Below, in pieces: positions 1 to 64,000 of a stretch of DNA of 64,000 bases (the first letter of the stretch is position 1; the number at the start of each line of letters is the position of its first letter). The notes under the pieces were generated by a model. It saw nothing but the letters and a program-made list of their open reading frames with translations, ran no database searches and had not been told where the DNA came from. The DNA comes from Asterella californica (lineage: Eukaryota > Streptophyta > Marchantiopsida > Marchantiales > Aytoniaceae), in the NCBI GenBank assembly GCA_036924285.1, contig JAYKYS010000010.1, forward strand, positions 18,761,001 through 18,825,000. The letters run 5' to 3'. Made by a program: the position numbers and the translations under genes.

Positions 1-933
1 CAGGTCTTCAATCTGGTTCTGCTGTCCATGGTTCTCTGCAGGTCTCTGAACCGGTGCCCTTTGTGCAGGAACTGACACCACTGGTATCAAAGGTACTGCA
101 GCCGGTACAACAGTTCTGGGAGCAGGAGCCGGAGGTTGCTGTACTTGAGGAGCAGTGCGAGGTTGAGCGGTCACTTCTGCAAGCGGACGTCCTCCCACAG
201 CCACTCTTCCACGCCTTTGTCTCGTCAATACAGCAACAGCATCCTCAACTCTCCCCCAATCAGTAGTAACTCCTCCTTCAGCCGATCGGTCAGCCAACAT
301 AAAGCATAACCGATCTGCCGTAGCATCATCGGTAGCTTGCAGGAAAAGCTCGGTTTTCCTAGCATCTAAGGTTATCCTCTCAAGAGTTGAGAGTTGTCGG
401 TATCTCCGATCAAACTCTCTCAGCATCTCATTCAGGTTCATCATACAACCAGGTTGCTGCTCAACCCAGTCCAGAAACGTTCTTCTAGTGACTCTCTCTG
501 AATCTTCTTCGAGAAACTCCTCTCGAAGAGATCGCTCAAAACTCATCCACACACCTAGATTTCTTCTCTGTATATCCCTAACTTGGTCTCGCAACTCAGG
601 AATAACAGCTAACTCAAAGCTGGTTATCATCTCTATATCACTGACTCTAACCAGTTCCATCTCTCCTCTGTACTCACGCAGATACCTAGAAATGTCTCTA
701 CCTTCAAACCTTCCACATCTATTAACTATCGCTTGCAAAGCTTTGGTAGATTTCAACTCACCCCCTCCAACGATCGGATGCTGTTGGACCAGGGCCGCAA
801 GCGTCTTCAGGATCTCAGTTGTATCGAGACCAGATGCAGATGTCGCAGCAGTCGCAGGAGCTACAGTAGGTGCTGCAGCAGACGTAGATGCAGCAGGCGT
901 AGAAGTAGCAGCAGCAGCACTCTTGCGATCCAT
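1..933 (-). CDS. Element A gag polyprotein, N-terminal part (open, runs off the window)
   Basis: Reading the minus strand from the ATG at 933 gives 311 codons with no stop up to the window edge, so the gene continues outside. The protein starts with an Ala/Thr/Ser-rich leader (about residues 4-35). It is followed by a helical gag-like core (ILKTLAALVQQHPIVGGGEL, then RCGRFEGRDISRYLREYRGE) and a Pro/Gln-rich tail. It resembles the gag of element B (shared pattern ED-ERVT--FL-WVEQ and KTELFLQA), so A and B are related Ty3/gypsy elements. The start follows a primer-binding site and LTR in the expected order. Gag would form the virus-like particle. Absence of stops over 311 codons suggests a recent insertion; pol lies outside the window. 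Confidence 0.8.
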   Translation of the reverse strand, partial: MDRKSAAAATSTPAASTSAAAPTVAPATAATSASGLDTTEILKTLAALVQQHPIVGGGELKSTKALQAIVNRCGRFEGRDISRYLREYRGEMELVRVSDIEMITSFELAVIPELRDQVRDIQRRNLGVWMSFERSLREEFLEEDSERVTRRTFLDWVEQQPGCMMNLNEMLREFDRRYRQLSTLERITLDARKTELFLQATDDATADRLCFMLADRSAEGGVTTDWGRVEDAVAVLTRQRRGRVAVGGRPLAEVTAQPRTAPQVQQPPAPAPRTVVPAAVPLIPVVSVPAQRAPVQRPAENHGQQNQIEDL

Positions 934-981
934 CTCTTCTCCTTGTAGTGAACTCAACCTTCTCAATCAATCACCCCAAGA

Positions 982-1000
982 GCTCTCAGTGGAAGCACCA
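982..1000 (-). other. Element A primer-binding site
   Basis: On the minus strand, two bases after the LTR end, comes TGGTGCTTCCACTGAGAGC. It begins with TGG, as a tRNA 3'-CCA complement should, and lies between LTR and gag. The tRNA species is not identified; it is not the common initiator-Met site. Confidence 0.6.
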
Positions 1001-1002
1001 GA

Positions 1003-2330
1003 TGTCGAGTTGAGAGTTTTCCTGGGAAGGGCGGAACCTTCTGGCTGTGATATGAGCTTGAAGGTTGTGTTCAGGCTACTCAGGGAAGCGTTGGGCTTCA
1101 GGCTATGGTTGCTTTCTATACAGAGGTAGGGTTCAGGTCATAAAGGGCACTATAGACACTCACTCAGGTCGAATGGACCCTCCAGTATGTTCAGGAAGCG
1201 AAGATCAGATCAGACTAGCAGTAATAAGATCAGACAGCGAACTTTAACGGTCCAGAATCAGAAACATACGATGATTCAGACTTCAGAACTCCTCCTACAT
1301 GTAAATGAGGCCCTACTGATCATACACACGAAGTTTCAGCTTGAGATCAAATCAGAGTGTCGAGATATAGGCAGAAACGTTCTGAGCAGAGAAATTATGG
1401 CAATTTCTGGTACCCAGTCAGCTATTTCGACCTAGAACAGAGAATTGGCTCGATCACTTTCAAAGATTCTTACAGAATTTGCAGTACACAGCTTGCTGAA
1501 CACTCCTGTGAAGTTGGACCTCCTGATTGTACACGGAACTCCAGATCTCGCTCTCTGAAGTTGCTGTTCCAGATTGAGAGCTTTTCGGACCCCCTCTATT
1601 TCAGCGGTCGCCCCGAATTACTCACAATTTCAATTGACATGAAAATTTGGGGAAAGTCGTAGCCCTGCTGCCAATGAACGAGACCTCGAAGGTTTGAAGC
1701 GATTTTCTCAAATCTACTGCGATTGACACCGAAAACCCCAAAATCAACAGAAGTGCTGCAATTCTGGCACAAATCAAACTTCAATCAGCCATAACTCCTT
1801 CTTTATTGCTCCAAATCGATCAAAAATTTCGCTGACAGTGCTTGGCACGACGAACCCTATCTCCCTGTGCTCTCAGATTTCGAAGTTCCCTCTCCAAATG
1901 CTCGAACTCCTCTTAAGACCCCTACAACTAAGTTTAGCGGTACACTAAAGACAAAATTGGACCAATGGGAGTTCATAGCTTCACTCCCCTGTCCTTCTGT
2001 GTCCCAAACCACGTGGTGACTTGAATTTGCACATAGGCTACCACGTCAAGCCTCTAAAGTGCCAGCATAGACCCTAAACTACATGCGAAGACATGTAAAA
2101 CGACACGTAATCCCGAAAGATAACCTAACCTCGCTAGGAAGCATGCATGGGCGACATGTAATTACAACCCATGAGCTTAACTCCATCTACATGGTAATCA
2201 ACCTACTAAGACTCAAAATATATAACATCCTCCAGTATCGACTTCTCTGAGGTCCTAATTTCACTCAGAGAGACTAACGCTTGACAGAGAGGTGAATTAT
2301 TTACACTGTAAAATGATTCACATCACGACA
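1003..2330 (-). repeat. Element A 5' LTR
   Basis: A 1328-bp LTR bounded on the minus strand by TGTCGTG at 2330 and CTCGACA at 1003, giving TGTCG/CGACA terminal inverted repeats. It is followed inward by a primer-binding site and gag. A TATA-like TTATATATT lies near 2220. Outward of 2330 the sequence is B-family LTR, so A inserted into the 3' LTR of element B. The first 60 bp of U3 closely match the start of the element C LTR at 21396 although the rest differs. Confidence 0.8.
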
Positions 2331-3048
2331 CCGTTGGCCCAGATAACCTTCAAATCTGACTCCCAACAGCCGAGATATCTCCGATTTTTGGTCACATGTG
2401 ATCGAACCTTCCAGAACTCCTCCCTACGGCTTAAAACCGCACACACCGCTCAAACGGATCGTCTGATCTGATATCCGTCTTATCTGGTAGGTAGATCTAG
2501 CTACCCTGAACTCAACGAGACTCCAAACAAGCCGTTTGGAGTTTGCCTTGCAAAACCGCGTAAGAAATTTGATCACAAGTTGTAAAAAATTGACGTAAAT
2601 CGACTCTCTGCGACTCAAAATTGCTCACCACACTCAAACCAACAATCCAATCCACACATGGTCTTCTCCTATGCGTAGATGAAGACTCCTTGATCGCATA
2701 GGCACCAAGAACGAAGAGTTTGGCTCACCAATCGCGAAGAACAACTCAATCATATCGCGGACGAACAAAAATTTGACGTAAGCGCTTCCCTACGAGTCAA
2801 TTTCACTCAGAACTCCTAAACCGTCCGATGAACTCCGTATCGTCTTCAATTTCCTTAAGAACTCGTTGTTTTGATCCCGATGGATCCAAGGACAACAAGT
2901 TTGGACTCCGAAACGGCTCGAACGGTCCAACTCTCGTTCACAGGTCACTGAAGCTCCCCAAATCCTCTTCCTGCGTCTCAATATCTCCCAGAACACATCC
3001 CCCGATCCGTCTCTTCAAGAACCGTCTTAGCCCACACGTAGCCTGCAC
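2331..3048 (-). repeat. Element B 3' LTR, distal piece
   Basis: Closely similar to 18990-19685 in the B 5' LTR (same landmark CCGTTGGCCCAGATAACC at the left end and the GTAGCCTGCAC junction at the right). It is cut on the left by the A LTR and on the right by the D- LTR. No gene is present here; short ORFs are on unrelated frames of LTR sequence. Confidence 0.8.
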
Positions 3049-3943
3049 TGTAAACCCTCCACGATCTCATCGATCAACTATCCCCCTGATCTCTCAACCT
3101 CCACGATTGCCACCAATGAATCTGCAAATGTCGGGCCTGTCTCTCACTCAGGGGTCACCTCTGATGGCTTTGATGGAAGCACACCATGAATCTTGAAGGG
3201 AAAAATGCTAAATTCACTCATTCATACACCCACCAACTTATCAACTAAAATTCTCCTTAAACACATCAACTAAAATCCTCCATTCTAACGACGTCTCTCA
3301 AGTTCTCACATGCTAAAAATATCCCACACTCTCTATATTACTCAAGTTGTCATTACGACAATGTGAAAACAAGGATGAGGAGCTCTTCTCTACTCCTCTA
3401 TTTATACATTCTAGGTTTTTACTTTGGTACCCTCCGGTAACTCAGCCGTAACTACTTTTACCGGGTTTTACTAAGATATTACTTAAGGTAAAAGCATTGA
3501 TCACATGGGCTTTTTACCTTTTCACATGAAAGTCAACAACTTCTAGAAGGATTCTGAAATATTCTCAAGGAATCTCAAATTTCCACCCCCCCTCTACACT
3601 AGGACCCACTAAAAAGGAAACATGTGGAATCTCTTCTTGTTTTTAATGCCCACAAAGTCCACAACTTTAATCCAACCACTAATATCAAGTCAAAAAGGAG
3701 ATAAGGGATACTTTCCACCTCCTTTCTACCTTTTAGACAAGATAGTAGTGCTCACTCTTTAGCAAATATCTGAATTCTGCCAAAAGTACAGCTAAGTTTA
3801 ACCATAACTAACTTTTAGCTAGTCATGACTAACTTGATACCTCCTTAAAGTACTTTGGCAGCAAATAAACATTCTCAACACTTAGTTATAACTAAATATC
3901 TTACTAATAGACAAACTTCCTATGTATAACATAGGTCGTTACA
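3049..3943 (-). repeat. D- 3' LTR
   Basis: 895-bp LTR beginning on the minus strand with TGTAACGACC at 3943 and ending TTTACA at 3049. It is preceded by the tract GGGGGTAAAA (3944-3953), the polypurine tract. A TATAAATA box of the LTR lies near 3400. Similar to the 5' LTR at 10882-11789 with scattered changes and one larger deletion near 3530. Confidence 0.9.
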
Positions 3944-3956
3944 TTTTACCCCCGGA

Positions 3957-6900
3957 CTAAATTTTCGCTCCGTCCTCGGAGTGAAGAGAGAACTTTCGTC
4001 GATGAAACAACTTCAACTTGGCATGGTTGACTCGATCGAATCTCCTTCCTCCCAACTCCTGAAGGTCATACGTGAAGTTGCTCCACACCTTATCTACAAC
4101 AAAAGGACCAAAATATCTAAGAAGAAACTTCTTCCTAGCCTTCTTGAATCTGATAGCATCATACAACATTACCCAATCTCCAACTTGAAAAGGTTTTACC
4201 TCCCTCTTGCCCAACCGTTTGTCGTAACTCTTCTTTTGATACGCCTGAGCTCGTTCCATCTGGATCATTGCTACCGCTCGGGTCTCTTCCAACTCCATGA
4301 GTTGCTCCCTTCTTGATCTGACCACGTCTTCTCCTCTCGACCTCTTCAACTTTCGTTGAATAGTTTGAAAAATATCCAATTCGAATTGGATCGGCAACTT
4401 GGACTCCACTCCATAAACCAGTCGAAATGGAGAGTACCCAGTAGAAGTCTTTGTTGTCGTTCAATACTCCCATAAGATGGCATGTAGCTTCTTATCCCAA
4501 GTATGTTTCGCAGTCTCAACACCAGCATCTTTGGCGAGCATCGTACAAAGTGTAAGATTGGTCTTCTCTGCAAGACCATTAGCATTTGGTTTGTATGAGG
4601 TCGTTACGCGTGGCTTGATAGAAAAGTGTTGTAGCATAGCAGTAGTCATGCTCCCTACAAACTCTCCTCCTCTATCTGAGACCAACTCTAACGGACATCC
4701 AAATCTTGTGATGATCCTCTCTCATAGGAATCTACCGACTTTTGTTTCATTGGTCTCTCTCAAAGGTCTAGCCTCTACCCACTTGATACAATAGTCACTG
4801 GCGACTACAATGTATCTATTGTCTCGAGGTGTCTTAATAAAACACCTCGAGGCCTATAAAGTCAATACCCCACTTCTCAAATGGTCCTAATATTGGAATT
4901 GATCTTAACGGAGGTGTTCTAGTAGACTTCAGAGCAAATGTTTGACATACGTCGCAAGTTTGCAATAGTCTAAACACTCCTTGAAAATCCCTCTCCAGTG
5001 ATAACCCGCATCCAAAATCTTGAAAGTTGTTATCTTACCAGCAAAGTGACCTCCGCAAACAGTTCCGTCGTGAAACTCGTACATTAGCTTGAATGCCTCC
5101 TTCTGACCAACTTCTCTCCTTAGTAACCCATCTGCTCCTTGATGAAACAGAATTCCATCCACCATGGTGTAAGGTTTGCATCTCTTGATCAACGCGTTAC
5201 GTTCTCGAGTATGCATACCTTCTGGAAAAGAGCCATCCGCAAGGAAACTCCAGATTTCCTTGTACTCGTCCGGTATCTCCTCAATGCTTGTGATGGTCAT
5301 CAGATGTTCGTCTGGAAATGAATCATCAAATGGTTCTTCTCCCTCATCATCATAAGCCTCGACAAAAGATCAGCATTCACATGCTTTTTCCCTGGTCTAT
5401 CTTCGATCACGTAATCATATTCTGTTAGAAGGATTTTTCAACGAGCAATACGACCTTCGGCATTAGGCTTATTAAAGATATACTTTAAAGCCTTGTGATC
5501 TGTGACTATGGAAAATTTCCCCCCTAGCAAGTAATGTCGGAATTTCTTCAATCCAAAGATCACCGCTAATCCTTCTCGTTCAGTCACGGAGTAATTCTTC
5601 TTCGCTGGCACCATCTGCCTACTAGCATAAGCTATAGGATGATCATGCCCATCTTCATCTAACTGACTTAATGTACACCCGATAGCTACATTGGAGGCAT
5701 CCGTATACAGAATAAATGCTTTACTCCACTCAGATTTAGCAAGTATAGGAGCTGTCACCAATGTCTTTTTCAGCTCCTCAAATGCTTCTTTTGCCTTCTG
5801 ATCATGCACTATCAAGTCAAAATCAACTCCCTTCTTCATGTACATAGTCAAAGCTATTGCTTTGTTTGAGAAGGAAAAGACAAACTTACGATAATATCCA
5901 ACCATCCCAAGAAACTGTCTCAACTTTGTCAAGTTGATTGGAAATGGAAGATCCACAATCTTCTTCACCTTTTCAGGATCTACCGCAATCCCCTTCTTGG
6001 AAATGATGTGTCCTAACAGCAGACCTTCTTCGCAGCCAAAGATGCACTTCTCTGGATTCAAAGAAGCGTTAGCTTGCTCCAACCGCTGCAAAACTTTGAT
6101 CACATGATCAAAGTGGTCCTCCTTTCTTCCGTACACACAGAAATCATCAATGAAATCACGAACAAACTTCCCTATGAATGGTTCGAACACCTTGTTCATG
6201 AACCTCTGAAACGTGGCCGGAGCATTACACAGTCCGAATGGCATCACTCGAAATGCAAATGTTCTCCAAGGAGTAGTGAAAGTAGTCAACTGCTGATACT
6301 CCTGTGCTATCTTGATCCGGTTGTATCCACTATAACCATCACCAAAGCTGTACCACTCATGACCAGCAACTTCCTCCAAAATCTCATCTATAAATGGTAG
6401 AGGATAATAATCCTTCTTGGTAACTGCATTCAGCTTCTTATAGTCTATGCACACTCGCAGCTTACCATTTTTCTTCTTGACAATCACAATGGGTGAAATC
6501 CATTCTGAGTTCTCCACCTCATAGATAAAACTCGCCTCCTTCAACTTGTCTATCTCCTCCTTGACCATCATTGCCGTTGTGGGATTGACCCTCCTCTGCT
6601 TTTGTCGAACTGGTCTTGCGTGCTCCTCTAATTCGATTCGATGAGTCTCGAGAGTCACCTCCTTCAAATCCTTGTAGCTGAAAGCAAACACATGGATATA
6701 TTTTTGAAATATATCTAGGAATCTACTTTTCTCTCTCTTGAGTGACATTGATACCAAACTTCAAGGTAGAGAGTCTTCTCACAATCTCTACCTCACTCAA
6801 CTCTTCTTTGTCAGGATCTTTCTCCACTGCTGGTCGAGACAACAAGTCAATAGCACTAAGCTGATGTAATGATTCATCTCGACCAAATCCTTCGTCCTCA

Positions 6901-8849
6901 GACGAGGATTCTTGATCGTAAGAATCTCCGGTATCTACTTCTGAGACATTCTGATCGTCCTCTGTATCAGATTCTCAATAGTCACTAGTGGGTCTATCAG
7001 AGTCAGAAGTCACAACTCCAACACCCGAGAGAGGAACTATCACTCTATGATCTCTAGGCCCAATCCGTAAGTATCTCTTGTGCCACCTATCAGTGGTGCG
7101 CACAGCTCTCAACCAAGGTCTACCTAGGAGCAAATCATAACTAGAGTCCTTTAACACTTGAAAGGACATCAATGTTTGAACTCCCATCACAGACACGACC
7201 ACCTTCTCTAACACACCAAGAGGTCTTACCCGTTGCTTGTTAGCCATCCCCACGATAATGCTAGTCGGACGAGTTGGTTCCATCCCCAACTTCTTCATCA
7301 ACCTCTCCGATATGGCGTTTATAGCCGACCCTTCATCCACCAATACGTCAGAGACGTAGTGATCATTCAACCGGACTTCAATCTTTGAAGCCCTAGTTCA
7401 TATCTCTGAAACATGCACATCCACCACACCAACTCCCATTGACTTTGATGTCTTGCTCTTGGGTTTCTTCTTCTTGCTTCTCTTAGAACTCAGTCCTCCT
7501 CTGAGTTCTCTTCGTAAGCTGAGATTAAGTGCGATCAGTTGTCCAACAGTGATGTTGACTTTCTGAGCACCCACATCTTCAACCACATCATATCTCGCTT
7601 GGGAAGATGAAATGGTGAAATTCGCCATCCCCAGCTTCCTTCTTGGCTCCCTTGGTGTACTCGAAATATTACTCGAACGAGTACTTCTACTTGCTGACTC
7701 CTCCATGAAAACCGGTTCATCAGAAAATCGAATTCTTTTTCTTTCTTGAGCTAAAAGCTCCACCGGTGCATGAGAAGAGTTTGAACTCTCTCCTTTCTCG
7801 TAGATGGGATCTCGCACGACATCGATAGTAGCCACCTCCTTGTCTCGTCCTTGTGATGGATTTCTTCCACCCACATTCATTCTGACAGCTTCGGCACCTC
7901 TTGCTCCGTTGTTAAGACAATTTTGCTGGAAATGAGAACCTCCATACGTCCAACAAGTGATTCCTCCAAAGTTATCTTGGTTGTCTCCAAAGTTACCTTG
8001 ATTTCCTCGGTTGGGATTGTTGTCGTAACCTCTTTGACCTCCTCCTCCACCTTTGTTCCTCCATTCTCGTAACTGCACCACGTTTATCTTGAGATCCGCA
8101 AGAGTATCGGTGATGCTCTTCAGCTCGGCATGAAAATCAGAGGTGGCAGTAAACATCGTTGTTGGGACGAACGGTCTTGGCACCACCGTTGGAGTAGGAG
8201 CTGACGCTGAAGCAATCACCAATTATGATGGTGCATGTGTAATCGTTGTGGCTACACCAGGAGTCGGAGTTGACACCAGAGCAACATGATGAGGTTGGAT
8301 GATATATCCTTCATCCAAACTCTCTTCCATATTTGTCGCTATCTTGATGATCTCCGCTTTGGTTGCTGGCTTCTCGTACCTCACTTGGGTTCGAATTGAA
8401 GGCCTCAACTTTCCTACCAAGTTCTTGGTCAACACTGCTCCAATCCCCGTCATCGTTAACTCCACATTGTCTCCACTCTTCCGTAGAACCGTCTGAAACC
8501 GTTGCTCCAACTTATCCACCCTTTCGGCATATTGCCGAACTTTCTCGTCGTCCCGTTGCTTCAAATGAGTAAGCTCCACCATGAGCTTCTCATAACTGTC
8601 TTCTCGAAGAAATTCTTCGATGAGTGCATTACTCAACGTCTCCCATGTGTCCTCAACTGCACCAGGTGTCTAGCTCTTCACTCGGTTTTCATACCACGTA
8701 AGAGCAAAATCTTCTAAAAACTCTAGCAGTAACAACACCCATTCTTCCTTCCTTCTCACGTTGTTTCCGATGCAACCCCTTTTGAAGTCTCGTACAAATG
8801 GTTCTACATCTTCATTGTCCTTCCCATGAAACACAGGTAACTTCCCCAT
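3957..8849 (-). pseudogene. D- gag-pol, broken by several stops and frameshifts
   Basis: Compared with the intact D+ gag-pol at 28242-33128, the same protein is present in pieces. Gag runs 8223-8849, with a stop near 8670. The gag C-terminus with nucleocapsid is 7398-8222; its zinc knuckle has the first Cys pair damaged (CWTYGG where D+ has CWTCGG). Protease is 6975-7370, keeping VDEGSAIN where D+ has VDGGSAVN. Reverse transcriptase and the start of RNase H are 5438-6757, with the FIDDF catalytic motif present. The integrase zinc region is 4929-5300, the core near 4461-4800 and the C-terminus 3957-4409 with RYFGPFVVDKV. It cannot make a full polyprotein. Its value is as a comparison that shows which upstream ORFs are conserved. 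Confidence 0.9.
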
Positions 8850-9062
8850 CTTGTAACTATTCTTTCTACCCTTCTAATTTTTGTGCAATAACTACTCGCT
8901 AAAAGAGTACGAACATCACCAATTTCATTCGCGAATAATCTACCATAGGTAAAATGAAAAGAAATGGTTGTAACAACACCTCTTGTGCCATCTCTTCTCC
9001 CAAGGTAATCATGAGCCTGAGTCGCATCACCGTCTTCTCCACCATCCGAATGACGATCTCCA

Positions 9063-9539
9063 TCACAACTCAGCTGAGTCCTCTTTTGAAGTCGACAACT
9101 TCTCCGTCTCAGCTCTTTGAGTCTCGTCTAACTTCTCGACTACTGACGTAAGTAGGGCGACCACATCGACGTACTTGTGTCCTCTTGATAGACCACCCAC
9201 TCCACAACTTGGACAAGGATCTTCGCCTAGAAGATGAATTGGCGCTGGTGACGATGGACCCACTCGAAGACTTAAATCAGTAAACTCCCGCTTCTCTTTA
9301 GCTCTCTCGGTTCTGATTCTAGTTGGACAATTCACTACTTTGTGTCCCAACCCTCTACAGAAATAACACCACAAGTCGGTTTCTACTCTTCTCCTCGGAG
9401 ATTCTACTTGAGGTTTAGTACTAGGGTTTTCAAACTCGACGATAATCTCTCTCGAACTTTCTCCGACACTTACTATGACATCTAAACCTTGAGGAAGGTT
9501 TCTAAGTCTAACTTTCCAATCTTTTGAATTTCCACTCAT
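9063..9539 (-). CDS. D- ORF2: small CCHC zinc-knuckle protein
   Basis: 158 codons from an ATG at 9539, separate from and upstream of gag-pol. It carries a CCHC knuckle (CYFCRGLGHKVVNCP, about residues 55-69) followed by a second Cys pair (CPSC). The N-terminal half (about residues 1-45) has alternating hydrophobic and charged residues like a small folded domain. The C-terminus is acidic and helical. The D+ copy (27552-28028) has the same length with only about five residue differences, while the neighbouring gag-pol of this copy is broken. The knuckle suggests nucleic-acid binding. I do not recognise the family; an additional gag-like or chaperone role is inference. Confidence 0.65.
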   Translation of the reverse strand: MSGNSKDWKVRLRNLPQGLDVIVSVGESSREIIVEFENPSTKPQVESPRRRVETDLWCYFCRGLGHKVVNCPTRIRTERAKEKREFTDLSLRVGPSSPAPIHLLGEDPCPSCGVGGLSRGHKYVDVVALLTSVVEKLDETQRAETEKLSTSKEDSAEL

Positions 9540-9677
9540 GTTGCACCTTCTCAACCATTAAGTGGACAAAATATCATAGAGGAAAATAATTCTACATCAC
9601 TTTCTTAACTCTTCCGAGCTTTATATTGGAAATCGTGTATTATACATGCTATACACGAAATAAAATCTAATCTAAAA

Positions 9678-10007
9678 TTAACTACCGAAGATATGATCCT
9701 CCTCACCATCGTTTGTACTAATCACAACAGACATCTTGAACTCAATCTTGTAAGGATCCAACTCTATTTCACCAGGAGCATTCGTGACCTCCACAGTGAA
9801 TGATGCTTTAAACTCAGCTTTCTTCAAATCTGTGCCAATGGTCGTGGAAGCTTCTTCGTATAAGATAAAGAGGGCACCCCAAGTGCTATAGATGCGGGTT
9901 CGTAACTCATCTATACTTAACTTCGGCTTCTTCGATTTGTTCGAACTCCTAAACGTCTCTTCTTCCACCTCGTCATTCGAACTGGATTCCCCATGAAGTA
10001 TCTTCAA
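9678..10007 (-). CDS. D- ORF1: small acidic protein of unknown function
   Basis: About 110 codons, ending VISTNDGEEDHIFGS. It has a basic Lys/Ser-rich stretch (NKSKKPK), then a compact region IDELRTRIYSTWGALF and an acidic C-terminus. The frame opens after a stop at about 10040 but no ATG precedes the conserved part; the first codon is TTG, so initiation is unclear (splicing, a non-AUG start or decay). The D+ homologue at 27096-27413 is nearly identical from KPKLSIDELR onward but shifted by one base before it. Function unknown. Confidence 0.45.
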   Translation of the reverse strand: MKILHGESSSNDEVEEETFRSSNKSKKPKLSIDELRTRIYSTWGALFILYEEASTTIGTDLKKAEFKASFTVEVTNAPGEIELDPYKIEFKMSVVISTNDGEEDHIFGS

Positions 10008-10199
10008 GACCTCCTTGTATGCCGAAACGTATATCTCTTAGTTGGTAAGAGATCTCTCCAAGATTTTTGTGGTCTCCAGTAGCTCAACCTCCAAGCTACT
10101 AAATCATGAAGTTTCAACGGAAACTTCCCTAATCAGAAGAGATGGTGATGACTGTACAAATTTCCAGAGAACTGAAATTTAAATATTTTCACTTCTCTC

Positions 10200-10610
10200 A
10201 TGGTTGTTAACCCCCTCCACTTTGAAACATTCTTTCTCTCTCTTCAGACCTCATCTTCTCATGATTTCTTTTGTCCTGGATAGCTTATCAGCCAATCTAA
10301 AACACTGGAAAGTTTCTCAGGAAAATAAAATTCACAGAAAATCTGACAATGATTGTAAACTTTTTCCAGAGAACAGAATTCCTCAACTCTCACAAATAAA
10401 CCCCCTCAACTTTGAAAATTCATTGCTCCTTTTCTAGACCACCTTTTCCTATGATTTCTTTTGTCCTAGATAGCTTATCAGCCAATCTAAAACACTAGAA
10501 AGTTTCTCAGGAAAATAAAATTCACAAAAAAGTTGACAGCGACTGTACAAATTTTCTAGAGAGCAGAATTTCTAAACTCACAAATTTCTCTCCTCTAATA
10601 ACTTTTCTCT
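10200..10610 (-). repeat. D- leader tandem repeat, about 190-bp unit
   Basis: The motif ATGATTTCTTTTGTCCT recurs at 10261 and 10451 with the surrounding 190 bp conserved. A partial third unit lies left of the first. Located in the untranslated leader between ORF0 and ORF1. The same arrangement is present in D+ near 26465-26935. Confidence 0.8.
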
Positions 10611-10665
10611 CCTCCTTTCTCTACAACTCTTGTTGCACACTCTTTCAACTCTCCTCAAACTCTTT

Positions 10666-10836
10666 CTATGTGAACAAGATGTAAAGAATGACTTCGAACG
10701 CGTCATATATAACTACGGGATACACGAAAGGTTCTAATGTTGCTAACATCGCGTTAGCTCTCTCTCCTCCCAACGTTCTCTCCATGTGTTCTCTCATAAT
10801 CTCTTTTTGTCTAATATAAAACTGAACTCTAAACAT
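10666..10836 (-). CDS. D- ORF0: 56-residue leader ORF
   Basis: Opens with ATG at 10836 shortly after the primer-binding site and encodes MFRVQFYIRQKEIMREHMER at its start, ending in VILYILFT. Charged N-terminal half, hydrophobic C-terminal tail. In D+ the homologue (26255-26377) is cut to 40 residues by a small deletion. It may be a regulatory upstream ORF or part of a spliced protein; function unknown. Confidence 0.4.
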   Translation of the reverse strand: MFRVQFYIRQKEIMREHMERTLGGERANAMLATLEPFVYPVVIYDAFEVILYILFT

Positions 10837-10860
10837 TTTCAATGATCTCTTCAAGTGAGG

Positions 10861-10877
10861 TCTCGGCAATGGAACCA
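10861..10877 (-). other. D- primer-binding site
   Basis: On the minus strand TGGTTCCATTGCCGAGA lies a few bases inside the 5' LTR. It resembles the TGGCGCCGTTGCCGGGGA class used by plant Tat/Athila elements (complement of a tRNA 3' end), with decay relative to D+ (26213). Confidence 0.7.
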
Positions 10878-10881
10878 AAAA

Positions 10882-11789
10882 TGTAAACCCTCCACGATCT
10901 CATCGATCAACTACCCCCTCGATCTCTCAACCTCCACGATCGCCACCGATGAATCTGCAAATGTCGGGTCTGTCTCTCACTCAGGGGTCACCTCTGATGG
11001 CTTTGATGGAAGCACACCATGAATCTTGAAGGGAAAAATGCTAAGTTCACTCATTCATACACCCACCAACTTATCAACTAAAATTCTCCTTAAACACATC
11101 AATTAAAATCCTCCATTTTAACGACGTCTCTCAAGTTCTCACATGCTAAAAATATCCCACACTCTCTATATTACTCAAGTTGTCATTACGACAATGTGAA
11201 AACAAGGATGAGGAGCTCTTCTCTACTCCTCTATTTATACATTCTAGGTTTTTACTTTGGTACCCTCCGGTAACTCAGCCGTAACTACTTTTACCGGGTT
11301 TTACTAAGATTTTACTTAAGGTAAAAGCATTGATCACATGGGCTTTTTATCTTTTCATATGGGCTTATTCTTTCAAAGTCAACAACTTCTAGAAGGATTC
11401 TGGAATATTCTCAAGGAATCTCAAATTTCCACCCCCTCTCTACACTAGGACCCACTAAAAAGGAAACATGTGGAATTTCTTCTTGTTTTTAATGCCCACA
11501 AAGTCCACAACTTTAATCCAACCACTAATATCAAGTCAAAAAGGAGATAAGGGATACTTTCCACCTCCTTTCTACCTTTTAGACAAGATAGTAGTGCTCA
11601 CTCTTTAGCAAATATCTGAATTCTGCCAAAAGTACAGCTAAGTTTAACCATAACTAACTTTTCACTAGTCATGACTAACTTGATACCTCCTTAAAGTACT
11701 TTGGCAGCAAATAAACATTCTCAACACTTAGTTATAACTAAATACCTTACTAATAGACAAACTTCCTATGTGTAACATAGGTCGTTACA
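10882..11789 (-). repeat. D- 5' LTR
   Basis: 908-bp LTR reading TGTAACGACC at 11789 to TTTACA at 10882 on the minus strand. A TATAAATAGAG box lies near 11230-11240, with the presumed transcription start just downstream. It interrupts the B 3' LTR between GTAGCCTGCAC (3048) and CACAGATCT (11791). Confidence 0.9.
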
Positions 11790-12574
11790 TCACAGATCTG
11801 CATCCAATGACACCTTGCGCACATGCATTAGACTTCTCAACTCCTCAAATCATCCATCGACAGATCGGAGAAACAAGCTGACTCCTTAAGCTACCCCCTT
11901 ACGTCAGTCTTTGTACGTACAAGTTTTCTTCAATAATGAGGAAGCAGACCCCTTGCACCTGGAGTCCTTAGTATAGCGCTTGGAGCTCCAAATACCAAGT
12001 CAGCAAAAGTAAACTAAGGCCTAGCTTGATTTTCTCTTCTTCTCGAGTCTCGTAACTTCTCCACTAGGCGTCCAAATGAAGTAGACGAAGTGCCCATGGA
12101 AAGCTGACAAGGACTGTACCCATCGATGTAATGAAAATGAAGATCTGAAATTGTGCCAAAAGTCCATAAGCTGGGGCCTAGCTTATTTTACCCATCTTTC
12201 GAGTCCGTAACTTCTCCACTAGACGTCCAAATGAAGTAGACAAAGTGCCTATGGAAAGCTGACAACGAGCTCTACCCATTCATGCGATGAAAGTGAAGAT
12301 TCGAAGTTGTGCTTAAAGCCCATAAGCTGGGGCCTAGCTTGTTTTACCCATCTTTCGAGTCTTGTAACTTCTCCACTAGGCGTCCGAACCAAGTAGATGA
12401 AGTGCTTATGGAGTGCTGACAAAGAGCTCTACCCATTGATGCTATGAAAGTGAAGATCCGAAGTTGTGTCAAAAGCCTGTAAGCTGGAGTCTAGCTTGCT
12501 TTTCTCATGAGTGTCTTTGGAGCGACAAGCATTGAAGTCTGAATTTCAGATAGGAGCCGGTCCACGACACGACA
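11790..12574 (-). repeat. Element B 3' LTR, proximal piece with 156-bp tandem repeats
   Basis: Begins on the minus strand with TGTCGTGTCGTGGACCGG at 12574, matching the start of the solo LTR at 22276, and runs to the D- insertion point. It includes three units of about 156 bp; the landmark TCGAGTC recurs at 12043, 12199 and 12355. No coding region. Confidence 0.85.
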
Positions 12575-12586
12575 TCCACCCCTTCT
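12575..12586 (-). other. Element B polypurine tract
   Basis: AGAAGGGGTGGA on the minus strand directly before the 3' LTR start, the position expected for the plus-strand primer of reverse transcription. Confidence 0.65.
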
Positions 12587-12661
12587 AAACCTACACATCT
12601 TTCGGTATGCACCAAAGGTACCAACCAAGGAGTGGACCGGCACGCACTTCGTCATATCGTC

Positions 12662-15600
12662 CTACTTGTCATCGTAGCCAATCTCATCTTCAAGATCTTC
12701 TGCATAATCCTCATCCTCAAACTGAAAATCCGTCAAGATATATGCTAGATCGACCTCCTCATCTCTCTTTTTGAAAATCTTGATACGTTTACTTGCCACT
12801 AGTATCTTCAAGCTCGTTCCGTCCAACTCTTGCAAGGCGTAAGTTACGTTGTCATGAACCTTCTTCACCACGTACGGACCAAACCATCGCCTGGAAAACT
12901 TCCGAAGTGTACTGTGCTGGTGTCTAGACTGTTGTCATAGACTAACACCCAATCACCTTCCTTGATTTCTCTAGGTCTCAAACGATGTCGCTGATCAAAT
13001 TTGACCTTGTTCTTCAACCGTACTTCTCGCAACCTATCCAAAGCAGCTTGGATATCCTCAGGTCTTCTCTCTAACTGCTTAATTCGAATAGCAAGAAGCT
13101 CTTCCCTAGTCAAATTGTCTTCTCAAGGTAACACACTCCATGTCAGAACGTGTTCTTCAATCGGCATGATAGGTTTTTGACATGTGATGAGTTCCACTAG
13201 CATGTAACTTATCACTGAGCTATGCGTCGTTCAATCTGTCCATAACGCAAATGATAAGAGTCGAGGTCACTCGCGCACCCTCCCGTTGCAGGTCTTCACC
13301 AAAGCTTTCACAATGAGCGGATGATCACATTCACTCTTAGCATTCCCTTCGGGGTTGTAAGCAGTTGTCATTGACAACCTCATCCCACACCTTGCAAAGA
13401 ATTCACGAGCCTCATGTGCATCTAACTCTCCTCGATCTGCAGTGATCTTTCCTACACATCCATATCGACAAACAACCTCTTCCAAGAGAAATCTACATAC
13501 CCCTTCAGTTGTCTTTGTCCGAAGCGCTCTACCCTCAACTTGATTTGAAAGATCTTCTCTAGCAAGCACCAAGTATCTCATCCGCCACAATCCAACTGAC
13601 ATAGTCACCAAGTCTACAACCCACTTGAAGTGGATTATCAGCGGATAAGTCGGATGTAATCCATCTCCATGTCGGATGTTCGAGTACATCTGACATGTCA
13701 ACCAAGACTCCACAAAAGATACGACAACTCTGTACATATTTTTCCACCAATACCGCTCTTTCACTTTGTAAAAGTGGCACAAATCTCTCGATGTCCAACC
13801 CAAAGACTCTCATGAAATGCCTTGAGCAACTTCTGTTGATCTTCCTTGTCGCAAATCACTCGTAGCGGTATCTCACCTTTCTGCTTTGGTCGCTTCCAAA
13901 GAAACCCTACAACATGAAGTTGTAGGCCTTCCTTCGAACTCTCCAAAACCTCTCATCCGTCCAACCTGTCTGCTTAACCATCGTACTAAAGTACCTTCCG
14001 ATATCAAACAAATCACCATCATACAATCCTTCAACAAATAACTCATCTTCCCTTCCTGTCTGTGCAATCGAATAGAATTCTGCACCCACGTCGTCAATGT
14101 CTTCAACCATCTCATCCTCCTCATCATATCGAGCTCGAGATAACATATCCGTCATCAAATTATCCTTCTCTGCAATATGTTTAAACTTCGGATTCAACGA
14201 CTTGATATATGAGATCCATCGTAACATCGCAATATCAGGAGTTGAACAATTCATGATCATCCCTAACAACGACAAACAATAAGTTTCAACCACCACTGAT
14301 GCTCCAATCAAAATACTCTTTCTCAGTTTTCATGGCTGAAACAATATCCCATAGTTCTCTCTTCACTTGCGGTTAAGCATGTTGTCGAGCACTTAACACC
14401 TTTGCTCCGAACCTAACCGCAAACATGTCTTTATCCTCATCATCCTGTCCTACTGCCCATCCGATTGCAACCGGACTTGTATCTACAGTAAGAACCACCG
14501 GCCTGGCACCCTTGTAATCAATCCTTCCAAAAACTAGAAGAGATGATCGTAAAGACTTCAGCTTCCGCACCGCATCAGTATGCTCTTCCTCCCATCTGAA
14601 CTTATGACCCTTACGCAACAACCCATATAATGGATCCGCCACATGCGCATAATGAAGAATCCAAATGTGATAGAATATGCAAGCATCTAAAAATCTTCTT
14701 ACTTTTGTCAACGAGTTGCAAATCTCTTTCATCCTCCCATTGCATCCACTTTGTTCGGGTCTGGCTTCCTACCATACGATCCACGCAAATGATCAACGAT
14801 CAAGACTTCTCTAATCCCAAATGTAGACTTTGCATCTGACAGCATGAGATGAACTTCCTCAAGTCGAGATAGAATCTTCTCACATTCTGCTATGTGACGG
14901 ATGACATATCATCGACATCTCCTCTGATCTAATGCTTCATCCTTCTCATCCTTACACATCTTTTGATGATAGATGTCATCCAAGAACGACGTCATCTTAA
15001 ACTCTTGGAACTCGATTCATCCCATTCATCATGTGTGCTATCGAGTTGGTAGCTCCTTGTGGTAAGATACACATCCTAACTAACCCCAAAGGTGTCCTCA
15101 TTGTCGTGAAGCTTCTGCTCTCCTCCGGTAGTTGAAATTGATTATACCTTGAGTAAAGATCTCCCATTGAGTAAATTGCTCTTCCTGCAAACGCTTGAGC
15201 AAACTCATCCACAATCGGTCCCACCCAGCATTTCTGATTGTTACTACGTTCATTGATTGCATGTCTTGGATGAACCGCAACGACCCATTCTTCTTAGGCA
15301 CTGTAAACCATCTGCTCGAATACGGTGCAAACGACGGCTCTAAGATCTTCATCCGCATCTTCTCCTTCAGCAACTCCACTAGTTTAGGCAAGTGAGCCCG
15401 CGGTACTGGAATTGGTCTCAGGTTCCATGACACATGCGATACCGTGAAAATAACCATCGGTGTAACAACATACGGGTCTACACCCAATCTCATGTGATTC
15501 AAAGACAAATGCTTTCTCATATCGTGAAAGCATCTCCTTGAAGCACATCCTCTCTTCTGGTAGAAGAGACCCATCAGATCCAATCTTCAGCTCTTCAAGG

Positions 15601-16821
15601 GTCTTCTCCGTGAACTTATGTCATATCATTGCAGGATCTCTCAAACTCTTCTCTCTTGAAGCTCGATCTATCTGTTGGTTAGTATCATCCGGCAAAGGAC
15701 CAACAACTGGCTTTATCTTCTTATCCATTGTCTTGTACTTCGTCTCAACTCGAACCTCAGATGCACAAAATGACTCGATCACGAAATAGACCTCCCTGAA
15801 TGAATCTGCACAACCTTATCCATATCCTCCCATCCAATAGACATGATCTCTCACAAAGGATCCTCCAATCCATCCTCTTCATAAACACCAGAAATCCATT
15901 CATCCCGTTCTAGCTCACCCAACTCTTTCAACATCAACTCAACATCACGCAAATGTTTTGGTTCTTTTCTTCTCAGCTCTTCTACCTTCTTGTAAATAGC
16001 AATCCCACACTCTGGAAACCCAACAAACCCTGTACAAAAGACACTATCTCCATCAAGCGAGAGTACCTTCTCCTAGGCACCACCACAATCCCGCTCTATA
16101 GTGATACTCAACGAAAATCTTTGAACTGTTCACTCACCCTTGGAAGTGGTTTCTCTCTCAGACGGTCTCGATTGCGCTCATGATTAGACGATACATTCAA
16201 GAATTGTACCACTCTCTTCCCATCTTGACTTCGGATCCTAGCATAAGCAGATCCATCGTCTAGTACCTTTGTCTCCATCCGAGTTGCTATGATGGAAGGT
16301 TGACCAAGAATGAGCGGGTATGATGTTGCTTCTTGAACAAAGAAATTTTGCTCGATAGCAACATCACCTATGCACACTCTGATGTCTGGACAAGCTCCAT
16401 ACAAGTCTCCTCTTGTGTTGTTGGCTGCTCTTATGATCCACTCATGCTCTGTGTCGATCCGTCACTTCTTCTTCTTGTACAGCTCCTTCGACATGATGTT
16501 GATTTCTGATCCATGATATATCAGAGCAACCACCGACTCATCAAAGTCTCCAATCCTCACAACGTCTCCGTTGTAGCTCGAGCCCAGTGACAGTGACTGT
16601 AATGATTTGAGCTTGTTTCTCATCCTCCTCTTCATCCTCAAAATGCATCCTGCGCCTTCGATCTCTTCTTCCTCTGAAGAATAAACACTGCACTCTGCAA
16701 GCTTTCTCTCCTCATCCACAGACATCCTAATATACAAAGCATGCGATAAACCAATCTCATCCGTAATCTGTCGCTTCCGTTTGATGACGTCGATGATGAC
16801 ATCATGAAATTCACTTAGCAA
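12662..16821 (-). pseudogene. Element B pol: protease, RT, RNase H, integrase (broken)
   Basis: The reading frame is in many pieces. Protease region 16108-16821: ALIYHGSEINIMS, where the catalytic Asp position of a D-x-G-S motif appears as Tyr. Reverse transcriptase 14373-15583: LPKLVELLKEKMRMKILEPS, FTVPKKNGSLRFIQDMQSMN, then LPQGATNS and, near 14975, FLDD as the catalytic pair. RNase H follows at 13907-14732, with VVLTVDTSPVAIGWAVGQ and a terminal DMLSRARYDE. Integrase 13267-13803 has ITADRGELDAHEAREFF and a disturbed NPEGNAKSE in place of a usual N-x-E helix. The C-terminal tail is 12662-13113 (EGDWVLVYD). The LPQG-TNS and FLDD combination differs from the PFGL-NAP and YxDD of the other elements here, so B belongs to a separate Ty3 branch. 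Confidence 0.8.
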
Positions 16822-18399
16822 TGTCCAAAATTTCCCTCAAGGTAAACTCCACCTTCGCATTTAGAATGCGATCTTCCAAGACTCCCTTCAAATCTGTTGA
16901 AGCCTCGATATCCGACTGTAGTTTGTATGCAGCCGGCTTACCCTTCTCCTTCTGAAACTCCTTCGCTCTCTCTTTCGATGGAGAAGGAACATCATCCATC
17001 GGTAGATCTTGAGCTCCTGCATCCTGAAGCTCTTGACGAACCTTCTCCCCTCGAGTCTGTCTCTTGGAAGAAGTTCCTTCTCTTGCATCCTCTGAATCTC
17101 ACCTTCTCTTCTCTTCGAACAACGCTTCATGTTGGTTCTTGGTGATGGTAAACATGTATCGATAGAGCTTCTATCTGATCCTCCCATAGAGTATCTTTCC
17201 GGATCGTAGCAGCTGTTCGCAGCAATGTCTCACGTGCCATCTTCCCTTTTTGTTTCATGGAGATGGTAGATGATCATAATCCACTTGGCTCAACCTGCTC
17301 GTTGAAACCTCTTTCACCTTGATCTTTAACCCTTGTGCCATAGGTTCCAGCTTCCACGATTGCAACTGCTTGCACTGATAGGTGATCCTCAACCAACTTT
17401 TTCATCCCCCCTCTACCAAAGTTGGTCTGAAGAAGTGCACCAGTATCTCTCAGCGCTACCTTCCCATCCTTCCAAAAGATCACCCCTTGCTGTAAGATAT
17501 CAGTGAACTCCTTACAATCTCTGCGTGGGTGATCGGTACCATTGCACCAGATACACTGTTGGATCCAACCTTGCTTCCCAACAGGTTTTGCTCCGCTTGT
17601 AGACCCTTGCTCCTCCAATCTTGTGAGCTTGATCTGCACGTCTCGCATCCCACGCATGATCTCCTCAAGGCTTGAATCATCCTTCTTCGGAGACACTACA
17701 GGTGCCTGGATAACTGAAATAGCTGGAGCAACTTGTACTATTTGTCTAGCAACTGGAACCACTGGTCGGACTACAAGAACAGGTGTTACAGTAGTCGGTG
17801 TTGGTGTCAGTCTCTTAACAAGAACCTTCTCTCGTCTTTGCTCCCTCTTGGTAAGCAGACCAACAACTTCCTCAACCTTCTTCCAACTGCTGATCAATCC
17901 ATCGTCTTCTTCTCGATCTTCCAGAAGTACCTCCAGCTTCTCTTGCAGCCCGAAGAAATAACTCTGTCTTGTTGAACTGCAACGTCAACTTCTCCATCCT
18001 ACTCAACCTAGAAAACTGTTTCTCTAACTCCCTGAGCAACTCAGTAGCTTGTAAACCCTTCCTTGGTTGCTCAACCCATTCCAAAAATGACTTCTTGGTG
18101 ACTCGATCAGAGTCCTCCAAGAAGTACTCATCCATCACGGCACAAGCAAATGTCTCTCAATCCTTGTTAAAATGCTTCGTTAGCATTTTAACATGATCTC
18201 TAATCTCTAGAGCTGTTGCCAACTGAAAAGTCTCAATCATCTCATCTTCTACGACCCAGTTCCGCTCATCAGATTGTTGCTGCCGTAAGAACATCGTGAA
18301 AGCTTGGAACATCGATGCAGTCGCCGGATCCAACTGCACCTTCGGCAATCCACCCAAACCACTAGCTCCGTTCTCATCACCGTTCCTGTCCTCACTCAT
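16811..18399 (-). pseudogene. Element B gag (broken)
   Basis: Starts with ATG at 18399 (MSEDRNGDENGASGLGG) and continues through frames ending at 18157, 17872, 17274 and 16811. The middle part (EYFLEDSDRVTKKSFLEWVE, then NKTELFLRAA) matches gag of element A. A CCHC nucleocapsid knuckle CIWCNGTDHPRRDC lies near 17520-17560. Stops near 18155 and frameshifts near 17880 and 17270 make it non-functional. Position after the primer-binding site supports the start. Confidence 0.75.
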
Positions 18400-18442
18400 G
18401 ATTGTCAAAGTTCAAACACAGAAGAAATCTCCATCCTAGACC

Positions 18443-18460
18443 TTCACGTCGAGTTCACCA
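18443..18460 (-). other. Element B primer-binding site
   Basis: TGGTGAACTCGACGTGAA on the minus strand, four bases after the 5' LTR end. Starts with TGG as required; tRNA species not identified. Confidence 0.5.
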
Positions 18461-18464
18461 CTGT

Positions 18465-20460
18465 TGTCGTGTCGGATTTTGCTTGAAGAAAACATGAGGT
18501 TCCTGGCTGTGAAGATGTACTGTGCTGAACAAAGACAAACAGAGAAAAAAACAACCGTGAAAACGAGCGGTGCAATATATACCAACTTTCAATGTACATA
18601 CACTGCCGGTTCTTTCTTCCTAAGAACACAAAACTGAAAAACAGACCAGAGCGGTCTGTAATCTGCTTCAAAGCCCCTAAAATGAACCCCTGAATCTCAA
18701 CCCTGGTCCAAAACCACCGAAGCGTAGCTCAAAGAAAGAGAAACTTCTCTTTGCTAACAAAAAGAGCTGCACCAATATCACACGATTGAAACCCAAGTCC
18801 AAACAGCATCCATGTACACGCTCTTAGCTAAAACTAGCTACCACAAGCTGTACATTACCAACCAGAACTCTAATGAACTCAAAAGGGCAAAACCCATAGC
18901 GAAGAAATAAAAAAACCTATCTGAGAACTTTCTTCTTTCGTCAAACGGTCTTTAGATGTCGATAGGGCCTTCTTCCCCGACTCCGTTGGCCCAGATAACC
19001 TTCAGATCCGACTCCCAACGGCCGAGATATCTCTGATTTTCGACCGTAGGTGATCGAACCTTCCAAAACTCCTCCCTGCGGCTTAAAATCACACACACCG
19101 TTCAAACGGATCGCCTGATCTGATATCCGTCTTATCTGGTAGGTAGATCTATCTACCCTGAACCCAACGAACTCCAAATAAGCCGTTTGGAGTTTCCCTT
19201 GCAAAACTACGCAAGAAATTTGATCGCATGTTGTAAAAAACTAACGTAAATCGACTCCCTGCGGCTCAAAATCGCTCACCACACCCAAACCAACAATCCA
19301 ATCCACACATGGTCTTCTCCGATCCGTAGATGATGACTCCTTGATCGCGTAGGCACCAAGAACGAAGAGTTTGGCTCACTAATCGCGAAGAACAACTCAA
19401 TCTCATATCGCAGACGAACGAAAATCTGACGTAAAAGCTTCCCTGCGAGCCAATTTCACTCAGAACTCCCAAACCGCCCGATGAAACTTTGTATCGTCTT
19501 CAATTTTTTGATCCCGATGGACCCAAGGACAGCAAGTTTGGACTCCGGAACGGCTCGAACGGTCCAACTCTCCTTCATAGGTCATTGAAGCTCCTCAAAT
19601 CTCCTTCCTACGTCTCAGTTTCTCTCAAAACACATCCCCTGATCCGTCTCTTCAAGAACCGTCTTAACCCACACGTAGCCTGCACAAATCTGAATCCAAT
19701 GACACCTTGCGCGCATGCATTGGACTTCTCAAATCCTCAAACCGTTCATAGACAAATCGCAGAAACAAGTTGACCTTTTAAGCTACCCCCTTATGTCAGT
19801 CTCTGTACGTACAAGTTTTCTTCAATAATGAGAAAGTAGACCCCTTGCGTCCTTAGTATAGCGCCTGGAGCTGCAAATACCCAGTCAGCAAAAGTAAACT
19901 AGAGCTTAGCTTGATTTTCTCTTCTTTCGAGTCTCGTAACTTCTCTACTAAGCGTCCAAATGAAATAGACGAAGTGCCCATGGAAAGCTGACAATGAGCT
20001 CTATCCATCGATGTAATGAAAATGAAGATCCGAAGTTGTGCCAAAAGCCCGTAAGCTGGGGCTTAGCTTGTTTTACCCATCTTTCGAGTCTCGTAACTTC
20101 TCCACTAGGCGTCCAAATGAAGTAAACAAAGTGCATATGGAAAGCTAACAACGAGCTCTACCCATTCATGCGATGAAAGTGAAGATCCGAAGTTAAGCTA
20201 AAAGCCCGTAAGCTGAGGCCTAGCTTGTTTTACCCATCTTTCGAGTCTTGTAACTTCTCCACTAGGCGTCCAAACGAAGTAGATGAAGTGCTTATGGAGT
20301 GCTGACAAAGAGCTCTACCCATTGATGCTATGAAAGTGAAGATCTGAAGTTGTGCCAAAAGCTCGTAAGCTGGGGCTTAGCTTGCTTTTCTCATGAGTGT
20401 CTTTGGAGCGACAAGCATTGAAGTCTGAATTTCAGATAAGAGACGGTCCACGACAAGACA
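18465..20460 (-). repeat. Element B 5' LTR (about 2.0 kb)
   Basis: Begins on the minus strand with TGTCTTGTCGTGGACCG at 20460 and ends CCGACACGACA at 18465, with terminal inverted repeats TGTCGTGTCG/CGACACGACA. A TATATA box lies near 18577. The same LTR is present as a solo copy at 22276-24286 in the opposite orientation and in pieces at 2331-3048 and 11790-12574. It carries a block of 157-bp repeats (19910-20395) and more degenerate repeats of about 180 bp (19050-19640). Confidence 0.85.
19910..20395 (-). repeat. 157-bp tandem repeat inside the B LTR
   Basis: The landmark CGAGTC(T)C/TGTAACTTCTC recurs at 19928, 20085 and 20242, exactly 157 bp apart, with about 80-90% similarity by eye between units. 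The same block occurs in the 3' LTR (12043-12500) and in the solo LTR (about 22340-22835), so it is a fixed part of the U3 region of this family. Confidence 0.85.
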
Positions 20461-21145
20461 CCGGTCGCGAAGAACAGTCTAACTTCAAGTCATAGGCGAA
20501 CAAAAAGTGCTTCTTAGAACTACCAAATCATCAGATGAAACTTCGTATCGTCTTCAATTTCATGAAAAACTCGATGTATGATCCAAGGACAACAAGTTTG
20601 GACTCTAGAGCGGTCTAAACGGTCCAACTCTCCTTCGCAAGTCACTAAAGCACTCCAAATCTCATTCTCTACGTCTCAATTTCTTTCGTAACACACACTA
20701 CTATCTGGCTCTTCACAAACTGTCTTAACCCGTGCGTAGCTTATACAAATCCGAGTCCAATCACGGCTTGCGCGCTTGCATTAGACCTTCCCATCTCCCA
20801 AACCGTCCATCGTAGATAAAGCTAATCCCTTAAGTTGTCCCTTTATGTAAGTTCACAATACGAGAGTTTTGCAATATTATAACCAAGCATCCCCCAAGGA
20901 TCTAGTTTGATTTTCTCATCTTTTGAAACCCATATCGTCATCATTAAGCGTCCAAATGAAACAAATGAAGTGCCTTTGGAAACTTAACAATGAGCTTTAC
21001 CACTTGGTGCAATGAAAGTCGAGATCCGAAATAGATCAAAAAGTCGTTATTTCTCTTCATGAGCGTCTTTGGAATGAAAATATAGAACCTCAAATAATGA
21101 TTTTCAAGTATGAGTTAATCCATGATGAGATAACATGGAAGAGTG
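20461..21145 (-). repeat. Old, diverged B-type LTR remnant
   Basis: Shares landmarks in order with the B LTR (CGCGAAGAACA, TCGTATCGTCTTCAATTT, GGACAACAAGTTTGGACTC, GCGTCCAAATGAA) but much more diverged, and ends at GATAACA near 21140. Element B inserted in it. No coding sequence. Confidence 0.65.
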
Positions 21146-21395
21146 TATCATCCAATCATCTAAGCAATTGTGTTTCTGGTGACAAGAATGTACTCTAGTT
21201 CTAAGAATCACAGACTAAAACTTCATGACCTGATGTTACTCGTCAAAGACGTCGTTGGAGATACCTTGATATGAGTGCTAGCAATCAAGTGCAAATGGTG
21301 ATCTCCTAAGAGCTGTTCAGATCGATCAATTAGATAAATTATCGTCAACATTAGCACTCAAGGAGGTCACTCTTAATATAAATCAAGTAACACGC
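21146..21395. other. Short spacer, nothing recognised
   Basis: No convincing ORF, RNA gene or repeat; probably the DNA into which element C inserted. Confidence 0.4.
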
Positions 21396-22275
21396 TGTCG
21401 TGATGTGAATCATTTCACATAGTAAATAATTCACCTTTCTGTCAAGAGTCTCATCGCACTGACCTACTGTTGTCACGTTACTTGGCGGTTACATGTTACA
21501 TTTCTACTCCGACACTTGAGTTTAGTAGTTCTATAAGTTAGTTCAATATTATTTCGGACTTGCGCTAGATTGTGAACGCTTCGAGTAGGACTTAACGACT
21601 TGGCCGGGAAGTCGAGGTCATATGAACCCTAAGTGGTTCTCTGAACCAAGGTTGGAACCTTGAGTTAGGACATAAGGGCCTATCCCAAGAGGACCCTAGA
21701 CGAACGCTGACCTAAGGGGGCGAGTCTAGAAACGGACCGAAACATAGGTCTGAGACGTGGGACCGAGACATGGATCCGAGATGCAGACGGACCGTAGTTC
21801 GGACGCTGGTCCAACCACAGGGTTCGAGTCTGGGTCTAGACCACAGGTTCTCGGAAAAATGACTAAATGTTGGAGCTCCAGCGACATTTTAGGTCGTGGC
21901 CGGAGCTCCACATAAGATCTCGAGACGCGTGAGGTATCATTGGAAAGGTCTCGGCGAGAGCTTTCCAGTGATATGTGGCACTCCTCGATCTGACCTCCGA
22001 ACTGAGAATTATAGACAAACCACGATCGGGTTGTGGTATAATTTTCAAGGACCAAAGAGGAGGGTGGGGCCGCCGATCCCCAGAAGTATATATGTGGGGG
22101 GTCCGATGCATGGATGGGTCAGGACGAGTCACCCGACCTCAAGGTTCGACGGACGGACTCTGGGGGTATGAGGTGATGATTGGGCCAGTTCCAAGGCACG
22201 TTCCGGTCCAGACTTGGACGTCTGGACTTAGGAACGATGTAAGGGCTGGAGCAAGACTAGAGAACGAGTCGGCGG
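21396..22275 (+). repeat. Element C 5' LTR, left part
   Basis: Starts TGTCGTGATGTGAATCATTT, nearly identical to the first 60 bp of the A LTR, and includes a TATATATG box near 22088. It is interrupted at 22276 by a solo B-family LTR and resumes at 24287. Combined LTR length is about 1.2 kb, similar to the A LTR. The C 3' LTR was not found in the window, so the left boundary rests on the A-LTR match only. Confidence 0.6.
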
Positions 22276-24286
22276 TGTCGTGTCGTGGACCGGCTCCTAC
22301 CTGAAATTCAAACTTCGATGCTTGTCACTCCAAAGTCACTCATGAGAAGACAAGCTAAGCCCCAGCTTACGGGTTTTTGACACAATCTCAGATCTCTATT
22401 TTCATCGCATAGATGGATAGAGCTCCTTGTCAGCTTTCCATAAGCACTTTGTCTACTTCGTTTGGACGCCTAGTGGAGAAGTTACAGGACTCGAAAGATG
22501 GAGAAAATAAGCTAGGCCCCAGCTTACGGACTTTTGGCGCAACTTCGGATCTTCACTTTCATCACATAGATGGGTAGAGCTCGTTGTTAGCTTTCCATTG
22601 GCACTTCATCTACTTCGTTTGGACGCCTAGTGGAGAAGTTACAGGACTCGAAAGATGGAGAAAACAAGCTAGGCCCCAGCTTACGAGCTTTTGGCGCAAC
22701 TTCTGATCTTCACTTTCATCACATAGATGGGTAGAGCTCGTTGTCAGCTTTCCATGGGCATCTTGTTTACTTTGTTTGGACATCCAGAGAAAAAGTTATG
22801 CGATTTGAAAGAAGGTAAAATCAAGCTAGGCCCCTAGTTACTTGCTGACTGGGTATTTAGGGCTCCAGGCGTTATATCAAAGACGCAAGGGACCTGCTTC
22901 TTATTTTTCAAGAGACAGAGACTGTAGACAAGGGGGCAGCTTAGGGGCTAGCTTGCGTCTGCAATCTGTCGGTGGACGGTTCAGGAGATTTGGGAGTCCA
23001 ATGCAAGCGCGCAAGGCGTCGTTGGGTTCAGATCTGTGCAGGCTACGCACTGGTTCAAACGGTTTGGGAAGAGACGGATCGGGGAGTGCATACTGAGTGA
23101 AATTGAGACGCAGGAGACAGATTTGGAGTTTTCAGTTACCTGTGAAGGGGAGTTGGACCGTTCGGGCCATTCCGGAGTCCAAACTTGCTGTCCTTGGATC
23201 CAACGGGATCAGAACACCGAGTTCTACAGGAAATTGAAGACGATACCAGTTTTCATCGGACGGTTTGGAAATTGTGAGTGAAATTGGCTCGCAGGGAAGC
23301 GCTTACATCAGATTTTCGTTCACCTGCGACCTGAGGTTGGGCTGTTCTTCGCGATAGGTGAGCCAAGCTCTTCGTTCTTGGTGCCTACGCGATCAGGGAG
23401 TCTTCATCTACTCATAGGAGAAGACTATACGTGGATTGGATTGTTGGTTTGGGTGTGGTGAGCAAGTTTGAGCCGCAGGGAGCCGGTTTACGTCAGTTTT
23501 TTGCAACCTGCGACCAAATTTCTTGCGTGGTTTTGCAAGGGGAACTCCAAACGACTTGTTTGGAGTCTCGTTGGGTTCAGGGTAGCTAGATCTATCTGCC
23601 AGCGAAGACGGATATCAGTTTGGACGATCTGTTTGTGCGGTGTGAGCGGTTTTAAGCCGCAGGGAGGAGTTTTTGGAGGTTCGGTCACCTGCGACCGAAA
23701 ATTGGCGATATCTCGGCTGTTGGGAGTCGGATCTGAAGGTTTCTTGGGTTAACGGAGTCAGCGGAGAAGACCTTATCGACATCTGAAGTCCGTCCAGCGA
23801 AAGGAGGAAGTCCACAGATAGGTCTTTTTCGGTTTCTTCGCTACGGATTTTGCTCTTTTGAGTTCGTTAGAGTTCTGGTTGGCTGTATACAGCTTGTGGT
23901 AGCTAGCTTTAGCTAAGAGCTTATACATGGATGTGGTTTGGACTTGGGTTTGGATCGCGTGATACTGCTGTGGCTCTGTTTGTTAGCAAAGAGAAGTTTC
24001 TCTTGCTTTGAGCTACGTTTCGGTGGTTTTGGGTCAGGGTTGTGATTCAGGGGTTTGTTTTAAGGGCTTTTGAAGCAGGTTACGGACTGCTCTGGTCTAG
24101 TTCTCAATTCTGTGCTCTTAGGGGAAAGAACCGGCAGTGTACATACATTTGGGTTGGTATATATAGCAGCATTCGTTTTCGTGGTTGTTTTTCTCTGTCT
24201 TGTCTCTGTTTCAGCACACAACATCTCCACAGCCAGGAACCTCGCGTTTTCCTGTACATCCTTCACGCAAAATATCCGACACGATA
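22276..24286 (+). repeat. Solo LTR of the B family
   Basis: A 2011-bp LTR reading TGTCGTGTCGTGG to CCGACACGATA, with matching GCGG on both sides (22272-22275 and 24287-24290) as a 4-bp target duplication. No internal region is attached, so it is a recombination-derived solo LTR. A TATATATAGC box lies near 24160. It contains the same 157-bp repeats (about 22340-22835) and the degenerate roughly 180-bp repeats as the B LTRs. Short ORFs inside are not conserved between copies. Confidence 0.85.
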
Positions 24287-24640
24287 GCGGGTTAGACCAC
24301 CGTTCGAGAGCCTAGACCCAGACGGACATCACGGGCGATGGGCCGCTAGATGTGCTGGAGGTACTGTTTAGGACTCTGGACTTTATGAGAAGTCCGCCCC
24401 AAGTCATCTTGTGACTTGCTCATGTTTGGGACCGACCTAAGCGGGTCTAGGTCGGGACTTAGGATTGCTGAGCTTGATGATTAGGGAGATGGTCCGGCTC
24501 CGGTCCGGACCAAACAGATTAAGGTAAGTGATGCATGGACGCTAACTTGTATTTGTGGTTTGCAGGTTAGCGGTGTCAATTTCGTGACCTACTGAGTAAG
24601 AGCTTCCGCTGACGCAACAAGGCGGTAGGTGCGCGAAAAG
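24287..24640 (+). repeat. Element C 5' LTR, right part, to the primer-binding site
   Basis: Continues the C LTR after the solo LTR and stops before the primer-binding site. The exact LTR end is uncertain: CAACA near 24620 is a possible end, leaving about 20 bp before the site. GTAAGT at 24523 and a pyrimidine-rich TTTGCAG at 24560-24566 look like a short spliceable leader intron. Confidence 0.5.
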
Positions 24641-24652
24641 TGGTATCAGAGC
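24641..24652 (+). other. Element C primer-binding site (initiator Met tRNA)
   Basis: TGGTATCAGAGC, the classic complement of the plant initiator methionine tRNA 3' end used by many plant LTR elements. Confidence 0.85.
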
Positions 24653-24804
24653 CAACGCTTCGGTGAGCGAGAACTTGAGATAGCGGCTGAAGACTAGACG
24701 CTTGAGGAGGGACGCGAGACACGAAGCGGATCAACGTTTCTAAGTGAACATTTGGAGTGATGACCGACGTAAGATAGAGTTTCAAGAGGAAGACCAAGAG
24801 ACGA

Positions 24805-25293
24805 GTGGCGGCTGACACCGGGATCAGATCGACTCGAGCTAGCCCCGAGGCACAGTCAGGAGACGATAACCGACAACCTTCGTCCCAACGTCAAGGAAGC
24901 CCATTACCAGATGCGGCACTAGTGCAGCAAGATGGAGTCTTGCCAACAGTGTCTAACGATTCAGGCGCGAGAAGTCAAGGAGCCTTGTATGCGAAACTCA
25001 TCAAGATGATGAAGACCATGTAGGAGGGTATGGTTTCCAAGGATAAACGTATCGCTGAGCTTGAGGCAGGCCAAGGGAGTTCCTCGTCTACCAAAAAGCT
25101 TTGCCGACCCCGTTTTTAGATATAGGACGGGCTCGCAAGGTTAAGGATTTCTTAACTGAACTGGACCTATACTTTGAGACGCAATAGGCTCAGGAGTCAG
25201 ACAAGGTGAGAGCAGCGATTACGTTCCTGAAGGATCATGCGCTTCTCTGATGGACTGCATACAGAGACGAGCATGCCTTGACCGTCTCGGTGC
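24805..25293 (+). pseudogene. Element C gag, 5' part (broken, cut by D+)
   Basis: A 72-codon opening ends in a stop at 25021. In shifted frames the sequence continues as gag: PTPFLDIGRARKVKDFLTEL, then FETQ-stop-AQESDKVRAAITFL, then a stop before WTAYRDEHAL. At least three stops or shifts are present. The reading is interrupted at 25293 by D+ and resumes at 34055. Confidence 0.75.
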
Positions 25294-26208
25294 TGTAACG
25301 ACCTATGTTACACATAGGAAGTTTGTCTATTAGTAAGGTATTTAGTTATAACTAAGTGTTGAGAATGTTTATTTGCTGCCAAAGTACTTTAAGGAGGTAT
25401 CAAGTTAGTCATGACTAGCTAAAAGTTAGTTATGGTTAAACTTAGTTGTACTTTTGGCAGAATTCAGATATTTGCTAAAGAGTGAGCACTACTATCTTGT
25501 CATCTTGTCTAAAAGGTAGAAAGGAGGTGGAAAGTATCCCTTATCTCCTTTTTGACTTGATATTAGTGGTTGGATTAAAGTTGTGGACTTTGTGGGCATT
25601 AAAAACAAGAAGAGATTCCACATGTTTCCTTTTTAGTGGGTCCTAGTGTAGAGGGGGGGTGGAAATTCGAGATTCCTTGAGAATATTCCAGAATCCTTCT
25701 AGAAGTTGTTGACTTTGAAGGAATAAGCCCATGTGAAAAGGTAAAAAGCCCATGTGATCAATGCTTTTACCTTAAGTAATATCTTAGTAAAACCCGGTAA
25801 AAGTAGTTAGGCTGAGTTACCGGAGGGTACCAAAGTAAAAACCTAGAATGTATAAATAGAGGAGTAGAGAAGAGCTCCTCATCCTTGTTTTCACATCGTC
25901 GTAATGACAACTTGAGTAATATAGAGAGTGTGTGATATTTTTAGCATGTGAGAACTTGAGAGACGTCGTTAGAATGGAGGATTTTAGTGGATGAGATTAT
26001 GGAGATTTTAGTTGATAAGTTGGTGGGTGTATGAATGAGAGTGAACTTAGCATTTTTCCCTTCAAGATTCATGGTGTGCTTCCATCAAAGCCATCAGAGG
26101 TGACCCCTGAGTGAGAGACAGGCCCGACAGTTGCAGATTCGTGGATGACGATCGTGGAGGTTGAGAGATCGGGGGGTAGTTGATCGTTAGGACCGCGGAG
26201 GGTTTACA
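25294..26208 (+). repeat. D+ 5' LTR
   Basis: 915 bp, TGTAACGACC to GGGTTTACA. A plant TATA box TGTATAAATAGAGG lies at about 25849-25862. The downstream R/U5 part ends at the primer-binding site. Confidence 0.95.
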
Positions 26209-26212
26209 TTTT

Positions 26213-26229
26213 TGGTTCCGTTGCCGGGA
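26213..26229 (+). other. D+ primer-binding site
   Basis: TGGTTCCGTTGCCGGGA, four bases inside the LTR. It resembles the TGGCGCCGTTGCCGGGGA class of plant Tat/Athila elements. Confidence 0.8.
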
Positions 26230-26254
26230 CCTCACTTGAAGGGATCGTTGAACG

Positions 26255-26377
26255 ATGTTTAGAGTTCAGTTCTATATTCGACAAAAGGAGATTATGAGAG
26301 AGCACATGGAGAGAACGTTGGGAGGAGAGAGAGCTAACGTGATGTTAGCAACGTTAGAACCTTTCGTGTATCCCTAG
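26255..26377 (+). CDS. D+ ORF0, truncated leader ORF (40 residues)
   Basis: Same start as ORF0 of D- (MFRVQFYIRQKEIMREHMER) but a small deletion after VYP brings in TAG, while D- continues 16 residues further. That it is broken in the otherwise intact copy argues against an essential protein. It may act only as an upstream ORF or be non-coding. Confidence 0.35.
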   Translation: MFRVQFYIRQKEIMREHMERTLGGERANVMLATLEPFVYP

Positions 26378-26464
26378 TGATATATGACGCGTTCGAAGTC
26401 ATTCTTTACATCTTGTTCACTTAGAAAGGGTTTGAGGAGAGTTGAAAGAAGGTGCAACAAGAGT

Positions 26465-26935
26465 TGTAGAGAAAGGAGGAGGGAAAAGTTATTAGAGGAG
26501 AGAAATTTGTGAGTTTAGAAATTCTGCTCTCTGGAAAATTTGTACAGTCGCTGTCAACTTTTCTGTGAATTTTATTTTCCTGTGAAACTTTCCAGTGTTT
26601 TAGATTGGCTGATAACCTATCTAAGACAAAAAAAATCATAGGAAAAGGTGGTCTAGAGAGGGAGCAATGATTTTTCAAAGTTGAGGGGGTCTATTCGTGA
26701 GAGTTGAGGAATTCTGTTCTCTGGAAAAAGTTTACAGTCAATGTCAGATTTTCTGTGAATTTTATTTTCCTGAGAAACTTTCCAGTGTTTTAAAGTGGCT
26801 GATAAGCTATCCAGGACAAAAGAAATCATGAGAAGATGAGGTCTGAAGAGGGAGAAAGGATTTTTCAAAGTGGAGGGGGTTGACAACCATGAGGGAAGTG
26901 AAAATATACAAATTTCAGTTCTCTGAAAATTTGTA
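26465..26935 (+). repeat. D+ leader tandem repeat, about 189-bp unit
   Basis: The phrase ACAAAA(A/G)AAATCAT recurs near 26627 and 26815, and each is followed by AAAGTTGAGGGGGT or AAAGTGGAGGGGGT. Two full units and a partial one, matching the leader of D-. Confidence 0.8.
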
Positions 26936-27095
26936 CAGTCATCACCATCTCTTCTGATTAGGGAAGTTTCTGTTGAAACTTCATGATTTAGTAGCTTGGA
27001 GGTTGAGCTACTGGAGACCACAAAAATCTTGGAGAGATCTCTTACCAACTAAGAGATATACGTTTCGGCATACAAGGAGGTCTTGAAGATACGTC

Positions 27096-27413
27096 ATGGG
27101 GAATCCAGTTCGAATGACGAGGTGGAAGAAGAGACGTTTAGGAGTTCGAACAGAGACGGAGAAGCCCAAGTTAAGTATAGATGAGTTACGAACACGCATC
27201 TATAGCACTTGGGGTGCCCTCTTTACCCTATACGAAGAAGCTTCCGCGACCATTGGCACAGATTTGAAGAAAGTCGAGTTTAAAGCATCATTCACTATGG
27301 AGGCCACGAATGCTCCTGGTGAAATAGAGTTGGATCCTTACAAGAGTGAGTTCAAGATGTCTGTAGTGATGAGTACAAATGAGGGTGAGGAGGATCATAT
27401 CTTCGATAGTTAA
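27096..27413 (+). CDS. D+ ORF1: small acidic protein of unknown function
   Basis: 105 codons from ATG 27096. From KPKLSIDELRTRIYSTWGAL to the C-terminal DGEEDHIFDS-like acidic end it matches D- ORF1. The first about 25 residues are out of frame relative to D- because of a one-base difference near 27153. The conserved part is rich in acidic and hydrophobic residues (TNAPGEIELDPYK). Family not recognised; a role in the element's own cycle is inferred only from its conserved position. Confidence 0.5.
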   Translation: MGNPVRMTRWKKRRLGVRTETEKPKLSIDELRTRIYSTWGALFTLYEEASATIGTDLKKVEFKASFTMEATNAPGEIELDPYKSEFKMSVVMSTNEGEEDHIFDS

Positions 27414-27551
27414 TTTTAGACTGGATTTTATTTCGTGTATATCATGTATAATACACGATTTCCAATATAAAGCTCGGAAGAGTTAAGAAAGTGATGTAGA
27501 ATTATTTTCCTCTATGATATTTTGTCCACTTAATGGTTGAGAAGGTGCAAC

Positions 27552-28028
27552 ATGAGTGGAAATTCAAAAGATTGGAAAGTTAGACTTAGAAACCTTCCTC
27601 AAGGTTTAGATGTCATAGTAAGTGTCGGAGAAAGTTCGAGAGAGATTATCGTCGAGTTTGAAAACCCTAGTACTAAACCTCAAGTAGAATCTCCGAGGAG
27701 AAGAGTAGAAACCGACTTGTGGTGTTATTTCTGTAGAGGGTTGGGACACAAAGTAGTGAATTGTCCAACTAGAATCAGAATCGAGAGAGCTAAAGGGAAG
27801 CGGGAGTTTACTGATTTGAGTCTTCGAGTGGGTCCATCGTCACCAGCGCCAATTCATCTTCTAGGCGAAGATCCTTGTCCAAGTTGTGGAGTGGGTGATC
27901 TATCAAGAGGACACAAGTGCGTCGATGTGGCCGCCCTACTTACGTCCGTAGTCGAGAAGTTGGACGAGACTCAAAGAGCTGAGACGGAGAAGTTGTCGAC
28001 TTCAAAGGAGGACTCGGCTGAGTTGTGA
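27552..28028 (+). CDS. D+ ORF2: small CCHC zinc-knuckle protein
   Basis: 158 codons from ATG 27552 (MSGNSKDWKVRLRNLPQGLD). It has a CCHC knuckle CYFCRGLGHKVVNCP at about residues 55-69, an additional CPSC pair near residue 104, and a charged helical C-terminus ending EDSAEL. It ends about 210 bp before gag-pol. The gag-pol has its own separate knuckle, so the element encodes two. ORF2 is the same length in D- with about five substitutions. An RNA-binding role is likely from the motif; the rest is unknown. Confidence 0.7.
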   Translation: MSGNSKDWKVRLRNLPQGLDVIVSVGESSREIIVEFENPSTKPQVESPRRRVETDLWCYFCRGLGHKVVNCPTRIRIERAKGKREFTDLSLRVGPSSPAPIHLLGEDPCPSCGVGDLSRGHKCVDVAALLTSVVEKLDETQRAETEKLSTSKEDSAEL

Positions 28029-28241
28029 TGGAGATCGTCATTCGGATGGTGGAGAAGGCGGTGATGCGACTCAGACTCATGATTACCTTGGGAGAAGAGA
28101 TGGCACAAGAGGTTTTGTTACAACCATTTCCTTTCATTTTACCTATGGTAGATTATTCGCGAATGGAATTGGTGATGTTCGTACTCTTTTAGCGAGTAGT
28201 TATTGCACGACGATTAGAAGAGTAGAAAGAGTAGTTAGAAG

Positions 28242-31200
28242 ATGGGAAAGCTACCCGTGTTTCATGGGAAGGACAATGAAGATGTAGAACCATTTGTTCG
28301 AGACTTCAAAAGAGGTTGCATCGGAAACAACGTGAGAAGGAAGGAAGAATGGGTGTTGTTACTGCCAGAGTTTTTAGAAGATTTTGCTCTTACGTGGTAT
28401 GAAGACCGAGTGAAGAGCCAGACACCTGGTGCAGTTGAAGACACATGGGAGACGTTGAGTAATGCACTCATCGAAGAATTTCTCCCAGAAGAGAGTTATG
28501 AGAAGCTCATGGTGGAGCTTACTCATTTGAGGCAACGGGACGACGAGAAAGTTCGGCAGTATGCCGAAAGGGTGGATAAGTTGGAGCAACGGTTTCGGAC
28601 GGTCTTACGGAAGAGTGGAGACAATGTGGAGTTAACGATGGCGGGGATTGGAGCAGTGTTGACCAAGAACTTGGTGGGAGGGTTGAGGCCTTCAATTCGA
28701 ACCCAAGTGAGGTACGAGAAGCCAGCAACCAAAGCGGAGGCCATCAAGATAGCGACAAATATGGAAGAGAGTTTGGATGAAGGAGATATCATCCAACCTC
28801 ATCATGCTGCTCTGGTGTCAACTCCGATTCCTGGTGTAGTCACAACGATCGCACCTGCACCATCACAATTGGTGATTGCTTCAACGTCAGCTCCTACTCC
28901 AACGGTGGTGTCAAGACCGGTTGTCCCAACAACGATGTCTACTGCCACCTCTGATTTTCATGCCGAGCTGAAGAGCATCACCGATACTCTTGCGGATCTC
29001 AAGATAAACGTGGTACAGTTACGAGAATGGAGGAACAAAGGTGGAGGAGGAGGTCAAAGAGGTTACGACAACAATCCCAACCGAAGAAATCAAGGTAACT
29101 TTGGAGGCAACCAAGGTAACTTTGGAGGAATCACTTGTTGGACGTGTGGAGGTTCTCATTTCCAGCGAAATTGTCCTAACAACGGAGCAAGAGGTGCCGA
29201 AGCGGTTAGAATGAATGTGGGTGGAGGAAATCCATCACAAGGACGAGACAAGGGGGTGGCTACTATCGATGTCGTGCGAGATCTCATCTACGAGAAAGGA
29301 GAGAGTTCAAACTCTTCTCATGCACCGGTGGAGCTTTTAGCTCAAGAAAGGAAAAGAACTCGATTTTCTGATGAACCGGTTTTCATGGAGGAGTCAGCAA
29401 GTAGAAGTACTCGTCCGAGTAATGTTTCGAGTACACCAAGGGAGCCAAGAAGGAAGCTGGGGATGGCGGATTTCACCATTTCATCTTCCCAAGCGGGATA
29501 TGATGTGGTTGAAGATGTGGGTGCTCAGAAAGCCAACATCACTGTTGGACAACTGATTGCACTTAATCCCAGCTTACGAAGGGAACTCAGAGGAGGACTG
29601 AGTTCGAAGAGAAGCAAGAAGAAGAAACCCAAGAGCAAGACATCAAAGTCAGTGGGAGTTGGTGTGGTGGATGTGCATGCTTCAGAGGTATGCACTAGGG
29701 CTTCAAAGATTGAAGTCCGGTTGAATGGTCACTACGTCTCTGACGTATTGGTGGATGGAGGGTCGGCTGTAAACGCCATATCGGAGAGGTTGATGAAGAA
29801 GTTGGGGATGGAACCAACTCGCCCGGCTAGCATTGTTGTGGGGATGGCTAACAAGCAACGGGTAAGACCTCTTGGTGTGTTAGAGAAGGTGGTCGTGTCT
29901 GTGATGGGAGTTCAAACATTGATGTCCTTTCAAGTGTTAAAGGACTCTAGTTATGATTTGCTCCTAGGTAGGCCTTGGTTGAGAGCTGTGCGCACCACTG
30001 ATAGGTGGCACAAGGGATATTTACGGATTGGGCCTAGAGATCATAGAGTGATAGTTCCTCTCTCGGGTGTTGGAGTTGTGACTTCTGACTCTGATAGACC
30101 CACTAGTGACTACTGGGAATCTGATACGGAGGACGATCAGAGTGTCTCAGAAATAGATACCGGAGATTCTTACGATCAAGAATCCTCGTCTGAGGACGAA
30201 GGATGTGGTCGAGATGAATCATTACATCAGCTTAGTGCTATTGACTTGTTGCCTCGACCAGCAGTGGAGAAAGATCCTGACAAAGAAGAGTTGAGTGAGG
30301 CAGAGATTGTGAGAAGACTCTCTACCTTGAAGTTTGGTATCAATGTCACTCAAGAGGAGAAAAGTAGATTCCTAGATATATTTCGAAAATATATCCATGT
30401 GTTTGCTTTCAGCTACAAGGATTTGAAGGAGGTGACTCTCGAGACTCATCGAATCGAATTGGAGGAGCACGCAAGACCAGTTCGACAGAAGCAGAGAAGG
30501 GTCAATCCCACAACGGCAATGATGGTCAAGGAGGAGATAGACAAGTTGAAGAAGGCGAGTTTCATCTATGAGGTGGAGAACTCAGAATGGGTTTCACCCA
30601 TTGTGATTGTCAAGAAGAAGAATGGTAAGCTGCGAGTGTGCATAGACTATAAGAAGCTGAATGCAGTTACCAAGAAGGACTATTATCCTCTACCATTTAT
30701 AGATGAGATTTTGGAAGAAGTTGCCGGTCATGAGTGGTACAGCTTTGGTGATGGTTATAGTGGATACAACCAGATCAAGATAGCACAGGAGTACCAGCAG
30801 TTGACTACTTTCACTACTCCTTGGGGAACATTTGCATTTCGAGTGATGCCATTCGGACTGTGTAATGCTCCGGCCACATTTCAGAGATTCATGAACAAGG
30901 TGTTCGAACCATTCATAGGAAAGTTTGTTCGTGATTTCATTGATGATTTCTGTGTGTACGGAAGAAAGGAGGACCACTTTGATCATGTGATCAAAGTTCT
31001 GCAGCGGTTGGAGCAAGCTAACGCTTCTCTGAATCCAGAGAAGTGCATCTTTGGCTGCGAAGAAGGTCTGCTGTTAGGGCACATCATTTCCAAGAATGGG
31101 ATTGCGGTAGATCCTGAGAAGGTGAAGAAGATTGTGGATCTTCCATTTCCGATCAACTTGACAAAGTTGAGGCAGTTTCTTGGCATGGTTGGATATTATC

Positions 31201-33128
31201 GTAGGTTTGTCTTTTCCTTCTCAAACAAAGCAATAGCTTTGACTATGTACATGAAGAAGGGAGTTGATTTTGACTTGATAGTGCATGATCAGAAGGCAAA
31301 GGAAGCATTTGAGGAGCTGAAAAAGGCATTGGTGACAGCTCCTATACTTGCTAAACCTGAGTGGAGTAAAGCATTTATTCTGTATACGGATGCCTCCAAT
31401 GTAGCAATCGGATGTACATTAAGTCAGCTAGATGGAGATGGGCATGATCATCCTATAGCTTATGCTAGTAGGCAGATGGTTCCAGCGGAGAAGAATTACT
31501 CCGTGACTGAACGAAAAGGATTAGCGGTGATCTTTGGATTGAAGAAATTCCGACATTACTTGCTAGGAGGGAAATTTTCCATAGTCACAGATCACAAGGC
31601 TTTAAAGTATATCTTTAATAAGCCTAATGCCGAAGGTCGTATTGCTCGTTGGAAGATCCTTCTAACAGAATATGATTATGTGATCGAAGATAGACCAGGG
31701 AAGAAGCATGCAAATGCTGATCTTTTGTCAAGGGCTTATGATGATGAGGGAGAAGAACCGTTTGATGATTCATTTCCAGACGAGCATCTGATGACCATCA
31801 CAAGCATCGAGGAGATACCGGACGAGTACAAGGAAATCTGGAGTTTTCTTGCAGATGGCTCTTTTCCAGAAGGTATGCATACCCGAGAACGTAACGCGTT
31901 AATCAAGAGATGCAAACCTTACACCATGGTGGAGGGAATTCTATTTCATCAAGGAGCAGATGGGTTACTAAGGAGAGCAGTTGGTCAGAAGGAGGCATTC
32001 AAGCTAATGCACGAGTTTCACGACGGAACTGTTTGCGGAGGTCACTTTGCTGGTAAGATAACAGCCTTCAAGATTTTGGATGCGGGTTATCACTGGAGAG
32101 GGATTTTCAAAGAGTGTTTAGACTATTGCAAAACTTGTGACGTATGTCAAGCATTTGCTCTAAAGTCTACTAGAACACCTCCGTTAAGATCAATTCCAGT
32201 ATTAGGGCCGTTTGAGAAATGGGGTATTGACTTTGTAGGTCCTCTTAATAAGACACCTCGAGGCAATAGATACATTGTAGTCGCCACTGACTATTGTACC
32301 AAGTGGGTAGAGGCTAGACCTTTGAGAGAGACCAATGAAACAGAAGTCGGTAGATTCCTATGGGAGAGGATCATCACGAGATTTGGATGTCCGTTAGAGT
32401 TGGTCTCAGATAGAGGAGGAGAGTTTGTAGGGAGCATGACTACTGCTATGCTACAACACTTTTCTATCAAGCCACGAGTAACGACCTCATACAAACCAAA
32501 TGCTAATGGTCTTGCGGAGAAGACCAATCTTACACTTTGTATGATGCTCGCCAAAGATGCTGGTGTTGAAACTGCGAAACATACTTGGGATAAGAGACTA
32601 CATGCCGTCTTATGGGAGTACCGAACGACGACAAAGACTTCTACTGGGTACTCCCCATTTCGACTGGTTTATGGAGTGGAGTCCAAGTTGCCGATCCAAT
32701 TTGAATTGGATACTTTTCAAACTATTCAACGAAAGTTGAAGAGGTCGAGAGGAGAAGACGTGGTCAGATCAAGAAGAGAGCAACTCATGGAGTTGGAAGA
32801 GACCCGAGCGGTAGCAATGATCCGGATGGAACGAGCTCAGGCGTATCAAAAGAAGAGTTACGACAAACGGTTGGGCAAGAGGGAAGTAAAACCTTTTCAA
32901 GTCGGAGATTGGGTTATGTTGTATGATGCTATCCGATTCAAGAGGGCTAGGAAGAAGTTTCTTCCAAGATATTTTGGTCCTTTTGTTGTAGATAAGGTGT
33001 GGAGCAACTTCACATATGACCTTCAGGAGCTGGGAGGAAGGAGATTCGATCGGGTCAATCATGACAAGTTGAAGTTGTTTCATCAACGGAAGTTCTCTCT
33101 TCACTCCGAGGACGGAGCGAAAATTTAG
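28242..33128 (+). CDS. D+ gag-pol polyprotein (intact, 1628 residues)
   Basis: A single open frame holds all domains in Ty3 order. Gag is about residues 1-290, with the retrotransposon gag core WVLLLPEFLEDFALTWYEDR. The nucleocapsid knuckle CWTCGGSHFQRNC is near 298. The aspartic protease LVDGGSAVNAIS is near 502. Reverse transcriptase has IDYKKLNAV, PFGLCNAPATFQRFMN and FIDDF near 898. RNase H has LYTDASNVAIG and TDHKALKYIF, ending ADLLSRAY. Integrase has the HHCC region up to CKTCDVC near 1296 and core residues in WGIDFVGPL, LVSDRGGEFVG and GLAEKTN. The C-terminal GPY/F-like module is YFGPFVVDKV. There is no chromodomain. The FIDDF and YSGYNQI motifs and the primer type place it with plant OTA (Tat/Athila-like) elements. 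All catalytic residues look present, so it may still be competent. Confidence 0.95.
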   Translation: MGKLPVFHGKDNEDVEPFVRDFKRGCIGNNVRRKEEWVLLLPEFLEDFALTWYEDRVKSQTPGAVEDTWETLSNALIEEFLPEESYEKLMVELTHLRQRDDEKVRQYAERVDKLEQRFRTVLRKSGDNVELTMAGIGAVLTKNLVGGLRPSIRTQVRYEKPATKAEAIKIATNMEESLDEGDIIQPHHAALVSTPIPGVVTTIAPAPSQLVIASTSAPTPTVVSRPVVPTTMSTATSDFHAELKSITDTLADLKINVVQLREWRNKGGGGGQRGYDNNPNRRNQGNFGGNQGNFGGITCWTCGGSHFQRNCPNNGARGAEAVRMNVGGGNPSQGRDKGVATIDVVRDLIYEKGESSNSSHAPVELLAQERKRTRFSDEPVFMEESASRSTRPSNVSSTPREPRRKLGMADFTISSSQAGYDVVEDVGAQKANITVGQLIALNPSLRRELRGGLSSKRSKKKKPKSKTSKSVGVGVVDVHASEVCTRASKIEVRLNGHYVSDVLVDGGSAVNAISERLMKKLGMEPTRPASIVVGMANKQRVRPLGVLEKVVVSVMGVQTLMSFQVLKDSSYDLLLGRPWLRAVRTTDRWHKGYLRIGPRDHRVIVPLSGVGVVTSDSDRPTSDYWESDTEDDQSVSEIDTGDSYDQESSSEDEGCGRDESLHQLSAIDLLPRPAVEKDPDKEELSEAEIVRRLSTLKFGINVTQEEKSRFLDIFRKYIHVFAFSYKDLKEVTLETHRIELEEHARPVRQKQRRVNPTTAMMVKEEIDKLKKASFIYEVENSEWVSPIVIVKKKNGKLRVCIDYKKLNAVTKKDYYPLPFIDEILEEVAGHEWYSFGDGYSGYNQIKIAQEYQQLTTFTTPWGTFAFRVMPFGLCNAPATFQRFMNKVFEPFIGKFVRDFIDDFCVYGRKEDHFDHVIKVLQRLEQANASLNPEKCIFGCEEGLLLGHIISKNGIAVDPEKVKKIVDLPFPINLTKLRQFLGMVGYYRRFVFSFSNKAIALTMYMKKGVDFDLIVHDQKAKEAFEELKKALVTAPILAKPEWSKAFILYTDASNVAIGCTLSQLDGDGHDHPIAYASRQMVPAEKNYSVTERKGLAVIFGLKKFRHYLLGGKFSIVTDHKALKYIFNKPNAEGRIARWKILLTEYDYVIEDRPGKKHANADLLSRAYDDEGEEPFDDSFPDEHLMTITSIEEIPDEYKEIWSFLADGSFPEGMHTRERNALIKRCKPYTMVEGILFHQGADGLLRRAVGQKEAFKLMHEFHDGTVCGGHFAGKITAFKILDAGYHWRGIFKECLDYCKTCDVCQAFALKSTRTPPLRSIPVLGPFEKWGIDFVGPLNKTPRGNRYIVVATDYCTKWVEARPLRETNETEVGRFLWERIITRFGCPLELVSDRGGEFVGSMTTAMLQHFSIKPRVTTSYKPNANGLAEKTNLTLCMMLAKDAGVETAKHTWDKRLHAVLWEYRTTTKTSTGYSPFRLVYGVESKLPIQFELDTFQTIQRKLKRSRGEDVVRSRREQLMELEETRAVAMIRMERAQAYQKKSYDKRLGKREVKPFQVGDWVMLYDAIRFKRARKKFLPRYFGPFVVDKVWSNFTYDLQELGGRRFDRVNHDKLKLFHQRKFSLHSEDGAKI

Positions 33129-33131
33129 TCC

Positions 33132-33142
33132 GGGGGTAAAAT
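33132..33142 (+). other. D+ polypurine tract
   Basis: CGGGGGTAAAA immediately before the 3' LTR, purine-rich except single C and T. Confidence 0.7.
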
Positions 33143-34054
33143 GTAACGACCTATGTTACACATAGGAAGTTTGTCTATTAGTAAGGTATTTAGTTATAAC
33201 TAAGTGTTGAGAATGTTTATTTGCTGCCAAAGTACTTTAAGGAGGTATCAAGTTAGTCATGACTAGCTAAAAGTTAGTTATGGTTAAACTTAGTTGTACT
33301 TTTGGCAGAATTCAGATATTTGCTAAAGAGTGAGCACTACTATCTTGTCATCTTGTCTAAAAGATAGAAAGGAGGTGGAAAGTATCCCTTATCTCCTTTT
33401 TGACTTGATATTAGTGGTTGGATTAAAGTTGTGGACTTTGTGGGCATTAAAAACAAGAAGAGATTCCACATGTTTCCTTTTTAGTGGGTCCTAGTGTAGA
33501 GGGGGGGTGGAAATTCGAGATTCCTTGAGAATATTCCAGAATCCTTCTAGAAGTTGTTGACTTTGAAGGAATAAGCCCATGTGAAAAGGTAAAAAGCCCA
33601 TGTGATCAATGCTTTTACCTTAAGTAATATCTTAGTAAAACCCGGTAAAAGTAGTTAGGCTGAGTTACCGGAGGGTACCAAAGTAAAAACCTAGAATGTA
33701 TAAATAGAGGAGTAGAGAAGAGCTCCTCATCCTTGTTTTCATCGTCGTAATGACAACTTGAGTAATATAGAGAGTGTGGGATATTTTTAGCATGTGAGAA
33801 CTTGAGAGACGTCGTTAGAATGGAGGATTTTAGTGGATGAGATTATGGAGATTTTAGTTGATAAGTTGGTGGGTGTATGAATGAGAGTGAACTTAGCATT
33901 TTTCCCTTCAAGATTCATGGTGTGCTTCCATCAAAGCCATCAGAGGTGACCCCTGAGTGAGAGACAGGCCCGACAGTTGCAGATTCGTGGATGACGATCG
34001 TGGAGGTTGAGAGATCGGGGGGTAGTTGATCGTTAGGACCGCGGAGGGTTTACA
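33143..34054 (+). repeat. D+ 3' LTR
   Basis: 912 bp, nearly identical to the 5' LTR. Seen differences include TTTTCATCG here versus TTTTCACATCG, and GTGTGGGATA here versus GTGTGTGATA. Confidence 0.95.
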
Positions 34055-35089
34055 GTGCTTGGATGAAAGGAGTTCAAGGTGTTGCTCGCAGGACGATTCA
34101 CTCCGGAGTATCAAAGGATTCGGGATGGTGTCGAGCTAGTTAGGCTGAAGCAAAGGGGGACGCTAAGTGCTTATGTACGCGAGTTCAGTGCCAAGCTGGA
34201 TTCGTTCTCCAAGTGGACTGAGGAAACCAAAATATGTATATTTATTGGGGGACTCAAGTCCAGCTCGAAGAAGGCTCTCTTCCGGATGCCGGAACTACTT
34301 GCGACAAGTGCAGAACTTTTGAAGCTAGCGGAGCAAATTGGGGACGATGAAGTCCAACAACAAAAACCTTTTGAACCACGCAGCACGGACAAGTTCTAGA
34401 AGAAGAACAAGGGCTTTAAGTGACAATGGGATGGGGATGAGAAGGATCGGAAGGATTCTTCTGCCCCGGTAGCAAAGCGGCAGCAAACAGGAGCAAAACC
34501 TAAGGGGCAAGCACCTCACAAAGGCAATGGCGCTAAGTTTACTTGCTACGACTGTGGCGGGGCGGGCCATATTGCTAAGGAATGCACGAAACCTAAGGTT
34601 AATAACTGTAGCATGAATGCATTTGTTGCAAAGGATTTGTTGGAGGGCTAGATGACTGTGACCTTGAGAACCACGAAGAAGACGCCGGGATTGATGTTTC
34701 TACAAGCCAAGGTTGCTAACCGTGATGTTACTTTTCTTGTGGACACAGAAGCGACCCACTCCTTCATAAGTTCGAAGTTGGTGAAGAAGTTGGGCTTGTC
34801 TACCTCCAAGGCAAACAAGCATATTCATGTGCGCTTTGTCAAGGGCAAGACGTACCAAACTTCAGAAGTGGCCTTGGACGTACGATTTGCGTGTGGGAAG
34901 TTGGAGTTCATAGAGAACTTCACGATGTGCGAGACGGATGATATCCATGCGATTTTGGGGAACACTTTCTTGGACAGGTTTGAAGTGGAACTTAGGCGGA
35001 AACCTTTAAGGTTGGACGTTAGAGTTAAAGGGCGGAAGCTGGGAGTGAGGCTGATCCGGAAGACGCGGAAATTGATGACTTTGCGGTGA
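34055..35089 (+). pseudogene. Element C gag 3' part and protease (broken)
   Basis: Resumes the C gag after D+: GRFTPEYQRIRDGVELVRLK and CIFIGGLKSS, typical of chromovirus gag, with stops at 34399 and near 34420. Nucleocapsid knuckle CYDCGGAGHIAKEC near 34545-34590. The protease follows at 34652-35089 with LVDTEATHSFIS, where the usual DTG/DSG active-site Gly is Glu. It ends RLIRKTRKLMTLR before the RT frame. Confidence 0.8.
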
Positions 35090-37981
35090 ATTTGATCAAA
35101 GACAAACAGATGGACTTCAACGACGGAGTCATGTGTTTGATGCGGGTTGCAGATTTGATGGCGGGTGACAGACAAGAGGAAACATCAGGAGACGCGACTA
35201 AACTTCAGACGGTGCTTCGCGAAGTGATTAAGGAGTTTGAGGATGTCTTGACGGATGAGTTACTTGCTGAATTACCTCCAAGGCGGGTGGTGGATCACAA
35301 GATTGAAGTCTTACCAAGATCAGAACCACCTTCTAAAGCCACTTACCGACTCAATCAGGTGGAACTCCTTGAGTTGAAAAGGCAACTCGGCGAGCTATTA
35401 ACGTGGGAATATATTCGAACCAGCAAGTCACCTTATGGAGCCCCAGTTCTTTTTGCAAAGAAGAAGGATGGGAAGTTACGACTCTGCGTAGATTATCATG
35501 CACTCCATAAGATGACGGTGAAGAATAATTATCCTTTGCCAAGGATAGACGACCTCTTTGATAGGCTAGCGGGCGCAAAGTACTTCAGCGGGATCGACTT
35601 GAAGTCAGGATATTACCAGATCCGGATAGCTGATCCAGATGTTGAGAAGATCGCTTGTCGAACCAGATACGGATCATTTGAATTCGTGGTGATGTCATTT
35701 GGACTCTGCAACGTCCCTTCGACGTTCACTACATTGATGAACATAATTTTTCGTGAGGAGATGGATGAGTTTGTCATCGTTTACATCGACGACATCTTGA
35801 TCTACTCCAAAATCTTGGAGTCGCACCCGAAGCAACTAAGGGTGGTGTTGATGAAGCTGCGGGAGCATAAGCTGTTTGCCAACGTTGACAAGAGTGAGTT
35901 TGGATTAGAACGCATTAACTTCTTGGAACATGTCATTAGTGCACAAGGAGTTGGCTCGGATATACAGAAGGTGGACGCGATTGTGACTTGAGAGTCTCCG
36001 ACTACAGTGAAGGGGATGCGGCGATCCTTAGGATTGGCGCAGTTCTACCGTAAGTATGTGAAGGAATTTTCAAAGATAGCAAAGCCGCTGACGAACTGGA
36101 CGGACAAAGACGCACATGTAAGTTGGACCAAGGAGGTGGATGATGTGTTTCAGACGATCAAAACTATTTTGTCAAAGACGTCAGTTTTGAAGCTACCGGA
36201 GTTCGACAAACCATTCGAGGTGCACACGGACGCGAGCGACTATGCGATTGGCGGAGTGTTGGTGCAGGATGGAAAATCTGTAGCGTACGAAAGCAAGAAG
36301 TTATCTAGGACGGAGAGTCGATGGTCGACTCACGAGAAGGAACTGTTTGCGGTGGTTCATTGCTTGAAGAAATGGCGGCATTACTTGAGACTTCACAAAA
36401 CCCAAGTGTATACTGATAATATTTCGCTCAAGTACTTTGAGACACAAGATCGGGTGACGCTAAAGCAACTACGGTGGCACGATACCTTGGTGCTCATGAA
36501 TGTAGAATTAATCCACAAAGCGGGAAAGGACAACGTGGTTCTTGACGCCTTGAGTCGCAAAGAGGAATATCTTCCATCGTCAACACAGATTTTGCGAGCT
36601 ATGTATCCTAAGGAGTCCGACTTGGAGAGACGAATACGTGAAGGTTACAAGCGAAGGAGTACCTGGAACAGCTCAAGCAAGGAGTGAAATTGCAGAACAT
36701 GCAGCTGAGACATGGCTTACTCATGTTCAAGCAAAGTCGGGTTTATGTGGGACAAGGAAAACTTAGGACTAAGTTACTCAAAGAATGTCATGATGCGCCC
36801 TTATCAGACCATAAAGGAGAGAAGTCCACTTTAGCAGTGGTAGCTAAAAAGTTTTATTGGCCCCACATGAAAGAATATGTCGCCCACTTTGTGAAAACAT
36901 GCGCAACTTGTCAGGCGAACCACGTTTCTTATGAAATGTGGTTGCTTCATCCTTTGCCGATTCCAGGCAGACCTTGGAAAAGCATTAGCATGGACTTCAT
37001 CACCTCTCTGCCTGACTCAAACGGATACAATGCAATCTTTGTGATAGTTGACCGGTTTAGTTTACACCGACCTTGGGTACTACAACAGCATTCACGACTT
37101 CTCGGTTGTTCTTAGATACTTGGTGGCGTTCACACAGATTGCCTCGGAGTATTATTTCAGACCGAGACTCTAAGTTCACAAGTGCCTTTTGGAAACACTT
37201 GCTTCAAAAATTGGAGACTAAGTTAAAATTTAGTATCGCCTTTCATCCGAAAACAGATGGGCAAACGAAACGAGTTAACTCGGTTCTGAACCAATACTTG
37301 AAGAATTATGTGAGCGCGGATCAAAGTGATTGGGCGGAGTGACTCAGTCTTGTGGAGTATTGCTACAATTCCACGAAGCATTCGACAACCGGCGAATCGC
37401 CTTTCTTGCTGACTTACGGACGTGAGCCAAAAGAGCCTCTTGACTTAACTCTTGCAGGGAGTTCGACATCGACACGATCAAGGACACGGCAAACATCAGC
37501 TGAAGAGTTGGTGGTGGAGATGCAGCGGCGCGAGGAACAAGTGAAGAACAACCTCGAGAAGGCGCAGCAACGTTACACGAAGCAGGTAAACAAGCATCGG
37601 CGGCAAGTGATGTTTCAAGTGGGCGAAGAAGTATGGTTAAGTACGAAAAATTTCACTCTTCCGAAGGCAATATCGGCGAAGTTTTCATTGAAGTTTGCAT
37701 GACCTTTTGTCATTGTCAAGAATCCGCACGAAGATGTCTATACATTAGACCTTCCTTACGAGTGGCAGTTGCATCCGACTTTTCATGTTTCTTTATTAAA
37801 GAAATACTCTAAGGATGATTTGCGGCCGGAGCGCAAACAGGTACTCAGGCCTCAACCTGAAGTCGTGCAAGACGAACCAGAATATGAGGTAGAGACCGTT
37901 TTGCGATCGCGGCGCAAGTCTAACCGGATGGAGTACTTGGTGATAATAGATGATTTTTATGATCAATGGAGTAGGGCGTGA
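35086..37981 (+). pseudogene. Element C pol: RT, RNase H, integrase, chromodomain remnant (broken)
   Basis: RT 35086-35991: VDYHALHKMTVKNNYPLPRI, SGIDLKSGYYQIRI, MSFGLCNVPSTF and the catalytic YIDD (VIVYIDDILIYS), then a stop at 35989. RNase H 36007-36687: HTDASDYAIGGVLV and a terminal LDALSRKEEY. Integrase zinc region 36684-36950 (HDAPLSDHKGEKST, CATCQ). The core is split over two frames: SISMDFITSLPDS, SDRDSKF and a disturbed GQTKRVNS where TERVN is usual. The C-terminus 37352-37981 includes HPTFHVSLLKKYS and a chromodomain-like YEVETVLRSRRKSNRMEYLV. This identifies a chromovirus. At least five stops or frameshifts. No 3' LTR was found downstream. Confidence 0.85.
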
Positions 37982-38417
37982 TATTCATTAAGTTAGATCT
38001 TTCTAGTGATTACATACAAAATATTTCAGATGATTTCTTTATGCGAAAAGTCCTGTGATAGTGATATGATCATCAAGTGAAGTGGGAAAATAAATTAAAC
38101 AAAGAACAAGAAATTACGCTTGTAATGGAATTGCGAGGCTATGTGTCAATGATTTATCCTAACCCAATTCCTTTTCGGGTTTCGAAGCCCCGCTTGGTCC
38201 CTTAATCGCATGCTAATACGACAAATATACTACACGACAACCTCCTCCCTTTCTGATTTCTAGTCTGAGATATAAATAATAGCCTTATGTGAAATATTAT
38301 ACCTTATTTGAGAGAGATGTGTGAAAAGTAGAGAAAGAGTCATTTCCTTAACCTTGTGCTAATTCACTACGTCTGATCGTAAGATCTTTACTACTTCTAT
38401 CCTCTACATATCTCATC
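37982..38417. other. Unassigned sequence after element C
   Basis: No gene seen. It holds a TATA-like GAGATATAAATAATAG near 38268 that could belong to a diverged LTR, but no second copy is in the window to test this. Confidence 0.3.
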
Positions 38418-39041
38418 GAATTCGGACGGGTATCTTTTCATCGATTGGATCTTCTCTTCCCTCGAGAATGAAACACACGACGCAATGAATAATCAACGAT
38501 GGAAAGACCCGAAGGGCCAAGCAACCAACGCCTCGAAAGAAAGAAGAACATCGGGGCTAGACCTAGTTATTAGTAGCCTAAGATCGTCTATCGTTCCTAA
38601 AATATCATATAGGATAAATCAAAATTCCTGCATACAACAGGAGCACATAAAGTAGCATTGTCTACTGCGATTGTTCTTCGTGGACCGCATCTGCTAAAGC
38701 TCTCTGTAAAGCAATGGATTCGGACGGGTATCTCTTCAACGGTTAGATCTTCTCTTCCCTCTGAGAATGAAACACAGGACGCAATGAATAGCGAATGGAT
38801 GGAAAGATCTCATCAAGTCTTACAAGAGAAAGAGAGACCCGAAAGATCAAACAACCAGCGCCTCGAGAGAAAAAGAACATCGGGGTTAAACCTCGCTATC
38901 ATTAACTCTAAGGTCGTCTATTGCTCTTAAAATATCACATACCGGTAAATCAAAACTCCTGCATGCAATAGGTACACATGAAGTAGCATCGCCTACTGAT
39001 TGCTTTTCGTGAACCTCGTATCTAAGCTATCTGGAAAACAA
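38418..39041 (+). repeat. Two-unit tandem repeat, about 300 bp each
   Basis: The phrase GATTCGGACGGGTATC(T/T)TCA recurs at 38419 and 38717, followed in both by GAGAATGAAACACA, ACGCAATGAATA, AACATCGGGG and TAAATCAAAA. Unit 1 lacks about 40 bp present in unit 2. Part of the unit recurs alone at 41856-42003, so this is a dispersed family. No transposase seen. Confidence 0.8.
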
Positions 39042-39047
39042 TAGAAC

Positions 39048-39122
39048 TTCCTCCGATAACACAGTGGTTAGTACCTTTGTTAAAACGAATGAAATCTAGG
39101 GTTTGAACCTCCATGTGGGCCA
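39048..39122 (+). other. tRNA-like sequence with A- and B-box resemblance
   Basis: ATAACACAGTGGTTAGTAC resembles a pol III A box and GGGTTTGAACCTCC a B box, 45 bp apart. The acceptor stems do not pair, so it is not a functional tRNA. It may be a tRNA pseudogene or the head of a SINE. Confidence 0.35.
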
Positions 39123-39443
39123 CCACGCCAGCCATCTAGTCTCAACAGGCCGGCACCCGATGAACAAACAATGCACGAAAAGAGAAAAGAGAACTAGCAC
39201 TAGATCTCGTTTACTACATGTATATCTATACGGTAGCGGCGATACAATGGTCTGAAGTTCACCTTTCACTTACACAAGGAGTCCCGCCATAATCACGGTA
39301 TCAATCGAGATAGGAGAAGTCGACCCCGCTGTAACCATCCTCTCAGGTAAGGTAAACCCGATCTCTCGGAACCCAGCAGGCCATCAACAACGTCAGTAGG
39401 TAAAGCAAAGCAACGACGACAATCCTGAACCCTCAAGCAGAAC
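39123..39443. other. Non-coding stretch downstream of the 418-residue ORF
   Basis: No ORF, RNA or repeat recognised; it would hold the 3' UTR of the minus-strand ORF if that is expressed. Confidence 0.4.
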
Positions 39444-39565
39444 ACTACGCGGTGGGAGTGACTGTGGTGGGCACATCTTTCAATGGGGAGGGAGTCGAAG
39501 AGGAACTACGCGATGGGAGTTACTGTGGTGGGGACATCTTTCAATGGGGAGGGAGTCGAAGAGGA
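39444..39565 (+). repeat. 61-bp tandem duplication over the ORF stop codon
   Basis: ACTACGCGRTGGGAGTKACT repeats at 39444 and 39505, and both units run through CAATGGGGAGGGAGTCGAAG. The right unit encodes the last codons of the minus-strand ORF; the left unit is a downstream copy that also ends in TAG. Confidence 0.9.
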
Positions 39566-40762
39566 ACTGATGTGATCGTCGCTCGGAGACGATTCCAGGG
39601 GTTCGGGGAAGCGGACAGAAGGGACGACCGGCGAGGAGGGGGTTGAACTCATATCAGTGTCGTCGTCGAAGGGAGGAATCTCGACGGAACGGAGGGGAGG
39701 GCTGTCCGGAGAAGGCAACTCAAAGTCCGATGTCATGACGCATTCCGCCTCATCATCAGAATGATCCATCGACGAAGCAGAAGGATCATCATCATCATCA
39801 TCCAGTGGGCAGCTGGGAGTGCCAAGGCAGCAACCTAAATTCAAAATCTCATGCAAGAGGGGAGGCGTGAAACGAGAGATTTGTTCAGCATGGTAATGGT
39901 ACGTGTTAAAAGGGATTCCTTGTCGAGCGTTTTCAAATATCTGCGGCTCCATCTCGAACAGGCGCGGGCTGCGTTCCATCTCTGGAACTGTTCCCAGCGC
40001 CACTTCGTCATAGATCATTTTCCAGATTCGCACCAATCGTGGACAAATCCTAATTCGGTTTTGAAACTTCATCAGATCTTTCACTAACTCTTGGAAGAGC
40101 AAATCTGCCCAAGCAAGATGCCCACCCGTTTCGAACGACAAGACTGCCATGGGCAAGTACTGAATTGGGAACTTGTAGGGATAGCCGGGCCATCCGAAGA
40201 CGTATTGTAAGCGTGTTAGGTAGTCGAAAAAGGGCATGTGGAAACACGTCTCGAAGAGTATGTATTCGGTTCCTCCGCGCGATTTTTCGATGATTGGGAC
40301 GGCAAAGTACCGTCTTGTAGCAGGCCTTAGCCAGTTCTCATCCGTGTGTTGTGGCGGTACTTCTAAGGTTTCGTGATGACTCGATCGGGCTGGCAAACCG
40401 GGGAATAGGCGCTGAAGGTCTGCGACTCCGTAAACAACTACAGGTGCGGGAATGGGTACGTTTCCGGGTCCCGTTTGAGCGAGAACGCTCGGTGACACGA
40501 GGATGCAATCATCCTCATTCCCGACAAAAAACTCGAGTTTGATCTTTTCCGTAAACTCGTCTGGAATTTCAGGGAAGTCATATCTCATTAACGACATCAG
40601 TCCAGCGCTGTACAGGTTTTCTCGATCATCTTCATCTAGTGACCAGAAATCAGACATTGCAGGTTGTAGATAAAGGATTGGGCATTCTTCATCATGATGG
40701 TGGGGGTGGCCAGCTGGACCTAAGATCTCCTGCAAGACTGCTGGTGCCCTCAGACTGGTCAT
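39506..40762 (-). CDS. Unrecognised 418-residue protein
   Basis: A single uninterrupted frame from ATG 40762, far longer than chance for this region. Residues 1-300 look globular: a start with HPHHHDEECPILYLQP, aromatic clusters (FFDYLTRLQYVFGWPGYPYK) and a run of hydrophobic blocks (YLPMAVLSFETGGHLAWADL). From about 310 it becomes acidic and Ser/Pro-rich and disordered (six Asp in a row, DHSDDEAE, PSSPVVPS). No signal peptide or membrane segment is evident. No family recognised: it could be a lineage-specific nuclear protein, or a captured transposon-encoded protein given the setting. A TATA-like ATTAAATATG lies on the minus strand near 40940. Confidence 0.6.
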   Translation of the reverse strand: MTSLRAPAVLQEILGPAGHPHHHDEECPILYLQPAMSDFWSLDEDDRENLYSAGLMSLMRYDFPEIPDEFTEKIKLEFFVGNEDDCILVSPSVLAQTGPGNVPIPAPVVVYGVADLQRLFPGLPARSSHHETLEVPPQHTDENWLRPATRRYFAVPIIEKSRGGTEYILFETCFHMPFFDYLTRLQYVFGWPGYPYKFPIQYLPMAVLSFETGGHLAWADLLFQELVKDLMKFQNRIRICPRLVRIWKMIYDEVALGTVPEMERSPRLFEMEPQIFENARQGIPFNTYHYHAEQISRFTPPLLHEILNLGCCLGTPSCPLDDDDDDPSASSMDHSDDEAECVMTSDFELPSPDSPPLRSVEIPPFDDDTDMSSTPSSPVVPSVRFPEPLESSPSDDHISSSSTPSPLKDVPTTVTPIA

Positions 40763-41855
40763 TATGTATGAGCTATTTCCTTTCCGTCGTGAGGATGCTC
40801 ACGATGGAGAACTGAGAAGGTCTGAGTCGGCTGGTACAACAGGATTAGAAAATGCTGCAGGTTTTCACGGTGTACATTTCCATTGCGTGGCCGCCTGAGA
40901 GCTCATAATCAGAATGAGATGTCAGTCTACGCATATTTAATGCGCACCGCGAAGTGTGTTCCATCCGAGTCGGTGTGATAGTGTGAATGTCGAACTGATT
41001 CTATGATACTGTGAGCAAGTCTTGTCGCCAACTATCGGAGTACTACGAGACCATCTCCACAATGATTACATCAGTTTTGGTTATCATGGTCAGTATCATG
41101 TGTACTTACTGTTGATGGCATAACCAGCCCCAGTCGAGAAGTTCTTCGGGCCGGAATTCGTCTTAAGTGGCTCGGTAGGTGGATGGCATTGACGTTCCGA
41201 GGCGTGCAGGATGGCATTGTTTCAAGTCGATGACGTCGTGGACGTGGTATGGAACCCGCGTTCAAACAAATGTGTGAAACGACGCAGCGTTCTAATAGTG
41301 CCTGATTGTTTATGAATCACGCACGCAGCGATGCTTCCGCTTTAGGATGGGGGCCAGTTAATATAGCATGTACTGGAAATACGAGTCAGGAGTGGCTTGA
41401 GTGCAATCTTACAGCACTGTAAACCTGTAACGTTATACTTTGGTTTCGTATGCCCATCATGATTGATCATGGAATCACTCGCATTCCCAGTTACGACCTG
41501 AGCTCAACCTCAACTTTTCAGCCTGACCTATGCATTATCAGGATAATATCGCAGCACTCTAAGCTGAAGAAAGTGGTTCATCACACTGTAATACCATAAT
41601 CCTGGTTCATGTAAGGCTGCATACGATGGACGTTACAGTGCATGCCAGCCACTCAATTCCTACCACATTACTTACATTTACTAGACTGCAGATCGACAGT
41701 CAATCACCGCGAATTTGACATGAAGAGCTATCACGGAAGCTTAATTACAACTTGCTGCAGATAAATTCAGATAAAAATTTCGTTGTTGCAATCCCGGAAG
41801 ATACTCGGACCCGAGAGATTCACTAGCGCTTCATTTTTATTTTTCTTTTTAATGT
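40763..41855. other. Non-coding stretch, possible promoter of the 418-residue ORF
   Basis: No ORF of note. A TATA-like element near 40940 on the minus strand is the only candidate regulatory site. Otherwise nothing recognised. Confidence 0.35.
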
Positions 41856-42003
41856 GTCTCGCTCAACTAGGGAACACGACCCAATGAATAGCAAACGGAT
41901 GGGAAGACCCCATCAAGCCTCACAAGGGAAAGAAAGGACCCGAAGGGCCAAGCAACAACCGCCCCGAAGGGAAGAACATCGGGGCTAAGCCCCGCTATCA
42001 GTG
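41856..42003 (+). repeat. Third copy of the 38.4-39.0 kb dispersed repeat
   Basis: Shares CAATGAATAGCAAACGGATG, GACCCGAAGGGCCAAGCAAC and AACATCGGGGCTAAGCCCCG with the tandem units. The end of the match holds a perfect short hairpin CGGGGCTAAGCCCCG. Confidence 0.7.
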
Positions 42004-42959
42004 CTTCATTCACTTGGCTAGGTTCTGACAGAAATGATGAAGTGTGGGGGTGGTTTAGGATGGACTTGGTAAAGAAGCGTTGTAAGGAAAAGTGAAGCAG
42101 TCTTGGCCCCTCGCGGGACTGAAGTTGCAGGATGTGAAGTGGGAGGGATAGTGATAACTGGAAAGGACTTGTAAAGGTGGGTCCCCACGGAAGAAAGCCC
42201 ATAAGTGAAGTAAAGAAGGTGGGAGAGCTCGAGAGATAAAACGTATGATCTGAAGGGCATTTTCCATCTTTGCGCTTGGGGCAATGACGCAGTTAGTGAG
42301 GTGAAACCGAGACGCGTCAATTGCTGGTTGAAAACTATTTCCAAACCCCCGCTCGTGCCTTAACCGGCGCGTGCGAATTTCTGGAAGGTCTGTATTGCAC
42401 AGACTCACGATCAATCCAAATAGGAGACTCTGGAACTCGTCCGGCGTACCTCATGTGTTGTGGGTAGATTATTCATCTTAACCATTTCTCACCCGTCTTA
42501 TGGCCTTAGGCGGGAGTTCGATCAGAACCCACAACGTTCAGATTAGTATGGAGAAGCGCGAGCATCAAATTTTCCGTGTCTGCATTCTCTAGCAATTTGG
42601 GACACTTCTCGGTGACGCTAGAAATCCTAATCCCGTCAATTTCACGGGCCCCGATTTAACAAGCCCTGTTCTTCTCCATACGGTTTCCGTTCTACGAAAT
42701 CTCTAGTTCGCAGCTTCCACTAATTCCAGAAGCATTTCACGGGAAGCGTTCTCTACTAGAAAAACCACTAGAGATCATAACTCTGTCAGGGCGTCTCGAG
42801 AAAAACACATCCTGTAAACGGGAACGGCCAGTCCTGTAATTTCTTTACGTACTTTGTTCGTTCGTAAAACGACGACTCACCTGTAAATACAACTTGTGAG
42901 ATTTTCTTAAGTAGATGGTTTCAAGTGCCAAACTGTAATAATGTTCAGAGCAACTGCAT
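42004..42959. other. Unassigned non-coding stretch
   Basis: Three minus-strand frames are open across 41867-42414 at once, which argues for base-composition effects and not for a gene. Nothing else recognised. Confidence 0.4.
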
Positions 42960-43285
42960 ATTATTCACCTCCTCCGTCGGAAGATAGAGGAGCTAAATAT
43001 CCAGGCTTTTAATTTAATACCCAACCTTTTCTGCAGGAAAGGTTAAGTATTAACTAGACTCTAAGTAAATTAATATATTAATGAGTATAGCTTCCCATAC
43101 TTGTATTTTCTGAAGTGCGGTAGTCTAGTCAAGACTTATGGTTTATTTTTTGTTTTCCTCAGTGTTTCTATAAATGAATTAACAAATAATATTTATAAAA
43201 TATTTATAATTATTTATAATTAAATAATATATATATATATATTATTTAATACTTATATATTTTTCTGATAACAATAAGAGAACAA
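42960..43285 (+). repeat. AT-rich dispersed repeat with hairpin, copy 1
   Basis: Shares GCATATTATTCACCTCCTCC, TTTAATTTAATACC, CTTATGGTTTATT and TATATTTTTCTGATAACA with 53890-54225. Holds an imperfect hairpin AACCTTT(CTGCAGG)AAAGGTT-type and an (AT)n run near 43235. Confidence 0.75.
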
Positions 43286-46049
43286 AATATCCAAGAAGTT
43301 CATCCAGCATGCATATTGATGTTTTATTAGACCGTCTTGTAATTCCTGACTGTAATGTTTAAGAGGATATGTAAAGTTATCCATATATGATAAAAACAGG
43401 TTTTACAGTGGACTCAAACATCTCACAAAGTCTCCGTAAAATTCACTTACAAGTTTTCACGGACGTCATCTTTGCTCCCCTCCATTTTTCGACGGTGATA
43501 TGGTGACACTCCGTAATACCCGTAAATCATTCTTGTTTCACTTTATAAGGTTTTCTTCGTCAGACGAACGGGCATCTCTAGAGTCCAGAGTTACCTTGTA
43601 AAAGTTTTCGAAAATTCTTGTAATCGGTCTGGACGATTAAGTCTTATTTGTTCACTACTGTTCAAAAACCCTTTCAATACTACATTTGTTTGTTTTTTGC
43701 AGGTACTACCACTTTAAACTACTAGATTAACTCTAATCCCGTTTTCAGTTTTACGGGGTGATGTGAGAGACACTCTATTATCTAGTAGCTCTTGGTTAAA
43801 ATTATAGTTGTTTTCATTTTCCTCGCTTTAGATATCCCCCGTAGTAGTAGGATGGATACACTCTCTCACTCTGTTCTCTAGTAGCTCACCATTAAAATTG
43901 TAATTGTTGCTATGTGTTAGAATAGTTAAACTTTGATTGTGAAAACTGAAAAAATATAGAAATTTTTGTTGTGGTGTATTTTGTTGTATTATTAGTAGAT
44001 TAAAAAGAGAAAGACGAGTTCGGGAAATAACAACCCAACGGAGAGAGTCGTTGTGAAACCTGAAAAAGAAAGACCAAGTACTTTGGACTTAGATAAATAG
44101 CATATCCTTGTAATTCCATTGCAAGCATATCTCTTTGTTTTCATTTTTCTTCATCCAAGTATACACCTTGGTAGTGGGATAGAGGTATGTCGTACCGTTC
44201 TGATCGTTGTAAGGACAAAAAGATAAATCAGACATTCTAATATACTCTCCACTATATTTTTGTGACTTTTTTCTCGCGACAGAAATTTTAGATGTCTTTA
44301 TCAGAAATTTACTGACATGTTGAGTTTGTGACTCCTGAGCGCATATGCATTTGCAGATGAAAAACTCTAGGAAGATTGTTTATCCTTCAGATGGTATGTC
44401 ACTTTATGTGGAGTAGAGAATTAGTTCTGCATTGCAGAGGGAGTAAGCAGAGATTTTATAAAGAAGAGTTAAGATACTTTCTGTGTCAGTTAAAAAAGAG
44501 ATACATTTTGTGAATCAGCTCATGAAGACCCTTGCTTCCTTACTTGAGGAAGTTCCGCAGTCTAGACATAGCTAGTGTTCTACGAGGACTTTTTCTTTCA
44601 GTTTTTTTGTTTTGTGATGTTAGCTTTGTAACCCAAGTGAGGTTTTTCTCAATTGTGTGTTAATAAGTTTTCTTTTTTTGGATTAATATCTCTTTCACTC
44701 ATCTAAAATGGAAATCCAAAGGAACATGATTAATTATGCGAATGAACGGGTTTAACCGATGCAGATTACATAGATCAATATTGATCTATTCCCATTCCTT
44801 TTTATTCATGGTTTAGTAACTTCTTTTGATGATGATAATGTTGATTTGGTGAAACTTGTTAACTCCTAATAAGAGAAAATAGTAATCTTCTTCGATAAAG
44901 AAGGTACAAAAATATATTTTGTGATACATTCAACTTTTAAACTGTACAACCTGTGCTCTAGATGACTAGAACTTGGATTTCAAAAGTCGCATTTTTTTAT
45001 TCTTGGAGTTGTATATCAAATGGCTTGTTTGAATGTGAACTTGGAAGAGATGAAAGAGACTATGTTGAAAAATATGTTTCAAACAAAAACTCAATACTAT
45101 GAACAAAAGAATAAAAATCTTCCAAATAAAGCCAAGATTCACCTGAACTCGTGGTTTACCACCTTTAGCTAAACTCATCACCAAGTGCACAAAATATGTA
45201 ACAAACCCTAGCCTTTGGATTAGCCTGATTAGCTTCTCCAAGAGAGTCTCTCAGTCTTTCTGGTGCTTTGATCAAGGTGTCTTTCAGCCTGGTGACAGCA
45301 AATGATGCCTCACTCGTCTTCTAGCCTTCCTCTCCACAGGAAAACAACCTTACGGTGAGGGCGATATAATAGGAGATGTGAAAGTTAGGAATCTTTCTGA
45401 AAGACTTTACATCCAAGGGAAGGAGTTACAACTTCAACCAAACCTTAGTAGGTGTTTCGTGCGGCACCTCCGGAGGTATCTGTTTTGCGGATGTTTTTTT
45501 AACGATTACTTATTCGTTTTATCTGTTCTTTTTTGCAGTGAAATATTTACTACTCTGAGTAATGATCTCTGAGCGTCAAAGCTGAAAAAAATTAATTAAA
45601 GAAGTTATGATTCCGAGTCACAAGCACGACCCTGACTCATTCGCGCTTCCCTACAAGTTAACTACTGCAATATTACGGCTCTTTTTCTCTTCGCTGTTGA
45701 AAAATATTTACCTCCCAACTTTGACAACCCTAATAGAGAACAAAAACACACTGGACTTCGCCGTTCGTCGTCTGCAAAATATTTGACTCCGGGTCTGAGA
45801 CTGGAGCTTGTTCAAACCCGGTAAACAATTACTTTTATTTATTTTCTGACATATAGCAATTTTTCAACACAGCTGTCATGATCTTCCATGCCCTTTGGAC
45901 CAGCGGGTCAAGGTCCAGAATAGAGAGGAGAATATGCATGGTCTTAGACATTTCGTCCAAAGAGGCACGTGCGGACAAGCGCTGAAGGCGATCCAAAATA
46001 ATCGATTGTGGTTTGTCCGTGTAAGGGAAAAACGCGCGTCCGCAGTATA
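43286..46049. other. Long AT-rich intergenic stretch
   Basis: No convincing gene. There is a pair of roughly 120-bp direct repeats near 43760-43915 (shared phrases TCTAGTAGCTC and AAAATT(A/G)TA(G/A)TTGTT). Short ORFs at 44966-45241 and 45378-45572 have no recognisable motif. Confidence 0.4.
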
Positions 46050-46450
46050 TTTGAAGGCAATATAAAATTTTGGCGCGGCTTAAAAGGACACTTCGGGGGT
46101 GTACCTCGCTTACGTTAGAGGCTGTGTGTTTTAGGGTGTGGTTTTGGGGTGTATGTCGATGGTGGGTGTAGCGGAAGTGGGGTATACCTTCTTTGTTCTC
46201 GTTTCACCATCTGGTCGTACTCGTTTTCGATGGCTGTTGCAGAAGTGGCGATATAAAATTTTGTTGCGGCTTAAAAGGACGCTTCGGGCTGTACCTCGCT
46301 TTCGTTAGGGGCTGTGTGTTTTAGGGCGTGGTTTTGAGGTGTACGTCGGTTTCGTTACGGGATCTATAGTTATGATGGTTTGGGGGTATACCTCAGTTTT
46401 GTCTGGTGGGTGTAGCGGAAGTGGAGGTATAGCTTCTTCGTTGCTCTAGC
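46050..46450 (+). repeat. Two-unit tandem repeat, about 191 bp
   Basis: TTAAAAGGAC(A/G)CTTCGGG recurs at 46080 and 46271. Each is followed by TGTACCTCGCTT(A/T)CGTTAG and GGCTGTGTGTTTTAGGG, and later by GTGTAGCGGAAGTGG. It lies upstream of the Rep-like locus. Confidence 0.8.
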
Positions 46451-47736
46451 GGGCAGTGGAACGCACGGTTGCACGGCACGACTGTTTCGACACCTCGTTT
46501 GTTCGTGTTCTTCGTTCTCGTCGATTAGGCTTTGTTTAGGGTGATGCGGTTTACTTTGCACATCTCAATGGCTTAAGTCTGCCATGGACAGACTTTCTTG
46601 AAACGGGAGCGGTCCAGTTTGTGATTCTGCTGGTGGCGTTTTTCGAGGCGGTCGTGTGCTGACTTTGTTTTGCTTGGTTTTTTAGGCCGTGACATCATAC
46701 AGGACTTGGGCATTATGGCTTCTTGGAGCGACTTGTGTTGCAAGCAGACGAGAGAGAAACGTGAATTTCAACAACCGCTATGGGTATATCGAGCACATTA
46801 TGAAGTCTGCTCAGGCAAGCCCGACCTGTTGCTTGTGTTGAATCTCGGGCTGCGGATGCAAACAAAAGTTCGTGTCGGTGTTGCGTGGATTGCAGCCAGT
46901 CTGCCGTGTGCCATGTCGTTCACATCAGACCCGACTCTCCTGCAGCCAGGCGGTAGCGGACCGTGGATTTGTGGATCCTTTTCCGATATGAGTATATCGA
47001 TGAGCAGTATGCTGGTGGCATGAGACGGCGTACTGTCAATGACGTCTTGTAAGTATTCTGGTCATTCACTGATTGCTTCGTCTCTACACTCGCGAGGTAC
47101 TTATAATTTTTCCCTGCCTACAGCTAGTTCGCTACGCATTGATGTTGCTTTTCGTCCCTTACTTTGCATCTCAATGATGAGCATGGTGATGACCGATCCT
47201 GACCTCGTACTCGAGCCAGAGGTAATTTTGGAAAATCCAGTTACTCCTCTTTCTGTGTCATCTGTGGCAAACTCGCCTTACAATATAGATGTGCTCTACA
47301 TTCCGAAAGGCTACGCGCCTCCTCTTCCTTCCTAGATGAGTTGCTTGCTTCTACTGTTACTGTCTTAAGTTACAACGAGAGAATACTTCTTTTTTCGTTT
47401 GACTCATTTTGTGTTTACTTGGATTTGCTTTCTCTGCGCATCCACCGCACTTCTTGCTTGATGAGGATTTCGTAAAGGTAGATCGCTCTTTCCTTGCCTT
47501 GTCGAGTCCTTTCATGTATTTAGGGACCACTGATGACGAATACTGGTTAATTCTCCAGGACAGCTTCCTTCGGATGTTTAGTTATCTTAGGTATTACGTG
47601 GAAATCGGCACAAACCTTCTGCGTCTTATTGTTCACTTCATTTATCGTTCTCGTCAACTGCCTTGTGTTTGCTCTGTGCTCCATTGCGAGTGTTGTCGAT
47701 ACTTGTGTCCTCATTTTCCAGACCCCACGCGCTTGA
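46451..47736 (+). other. Region upstream of the Rep-like gene, possible extra exons
   Basis: Three ORFs of 98-124 codons (46670-47023, 47039-47335, 47409-47783) have no recognised motifs. Splice-like sites are visible: GTAAGT at 47049 and pyrimidine-rich CAG acceptors at 47123 and 47721. I could not assemble a continuous coding path, so the 5' part of the Rep-like gene may lie here or may have decayed. Confidence 0.3.
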
Positions 47737-48695
47737 ATGTTTCTTCGGAGACAGGCGAGGACGAAGAAGGTAGCGCCCTCTAGCTACAAGGCCTTGGAAC
47801 TGTCTGTGACAGTGTGTAAAACTGGGGGTGATTTAGACATGTCTTATTTTGCTATGTTGCAACAATTCCTTGAGTCTGACTGCTCTTTTGGCATTTTCTC
47901 AGTAGAAAGGGGGGGGGAGCATTCTTGCATCTGCACTACCAAGGTGTTATTGCTATCTCTGCCAAGTCTTGTCAAGAGGTGAAGAAGCGTAGCATGTCTT
48001 CCTTAGGTTGGAATCACCAATGTCCAGTAAGGGCTGAGATCTGTGTTAAAGGACTGATCAATAAGAGACTCTACGCATACGTGGGAATGATAGGATATTG
48101 CATGAAAGACGAGGCCGAGGTTCACCATCACGCACACATGAAAAATATCTCTGAGAGTATGCTTCTGGACGGTAAGGAGCTCTATACACTACTTGGTGCT
48201 TGTGACATGAAAAATCGTGTTGAATTGTGCTACGCTAATATTTTTACGCGTGCGCTGTAGTATAATAAATATAAGAGTAGTCACCCTTTCTCCGCTACTT
48301 TCAGCAGTTATCTTAGGGACATGATAGAGTCTGGAAAGTATTCTGCATCACCGCGGTGGTTAATGCAGACTGGAATTCAGGTTCGTAGAGTGAACTCGTT
48401 GTGGAAGTCGTTTATACATCCTGAGCAAGTTACACCTGAAGACATTCAAAACATATTTTTCTGGCAAGAACAGCGCAGGTGTGGTCATTGTAAGGGCAGG
48501 TACATGGATGCAGATGACAGTCTGGGAAAAAAAGCCGCTCCTGTTGCTGATCCCCCTGCAGCGTTCCCGAGCGCATCGGACTCACAGGCACAGCAAATGG
48601 ACACACTGTCGCAGTACATTCCGCTTGCAGAAGCTTTTATGAGGAGCACTGGCTCCGACAGGGCACGAACGACAGAGCAACATGATTTGGCATAG
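47737..48695 (+). pseudogene. HUH endonuclease (Rep-like), probable Replitron-type transposase, broken
   Basis: Two frames join at a run of nine G at 47909-47917. Before it: SSYKALELSVTVCKTGGDLD (Rep motif I-like strand) and FGIFSVERGG. After it: LHLHYQGVIAISAK, with an H-hydrophobic-H motif, then MIGYCMKDE, with the Tyr-x-x-Lys motif 56 residues later. The spacing and order (motif I, ERGG, HUH, YxxK) are those of Rep-family HUH nucleases, which nick DNA with the single Tyr. The frame continues with one TAG at 48258, then SSYLRDMIESGKYSASPRWL and a CGHC pair, to a stop at 48695. No helicase domain or second catalytic Tyr was seen, unlike Helitrons. Two lesions make it a probable pseudogene, unless the G-run is a sequencing error. 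The Replitron label is inference; a virus-derived Rep is the alternative. Confidence 0.6.
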
Positions 48696-49020
48696 CACAG
48701 TATAGACTATACTGTCGACAACAGCAGACTAGTAGTTTCCAGTGTACAGCATAGTTTTTACTACTTCTTACTAGTTCGAACTGCTGTAAGTTGCTGCTTG
48801 TTGTTTACAGTATACTGCTGCTTATTGTTTATGGAATAACGTTCCTGCTTACAAAGTACATAGACTATACTTTCGACTGTACATGAGAGTAGTAGTTTCC
48901 AAGTGTACGGTATAGTTTTTACTACTTCTTATTGTTACTTCCAGTGTACATGACGTAGCTATTCGGATTCACATGTCTGTCGGTTTGACGCAGTGTTGCA
49001 CGAAAAATTTGCAAGCCCAC
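48696..49020 (+). repeat. Two-unit tandem repeat, about 158 bp, just after the Rep-like gene
   Basis: TAGACTATACTNTCGAC recurs at 48703 and 48861; each is followed by AGTAGTTTCCA and ATAGTTTTTACTACTTCTTA. Position right after the stop suggests subterminal repeats of the transposon. Confidence 0.8.
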
Positions 49021-49059
49021 CTCGTCTTCCGTAAATATTGGGCGTAAAGAATATGCAAG

Positions 49060-49235
49060 CTCAAAATATTATGGGTACAAAATGTTCGACGCGACGTCCT
49101 GTTGGCTATGGCAGCAATGATTTTTGCAAACTCCGTGGGTATGCATGCTAAAAATATTTCCTGTAGAAAATATTCGAGGCGACGTCATGTTGCCTATGCT
49201 AGGAATAATATAGTAGGAATAATATAGTGCGGAGA
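49060..49235 (+). repeat. Two-unit tandem repeat, about 88 bp
   Basis: GCGACGTC(C/A)TGTTG(G/C)CTATG recurs at 49091 and 49179 within similar contexts, followed by a 14-bp doublet TAGGAATAATATAG. Confidence 0.75.
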
Positions 49236-50179
49236 GTTTTCCGCCATAAGAAGAAACCTGAGAAGGATGAATATGCATGCAGAAAAAATGGTGTTCAAAA
49301 CAAAGAAATCAGTTCTTCCCACTAAAATCAAAAATAAAGAACTCAATTCTATAGTCATCATGAATTTTGTGTTATCTTTTTGCTCCGTTTCATTTTTCTC
49401 ACTATTCCTCGTGTCATGATATTATTAAACTGGGTAATCTTTGCATTATTGTTTTATCACACTGTTATGGTTTTGTCTTATTACCTAGCATCTTATCTCA
49501 AGTTGGCTGCAGCTCCTTATGATCTCACACACACTTTGGAAAAACAATAACAGATGCATTGTATCATGTAACGTATCATACACGACCGAAATTTCCAAAA
49601 ATAACGAATTCATTTCGACAAAATCATGTATATTTACAACACTGTCATTACTCAGCAAATGGATAATAGGTGTATATAGATCAGAATTAGTGTGAATTAA
49701 TCCTTCCTGGTGTTTAACGGGATTCCTCGTGCTAAGTCCCCAGAATAGAACCTTCTAAGACAGGTCCTGAAGCCAAGAAAGTCCTTCTTTTGTAATCTCT
49801 TATCAAGGAGGAACTGTTTATATGATTATTTCATACAGCAAGTATTGCCCATATTGTGGTGATCTTTAATATGCATCCAAACTGCAATTTTGAGAAAAAA
49901 GAGTAAAAAGATAAACATTTAATCATCAGTAATTTGCTGACAACAACCTTTCGTGAAATATGCCGTGTAGAGCGCAAAGTCACGAGGCGTCAACCTTCAG
50001 TGAAAAATGTAATGAAGAGTGAAAAAATCACGGGAATAAGATTTGCAAATGGTTACTTCCGTCAAAGTTAATTTTTCTAAATTTAAAATATCAAATTTAG
50101 ATCCTATTTAGAACTTGGTTACTCATGTCACTCCAACTATACAAAACCCATAAGTGTATCACGAGAACAGAACCTCCGT
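49236..50179. other. AT-rich stretch, nothing recognised
   Basis: No ORF above noise, no RNA gene, no clear repeat. Confidence 0.4.
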
Positions 50180-50460
50180 TTGGTAAAAAAGATATCTGAC
50201 TCTCACTAATAGAAGTACTTTTTATTTATAACCTAATTTTCCAAAAGAAAAGTTAAAACATAAATTAGAACTTTATAGATATTCCTAACTTGGAAGAGGT
50301 GAATAATGCAAAAAAGTATATGCAATGTAACACGAACTTCAGAGTAACTCTTGCCCGCTTGTGGTTATCAGAAAATATATAAGTGTTATATATAAATGTT
50401 GAAAATATATATTATATTATTTAAAAAATCAAAAAATATAAATGTTTAATGTTTAGGAGA
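50180..50460 (-). repeat. AT-rich dispersed repeat with hairpin, copy 3 (diverged)
   Basis: On the minus strand it shares GCATTATTCACCTCTTCC and a hairpin-like AACTTTTC...GGAAAATTAGGTT with copies 1 and 2, with an AT-rich flank containing TATATATTTTCTGATAAC. Confidence 0.5.
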
Positions 50461-51027
50461 GCCCAAGGACGCGGGAAGATACGGGTGGTTTTGAGACGGT
50501 GCCCTTTTTTTCTCCCATCTCAGTCCCGGAACTCCAATTATAGTGTATGAAAAGCAATGAGTCTTGTCCCGACAGAAGTAGAAGAACCCACTTATGGAAT
50601 ACTCTCTTTTCCATTGAAGAATCTCCTTTCCAGGGGTTGAATCAGCGTACAAAACAGCAGAACCAGTGCTGCACCGTATCCCGTGTGGATTGTGTTGTAT
50701 TCATTTAGCTGTGCAAACAATGAAAATTGGCTCAATCCATCTCGCTTTCTCAGTAGTAGGAGAAATGTGCACCACCCAAATACAGTCCCTCGAGAATATC
50801 TCCCTTAGGCAGGTTCCTTAGGTGGGCGTAAGATATAACTCTTGGAGTGAGGTATGCATTCCAGTTCCAGTGTGATGGTCTACTCTCTCCCTTGCGTCCC
50901 ATTAAAACCATTACCTCACAATTACACTCTTCTCTTCAGAATGGTACCCGCCCTCCACATTCGTGGTATCAGTTCCGTGGTCCAAGGAAGATTGGCAGAA
51001 GTCGTCATAGAAATATCGTGTGGTCGC
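50461..51027. other. Pre-insertion target of the copia element, left side
   Basis: No gene recognised. The copy of GTCGC at 51023-51027 is the left target-site duplication. Confidence 0.4.
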
Positions 51028-51278
51028 TGTTGGAAATGAACTACTGGTAGAATAGGCTAAGGCAAAACTCTAAGTCACGGCATAATGACAGTATGAGAGT
51101 GTGAGAAAGTTCTTCAAGAGAGTGTGAGCAGAACCAAGTAAATAGATTACTCAATAATGTACAATGGCCTTGGGCCTGGTTAATATACTCTTGGTCTTGG
51201 CCTTGGTGATCTTACGAAAGGTCACCACCTAATAACCTGTACTTGTTACTGGAGGTATATTCACACTGTATTCTAACA
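51028..51278 (-). repeat. Copia 3' LTR
   Basis: 251 bp, TGTTGGAAATG at the low end to TTCTAACA at 51278. Preceded on the minus strand by the polypurine tract GAGTGGGAG (51279-51287). Confidence 0.9.
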
Positions 51279-51378
51279 CTCCCACTCAATAACAGTTCGG
51301 ATAAAATTATTTATCAGCTAGAAAACGTTCCTAGCTTTGGTAGTAGATAATCCAACTTGGGAGTTGGTAAGCTCTTTG

Positions 51379-51825
51379 TCAGAATATCTGCAACCTATCC
51401 TCAGTAGGACAATATCTAACTTCTATAACTTTTCCAGCGACGTGATCTTTGATGAAGTGATATCGGATGTTGATGTGCTTCGTACGGTCGTGGAACTTGC
51501 TAGTGTCGACAAGGGTCATAACACTTTGGTTGTCACAATATGTAACAGTGGGTTCCTTGTCATGCAATCCGACGTCAGTCAAGAGCTGATGTAACCAGAT
51601 TGTCTCTGAACAGCTCGTGCTAAGAGTCACATATTCTGCCTTTGTACTTGACAGGGCTACTGACTTCTGTCTCTTAGAGGACCAGCTGATGGCTCCTCCA
51701 GAGTAGATGAAGCAATGACCTGATGTGGACCGTCTTGTCTCTGCATGTCTTCCACAATCAGCATCGGAGTAACCAAACAGGGAGTAGGGCTGGGATGACT
51801 GAGCATACTCAAGGTATAAATTCAA
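51379..51825 (-). pseudogene. Copia RNase H
   Basis: Reads YSDADCGRHAETRRSTSGHC, WSSKRQKSVALSSTKAEYV and CDNQSVMTL, then the HIN(I)RYHFIKDHV end, the standard copia RNase H motifs with the acidic residues present. It is separated from RT by a stop region around 51830-52060, part of which (SPVTEDEKKLC.. on minus) continues the frame with a stop. Confidence 0.85.
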
Positions 51826-52065
51826 AGTTCCCTTGATGTAACAAAAAAATCCACTTCATAGCGGCAATGTGTCTAGGTCCAGGACTACTCATAAGTTGAG
51901 AGAGTACACTAATGGGATAAGACAAATCAGGACGAGTGCATACTGCGACCCAATTAATAGAGCCAGCTGCACTCTGATAAAGATAACTATTACATAGCTT
52001 CTTTTCATCCTCAGTGACAGGAGAGTCATCCGAGGAAAATTTCTCACCTGTAACTAGAGGGGTGC

Positions 52066-53022
52066 TTACAGGTTTGCAGTCCTATAAGCCAAACTGAAAT
52101 AGTTTCTTGTCAAATACAAAGTTTGACTAAGTCTGATAGTGTCAGAAGATGGATCACGGTTAATTTCAATGCTAAGACAATGATGGACTGGACCGATGTC
52201 AGTCATTTTGAACCATGAGCTCAATTTCTCTTTTACGTGGGATAGTAGGGCCTCACTGCTACTGGCAATCAAACTGTCATCCACGTAGAGGGCAAGGATG
52301 ACGAAGTGTTGTTTCTGGTGCAAGTAGTAAATATTTCCGTCTGCACCGGACTTAGCAAATCCAAGAGAAAGCAAGAATTTGTCGATGATCAAGTACCATT
52401 CTCTTGATGATTGCTTAAGACCGTAGAGAGTCTTAAGCAATCTGCATACTTGGCTGCGCCTTGCTGTAGTCACTCCTTCCGGAACACACATGTATATTTC
52501 TTCGTTAAGTGTTTCAGTTTTAACATCCATTTGATGTACATGTAGATTATACTGCTCTGAGATGGCAAGGATGAGCCGTATTGACTGAATACAGACTACA
52601 AGGGAAAAAGTTTCTGTGTAATCCAACCCGTAGATCTGAGTGAAACCATGAGCCACGAGTCTCGTCTTATACCGAGCAATGGACCCATCGGTATTAAGTT
52701 TTAACTTAAAGGTCCACTTACATGTTATCGGCCGGCGTCCTTGTGGCAAGTCGGTGAGCTTCCAAGTATCATTAGATTCATGAGAACCTAACTCCTCCTC
52801 TATTGCTCTCCTCCACTGATCGACATCAGGAGAAGATACTGCTTCTGTGTAAGAAACAGGTTCCATTAGCACAGGTTTGAGAGTTATCATCAATGCACGC
52901 TTGGTGTTCTTTCGAGACTTCGGGATCAGCGATGAAGGGTCATAACCTTCATCTGGGTTCCGTTGTGGATGAATTGAATGTCGAGCTAATCGTCTCAGTG
53001 GAGGCGGTGCTGAGAAATCCAA
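52066..53022 (-). pseudogene. Copia reverse transcriptase
   Basis: 318 codons covering WRRAIEEELGSHESNDTWKL, KWTFKLKLNTDGSIARYKTR, LDYTETFS, QMDVKTETLNEEIYM, LYGLKQSSREWY and the catalytic YVDD (LALYVDDSLIAS). Small departures from the family (KTETLN where KTAFLN is usual; SREWY where PRQWY is usual) indicate decay. It ends 45 bp after LSQTLYLTRNY. Confidence 0.9.
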
Positions 53023-53889
53023 TGGAGGAAGGGAGGACTCGCTATGTGTAGGACCGTGCCAGTAATAATTTCCATGTTAGTTATTCTTATGAATAGTTTT
53101 CCAAAAATTATTAGTACTCCATGTTCAAAACACTAAGCATTGAGTTCAAAGCATGGAAATAATTTGAATATGAGAGTATGCATAGGTTGTCTTTGCTATT
53201 ATGGTTGGAGTTCGAAATGAGTTTCTCAAGGTGATTCAACTCTTCACTATAGATTGTGAATTTGAAGTGATAATTTCGAATCCGTAAGATCGACCTAAAA
53301 GTAAGCATACACTTGTTTTCAAAGTGAAGAATTCTTGCTTATATGGATGATGATTCAGAGATTTACACATCTCGGTTTGTCTCTTCGCTTGAGAGAAGCA
53401 TTTAGAGAAGCATGCATGTTCACTATTTCATCTTCCGAAGGAGGTCGCATGCCTCACTAATTTATAATGAAAAAGTTATGTAACAAACTAACAGTAACCA
53501 TAAATTAATGGTTTTCTAGCATGTGACCTCCGGTCTTGTACTCTCGAAAGCGAATGCTCCCCTGCTTCACTTATGGATTCTGTCTAGATGTCCCCATGAC
53601 TCTTCTTTTGTATAACACTTAATTATAAGATTTAGAAACAAATGAATATAAATATAAATTTAGTGTTATATTTTTATATTATATATACATATATACATGT
53701 AATAGATAAAGAACAAAGACAACAAATCAAAAAACACTTCCCAATCTCACTCAGGTCTTCAAAAACTCCACTTTGCCCGGGAGCCAATCACCTGCTATAT
53801 TTATTATTTTCCTCTTGTTACATCGCTTGTCCTCTTTTAGCTTTTCTCTTATAGCTTTTCGTCTGGTGTACACTTTAGATGTATATTTA

Positions 53890-54225
53890 GGATATGCACA
53901 CTTCCTTGCATATTCATCTCCTCTATCTTTCGATGGAGGAGGTAAATATGTAGGAGTTTAATTTAATACCTAACCCTTCCGGCAAGAAAGGTTAGGTATT
54001 AAATTAAATTCAGTATAAATGAGTTTAAATGAGTACGGATTTCTAGACTTGTACGTTCTGAAGCGCGGCACTCGGGTCAAGTCTTATGGGTTATCTCCTA
54101 CTCTCTCTGTGTTTTCAGACATGGACTAACAGATAAATTTTATAAAATATTTTGATTATTTATATTTAGTTAATATATTTATTTATTTAACATATATATA
54201 TATATTCCTGATAACATTAAACGAT
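53890..54225 (+). repeat. AT-rich dispersed repeat with hairpin, copy 2
   Basis: Contains a perfect 15-bp stem: ATTTAATACCTAACC, a 14-bp loop, then GGTTAGGTATTAAAT (about 53971-54014). Shares flanking phrases with copy 1 at 42960-43285. Confidence 0.8.
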
Positions 54226-54239
54226 CAATAGTTCCCTGA

Positions 54240-54508
54240 AATTGATCTTGAGTAAAGATCTCCCATTGAGTAAATTGCTCTTCCTGCAAATGCTTCAGCA
54301 AATTCATCCACAATCGGTCCCACCCCAGCGTTTCTGATTGTTATTGCGTTCATCCGTTGCATGTCTTGGATGAATCACATCGATCCATTTCTTCTTAGGT
54401 ACTGTAAATCATCTGCTCGAATACGGTGCAAACGACGGCTTCAAGATCTTCATTCGCATCTTCTCCTTCAGCAACTCTACCAGTTTAGGCAAGTGAGCCC
54501 GTAGTGAG
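54240..54508 (-). pseudogene. Captured fragment of element B reverse transcriptase
   Basis: About 270 bp closely similar to 15140-15405 in element B (shared GAGTAAAGATCTCCCATTGA and AATACGGTGCAAACGACGGC) without adjacent B sequence. The match ends abruptly at GTGAGCCCG, where copia sequence resumes. Confidence 0.9.
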
Positions 54509-54529
54509 CATGATGATATGCGCCGAAGG

Positions 54530-55999
54530 TAAAGATGGCGCGGGCTCAAGTTCTCTGCAGGAGGAGAGGAATTATGTGTATGGCTTGAGGAATGAGAACG
54601 TGGAGGGCGACTACTCCCACTAGACTGTGTACTGCTGGTGACTCCTCCGTCAGGGCCATGACTGCTAGAGACTCCTCCCCTCCAGATCTAAGACTAATAG
54701 ATGGAGCTGGAGCTGGACCGGCAGGAGATGGCAGGGAACTCCCATTGAAGGGAAACCAGGAGAGACGGACGGAACGTAAGCTGGGTCAGCAGAAGGGGCA
54801 GGCGCAGTATGATAAAAATGGACGTCGGTCTCAGGAGACGCTTGAGTGAGTGGGAGATCAGCAGAAAGGACGGATGTGGGAGAGAGAGTCGGAGAAGACT
54901 CATCGAAGATGACATCACGAGAGGTGAAGATATGATCGTCAGATTTTCTTTGGAGATGGTAGCCCTTACTCTGACCGCTATAGCCAAGGAAGATACACTC
55001 GTGAGAGCGATCATCGAGCTTTGTACGCTCAACCTTGAGGACTTGGAAAAAAGCGCGACAGTCAAAGACGCACAAAAAGGAGAGATCGGATCGACGAGGA
55101 GTTGTGGAGGCATAGGAGTGCTAGAGTTCGTAAGGTGTGGTCATAGACGGGATAGCCTTAGACGGACATCAATTCTGGAGGAAGGTGGCGCAAGTGATGG
55201 CTTCACCCCAGAAGGACTTGATAAGACTGTAAGTGAAAAGCATAGAACGGACAGCATCAAGCAAGCTGCGGTTCTTACGCTCAGCAACACCGTTCTGCTG
55301 AGGAGAGTAAGGGACTGTGAATTGACGCTGGATGCCGTGCTCACGACAAAAAGCGTCAAAAGTAGCTAAACGATATCCTCCATTGTCAGATCGCAAAGTA
55401 ACAAGAGATTGATCAGTGGCGCACTCATCAAATACGAGATAGTCCCAGAAAGCAGCAAAACAATCACTCTTATAGTAGAGAAGACGAGTGACAGTGTAGA
55501 GCGAGTAGTCATCAATGAAGGTGATGAAATATTCATAGCCCAAAAAAATGCAAAGAGAGACGCGACCACTAATATCAGAATGGACCAGTGCCAGGGGACG
55601 AGTTGATCGAGTGGAGCTGGCACGTGGGAATTTAGTGCGTGCATGCTTGCCGTGTGCACAAGCTGGACAAATATCCTCAGAGAGTGGGAAGGAAAGGAGG
55701 CCGGTAACATACCTGCGGTGGCTCAGCTCATGGACTCGATAGTGGTTGATATGACCGAGTCGCTGATGCCACAAGGTAGAGAGATCACCCGTTGTAGTAA
55801 CAAGGGCACATGATCGAGGTGGCGTTGGTGGAGGAGTCTTGCTACCAGATGTGAAACCCTGAAGACCTTCTAGTAGACGCGGAGGAGATCGCGATCGAGA
55901 AGATAAACTGGAGAACTCGGAATTTGCAGAGTGCATGTCAGAAAAAACCCAAGGTAAAACCTGGTTAAAGGTCGGGTCGGGCCTTGTAAGTCGGACCAA
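54530..55999 (-). pseudogene. Copia integrase
   Basis: In 55169-55999: LWHQRLGHINHYRVHEL and CPACAHGKHAR form the zinc region. The core is LALVHSDISG, VTLRSDNGGYRLATFDAFC and GVAERKNRSLLDAVRSM, so the D-D-E residues are present. It ends at 55169 by frameshift and continues at 54665-55075 with DDRSHECIFLGYSGQSKGYH and a Pro/Ser-rich tail. The C-terminal extension runs into the insertion at 54508. Confidence 0.85.
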
Positions 56000-57060
56000 G
56001 TCGGGTCGAGTCGAGTCGGGCCTAGTAAGCCGGGATGCGGGTCTAGAAGGCCCTACGCGGGTGACGCGATTGCAGTGACGAAGTGACGAGTGGTCACAGT
56101 GACGAGTGGCGCAGCTGTAGTGGCGGAGCCCGTCACGGATCCCGGAGGATCCGTGTTAGCAGTCCAGTGTCTCAGGTCGGCGGAGGTCGCGGCGACCTCC
56201 TCCGGCATGGGAAGGAGACTGTCTCTGTGCGGAGGCAATCCGTGCAGGAGATGGGCCCTCATCCCATCCCTTTGGGGCATTAGGATGGAGTACCATCCCA
56301 TCTGTAGGGACGTTATCTCCGATGGGGAGCCGCTTGCATATCCCCGTACGTTGCGGGTGCGGCATGGACGGATGGAGATGGGGTCCTCATCCGATGGGGT
56401 CACCATCTCCATCCTCATCCCCATTGCGTGTGGGGGGCTGGCAGTCCGTGTGAGGACGCGTGGTTCGACGAGACCGCGGGAGACGTGTCTCGTCGGGAGT
56501 CCCTGCGCCGACAAGGGACTCCCTGTCGTCATTGGGTGCAACGCTCAATGTGTATGAGGGAGTCTCCGCGTGAGAGTCCCTAGTGACAAAGGACTCCCGG
56601 CCTACAGACGTCATCAGGACGTTCTGTGGTCTTGGGAGGTCATGATGGAACTCGATCCGTATGAGGAGAGGAGGTGTGGTGCCAAAAGGTATTCCAGTGG
56701 GTGTTCGTGAGGTAGGAGGCAGGCCAGATGGTGGTGTCCACATGGGAAAAATGCCAAGAGGCGTGGAGGTGAGGAGGGTAGAGCTAGCCTGTGACAGATT
56801 TTGACCCTATTATCCAAGTGCGATATTTCCGGAATTTGTGGAGTGAAGACTTCACTATGCTCCGAAATCAGAGGGGAAAAAATCTGTGAGTCACTTGTGT
56901 GCATGTCTTCATGGGTGTGCACATTCTGTGAGGCGAGGCTGGATCTGGACCGTGGGAAGTGGTCCAGAGTCTTGCGCATATTGCGATTGAATAGAGAGAC
57001 GCTAGTCCACTGGTTTGATTGCGGTCTAGCTCGCAGGCGCGGTCCTGATCTCTGGCTGGG
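56000..57060. other. GC-rich insert between copia protease and integrase
   Basis: In copia the LY-L motif after protease is normally a short distance from the LWH-RLGH start of integrase; here they are about 1.2 kb apart. The 55990-56620 part is strikingly GC-rich with short repeats (GTGACGAGTGG twice, CATCTCCATCCTCATCCCCAT) and palindromes (GGATCCCGGAGGATCC-like; GAGGTCGCGGCGACCTC). Origin unknown. Confidence 0.55.
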
Positions 57061-57534
57061 AGGTAATGTGTGGACTATTGGAGTCTGATCCGTTGTAGTG
57101 ACAAGTGCGGTTTGGTCAGCGACCAAAATTGAATTCCCAAGCATGTAGAGATCGTCAACGCTGGGACAAGGAGCTAGCACTTGTCCGAATCTGTCTTCTA
57201 TGTGACAGAGTCCGTTGTCAATTAAGCACCAGCCGTCATTGGCATCAAATTGCCGAGCTGAGAATAAATTCTTCTGCAAAGCGAGCACATGGAGAACGTC
57301 ACATATGTACACATGCTCGCCGTTGAGCATGCGTACTTCCATCATGCCAGAACCAACAACGTGGATGGTGGGGTTGTCATCGAGTAGAATCGCATCATTC
57401 TCAGTGTTCTCAGTAGAGACAGATGAGTATTCGACGAATTGTCGTCGATTATGTGTCATGTGGTGTGTGACACTCGTATCCACATACCAATTAAGGTCAG
57501 CTGTCTGCACGATTGTAGATGAACATTGTGCCAC
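57061..57534 (-). pseudogene. Copia protease
   Basis: LNWYVDTSVTHHMTHNRRQF at the start matches the copia protease site DTGATHHM, with the Gly replaced by Val. It continues with GMMEVRMLNGEHVYICDVLH, FSARQFDANDGWCLI and SVDDLYMLGN. Frame continues into the GC-rich insert to a stop at 56614. Confidence 0.8.
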
Positions 57535-57564
57535 CAGAACTCGACGAGTGTTGCTGTTGTTGTT

Positions 57565-58431
57565 TTAAGAACGAAAATTTTTGTTCATGTTCTTGTTTTG
57601 GTTACCAGCATTCGAGTTGTCGTTGCTGCTGCTAGGTTTGTCCGGACACCCGGCGATGCGATGTCTGGGCTTGTTGCACTTGAAACATTTTCTCGTTATG
57701 ATCTGGTGATCTTTTTGGTGGCTGATTATCACCTTGTCGGTTGTCATTGTTGCGTCGATTGTTGTTGTTGCGTCCTCCTTGCCGGCGTCCTGCAAACAAG
57801 GCAGTAGATGGTTTCATCGATAACTTACGCCCAATCGTTTCCTCTTGGATGAGGAAGGTAATGAGGTCCTGTAGCGAGAGATTTGGATTTGTTCTCATCG
57901 CCTGCAAGAATAAATGGTAGTTGTTGGACATGCTGCCCATCAACGGGAGGACTTGCTCCTTGTTGATAATTATCAATCCGGCTGAGGTCATCTGCTGGAT
58001 GAGAGACTTGAAGTTGTTCACATGCTGTGTGATAGTCTCGTTGGGTTTCATCTTTAAAACCCGCAACTTTTCTCTTAAATGCATCTTGGTCACTATGTCT
58101 TGATCAGCAAAGTGTCTAGTCAAAATGGACCATGCATCGTTCGACGTAGTGCAAGACATTAGATGTCACTGTTCTCGCAACATTCGTTGATTGTTACGAG
58201 AGCATTAACGTCACATTGATCTCAATCCGCGATGTTGCCGGGTCCAATAGCAGGAGGAGGGATGGGTACCACAGTACCTTCGGGTGTCGTGGCACGTGGT
58301 CTTTGCACGTTCCCTTCCACGATATCAAGAATACCATAGACCTTGAGCCGCAAGGTTGTCTTGTGTTCTCAAAGCGTGAAATATGTGCCGTCGAACTTAG
58401 CCCAACCTTTGGTGTCAAAGGAGGCAGACAT
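57565..58431 (-). pseudogene. Copia gag
   Basis: Starts at ATG 58431 (MSASFDTKGWAKFDGTYFT, then a stop). It continues in other frames with WSILTRHFADQDIVTKMHLR and SAGLIIINKEQVLPLMGSMS, typical of the copia gag (UBN2-like) region. An Asn/Arg-rich linker leads to the CCHC knuckle CFKCNKPRHRIAGC in a shifted frame at about 57655-57700. Broken by at least one stop and two frameshifts. Confidence 0.8.
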
Positions 58432-58603
58432 TCTGTATCAGATTGATCGCTGGAACGATGAAGTTCTGTTAGCGAAAATACAGAACCTCAATGAGTGAAG
58501 CGTCCTTCTCGTAACAATTGAAGCGTCCTCCAACTGCTCTCACCTACGGGTCGAAGGCCTACCTAGTGCCTATGCTATTGTGCTAGTGCATCAACAAAAC
58601 AAA

Positions 58604-58615
58604 GCTTTGATATCA
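58604..58615 (-). other. Copia primer-binding site
   Basis: TGATATCAAAGC on the minus strand adjoining the 5' LTR, two changes from the initiator-Met tRNA site TGGTATCAGAGC. Confidence 0.75.
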
Positions 58616-58891
58616 TATTGAAAATGAACTATTGGTAGAATAGGCTAAGGCAAAACTCTAAGTATGATATAAAGACAGTATGAGAGTGCGAGAGAACTCT
58701 TCAAGAGAGTGTGGACAGAACTAAAATAAAGAAGTAAATAGATTACTCAATAATGTACAATGGTCTTGGACCTGGATAATATACTCTTGGTCTTGGCCTT
58801 TGTTTCGCATGATGACTTTACGAAAGGTCACCACCTAATAACTAATGACTTGAACTTGTTACTGGAAGTATATTCACACTGTATTCTAACA
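58616..58891 (-). repeat. Copia 5' LTR
   Basis: 276 bp, similar to the 3' LTR with scattered changes and about 25 bp of indels, ending ATTCTAACA at 58891. Confidence 0.9.
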
Positions 58892-58896
58892 GTCGC

Positions 58897-61145
58897 TACC
58901 TATCTTTAATTAAGAGCTCATTCACGATGTGATCACATTACTTGTGTCCAGAATTGAAGCTTACTACCTCAGATCTCCTTCCTGCAATTTCCTCCACACT
59001 GCACCCTCATTTGCAGTTCTGACAAAGTCGTCCACTGGTACTTGTTCCTCTGGTTTCAGAAGGCGTAATTTCTGACCCAACCCTTACGGATTATCATCAC
59101 ATTATAGATCAGGGGAGCAACTCGATATTTTACACGACACTGAACACGAAAAGTTGCAGGCAGACTCCATCTCCCGACAGGCAATCGACCCAATTCTGTT
59201 CTGGAGAAGGAGATCTGCAGACCAGAAAACGGAGAAATGCGACTCCTACCGTGTGTGTTCAGCTGCAGCCAGAGGCAATAACTGTAGCCCCCTCTCCATA
59301 TGAAAGCTATAGAAAAAAATTTAACATAATCATTAGGTGTGGAATTAAGCACCACAAGGCGATAACAGTAACGCGCAAAACCTTTTTATCTCAAGACATA
59401 CATTGAAGAAAGAGAAAAGAATCAGGGAGACAATCTCATACGCTTCTGCAATTAAACTGACAAACAATAGTGGAACCTACGAATGTAACGGTGAAATGGA
59501 CCTGTACTGTGTGGACTCCCTCCAAGTACGCGATAGGAATATAATTCTTCACCTGCCTGACCAGACCTTGATGATCGTATCAAGGCTTCATCTTTCATGT
59601 GTAGCATGCTTACGCAGGCTGATCATCCAGTTGAATGGAATCCACACAAGATTCCTGCTCCAATTCCTAGCTAAGGCTTTTTTGCTCTACAGTCGCACCG
59701 AGAAAGCACAACCCTATCCGCCACGAGATGAGAAACGAAAATCACAAATATCCTGAGGGAGAGGTACGCAATACATACCAAAACAGCTATGAGTTCATGT
59801 AACGTTCTACCGCAGATCTCGGAACAGATTCCTTAATCTCTAACCAATGAACTGCCGAACGTGAACCTCCTTGAAGATCTTGTATTATATTTGTGTCTCC
59901 AGATCCAGTTCGTTAAACTTTCCGCTAATAAACACCAAGGATTGGATAACCGTCGGACGGGTTTAGAATAACTAACTAGTCTTTGGCAGGCCTCTGCTAC
60001 TAATCTCAGATTTCAGGATACCGTGGAAACTATTCCAAGCTTGGGTTTGGTAAAATTTGGGCAGCGCTTCCGCTACTGGTGGTCAAGTCGGAACGCCAGG
60101 ACCCACAAGGAGCAACCGCCAAGACTAGGAGACCTAGTAGATGCTAGGAAGTAGGAAGGCAAAGCAATTATACCGAAATGAAGTCAACACGACACCAGAT
60201 GCGCCCAACTCAGTTTTAGCACACAACTCAAGCCTACTTATCAGAATGGAGAAAGTCACGGGCTCATATACATTACATGGCATTACTTGCTGACAAGGTC
60301 ACGCAGCGCTCTTGGACCGGCAATCCTTCACTACTCGGCAACTCCAGAACTAAGACTTCAGCAGAGAACCTAATTTCACTCTGAACGCCCTGATTTCTGT
60401 TACTCAACAGATCAGACCTCAAGTCAGCGCCCTAATCAAACACCCCAAGTCTGCTCTCAAGGTCCCTCTTCAAATCTGCTCTCCAAGGAGCTTGATGTGC
60501 ATCAGTTCTAGCTCCTGATTTCTGACCTCAAAGGTAATGTACACTACACTGAAAATACTGTCTCCTCCCTCACTACCAAGAGTGCTCTCTCCAAAACTGA
60601 AAAACTGAGAATGCCTCCTTTAGGGCTCGCGACACTCTTTTATCTAGTCTCTTGAGCCTGCTTTTTGACCATGCAGCTGCCACGTTTGGATTAATCACTG
60701 CCCGAATGCCATCTGGTTTGGGGAAAAAGCAAAAGGTGTTACAATCGCCCCAACCAGCAAAACGCAGTTCTTCCACTGAACTGCGGTATCTACAATACCA
60801 CATTAGAAACAACACTTCCTCAAATCCAGAGGAACAGTACCCCATCCAGGGTAAGCTTAAGCCCTTTCTCAAGGCTATGCTCCATTACCGAGCATCCGTT
60901 GAAGCTTTCGGGTGAGACAGAACCCTAGCTTCTAGGTGGTGAACTCGTCAGTTTCTTTTTATCCACCTCCTTACTATGATACACCATAGTAGCATCAGCC
61001 TAAACCTGATTGACATCCGACAGTCATAAGAAGTTAGCAGACCACAACTCCACCTTTAGACGAGCAGATTGGCCAGATCTACTCGGTTCCAGTGTCCTTG
61101 AAGGGCCCTTTGGCATGACTCTTCTGACTCGATTCAATCCACCGC
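58897..61145. other. Copia target site, right side, and downstream region of element E
   Basis: No gene is recognised. The right part must include the 3' untranslated end and 3' LTR of element E (minus). A purine-rich tract near 60948-60970 on the minus strand (AAGGAGGTGGATAAAAAGAA) is a polypurine candidate, but the other LTR is outside the window so boundaries cannot be fixed. Confidence 0.4.
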
Positions 61146-64000
61146 TTAGCTGGCAGAGACCACTGCGGACTGTCGTCTCACAAAGTATCTTCGCAGTGGT
61201 TCTTGGAACTTGTACAATGCTAGATCATCTAGATACTCCCAAGCTTCACTTACCAATCCCGGAACTCTACCTGTCCAACGACATAGGTATTGAGTAACGG
61301 GTTCTCCAGCTCCATCTGGATTCGGTGATGCTCGATGATCTACTATCTCAATCAACTCAAGATCATCAGCTCTTGGTAATGCTTCTAACACTGGATGCCA
61401 TTTCTGATATCTTCCAAGCAACAATTCTAGTTCTTCACGAAACATTTTCAAGTTAGAAACATGAATGATGGGGTGATAATGTTTCATGCTAGCTGGAAAA
61501 CGTAACTTATAAGTCACAGGACCTAACTTCTTCTCAATCAGGAATGGTCCTGCCCACTTCGGAAAAAGCTTCTTGGCTAAATCCACCCCTGCTGGGATTC
61601 TGAAGTTCTTGGTTCTCAACCAGACTCTCTGTCCTTCTTCGAATTGTAAATCTTGTCTACCACGGTTTGCATACTTAGCATACCGTTGTTGTGCCTTCTC
61701 CATGTGTTTCTTGGCTTCTTGAAACACAATACCCTGAACACGTATGAAAGTCTCTAGATCTGGAGGATCCTGATTCGACCTTCCTGTATTTTCATGCCCC
61801 TTGGTAGCCAGAGCTATAGGAGTCCAAGGTGCATGAGAGCCCCGATAAACCACTTCAAATGGTTTAAATCCTGTACTCGAGTGCTTGGTGTTGTTATATG
61901 TAAACTCCACCAAGTCCAAATGCTCGCTCCAATCACTCTGATCTCGCATGATATAGTTTCTCAACCCTTGTTCTACTATCTGGATCGTCCTTTCCGTCTG
62001 ACCATCAGTTTCAGGATGATAAGAGGAACTGAACTTGAGGGTAGTTCCGAGCCTTCGAAACAAACCCTTCCAAAAATCAGCTACAAACCTCCTATCCAGA
62101 TCTGAAACAATGTCTTTAGGCATCCCATGATACTTAAAAACATATCGTATAAACAGTTCAGCGGCACCTCTTGACGTCACTGCTTCCCTACAAGGGATGA
62201 GGTGAGCTTGCTTACTGAAACGATCTATAACAACTAACAGAGCATCAAAACCTCCTGATTCGGGTAAACCTGTGCATAAGTCCATACTTATGCTCTCCCA
62301 AGGCCCATCAGGTATTGGCAATGGCCTCAGCAACCCTGTAGGTCTCCTCTGCTCAGTTCGTTGTTGCTGACATGTCAAGCAAGTCTGCACGTACTTGATT
62401 ACATCCTCCAACATGGACGGCCAATAGAACTGCTCTTTAACTCGTTGCAATGTTCTATTTTGTCCTCCATGTCCAGCCAGTTCACAATCATGACATTCTT
62501 GCATGACGAGTGTCCTTAGAGATCCAGCTGGAACGTAGACCTTGGTTTGCTTGTAAAACCAAAGGCCATTGCGAAATGAGAGATGACGTACCAATGGATC
62601 TCTCCCTTGTTGGTTGGTCCAACGTTGAGCCTGAGGATCGTCTGGCAATGCTTGTCTGATTCGATCCAAAAGCTCTTCACTTGTGTCCTGAGTTGTTAAC
62701 GCCTGGACACGTCTGCTTAACACATCCGCTGGAATATTTTCCTTCCCCTTTTGATACCGCCATTCGATATCAAAACGTGCAAGCTCCACTTGCCACCTCT
62801 GTTGTTTACGTGACAAACGAGGTTTACTCTGAAAGTATGTATTACCCTCGCAGTCCGTTACAACAGTAACTTTGCTTGGTAACAAATAATGCTCCCAACG
62901 CTTCAAACAATGGATAACTGCGAACATCTCCTGTTCATGAGCAGGCCATTTTGCCTCAGTCTCTGAGAACTTGTGACTTTCGTAAGCCACCGGATGCTTT
63001 TCTTGCATCAACACTCCTCCAATGGCCCATTGAGAAGCATCTGTGTGAACCTCGAAAGGTTCTCCCATCTTTGGAAGAGCTAGCACGGGCATCTCTGTCA
63101 GTGCTTGTTTCAATCCTTGAAACGCTCTTTCAGCTGCTGGATTCCAAACAACCTTGGAAGTCTTGCGTAATAAGTCAAACAAAGGTGCGGCTTTATGCGC
63201 AAACTGATAAACAAAGCGCCGAAAATATGTGGCTAACCCAAGAAAAGATCTGAGCTCATGAACACTCTCAGGTCTCTTCGATTCAACAATGGCTCGAATC
63301 TTAGCCCTGTTAGGATGAATGCCCTGCGCATCGATCAAACATCCTAGAAACACTACACTCTCTTGTCCAAAAGAGCACTTGCTCTTCTTGAGATAGAGTT
63401 GATGTTCTTCTAGACGCTTAAACACCATTTCAACATCTATTAGATGCTGATCCCAAGTGGATGAGAAGATGATGATATCGTCTAGGTACACGATAACACT
63501 CTCATCCAAGAGATCTCTGAAGATCTCGTTCATTAGCCTGCAGAAAGTACCAGGTGCATTGGACAATCCAAACGGCAACACTGTATACTCAAACAAGCCA
63601 TACCTCGTCCTTACAGCTGTCTTTTCTTCATCACCTTCTTTGATCCGGATTTGATGATATCCAGAACGCAGATCCAGCTTGGTGAAATACCTTCCTGTGG
63701 CCAACCGATCGGTGGTTTCATCCATGAGAGGAAGAGGGTACTTGTTCTTGACAGTAACCTTATTGAGTGCACGATAGTCCGCACACATGCGAATACCACC
63801 ATCCTTCTTGGCCACGAACAACACCGGGACAGCATAAGGTGATATACTAGGTCGTAAGATACCCAGAGCTACCAACTCTTTCAACTGAGTCTTCAGCTCT
63901 GTCAGCTCATCAAACGACATCCGTCTTGATGGCACTACAGTAGGGGTAGCCCCAGGAACCAGATCAATAGCATGATCCAAGGTTCTCCTCGGCGGAAGTC
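61146..64000 (-). CDS. Element E pol: chromovirus RT, RNase H, integrase and chromodomain (open, partial)
   Basis: Continuous open frame from the window edge to TAA at 61146 (about 951 codons). The frame enters from outside with LPPRRTLDHAIDLVPGA, the conserved lead into chromovirus RT, so the true start is beyond 64000. RT motifs: ADYRALNKVTVKNKYPLPLM, KLDLRSGYHQIRI, VLPFGLSNAPGTFCRLMN and YLDD (VIVYLDDIIIFS, about 155 residues in). RNase H: HTDASQWAIGGVLM, TDCEGNTYF, ending ADVLSRR. Integrase: HDCELAGHGGQNRT to CLTCQQ, core SISMDLCTG, DIVSDLDRRF and GQTERTIQIVEQ, then the GPY/F module WAGPFLIEKKLGPVTYKL. A C-terminal chromodomain YLCRWTGRV...WEYLDDL would guide integration to chromatin marks. 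No stops or missing catalytic residues: possibly active. Confidence 0.93.
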   Translation of the reverse strand, partial: LPPRRTLDHAIDLVPGATPTVVPSRRMSFDELTELKTQLKELVALGILRPSISPYAVPVLFVAKKDGGIRMCADYRALNKVTVKNKYPLPLMDETTDRLATGRYFTKLDLRSGYHQIRIKEGDEEKTAVRTRYGLFEYTVLPFGLSNAPGTFCRLMNEIFRDLLDESVIVYLDDIIIFSSTWDQHLIDVEMVFKRLEEHQLYLKKSKCSFGQESVVFLGCLIDAQGIHPNRAKIRAIVESKRPESVHELRSFLGLATYFRRFVYQFAHKAAPLFDLLRKTSKVVWNPAAERAFQGLKQALTEMPVLALPKMGEPFEVHTDASQWAIGGVLMQEKHPVAYESHKFSETEAKWPAHEQEMFAVIHCLKRWEHYLLPSKVTVVTDCEGNTYFQSKPRLSRKQQRWQVELARFDIEWRYQKGKENIPADVLSRRVQALTTQDTSEELLDRIRQALPDDPQAQRWTNQQGRDPLVRHLSFRNGLWFYKQTKVYVPAGSLRTLVMQECHDCELAGHGGQNRTLQRVKEQFYWPSMLEDVIKYVQTCLTCQQQRTEQRRPTGLLRPLPIPDGPWESISMDLCTGLPESGGFDALLVVIDRFSKQAHLIPCREAVTSRGAAELFIRYVFKYHGMPKDIVSDLDRRFVADFWKGLFRRLGTTLKFSSSYHPETDGQTERTIQIVEQGLRNYIMRDQSDWSEHLDLVEFTYNNTKHSSTGFKPFEVVYRGSHAPWTPIALATKGHENTGRSNQDPPDLETFIRVQGIVFQEAKKHMEKAQQRYAKYANRGRQDLQFEEGQRVWLRTKNFRIPAGVDLAKKLFPKWAGPFLIEKKLGPVTYKLRFPASMKHYHPIIHVSNLKMFREELELLLGRYQKWHPVLEALPRADDLELIEIVDHRASPNPDGAGEPVTQYLCRWTGRVPGLVSEAWEYLDDLALYKFQEPLRRYFVRRQSAVVSAS

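Follow-up and report, generated by a model that had tools for sequence, protein, structure and literature searches.

A locus in Asterella californica that is almost certainly a decayed Replitron, its sister copies and a domain upstream of the nuclease

What kind of element left the traces of a Rep-like HUH nuclease at 47737-48695 of the 64-kb stretch of Asterella californica DNA analysed here? This stretch, which we call the window, belongs to an assembly of 516.7 Mb in 773 contigs. A preliminary description, made from the letters alone, had offered two answers: a decayed Replitron, or a related undescribed element. We conclude that the locus is almost certainly a decayed Replitron copy and one member of a multi-copy family of the host, this being the best explanation of the evidence. 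The second answer is unnecessary; the element is of a known kind.

The four motifs on which the first reading was based, LSVTVCK, FSVERGG, LHLHYQG and GYCMKD, are all present on the + strand in the order claimed, the former two in the frame of 47737 and the latter two in that of 47880. By themselves they are near to chance: the window has two instances of a loose H-U-[HQ]...Y-x-x-K pattern, compared with an average of 0.65 over 20 randomised versions, three of which contain at least two. The match to the Replitron_HUH profile is not chance. In the Pfam scan, PF21859 (Replitron_HUH) matches the 47880-48257 piece with an E value of 4.4e-8 and 34 bits, the Pfam cut-off being 28.5, and its positions 40-127 of 128 place the domain at 47922-48185 (+ strand, frame of 47880). 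Next in the expected order comes the Replitron C-terminal domain (48285-48461, +). There, PF21860 (Replitron_C) matches the 48261-48692 piece at E 0.0017 and 19.1 bits, under the cut-off of 27, and a protein of the liverwort Riccia sorocarpa, P0001 (R1sor_024833), is 38 % identical (E 6e-20). Replitron_C also matches 12 of the 15 Riccia proteins scanned, in every case below the cut-off. Pfam returned nothing for the 47737-47979 piece. Among the 35 stop-to-stop frames of at least 60 aa between 45.3 and 49.8 kb, only the Replitron_HUH piece reached a curated Pfam cut-off and none matched a helicase or Helitron family, which bears out the absence of a helicase noted earlier. The tyrosine motif is likewise single, GYCMKD being the only one. 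PHROGs and NCBIfam gave no meaningful match, a protein search with short pieces gave none, and in viral contigs the pattern matched four stretches, none of which was confirmed.

Longer queries led to close relatives. A protein search with the single-frame stretch 47880-48692 retrieved five proteins, and a search with the alignment of these five, in which scoring covered the 7996 candidates with the most words in common, found at least 28 at E <=0.001. All are from Riccia sorocarpa, and 22 of the 28 carry a precomputed Replitron_HUH domain. In tblastn, 27 of them match the locus at E <=1e-5 and the remaining one at 0.016, and elsewhere in the window, beyond 44-51 kb, nothing reaches E <0.1; three fragments of the locus match P0001 (E 1e-11, 4e-37 and, for the C-terminal domain, the value given above). 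Identity to 13 of the 28 ranges from 36.6 to 46.2 % over 178-187 residues, and in a tree with those 13 the locus forms a lone long branch. The structure model of an uninterrupted Riccia relative has an HUH fold, and its ten best solved matches are all CRESS Reps, the best of them from circoviruses and nanoviruses. The window's own shortened piece gave a model of low confidence that has no HUH match.

The active site can be followed residue by residue. The first part of the HUH domain (47752-47916, +, frame of 47737; 42 % identical to residues 108-162 of P0001) contains the motif I region ELSVTVCKTG (47797-47826, +), which aligns with the Riccia rows, and VERGG (47902-47916, +), whose glutamate is found in all 19 Riccia rows covering the position. 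The predicted metal-binding stretch H-L-H-Y-Q (47928-47942, +) and the predicted catalytic tyrosine motif GYCMKD (48093-48110, +, with the tyrosine at 48096-48098) were placed by Riccia and host-locus alignments. For Riccia, 26 proteins were aligned (the 28 less P0008 and P0028), of which 18 cover H-L-H-Y-Q. None of these 18 has the first histidine, its place being taken by N (15 rows), Q (2) or K (1); 15 keep the second histidine and 17 the glutamine. In 22 host loci (L001-L022) both histidines are present throughout and the glutamine in 21; in a second host set, the decayed copies L042-L060, 18 of the 19 loci match, with the first histidine in 13 and the second histidine and the glutamine in 15 each. 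Conservation of the tyrosine extends to 16 of 17 Riccia rows (the last being gapped), to 22/22 loci of the first host set and to 16/18 of the second. The HLH site originally proposed therefore holds in all 22 host loci but in 0 of the 18 Riccia rows. Since the first histidine is kept in the host only, and the second histidine and the glutamine in both, HYQ, an H-x-Q, is the pair common to host and Riccia. The Riccia proteins resemble the locus in having an HUH domain with H-x-Q and YCxK and a C-terminal domain, and differ in carrying N, Q or K where the host has the first histidine. The circovirus Reps treated in part of PMC9973303 have the same H-x-Q form, there called HUQ, with a glutamate eight residues earlier as third ligand; in Riccia the VERGG glutamate lies nine residues before the pair. 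By analogy with circovirus Rep, this glutamate is likely to be the third metal ligand.

The copy in the window is interrupted twice, and reading 47737-48695 as a single frame meets 14 stops. The frame changes at a run of nine G (47909-47917, +): the frame-1 tblastn matches of 14 of the 28 Riccia proteins all end exactly at 47916, and their frame-3 matches start at 47913 or 47916 in 13 cases and at 47889 in one. A sequencing error in this run may be the source of the frame change. The other interruption, taken from the list of open reading frames, is an in-frame TAG (48258-48260, +) between the HUH and C-terminal domains. Many of the scored Replitron_HUH matches elsewhere in the host lie in open frames without stops.

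Such matches number at least 150 in the host genome, all above the cut-off (150 of 1557 candidates were scored), and none was found in 14 control genomes. At the DNA level, the query 45900-49400 has at least 76 matching pieces, up to 92-93 % identical, with 40 of 279 candidates scored; the best host match of the Riccia protein P0006 (R1sor_026536), with 95 of 3521 candidates scored, is 53 % identical. No second Replitron copy was found in the window: the only tblastn hits of the three pieces outside the locus had E 0.40 and 0.71, and blastn with 45.5-50.5 kb as query picked up one AT-rich match and otherwise just local tandem repeats. Two pairs of host loci look, from their sequence identity, like recent copies: L028 and L029 (99.5 % over 3769 bp) and L023 and L024 (98.4 % over 2560 bp). 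As the host is rich in Replitrons and has pairs that are near-identical from end to end, their ends, age and recent movement are open to study. To the left of L029, a stretch of 26 bases or more is repeated directly past the 3' end of the copy, as either a long flanking repeat or the trace of an earlier tandem.

Sister copies also define the ends of the element, and their shared limits agree with the span of 46.0-49.3 kb first suggested. The whole copy, of about 3.35 kb, extends from 45931 to 49279 (+), with an uncertainty of about 10 bases at the 3' end. Sister alignments start at 45931 in L042, L044, L046 and L048, at 45930 in L045 and at 45924-45926 in L047, L049 and L058. The 3' end rests on the four loci that reach it, with alignments ending at 49275 (L050), 49281 (L052), 49285 (L046) and 49287 (L042); within the 45900-49400 query, the limits of the DNA search are 31-32 and 3376-3389. 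An exact 11-bp direct repeat, GAATATGCATG, lies at both sister-defined ends (45930-45940 and 49269-49279, +). Among 2000 randomised pairs 12 % share an 11-mer, as do 26 of 186 real segment pairs; taken alone the repeat is within chance, so that the ends were unproven until the sister copies fixed them. AATATGCAT(G) likewise starts the sister copies, and the right edge reads GGGTGAATATGCATG in L042, L046 and L052 and GGGTGAATATG in L050. In 18 other host loci (L023-L040), whose left edges were located by pairwise alignment, these edges read AATATGCA in 14, AATAAGCA in 2 and AGRTGAATATCATC in 2; the right edges vary by family and are mostly CTATAATGCAAGGAAG or CTATAATGCAACGAAG. The length and the 11-bp repeats fall in the ranges that the Replitron passages of PMC10741241 give (0.9-4 kb, with terminal direct repeats of 5-11 bp). 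The same passages give a target duplication of 2-8 bp; none was recognised at the edges examined, the exact 3' end being uncertain. Inside the element, an imperfect tandem pair lies in the 5' part (46056-46348; 103 bp, 89 %, spacing about 190), which partly aligns in sisters, and another in the 3' part (48702-48931; 72 bp, 86 %, spacing about 160), which aligns in them; both were found by blastn.

Several sequences near the element deserve a remark of their own. Extra AATATGCAT words occur outside it at 49868 (+) and 43317 (-). The one at 49868 forms part of AATATGCATCCAAA, which is found again in L031 and looks like the left ends of further Replitrons of the host; it is perhaps the mark of short non-autonomous copies. 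The left flank at 45551-45734, an interspersed repeat adjoining the element, matches an end of L013 in the host at 78.6 %.

Upstream of the nuclease lies a domain without a Pfam name (47451-47657, +), in a region examined after weak tblastn hits there (E 0.042 and 0.62). Several Riccia proteins have common sequence N-terminal of the HUH domain, with a conserved core around GPFYF...NNxYLILKDRxGxxFLHPKY. When the window was cut into 2064 six-frame segments, a profile built from five of them only, with no window sequence inside, picked out a single clear match, at this place, with E 1.5e-5 and 21.7 bits; 20 randomised windows reached 8.5 bits at most. A broader first profile had given E 0.0013 at the same place. 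Of the 28 Riccia proteins, the five behind the profile match it strongly and one more weakly. In the host, the domain precedes the nuclease in 20 of the 22 loci L001-L022 (E <=0.004; misses in L009 and L018; best E 1.2 against the same loci reversed). It is also present in 15 of the 19 loci L042-L060 (E <=0.003; misses in L054, L057, L059 and L060), among which L044 and L050 are the same site, as are L053 and L057. Locus L005 has the N-terminal, HUH and C-terminal domains together in a single open frame (859-2400, 514 aa). From its presence in both host sets and in this single frame, it follows that the domain is an ordinary part of these transposases. For the first half of the N-terminal region of the Riccia proteins there is no match at the locus (the best hit in the window lies elsewhere, E 0.47) and none at E 0.01 in L001-L022. 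Pfam found nothing at E <=0.5 over the region in six proteins scanned, nor did the profile find anything in the PDB up to E 1, and the Replitron passages of PMC10741241, PMC13231165 and PMC13253262 do not mention such a domain. The chances seem evenly balanced that, in the host and in Riccia alike, Replitron transposases have three domains, including an ancient, unrecorded N-terminal one, perhaps a target- or chromatin-binding module. It offers a concrete new target for the study of how Replitron enzymes choose their DNA.

Could the locus instead be an endogenous fragment of a Rep gene from a CRESS-DNA virus? Such a Rep consists of an HUH domain followed by a superfamily 3 helicase. The Reps of circoviruses, nanoviruses and geminiviruses have the fold of the Riccia relative's model, as its ten best matches illustrate, and they share the H-x-Q and YCxK chemistry. 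At the locus, however, the HUH domain is followed by a Replitron_C-like one, the frames scanned gave no helicase match, Replitron_HUH is the sole family above its cut-off, and many copies with transposon-like ends exist. Nor does sequence tie the locus to viral Reps, PDB searches giving a best E of 0.22 from the locus and of 0.94 with the Riccia alignment. A viral origin is accordingly very improbable.

We attach still less weight, to the point of neglect, to a host gene domesticated from a Replitron and to a fragment of a Helitron. Some sister open frames are long, as a domesticated gene would have it, but the sisters also copy the non-coding parts of the element up to common ends, and the copy at the locus is broken twice; for the window copy, domestication is refuted on these grounds. 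Alongside Replitrons, eukaryotes have Helitrons as HUH transposons, and these carry two tyrosines and a fused helicase. The locus, too, is HUH-based, but it has one tyrosine motif, no Helitron or helicase family match and a Replitron profile match above the cut-off, which refutes a Helitron fragment at the profile level. The Replitrons described by Craig in 2023, with Replitron-1 of Chlamydomonas reinhardtii, reportedly move by copy and paste and have a single tyrosine plus a second domain that may serve oligomerisation. Set beside that description, the locus is like Replitron-1 in its single-tyrosine HUH transposase, its Replitron_C-like second domain, its lack of a helicase and its short direct terminal repeats.

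How a Replitron of this family might move can be proposed from the HUH superfamily and from the same account. An intact sister would encode a single-tyrosine HUH transposase of three domains. This enzyme would attach to single-stranded DNA at the short terminal repeat, with a divalent metal held by the VERGG glutamate and the H-x-Q pair. The tyrosine of GYCxKD would nick the DNA and keep the enzyme linked to it by a 5'-phosphotyrosine during copying of the element by host polymerases, the copy then being joined to a new site. The C-terminal domain may oligomerise the enzyme and the N-terminal one may help to find DNA or chromatin.

Other features lie elsewhere in the window. Two elements in opposite orientation, 3045-11796 (-) and 25287-34058 (+), are 95.7 % alike and, going by their proteins, presumably Ty3/gypsy-like. 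Their terminal repeats measure about 910 bp, the two pairs being 96.5 % and 99.6 % alike, and both elements adjoin copies of another repeat family (18467-24284). They probably cause a switch of GC skew near 20 kb. Tandem arrays that are related to one another and repeat about every 157 bases occupy 12009-12508, 19894-20394 and 22344-22834. Pieces of a decayed retroelement, which we take from its proteins to be Ty1/copia-like, are spread over 51379-57564 (-). An open frame of 430 aa at 39506-40798 (-) has no Pfam match at E 0.1, and a full-length match to U4 spliceosomal RNA (106.7 bits) lies at 42266-42404 (+).
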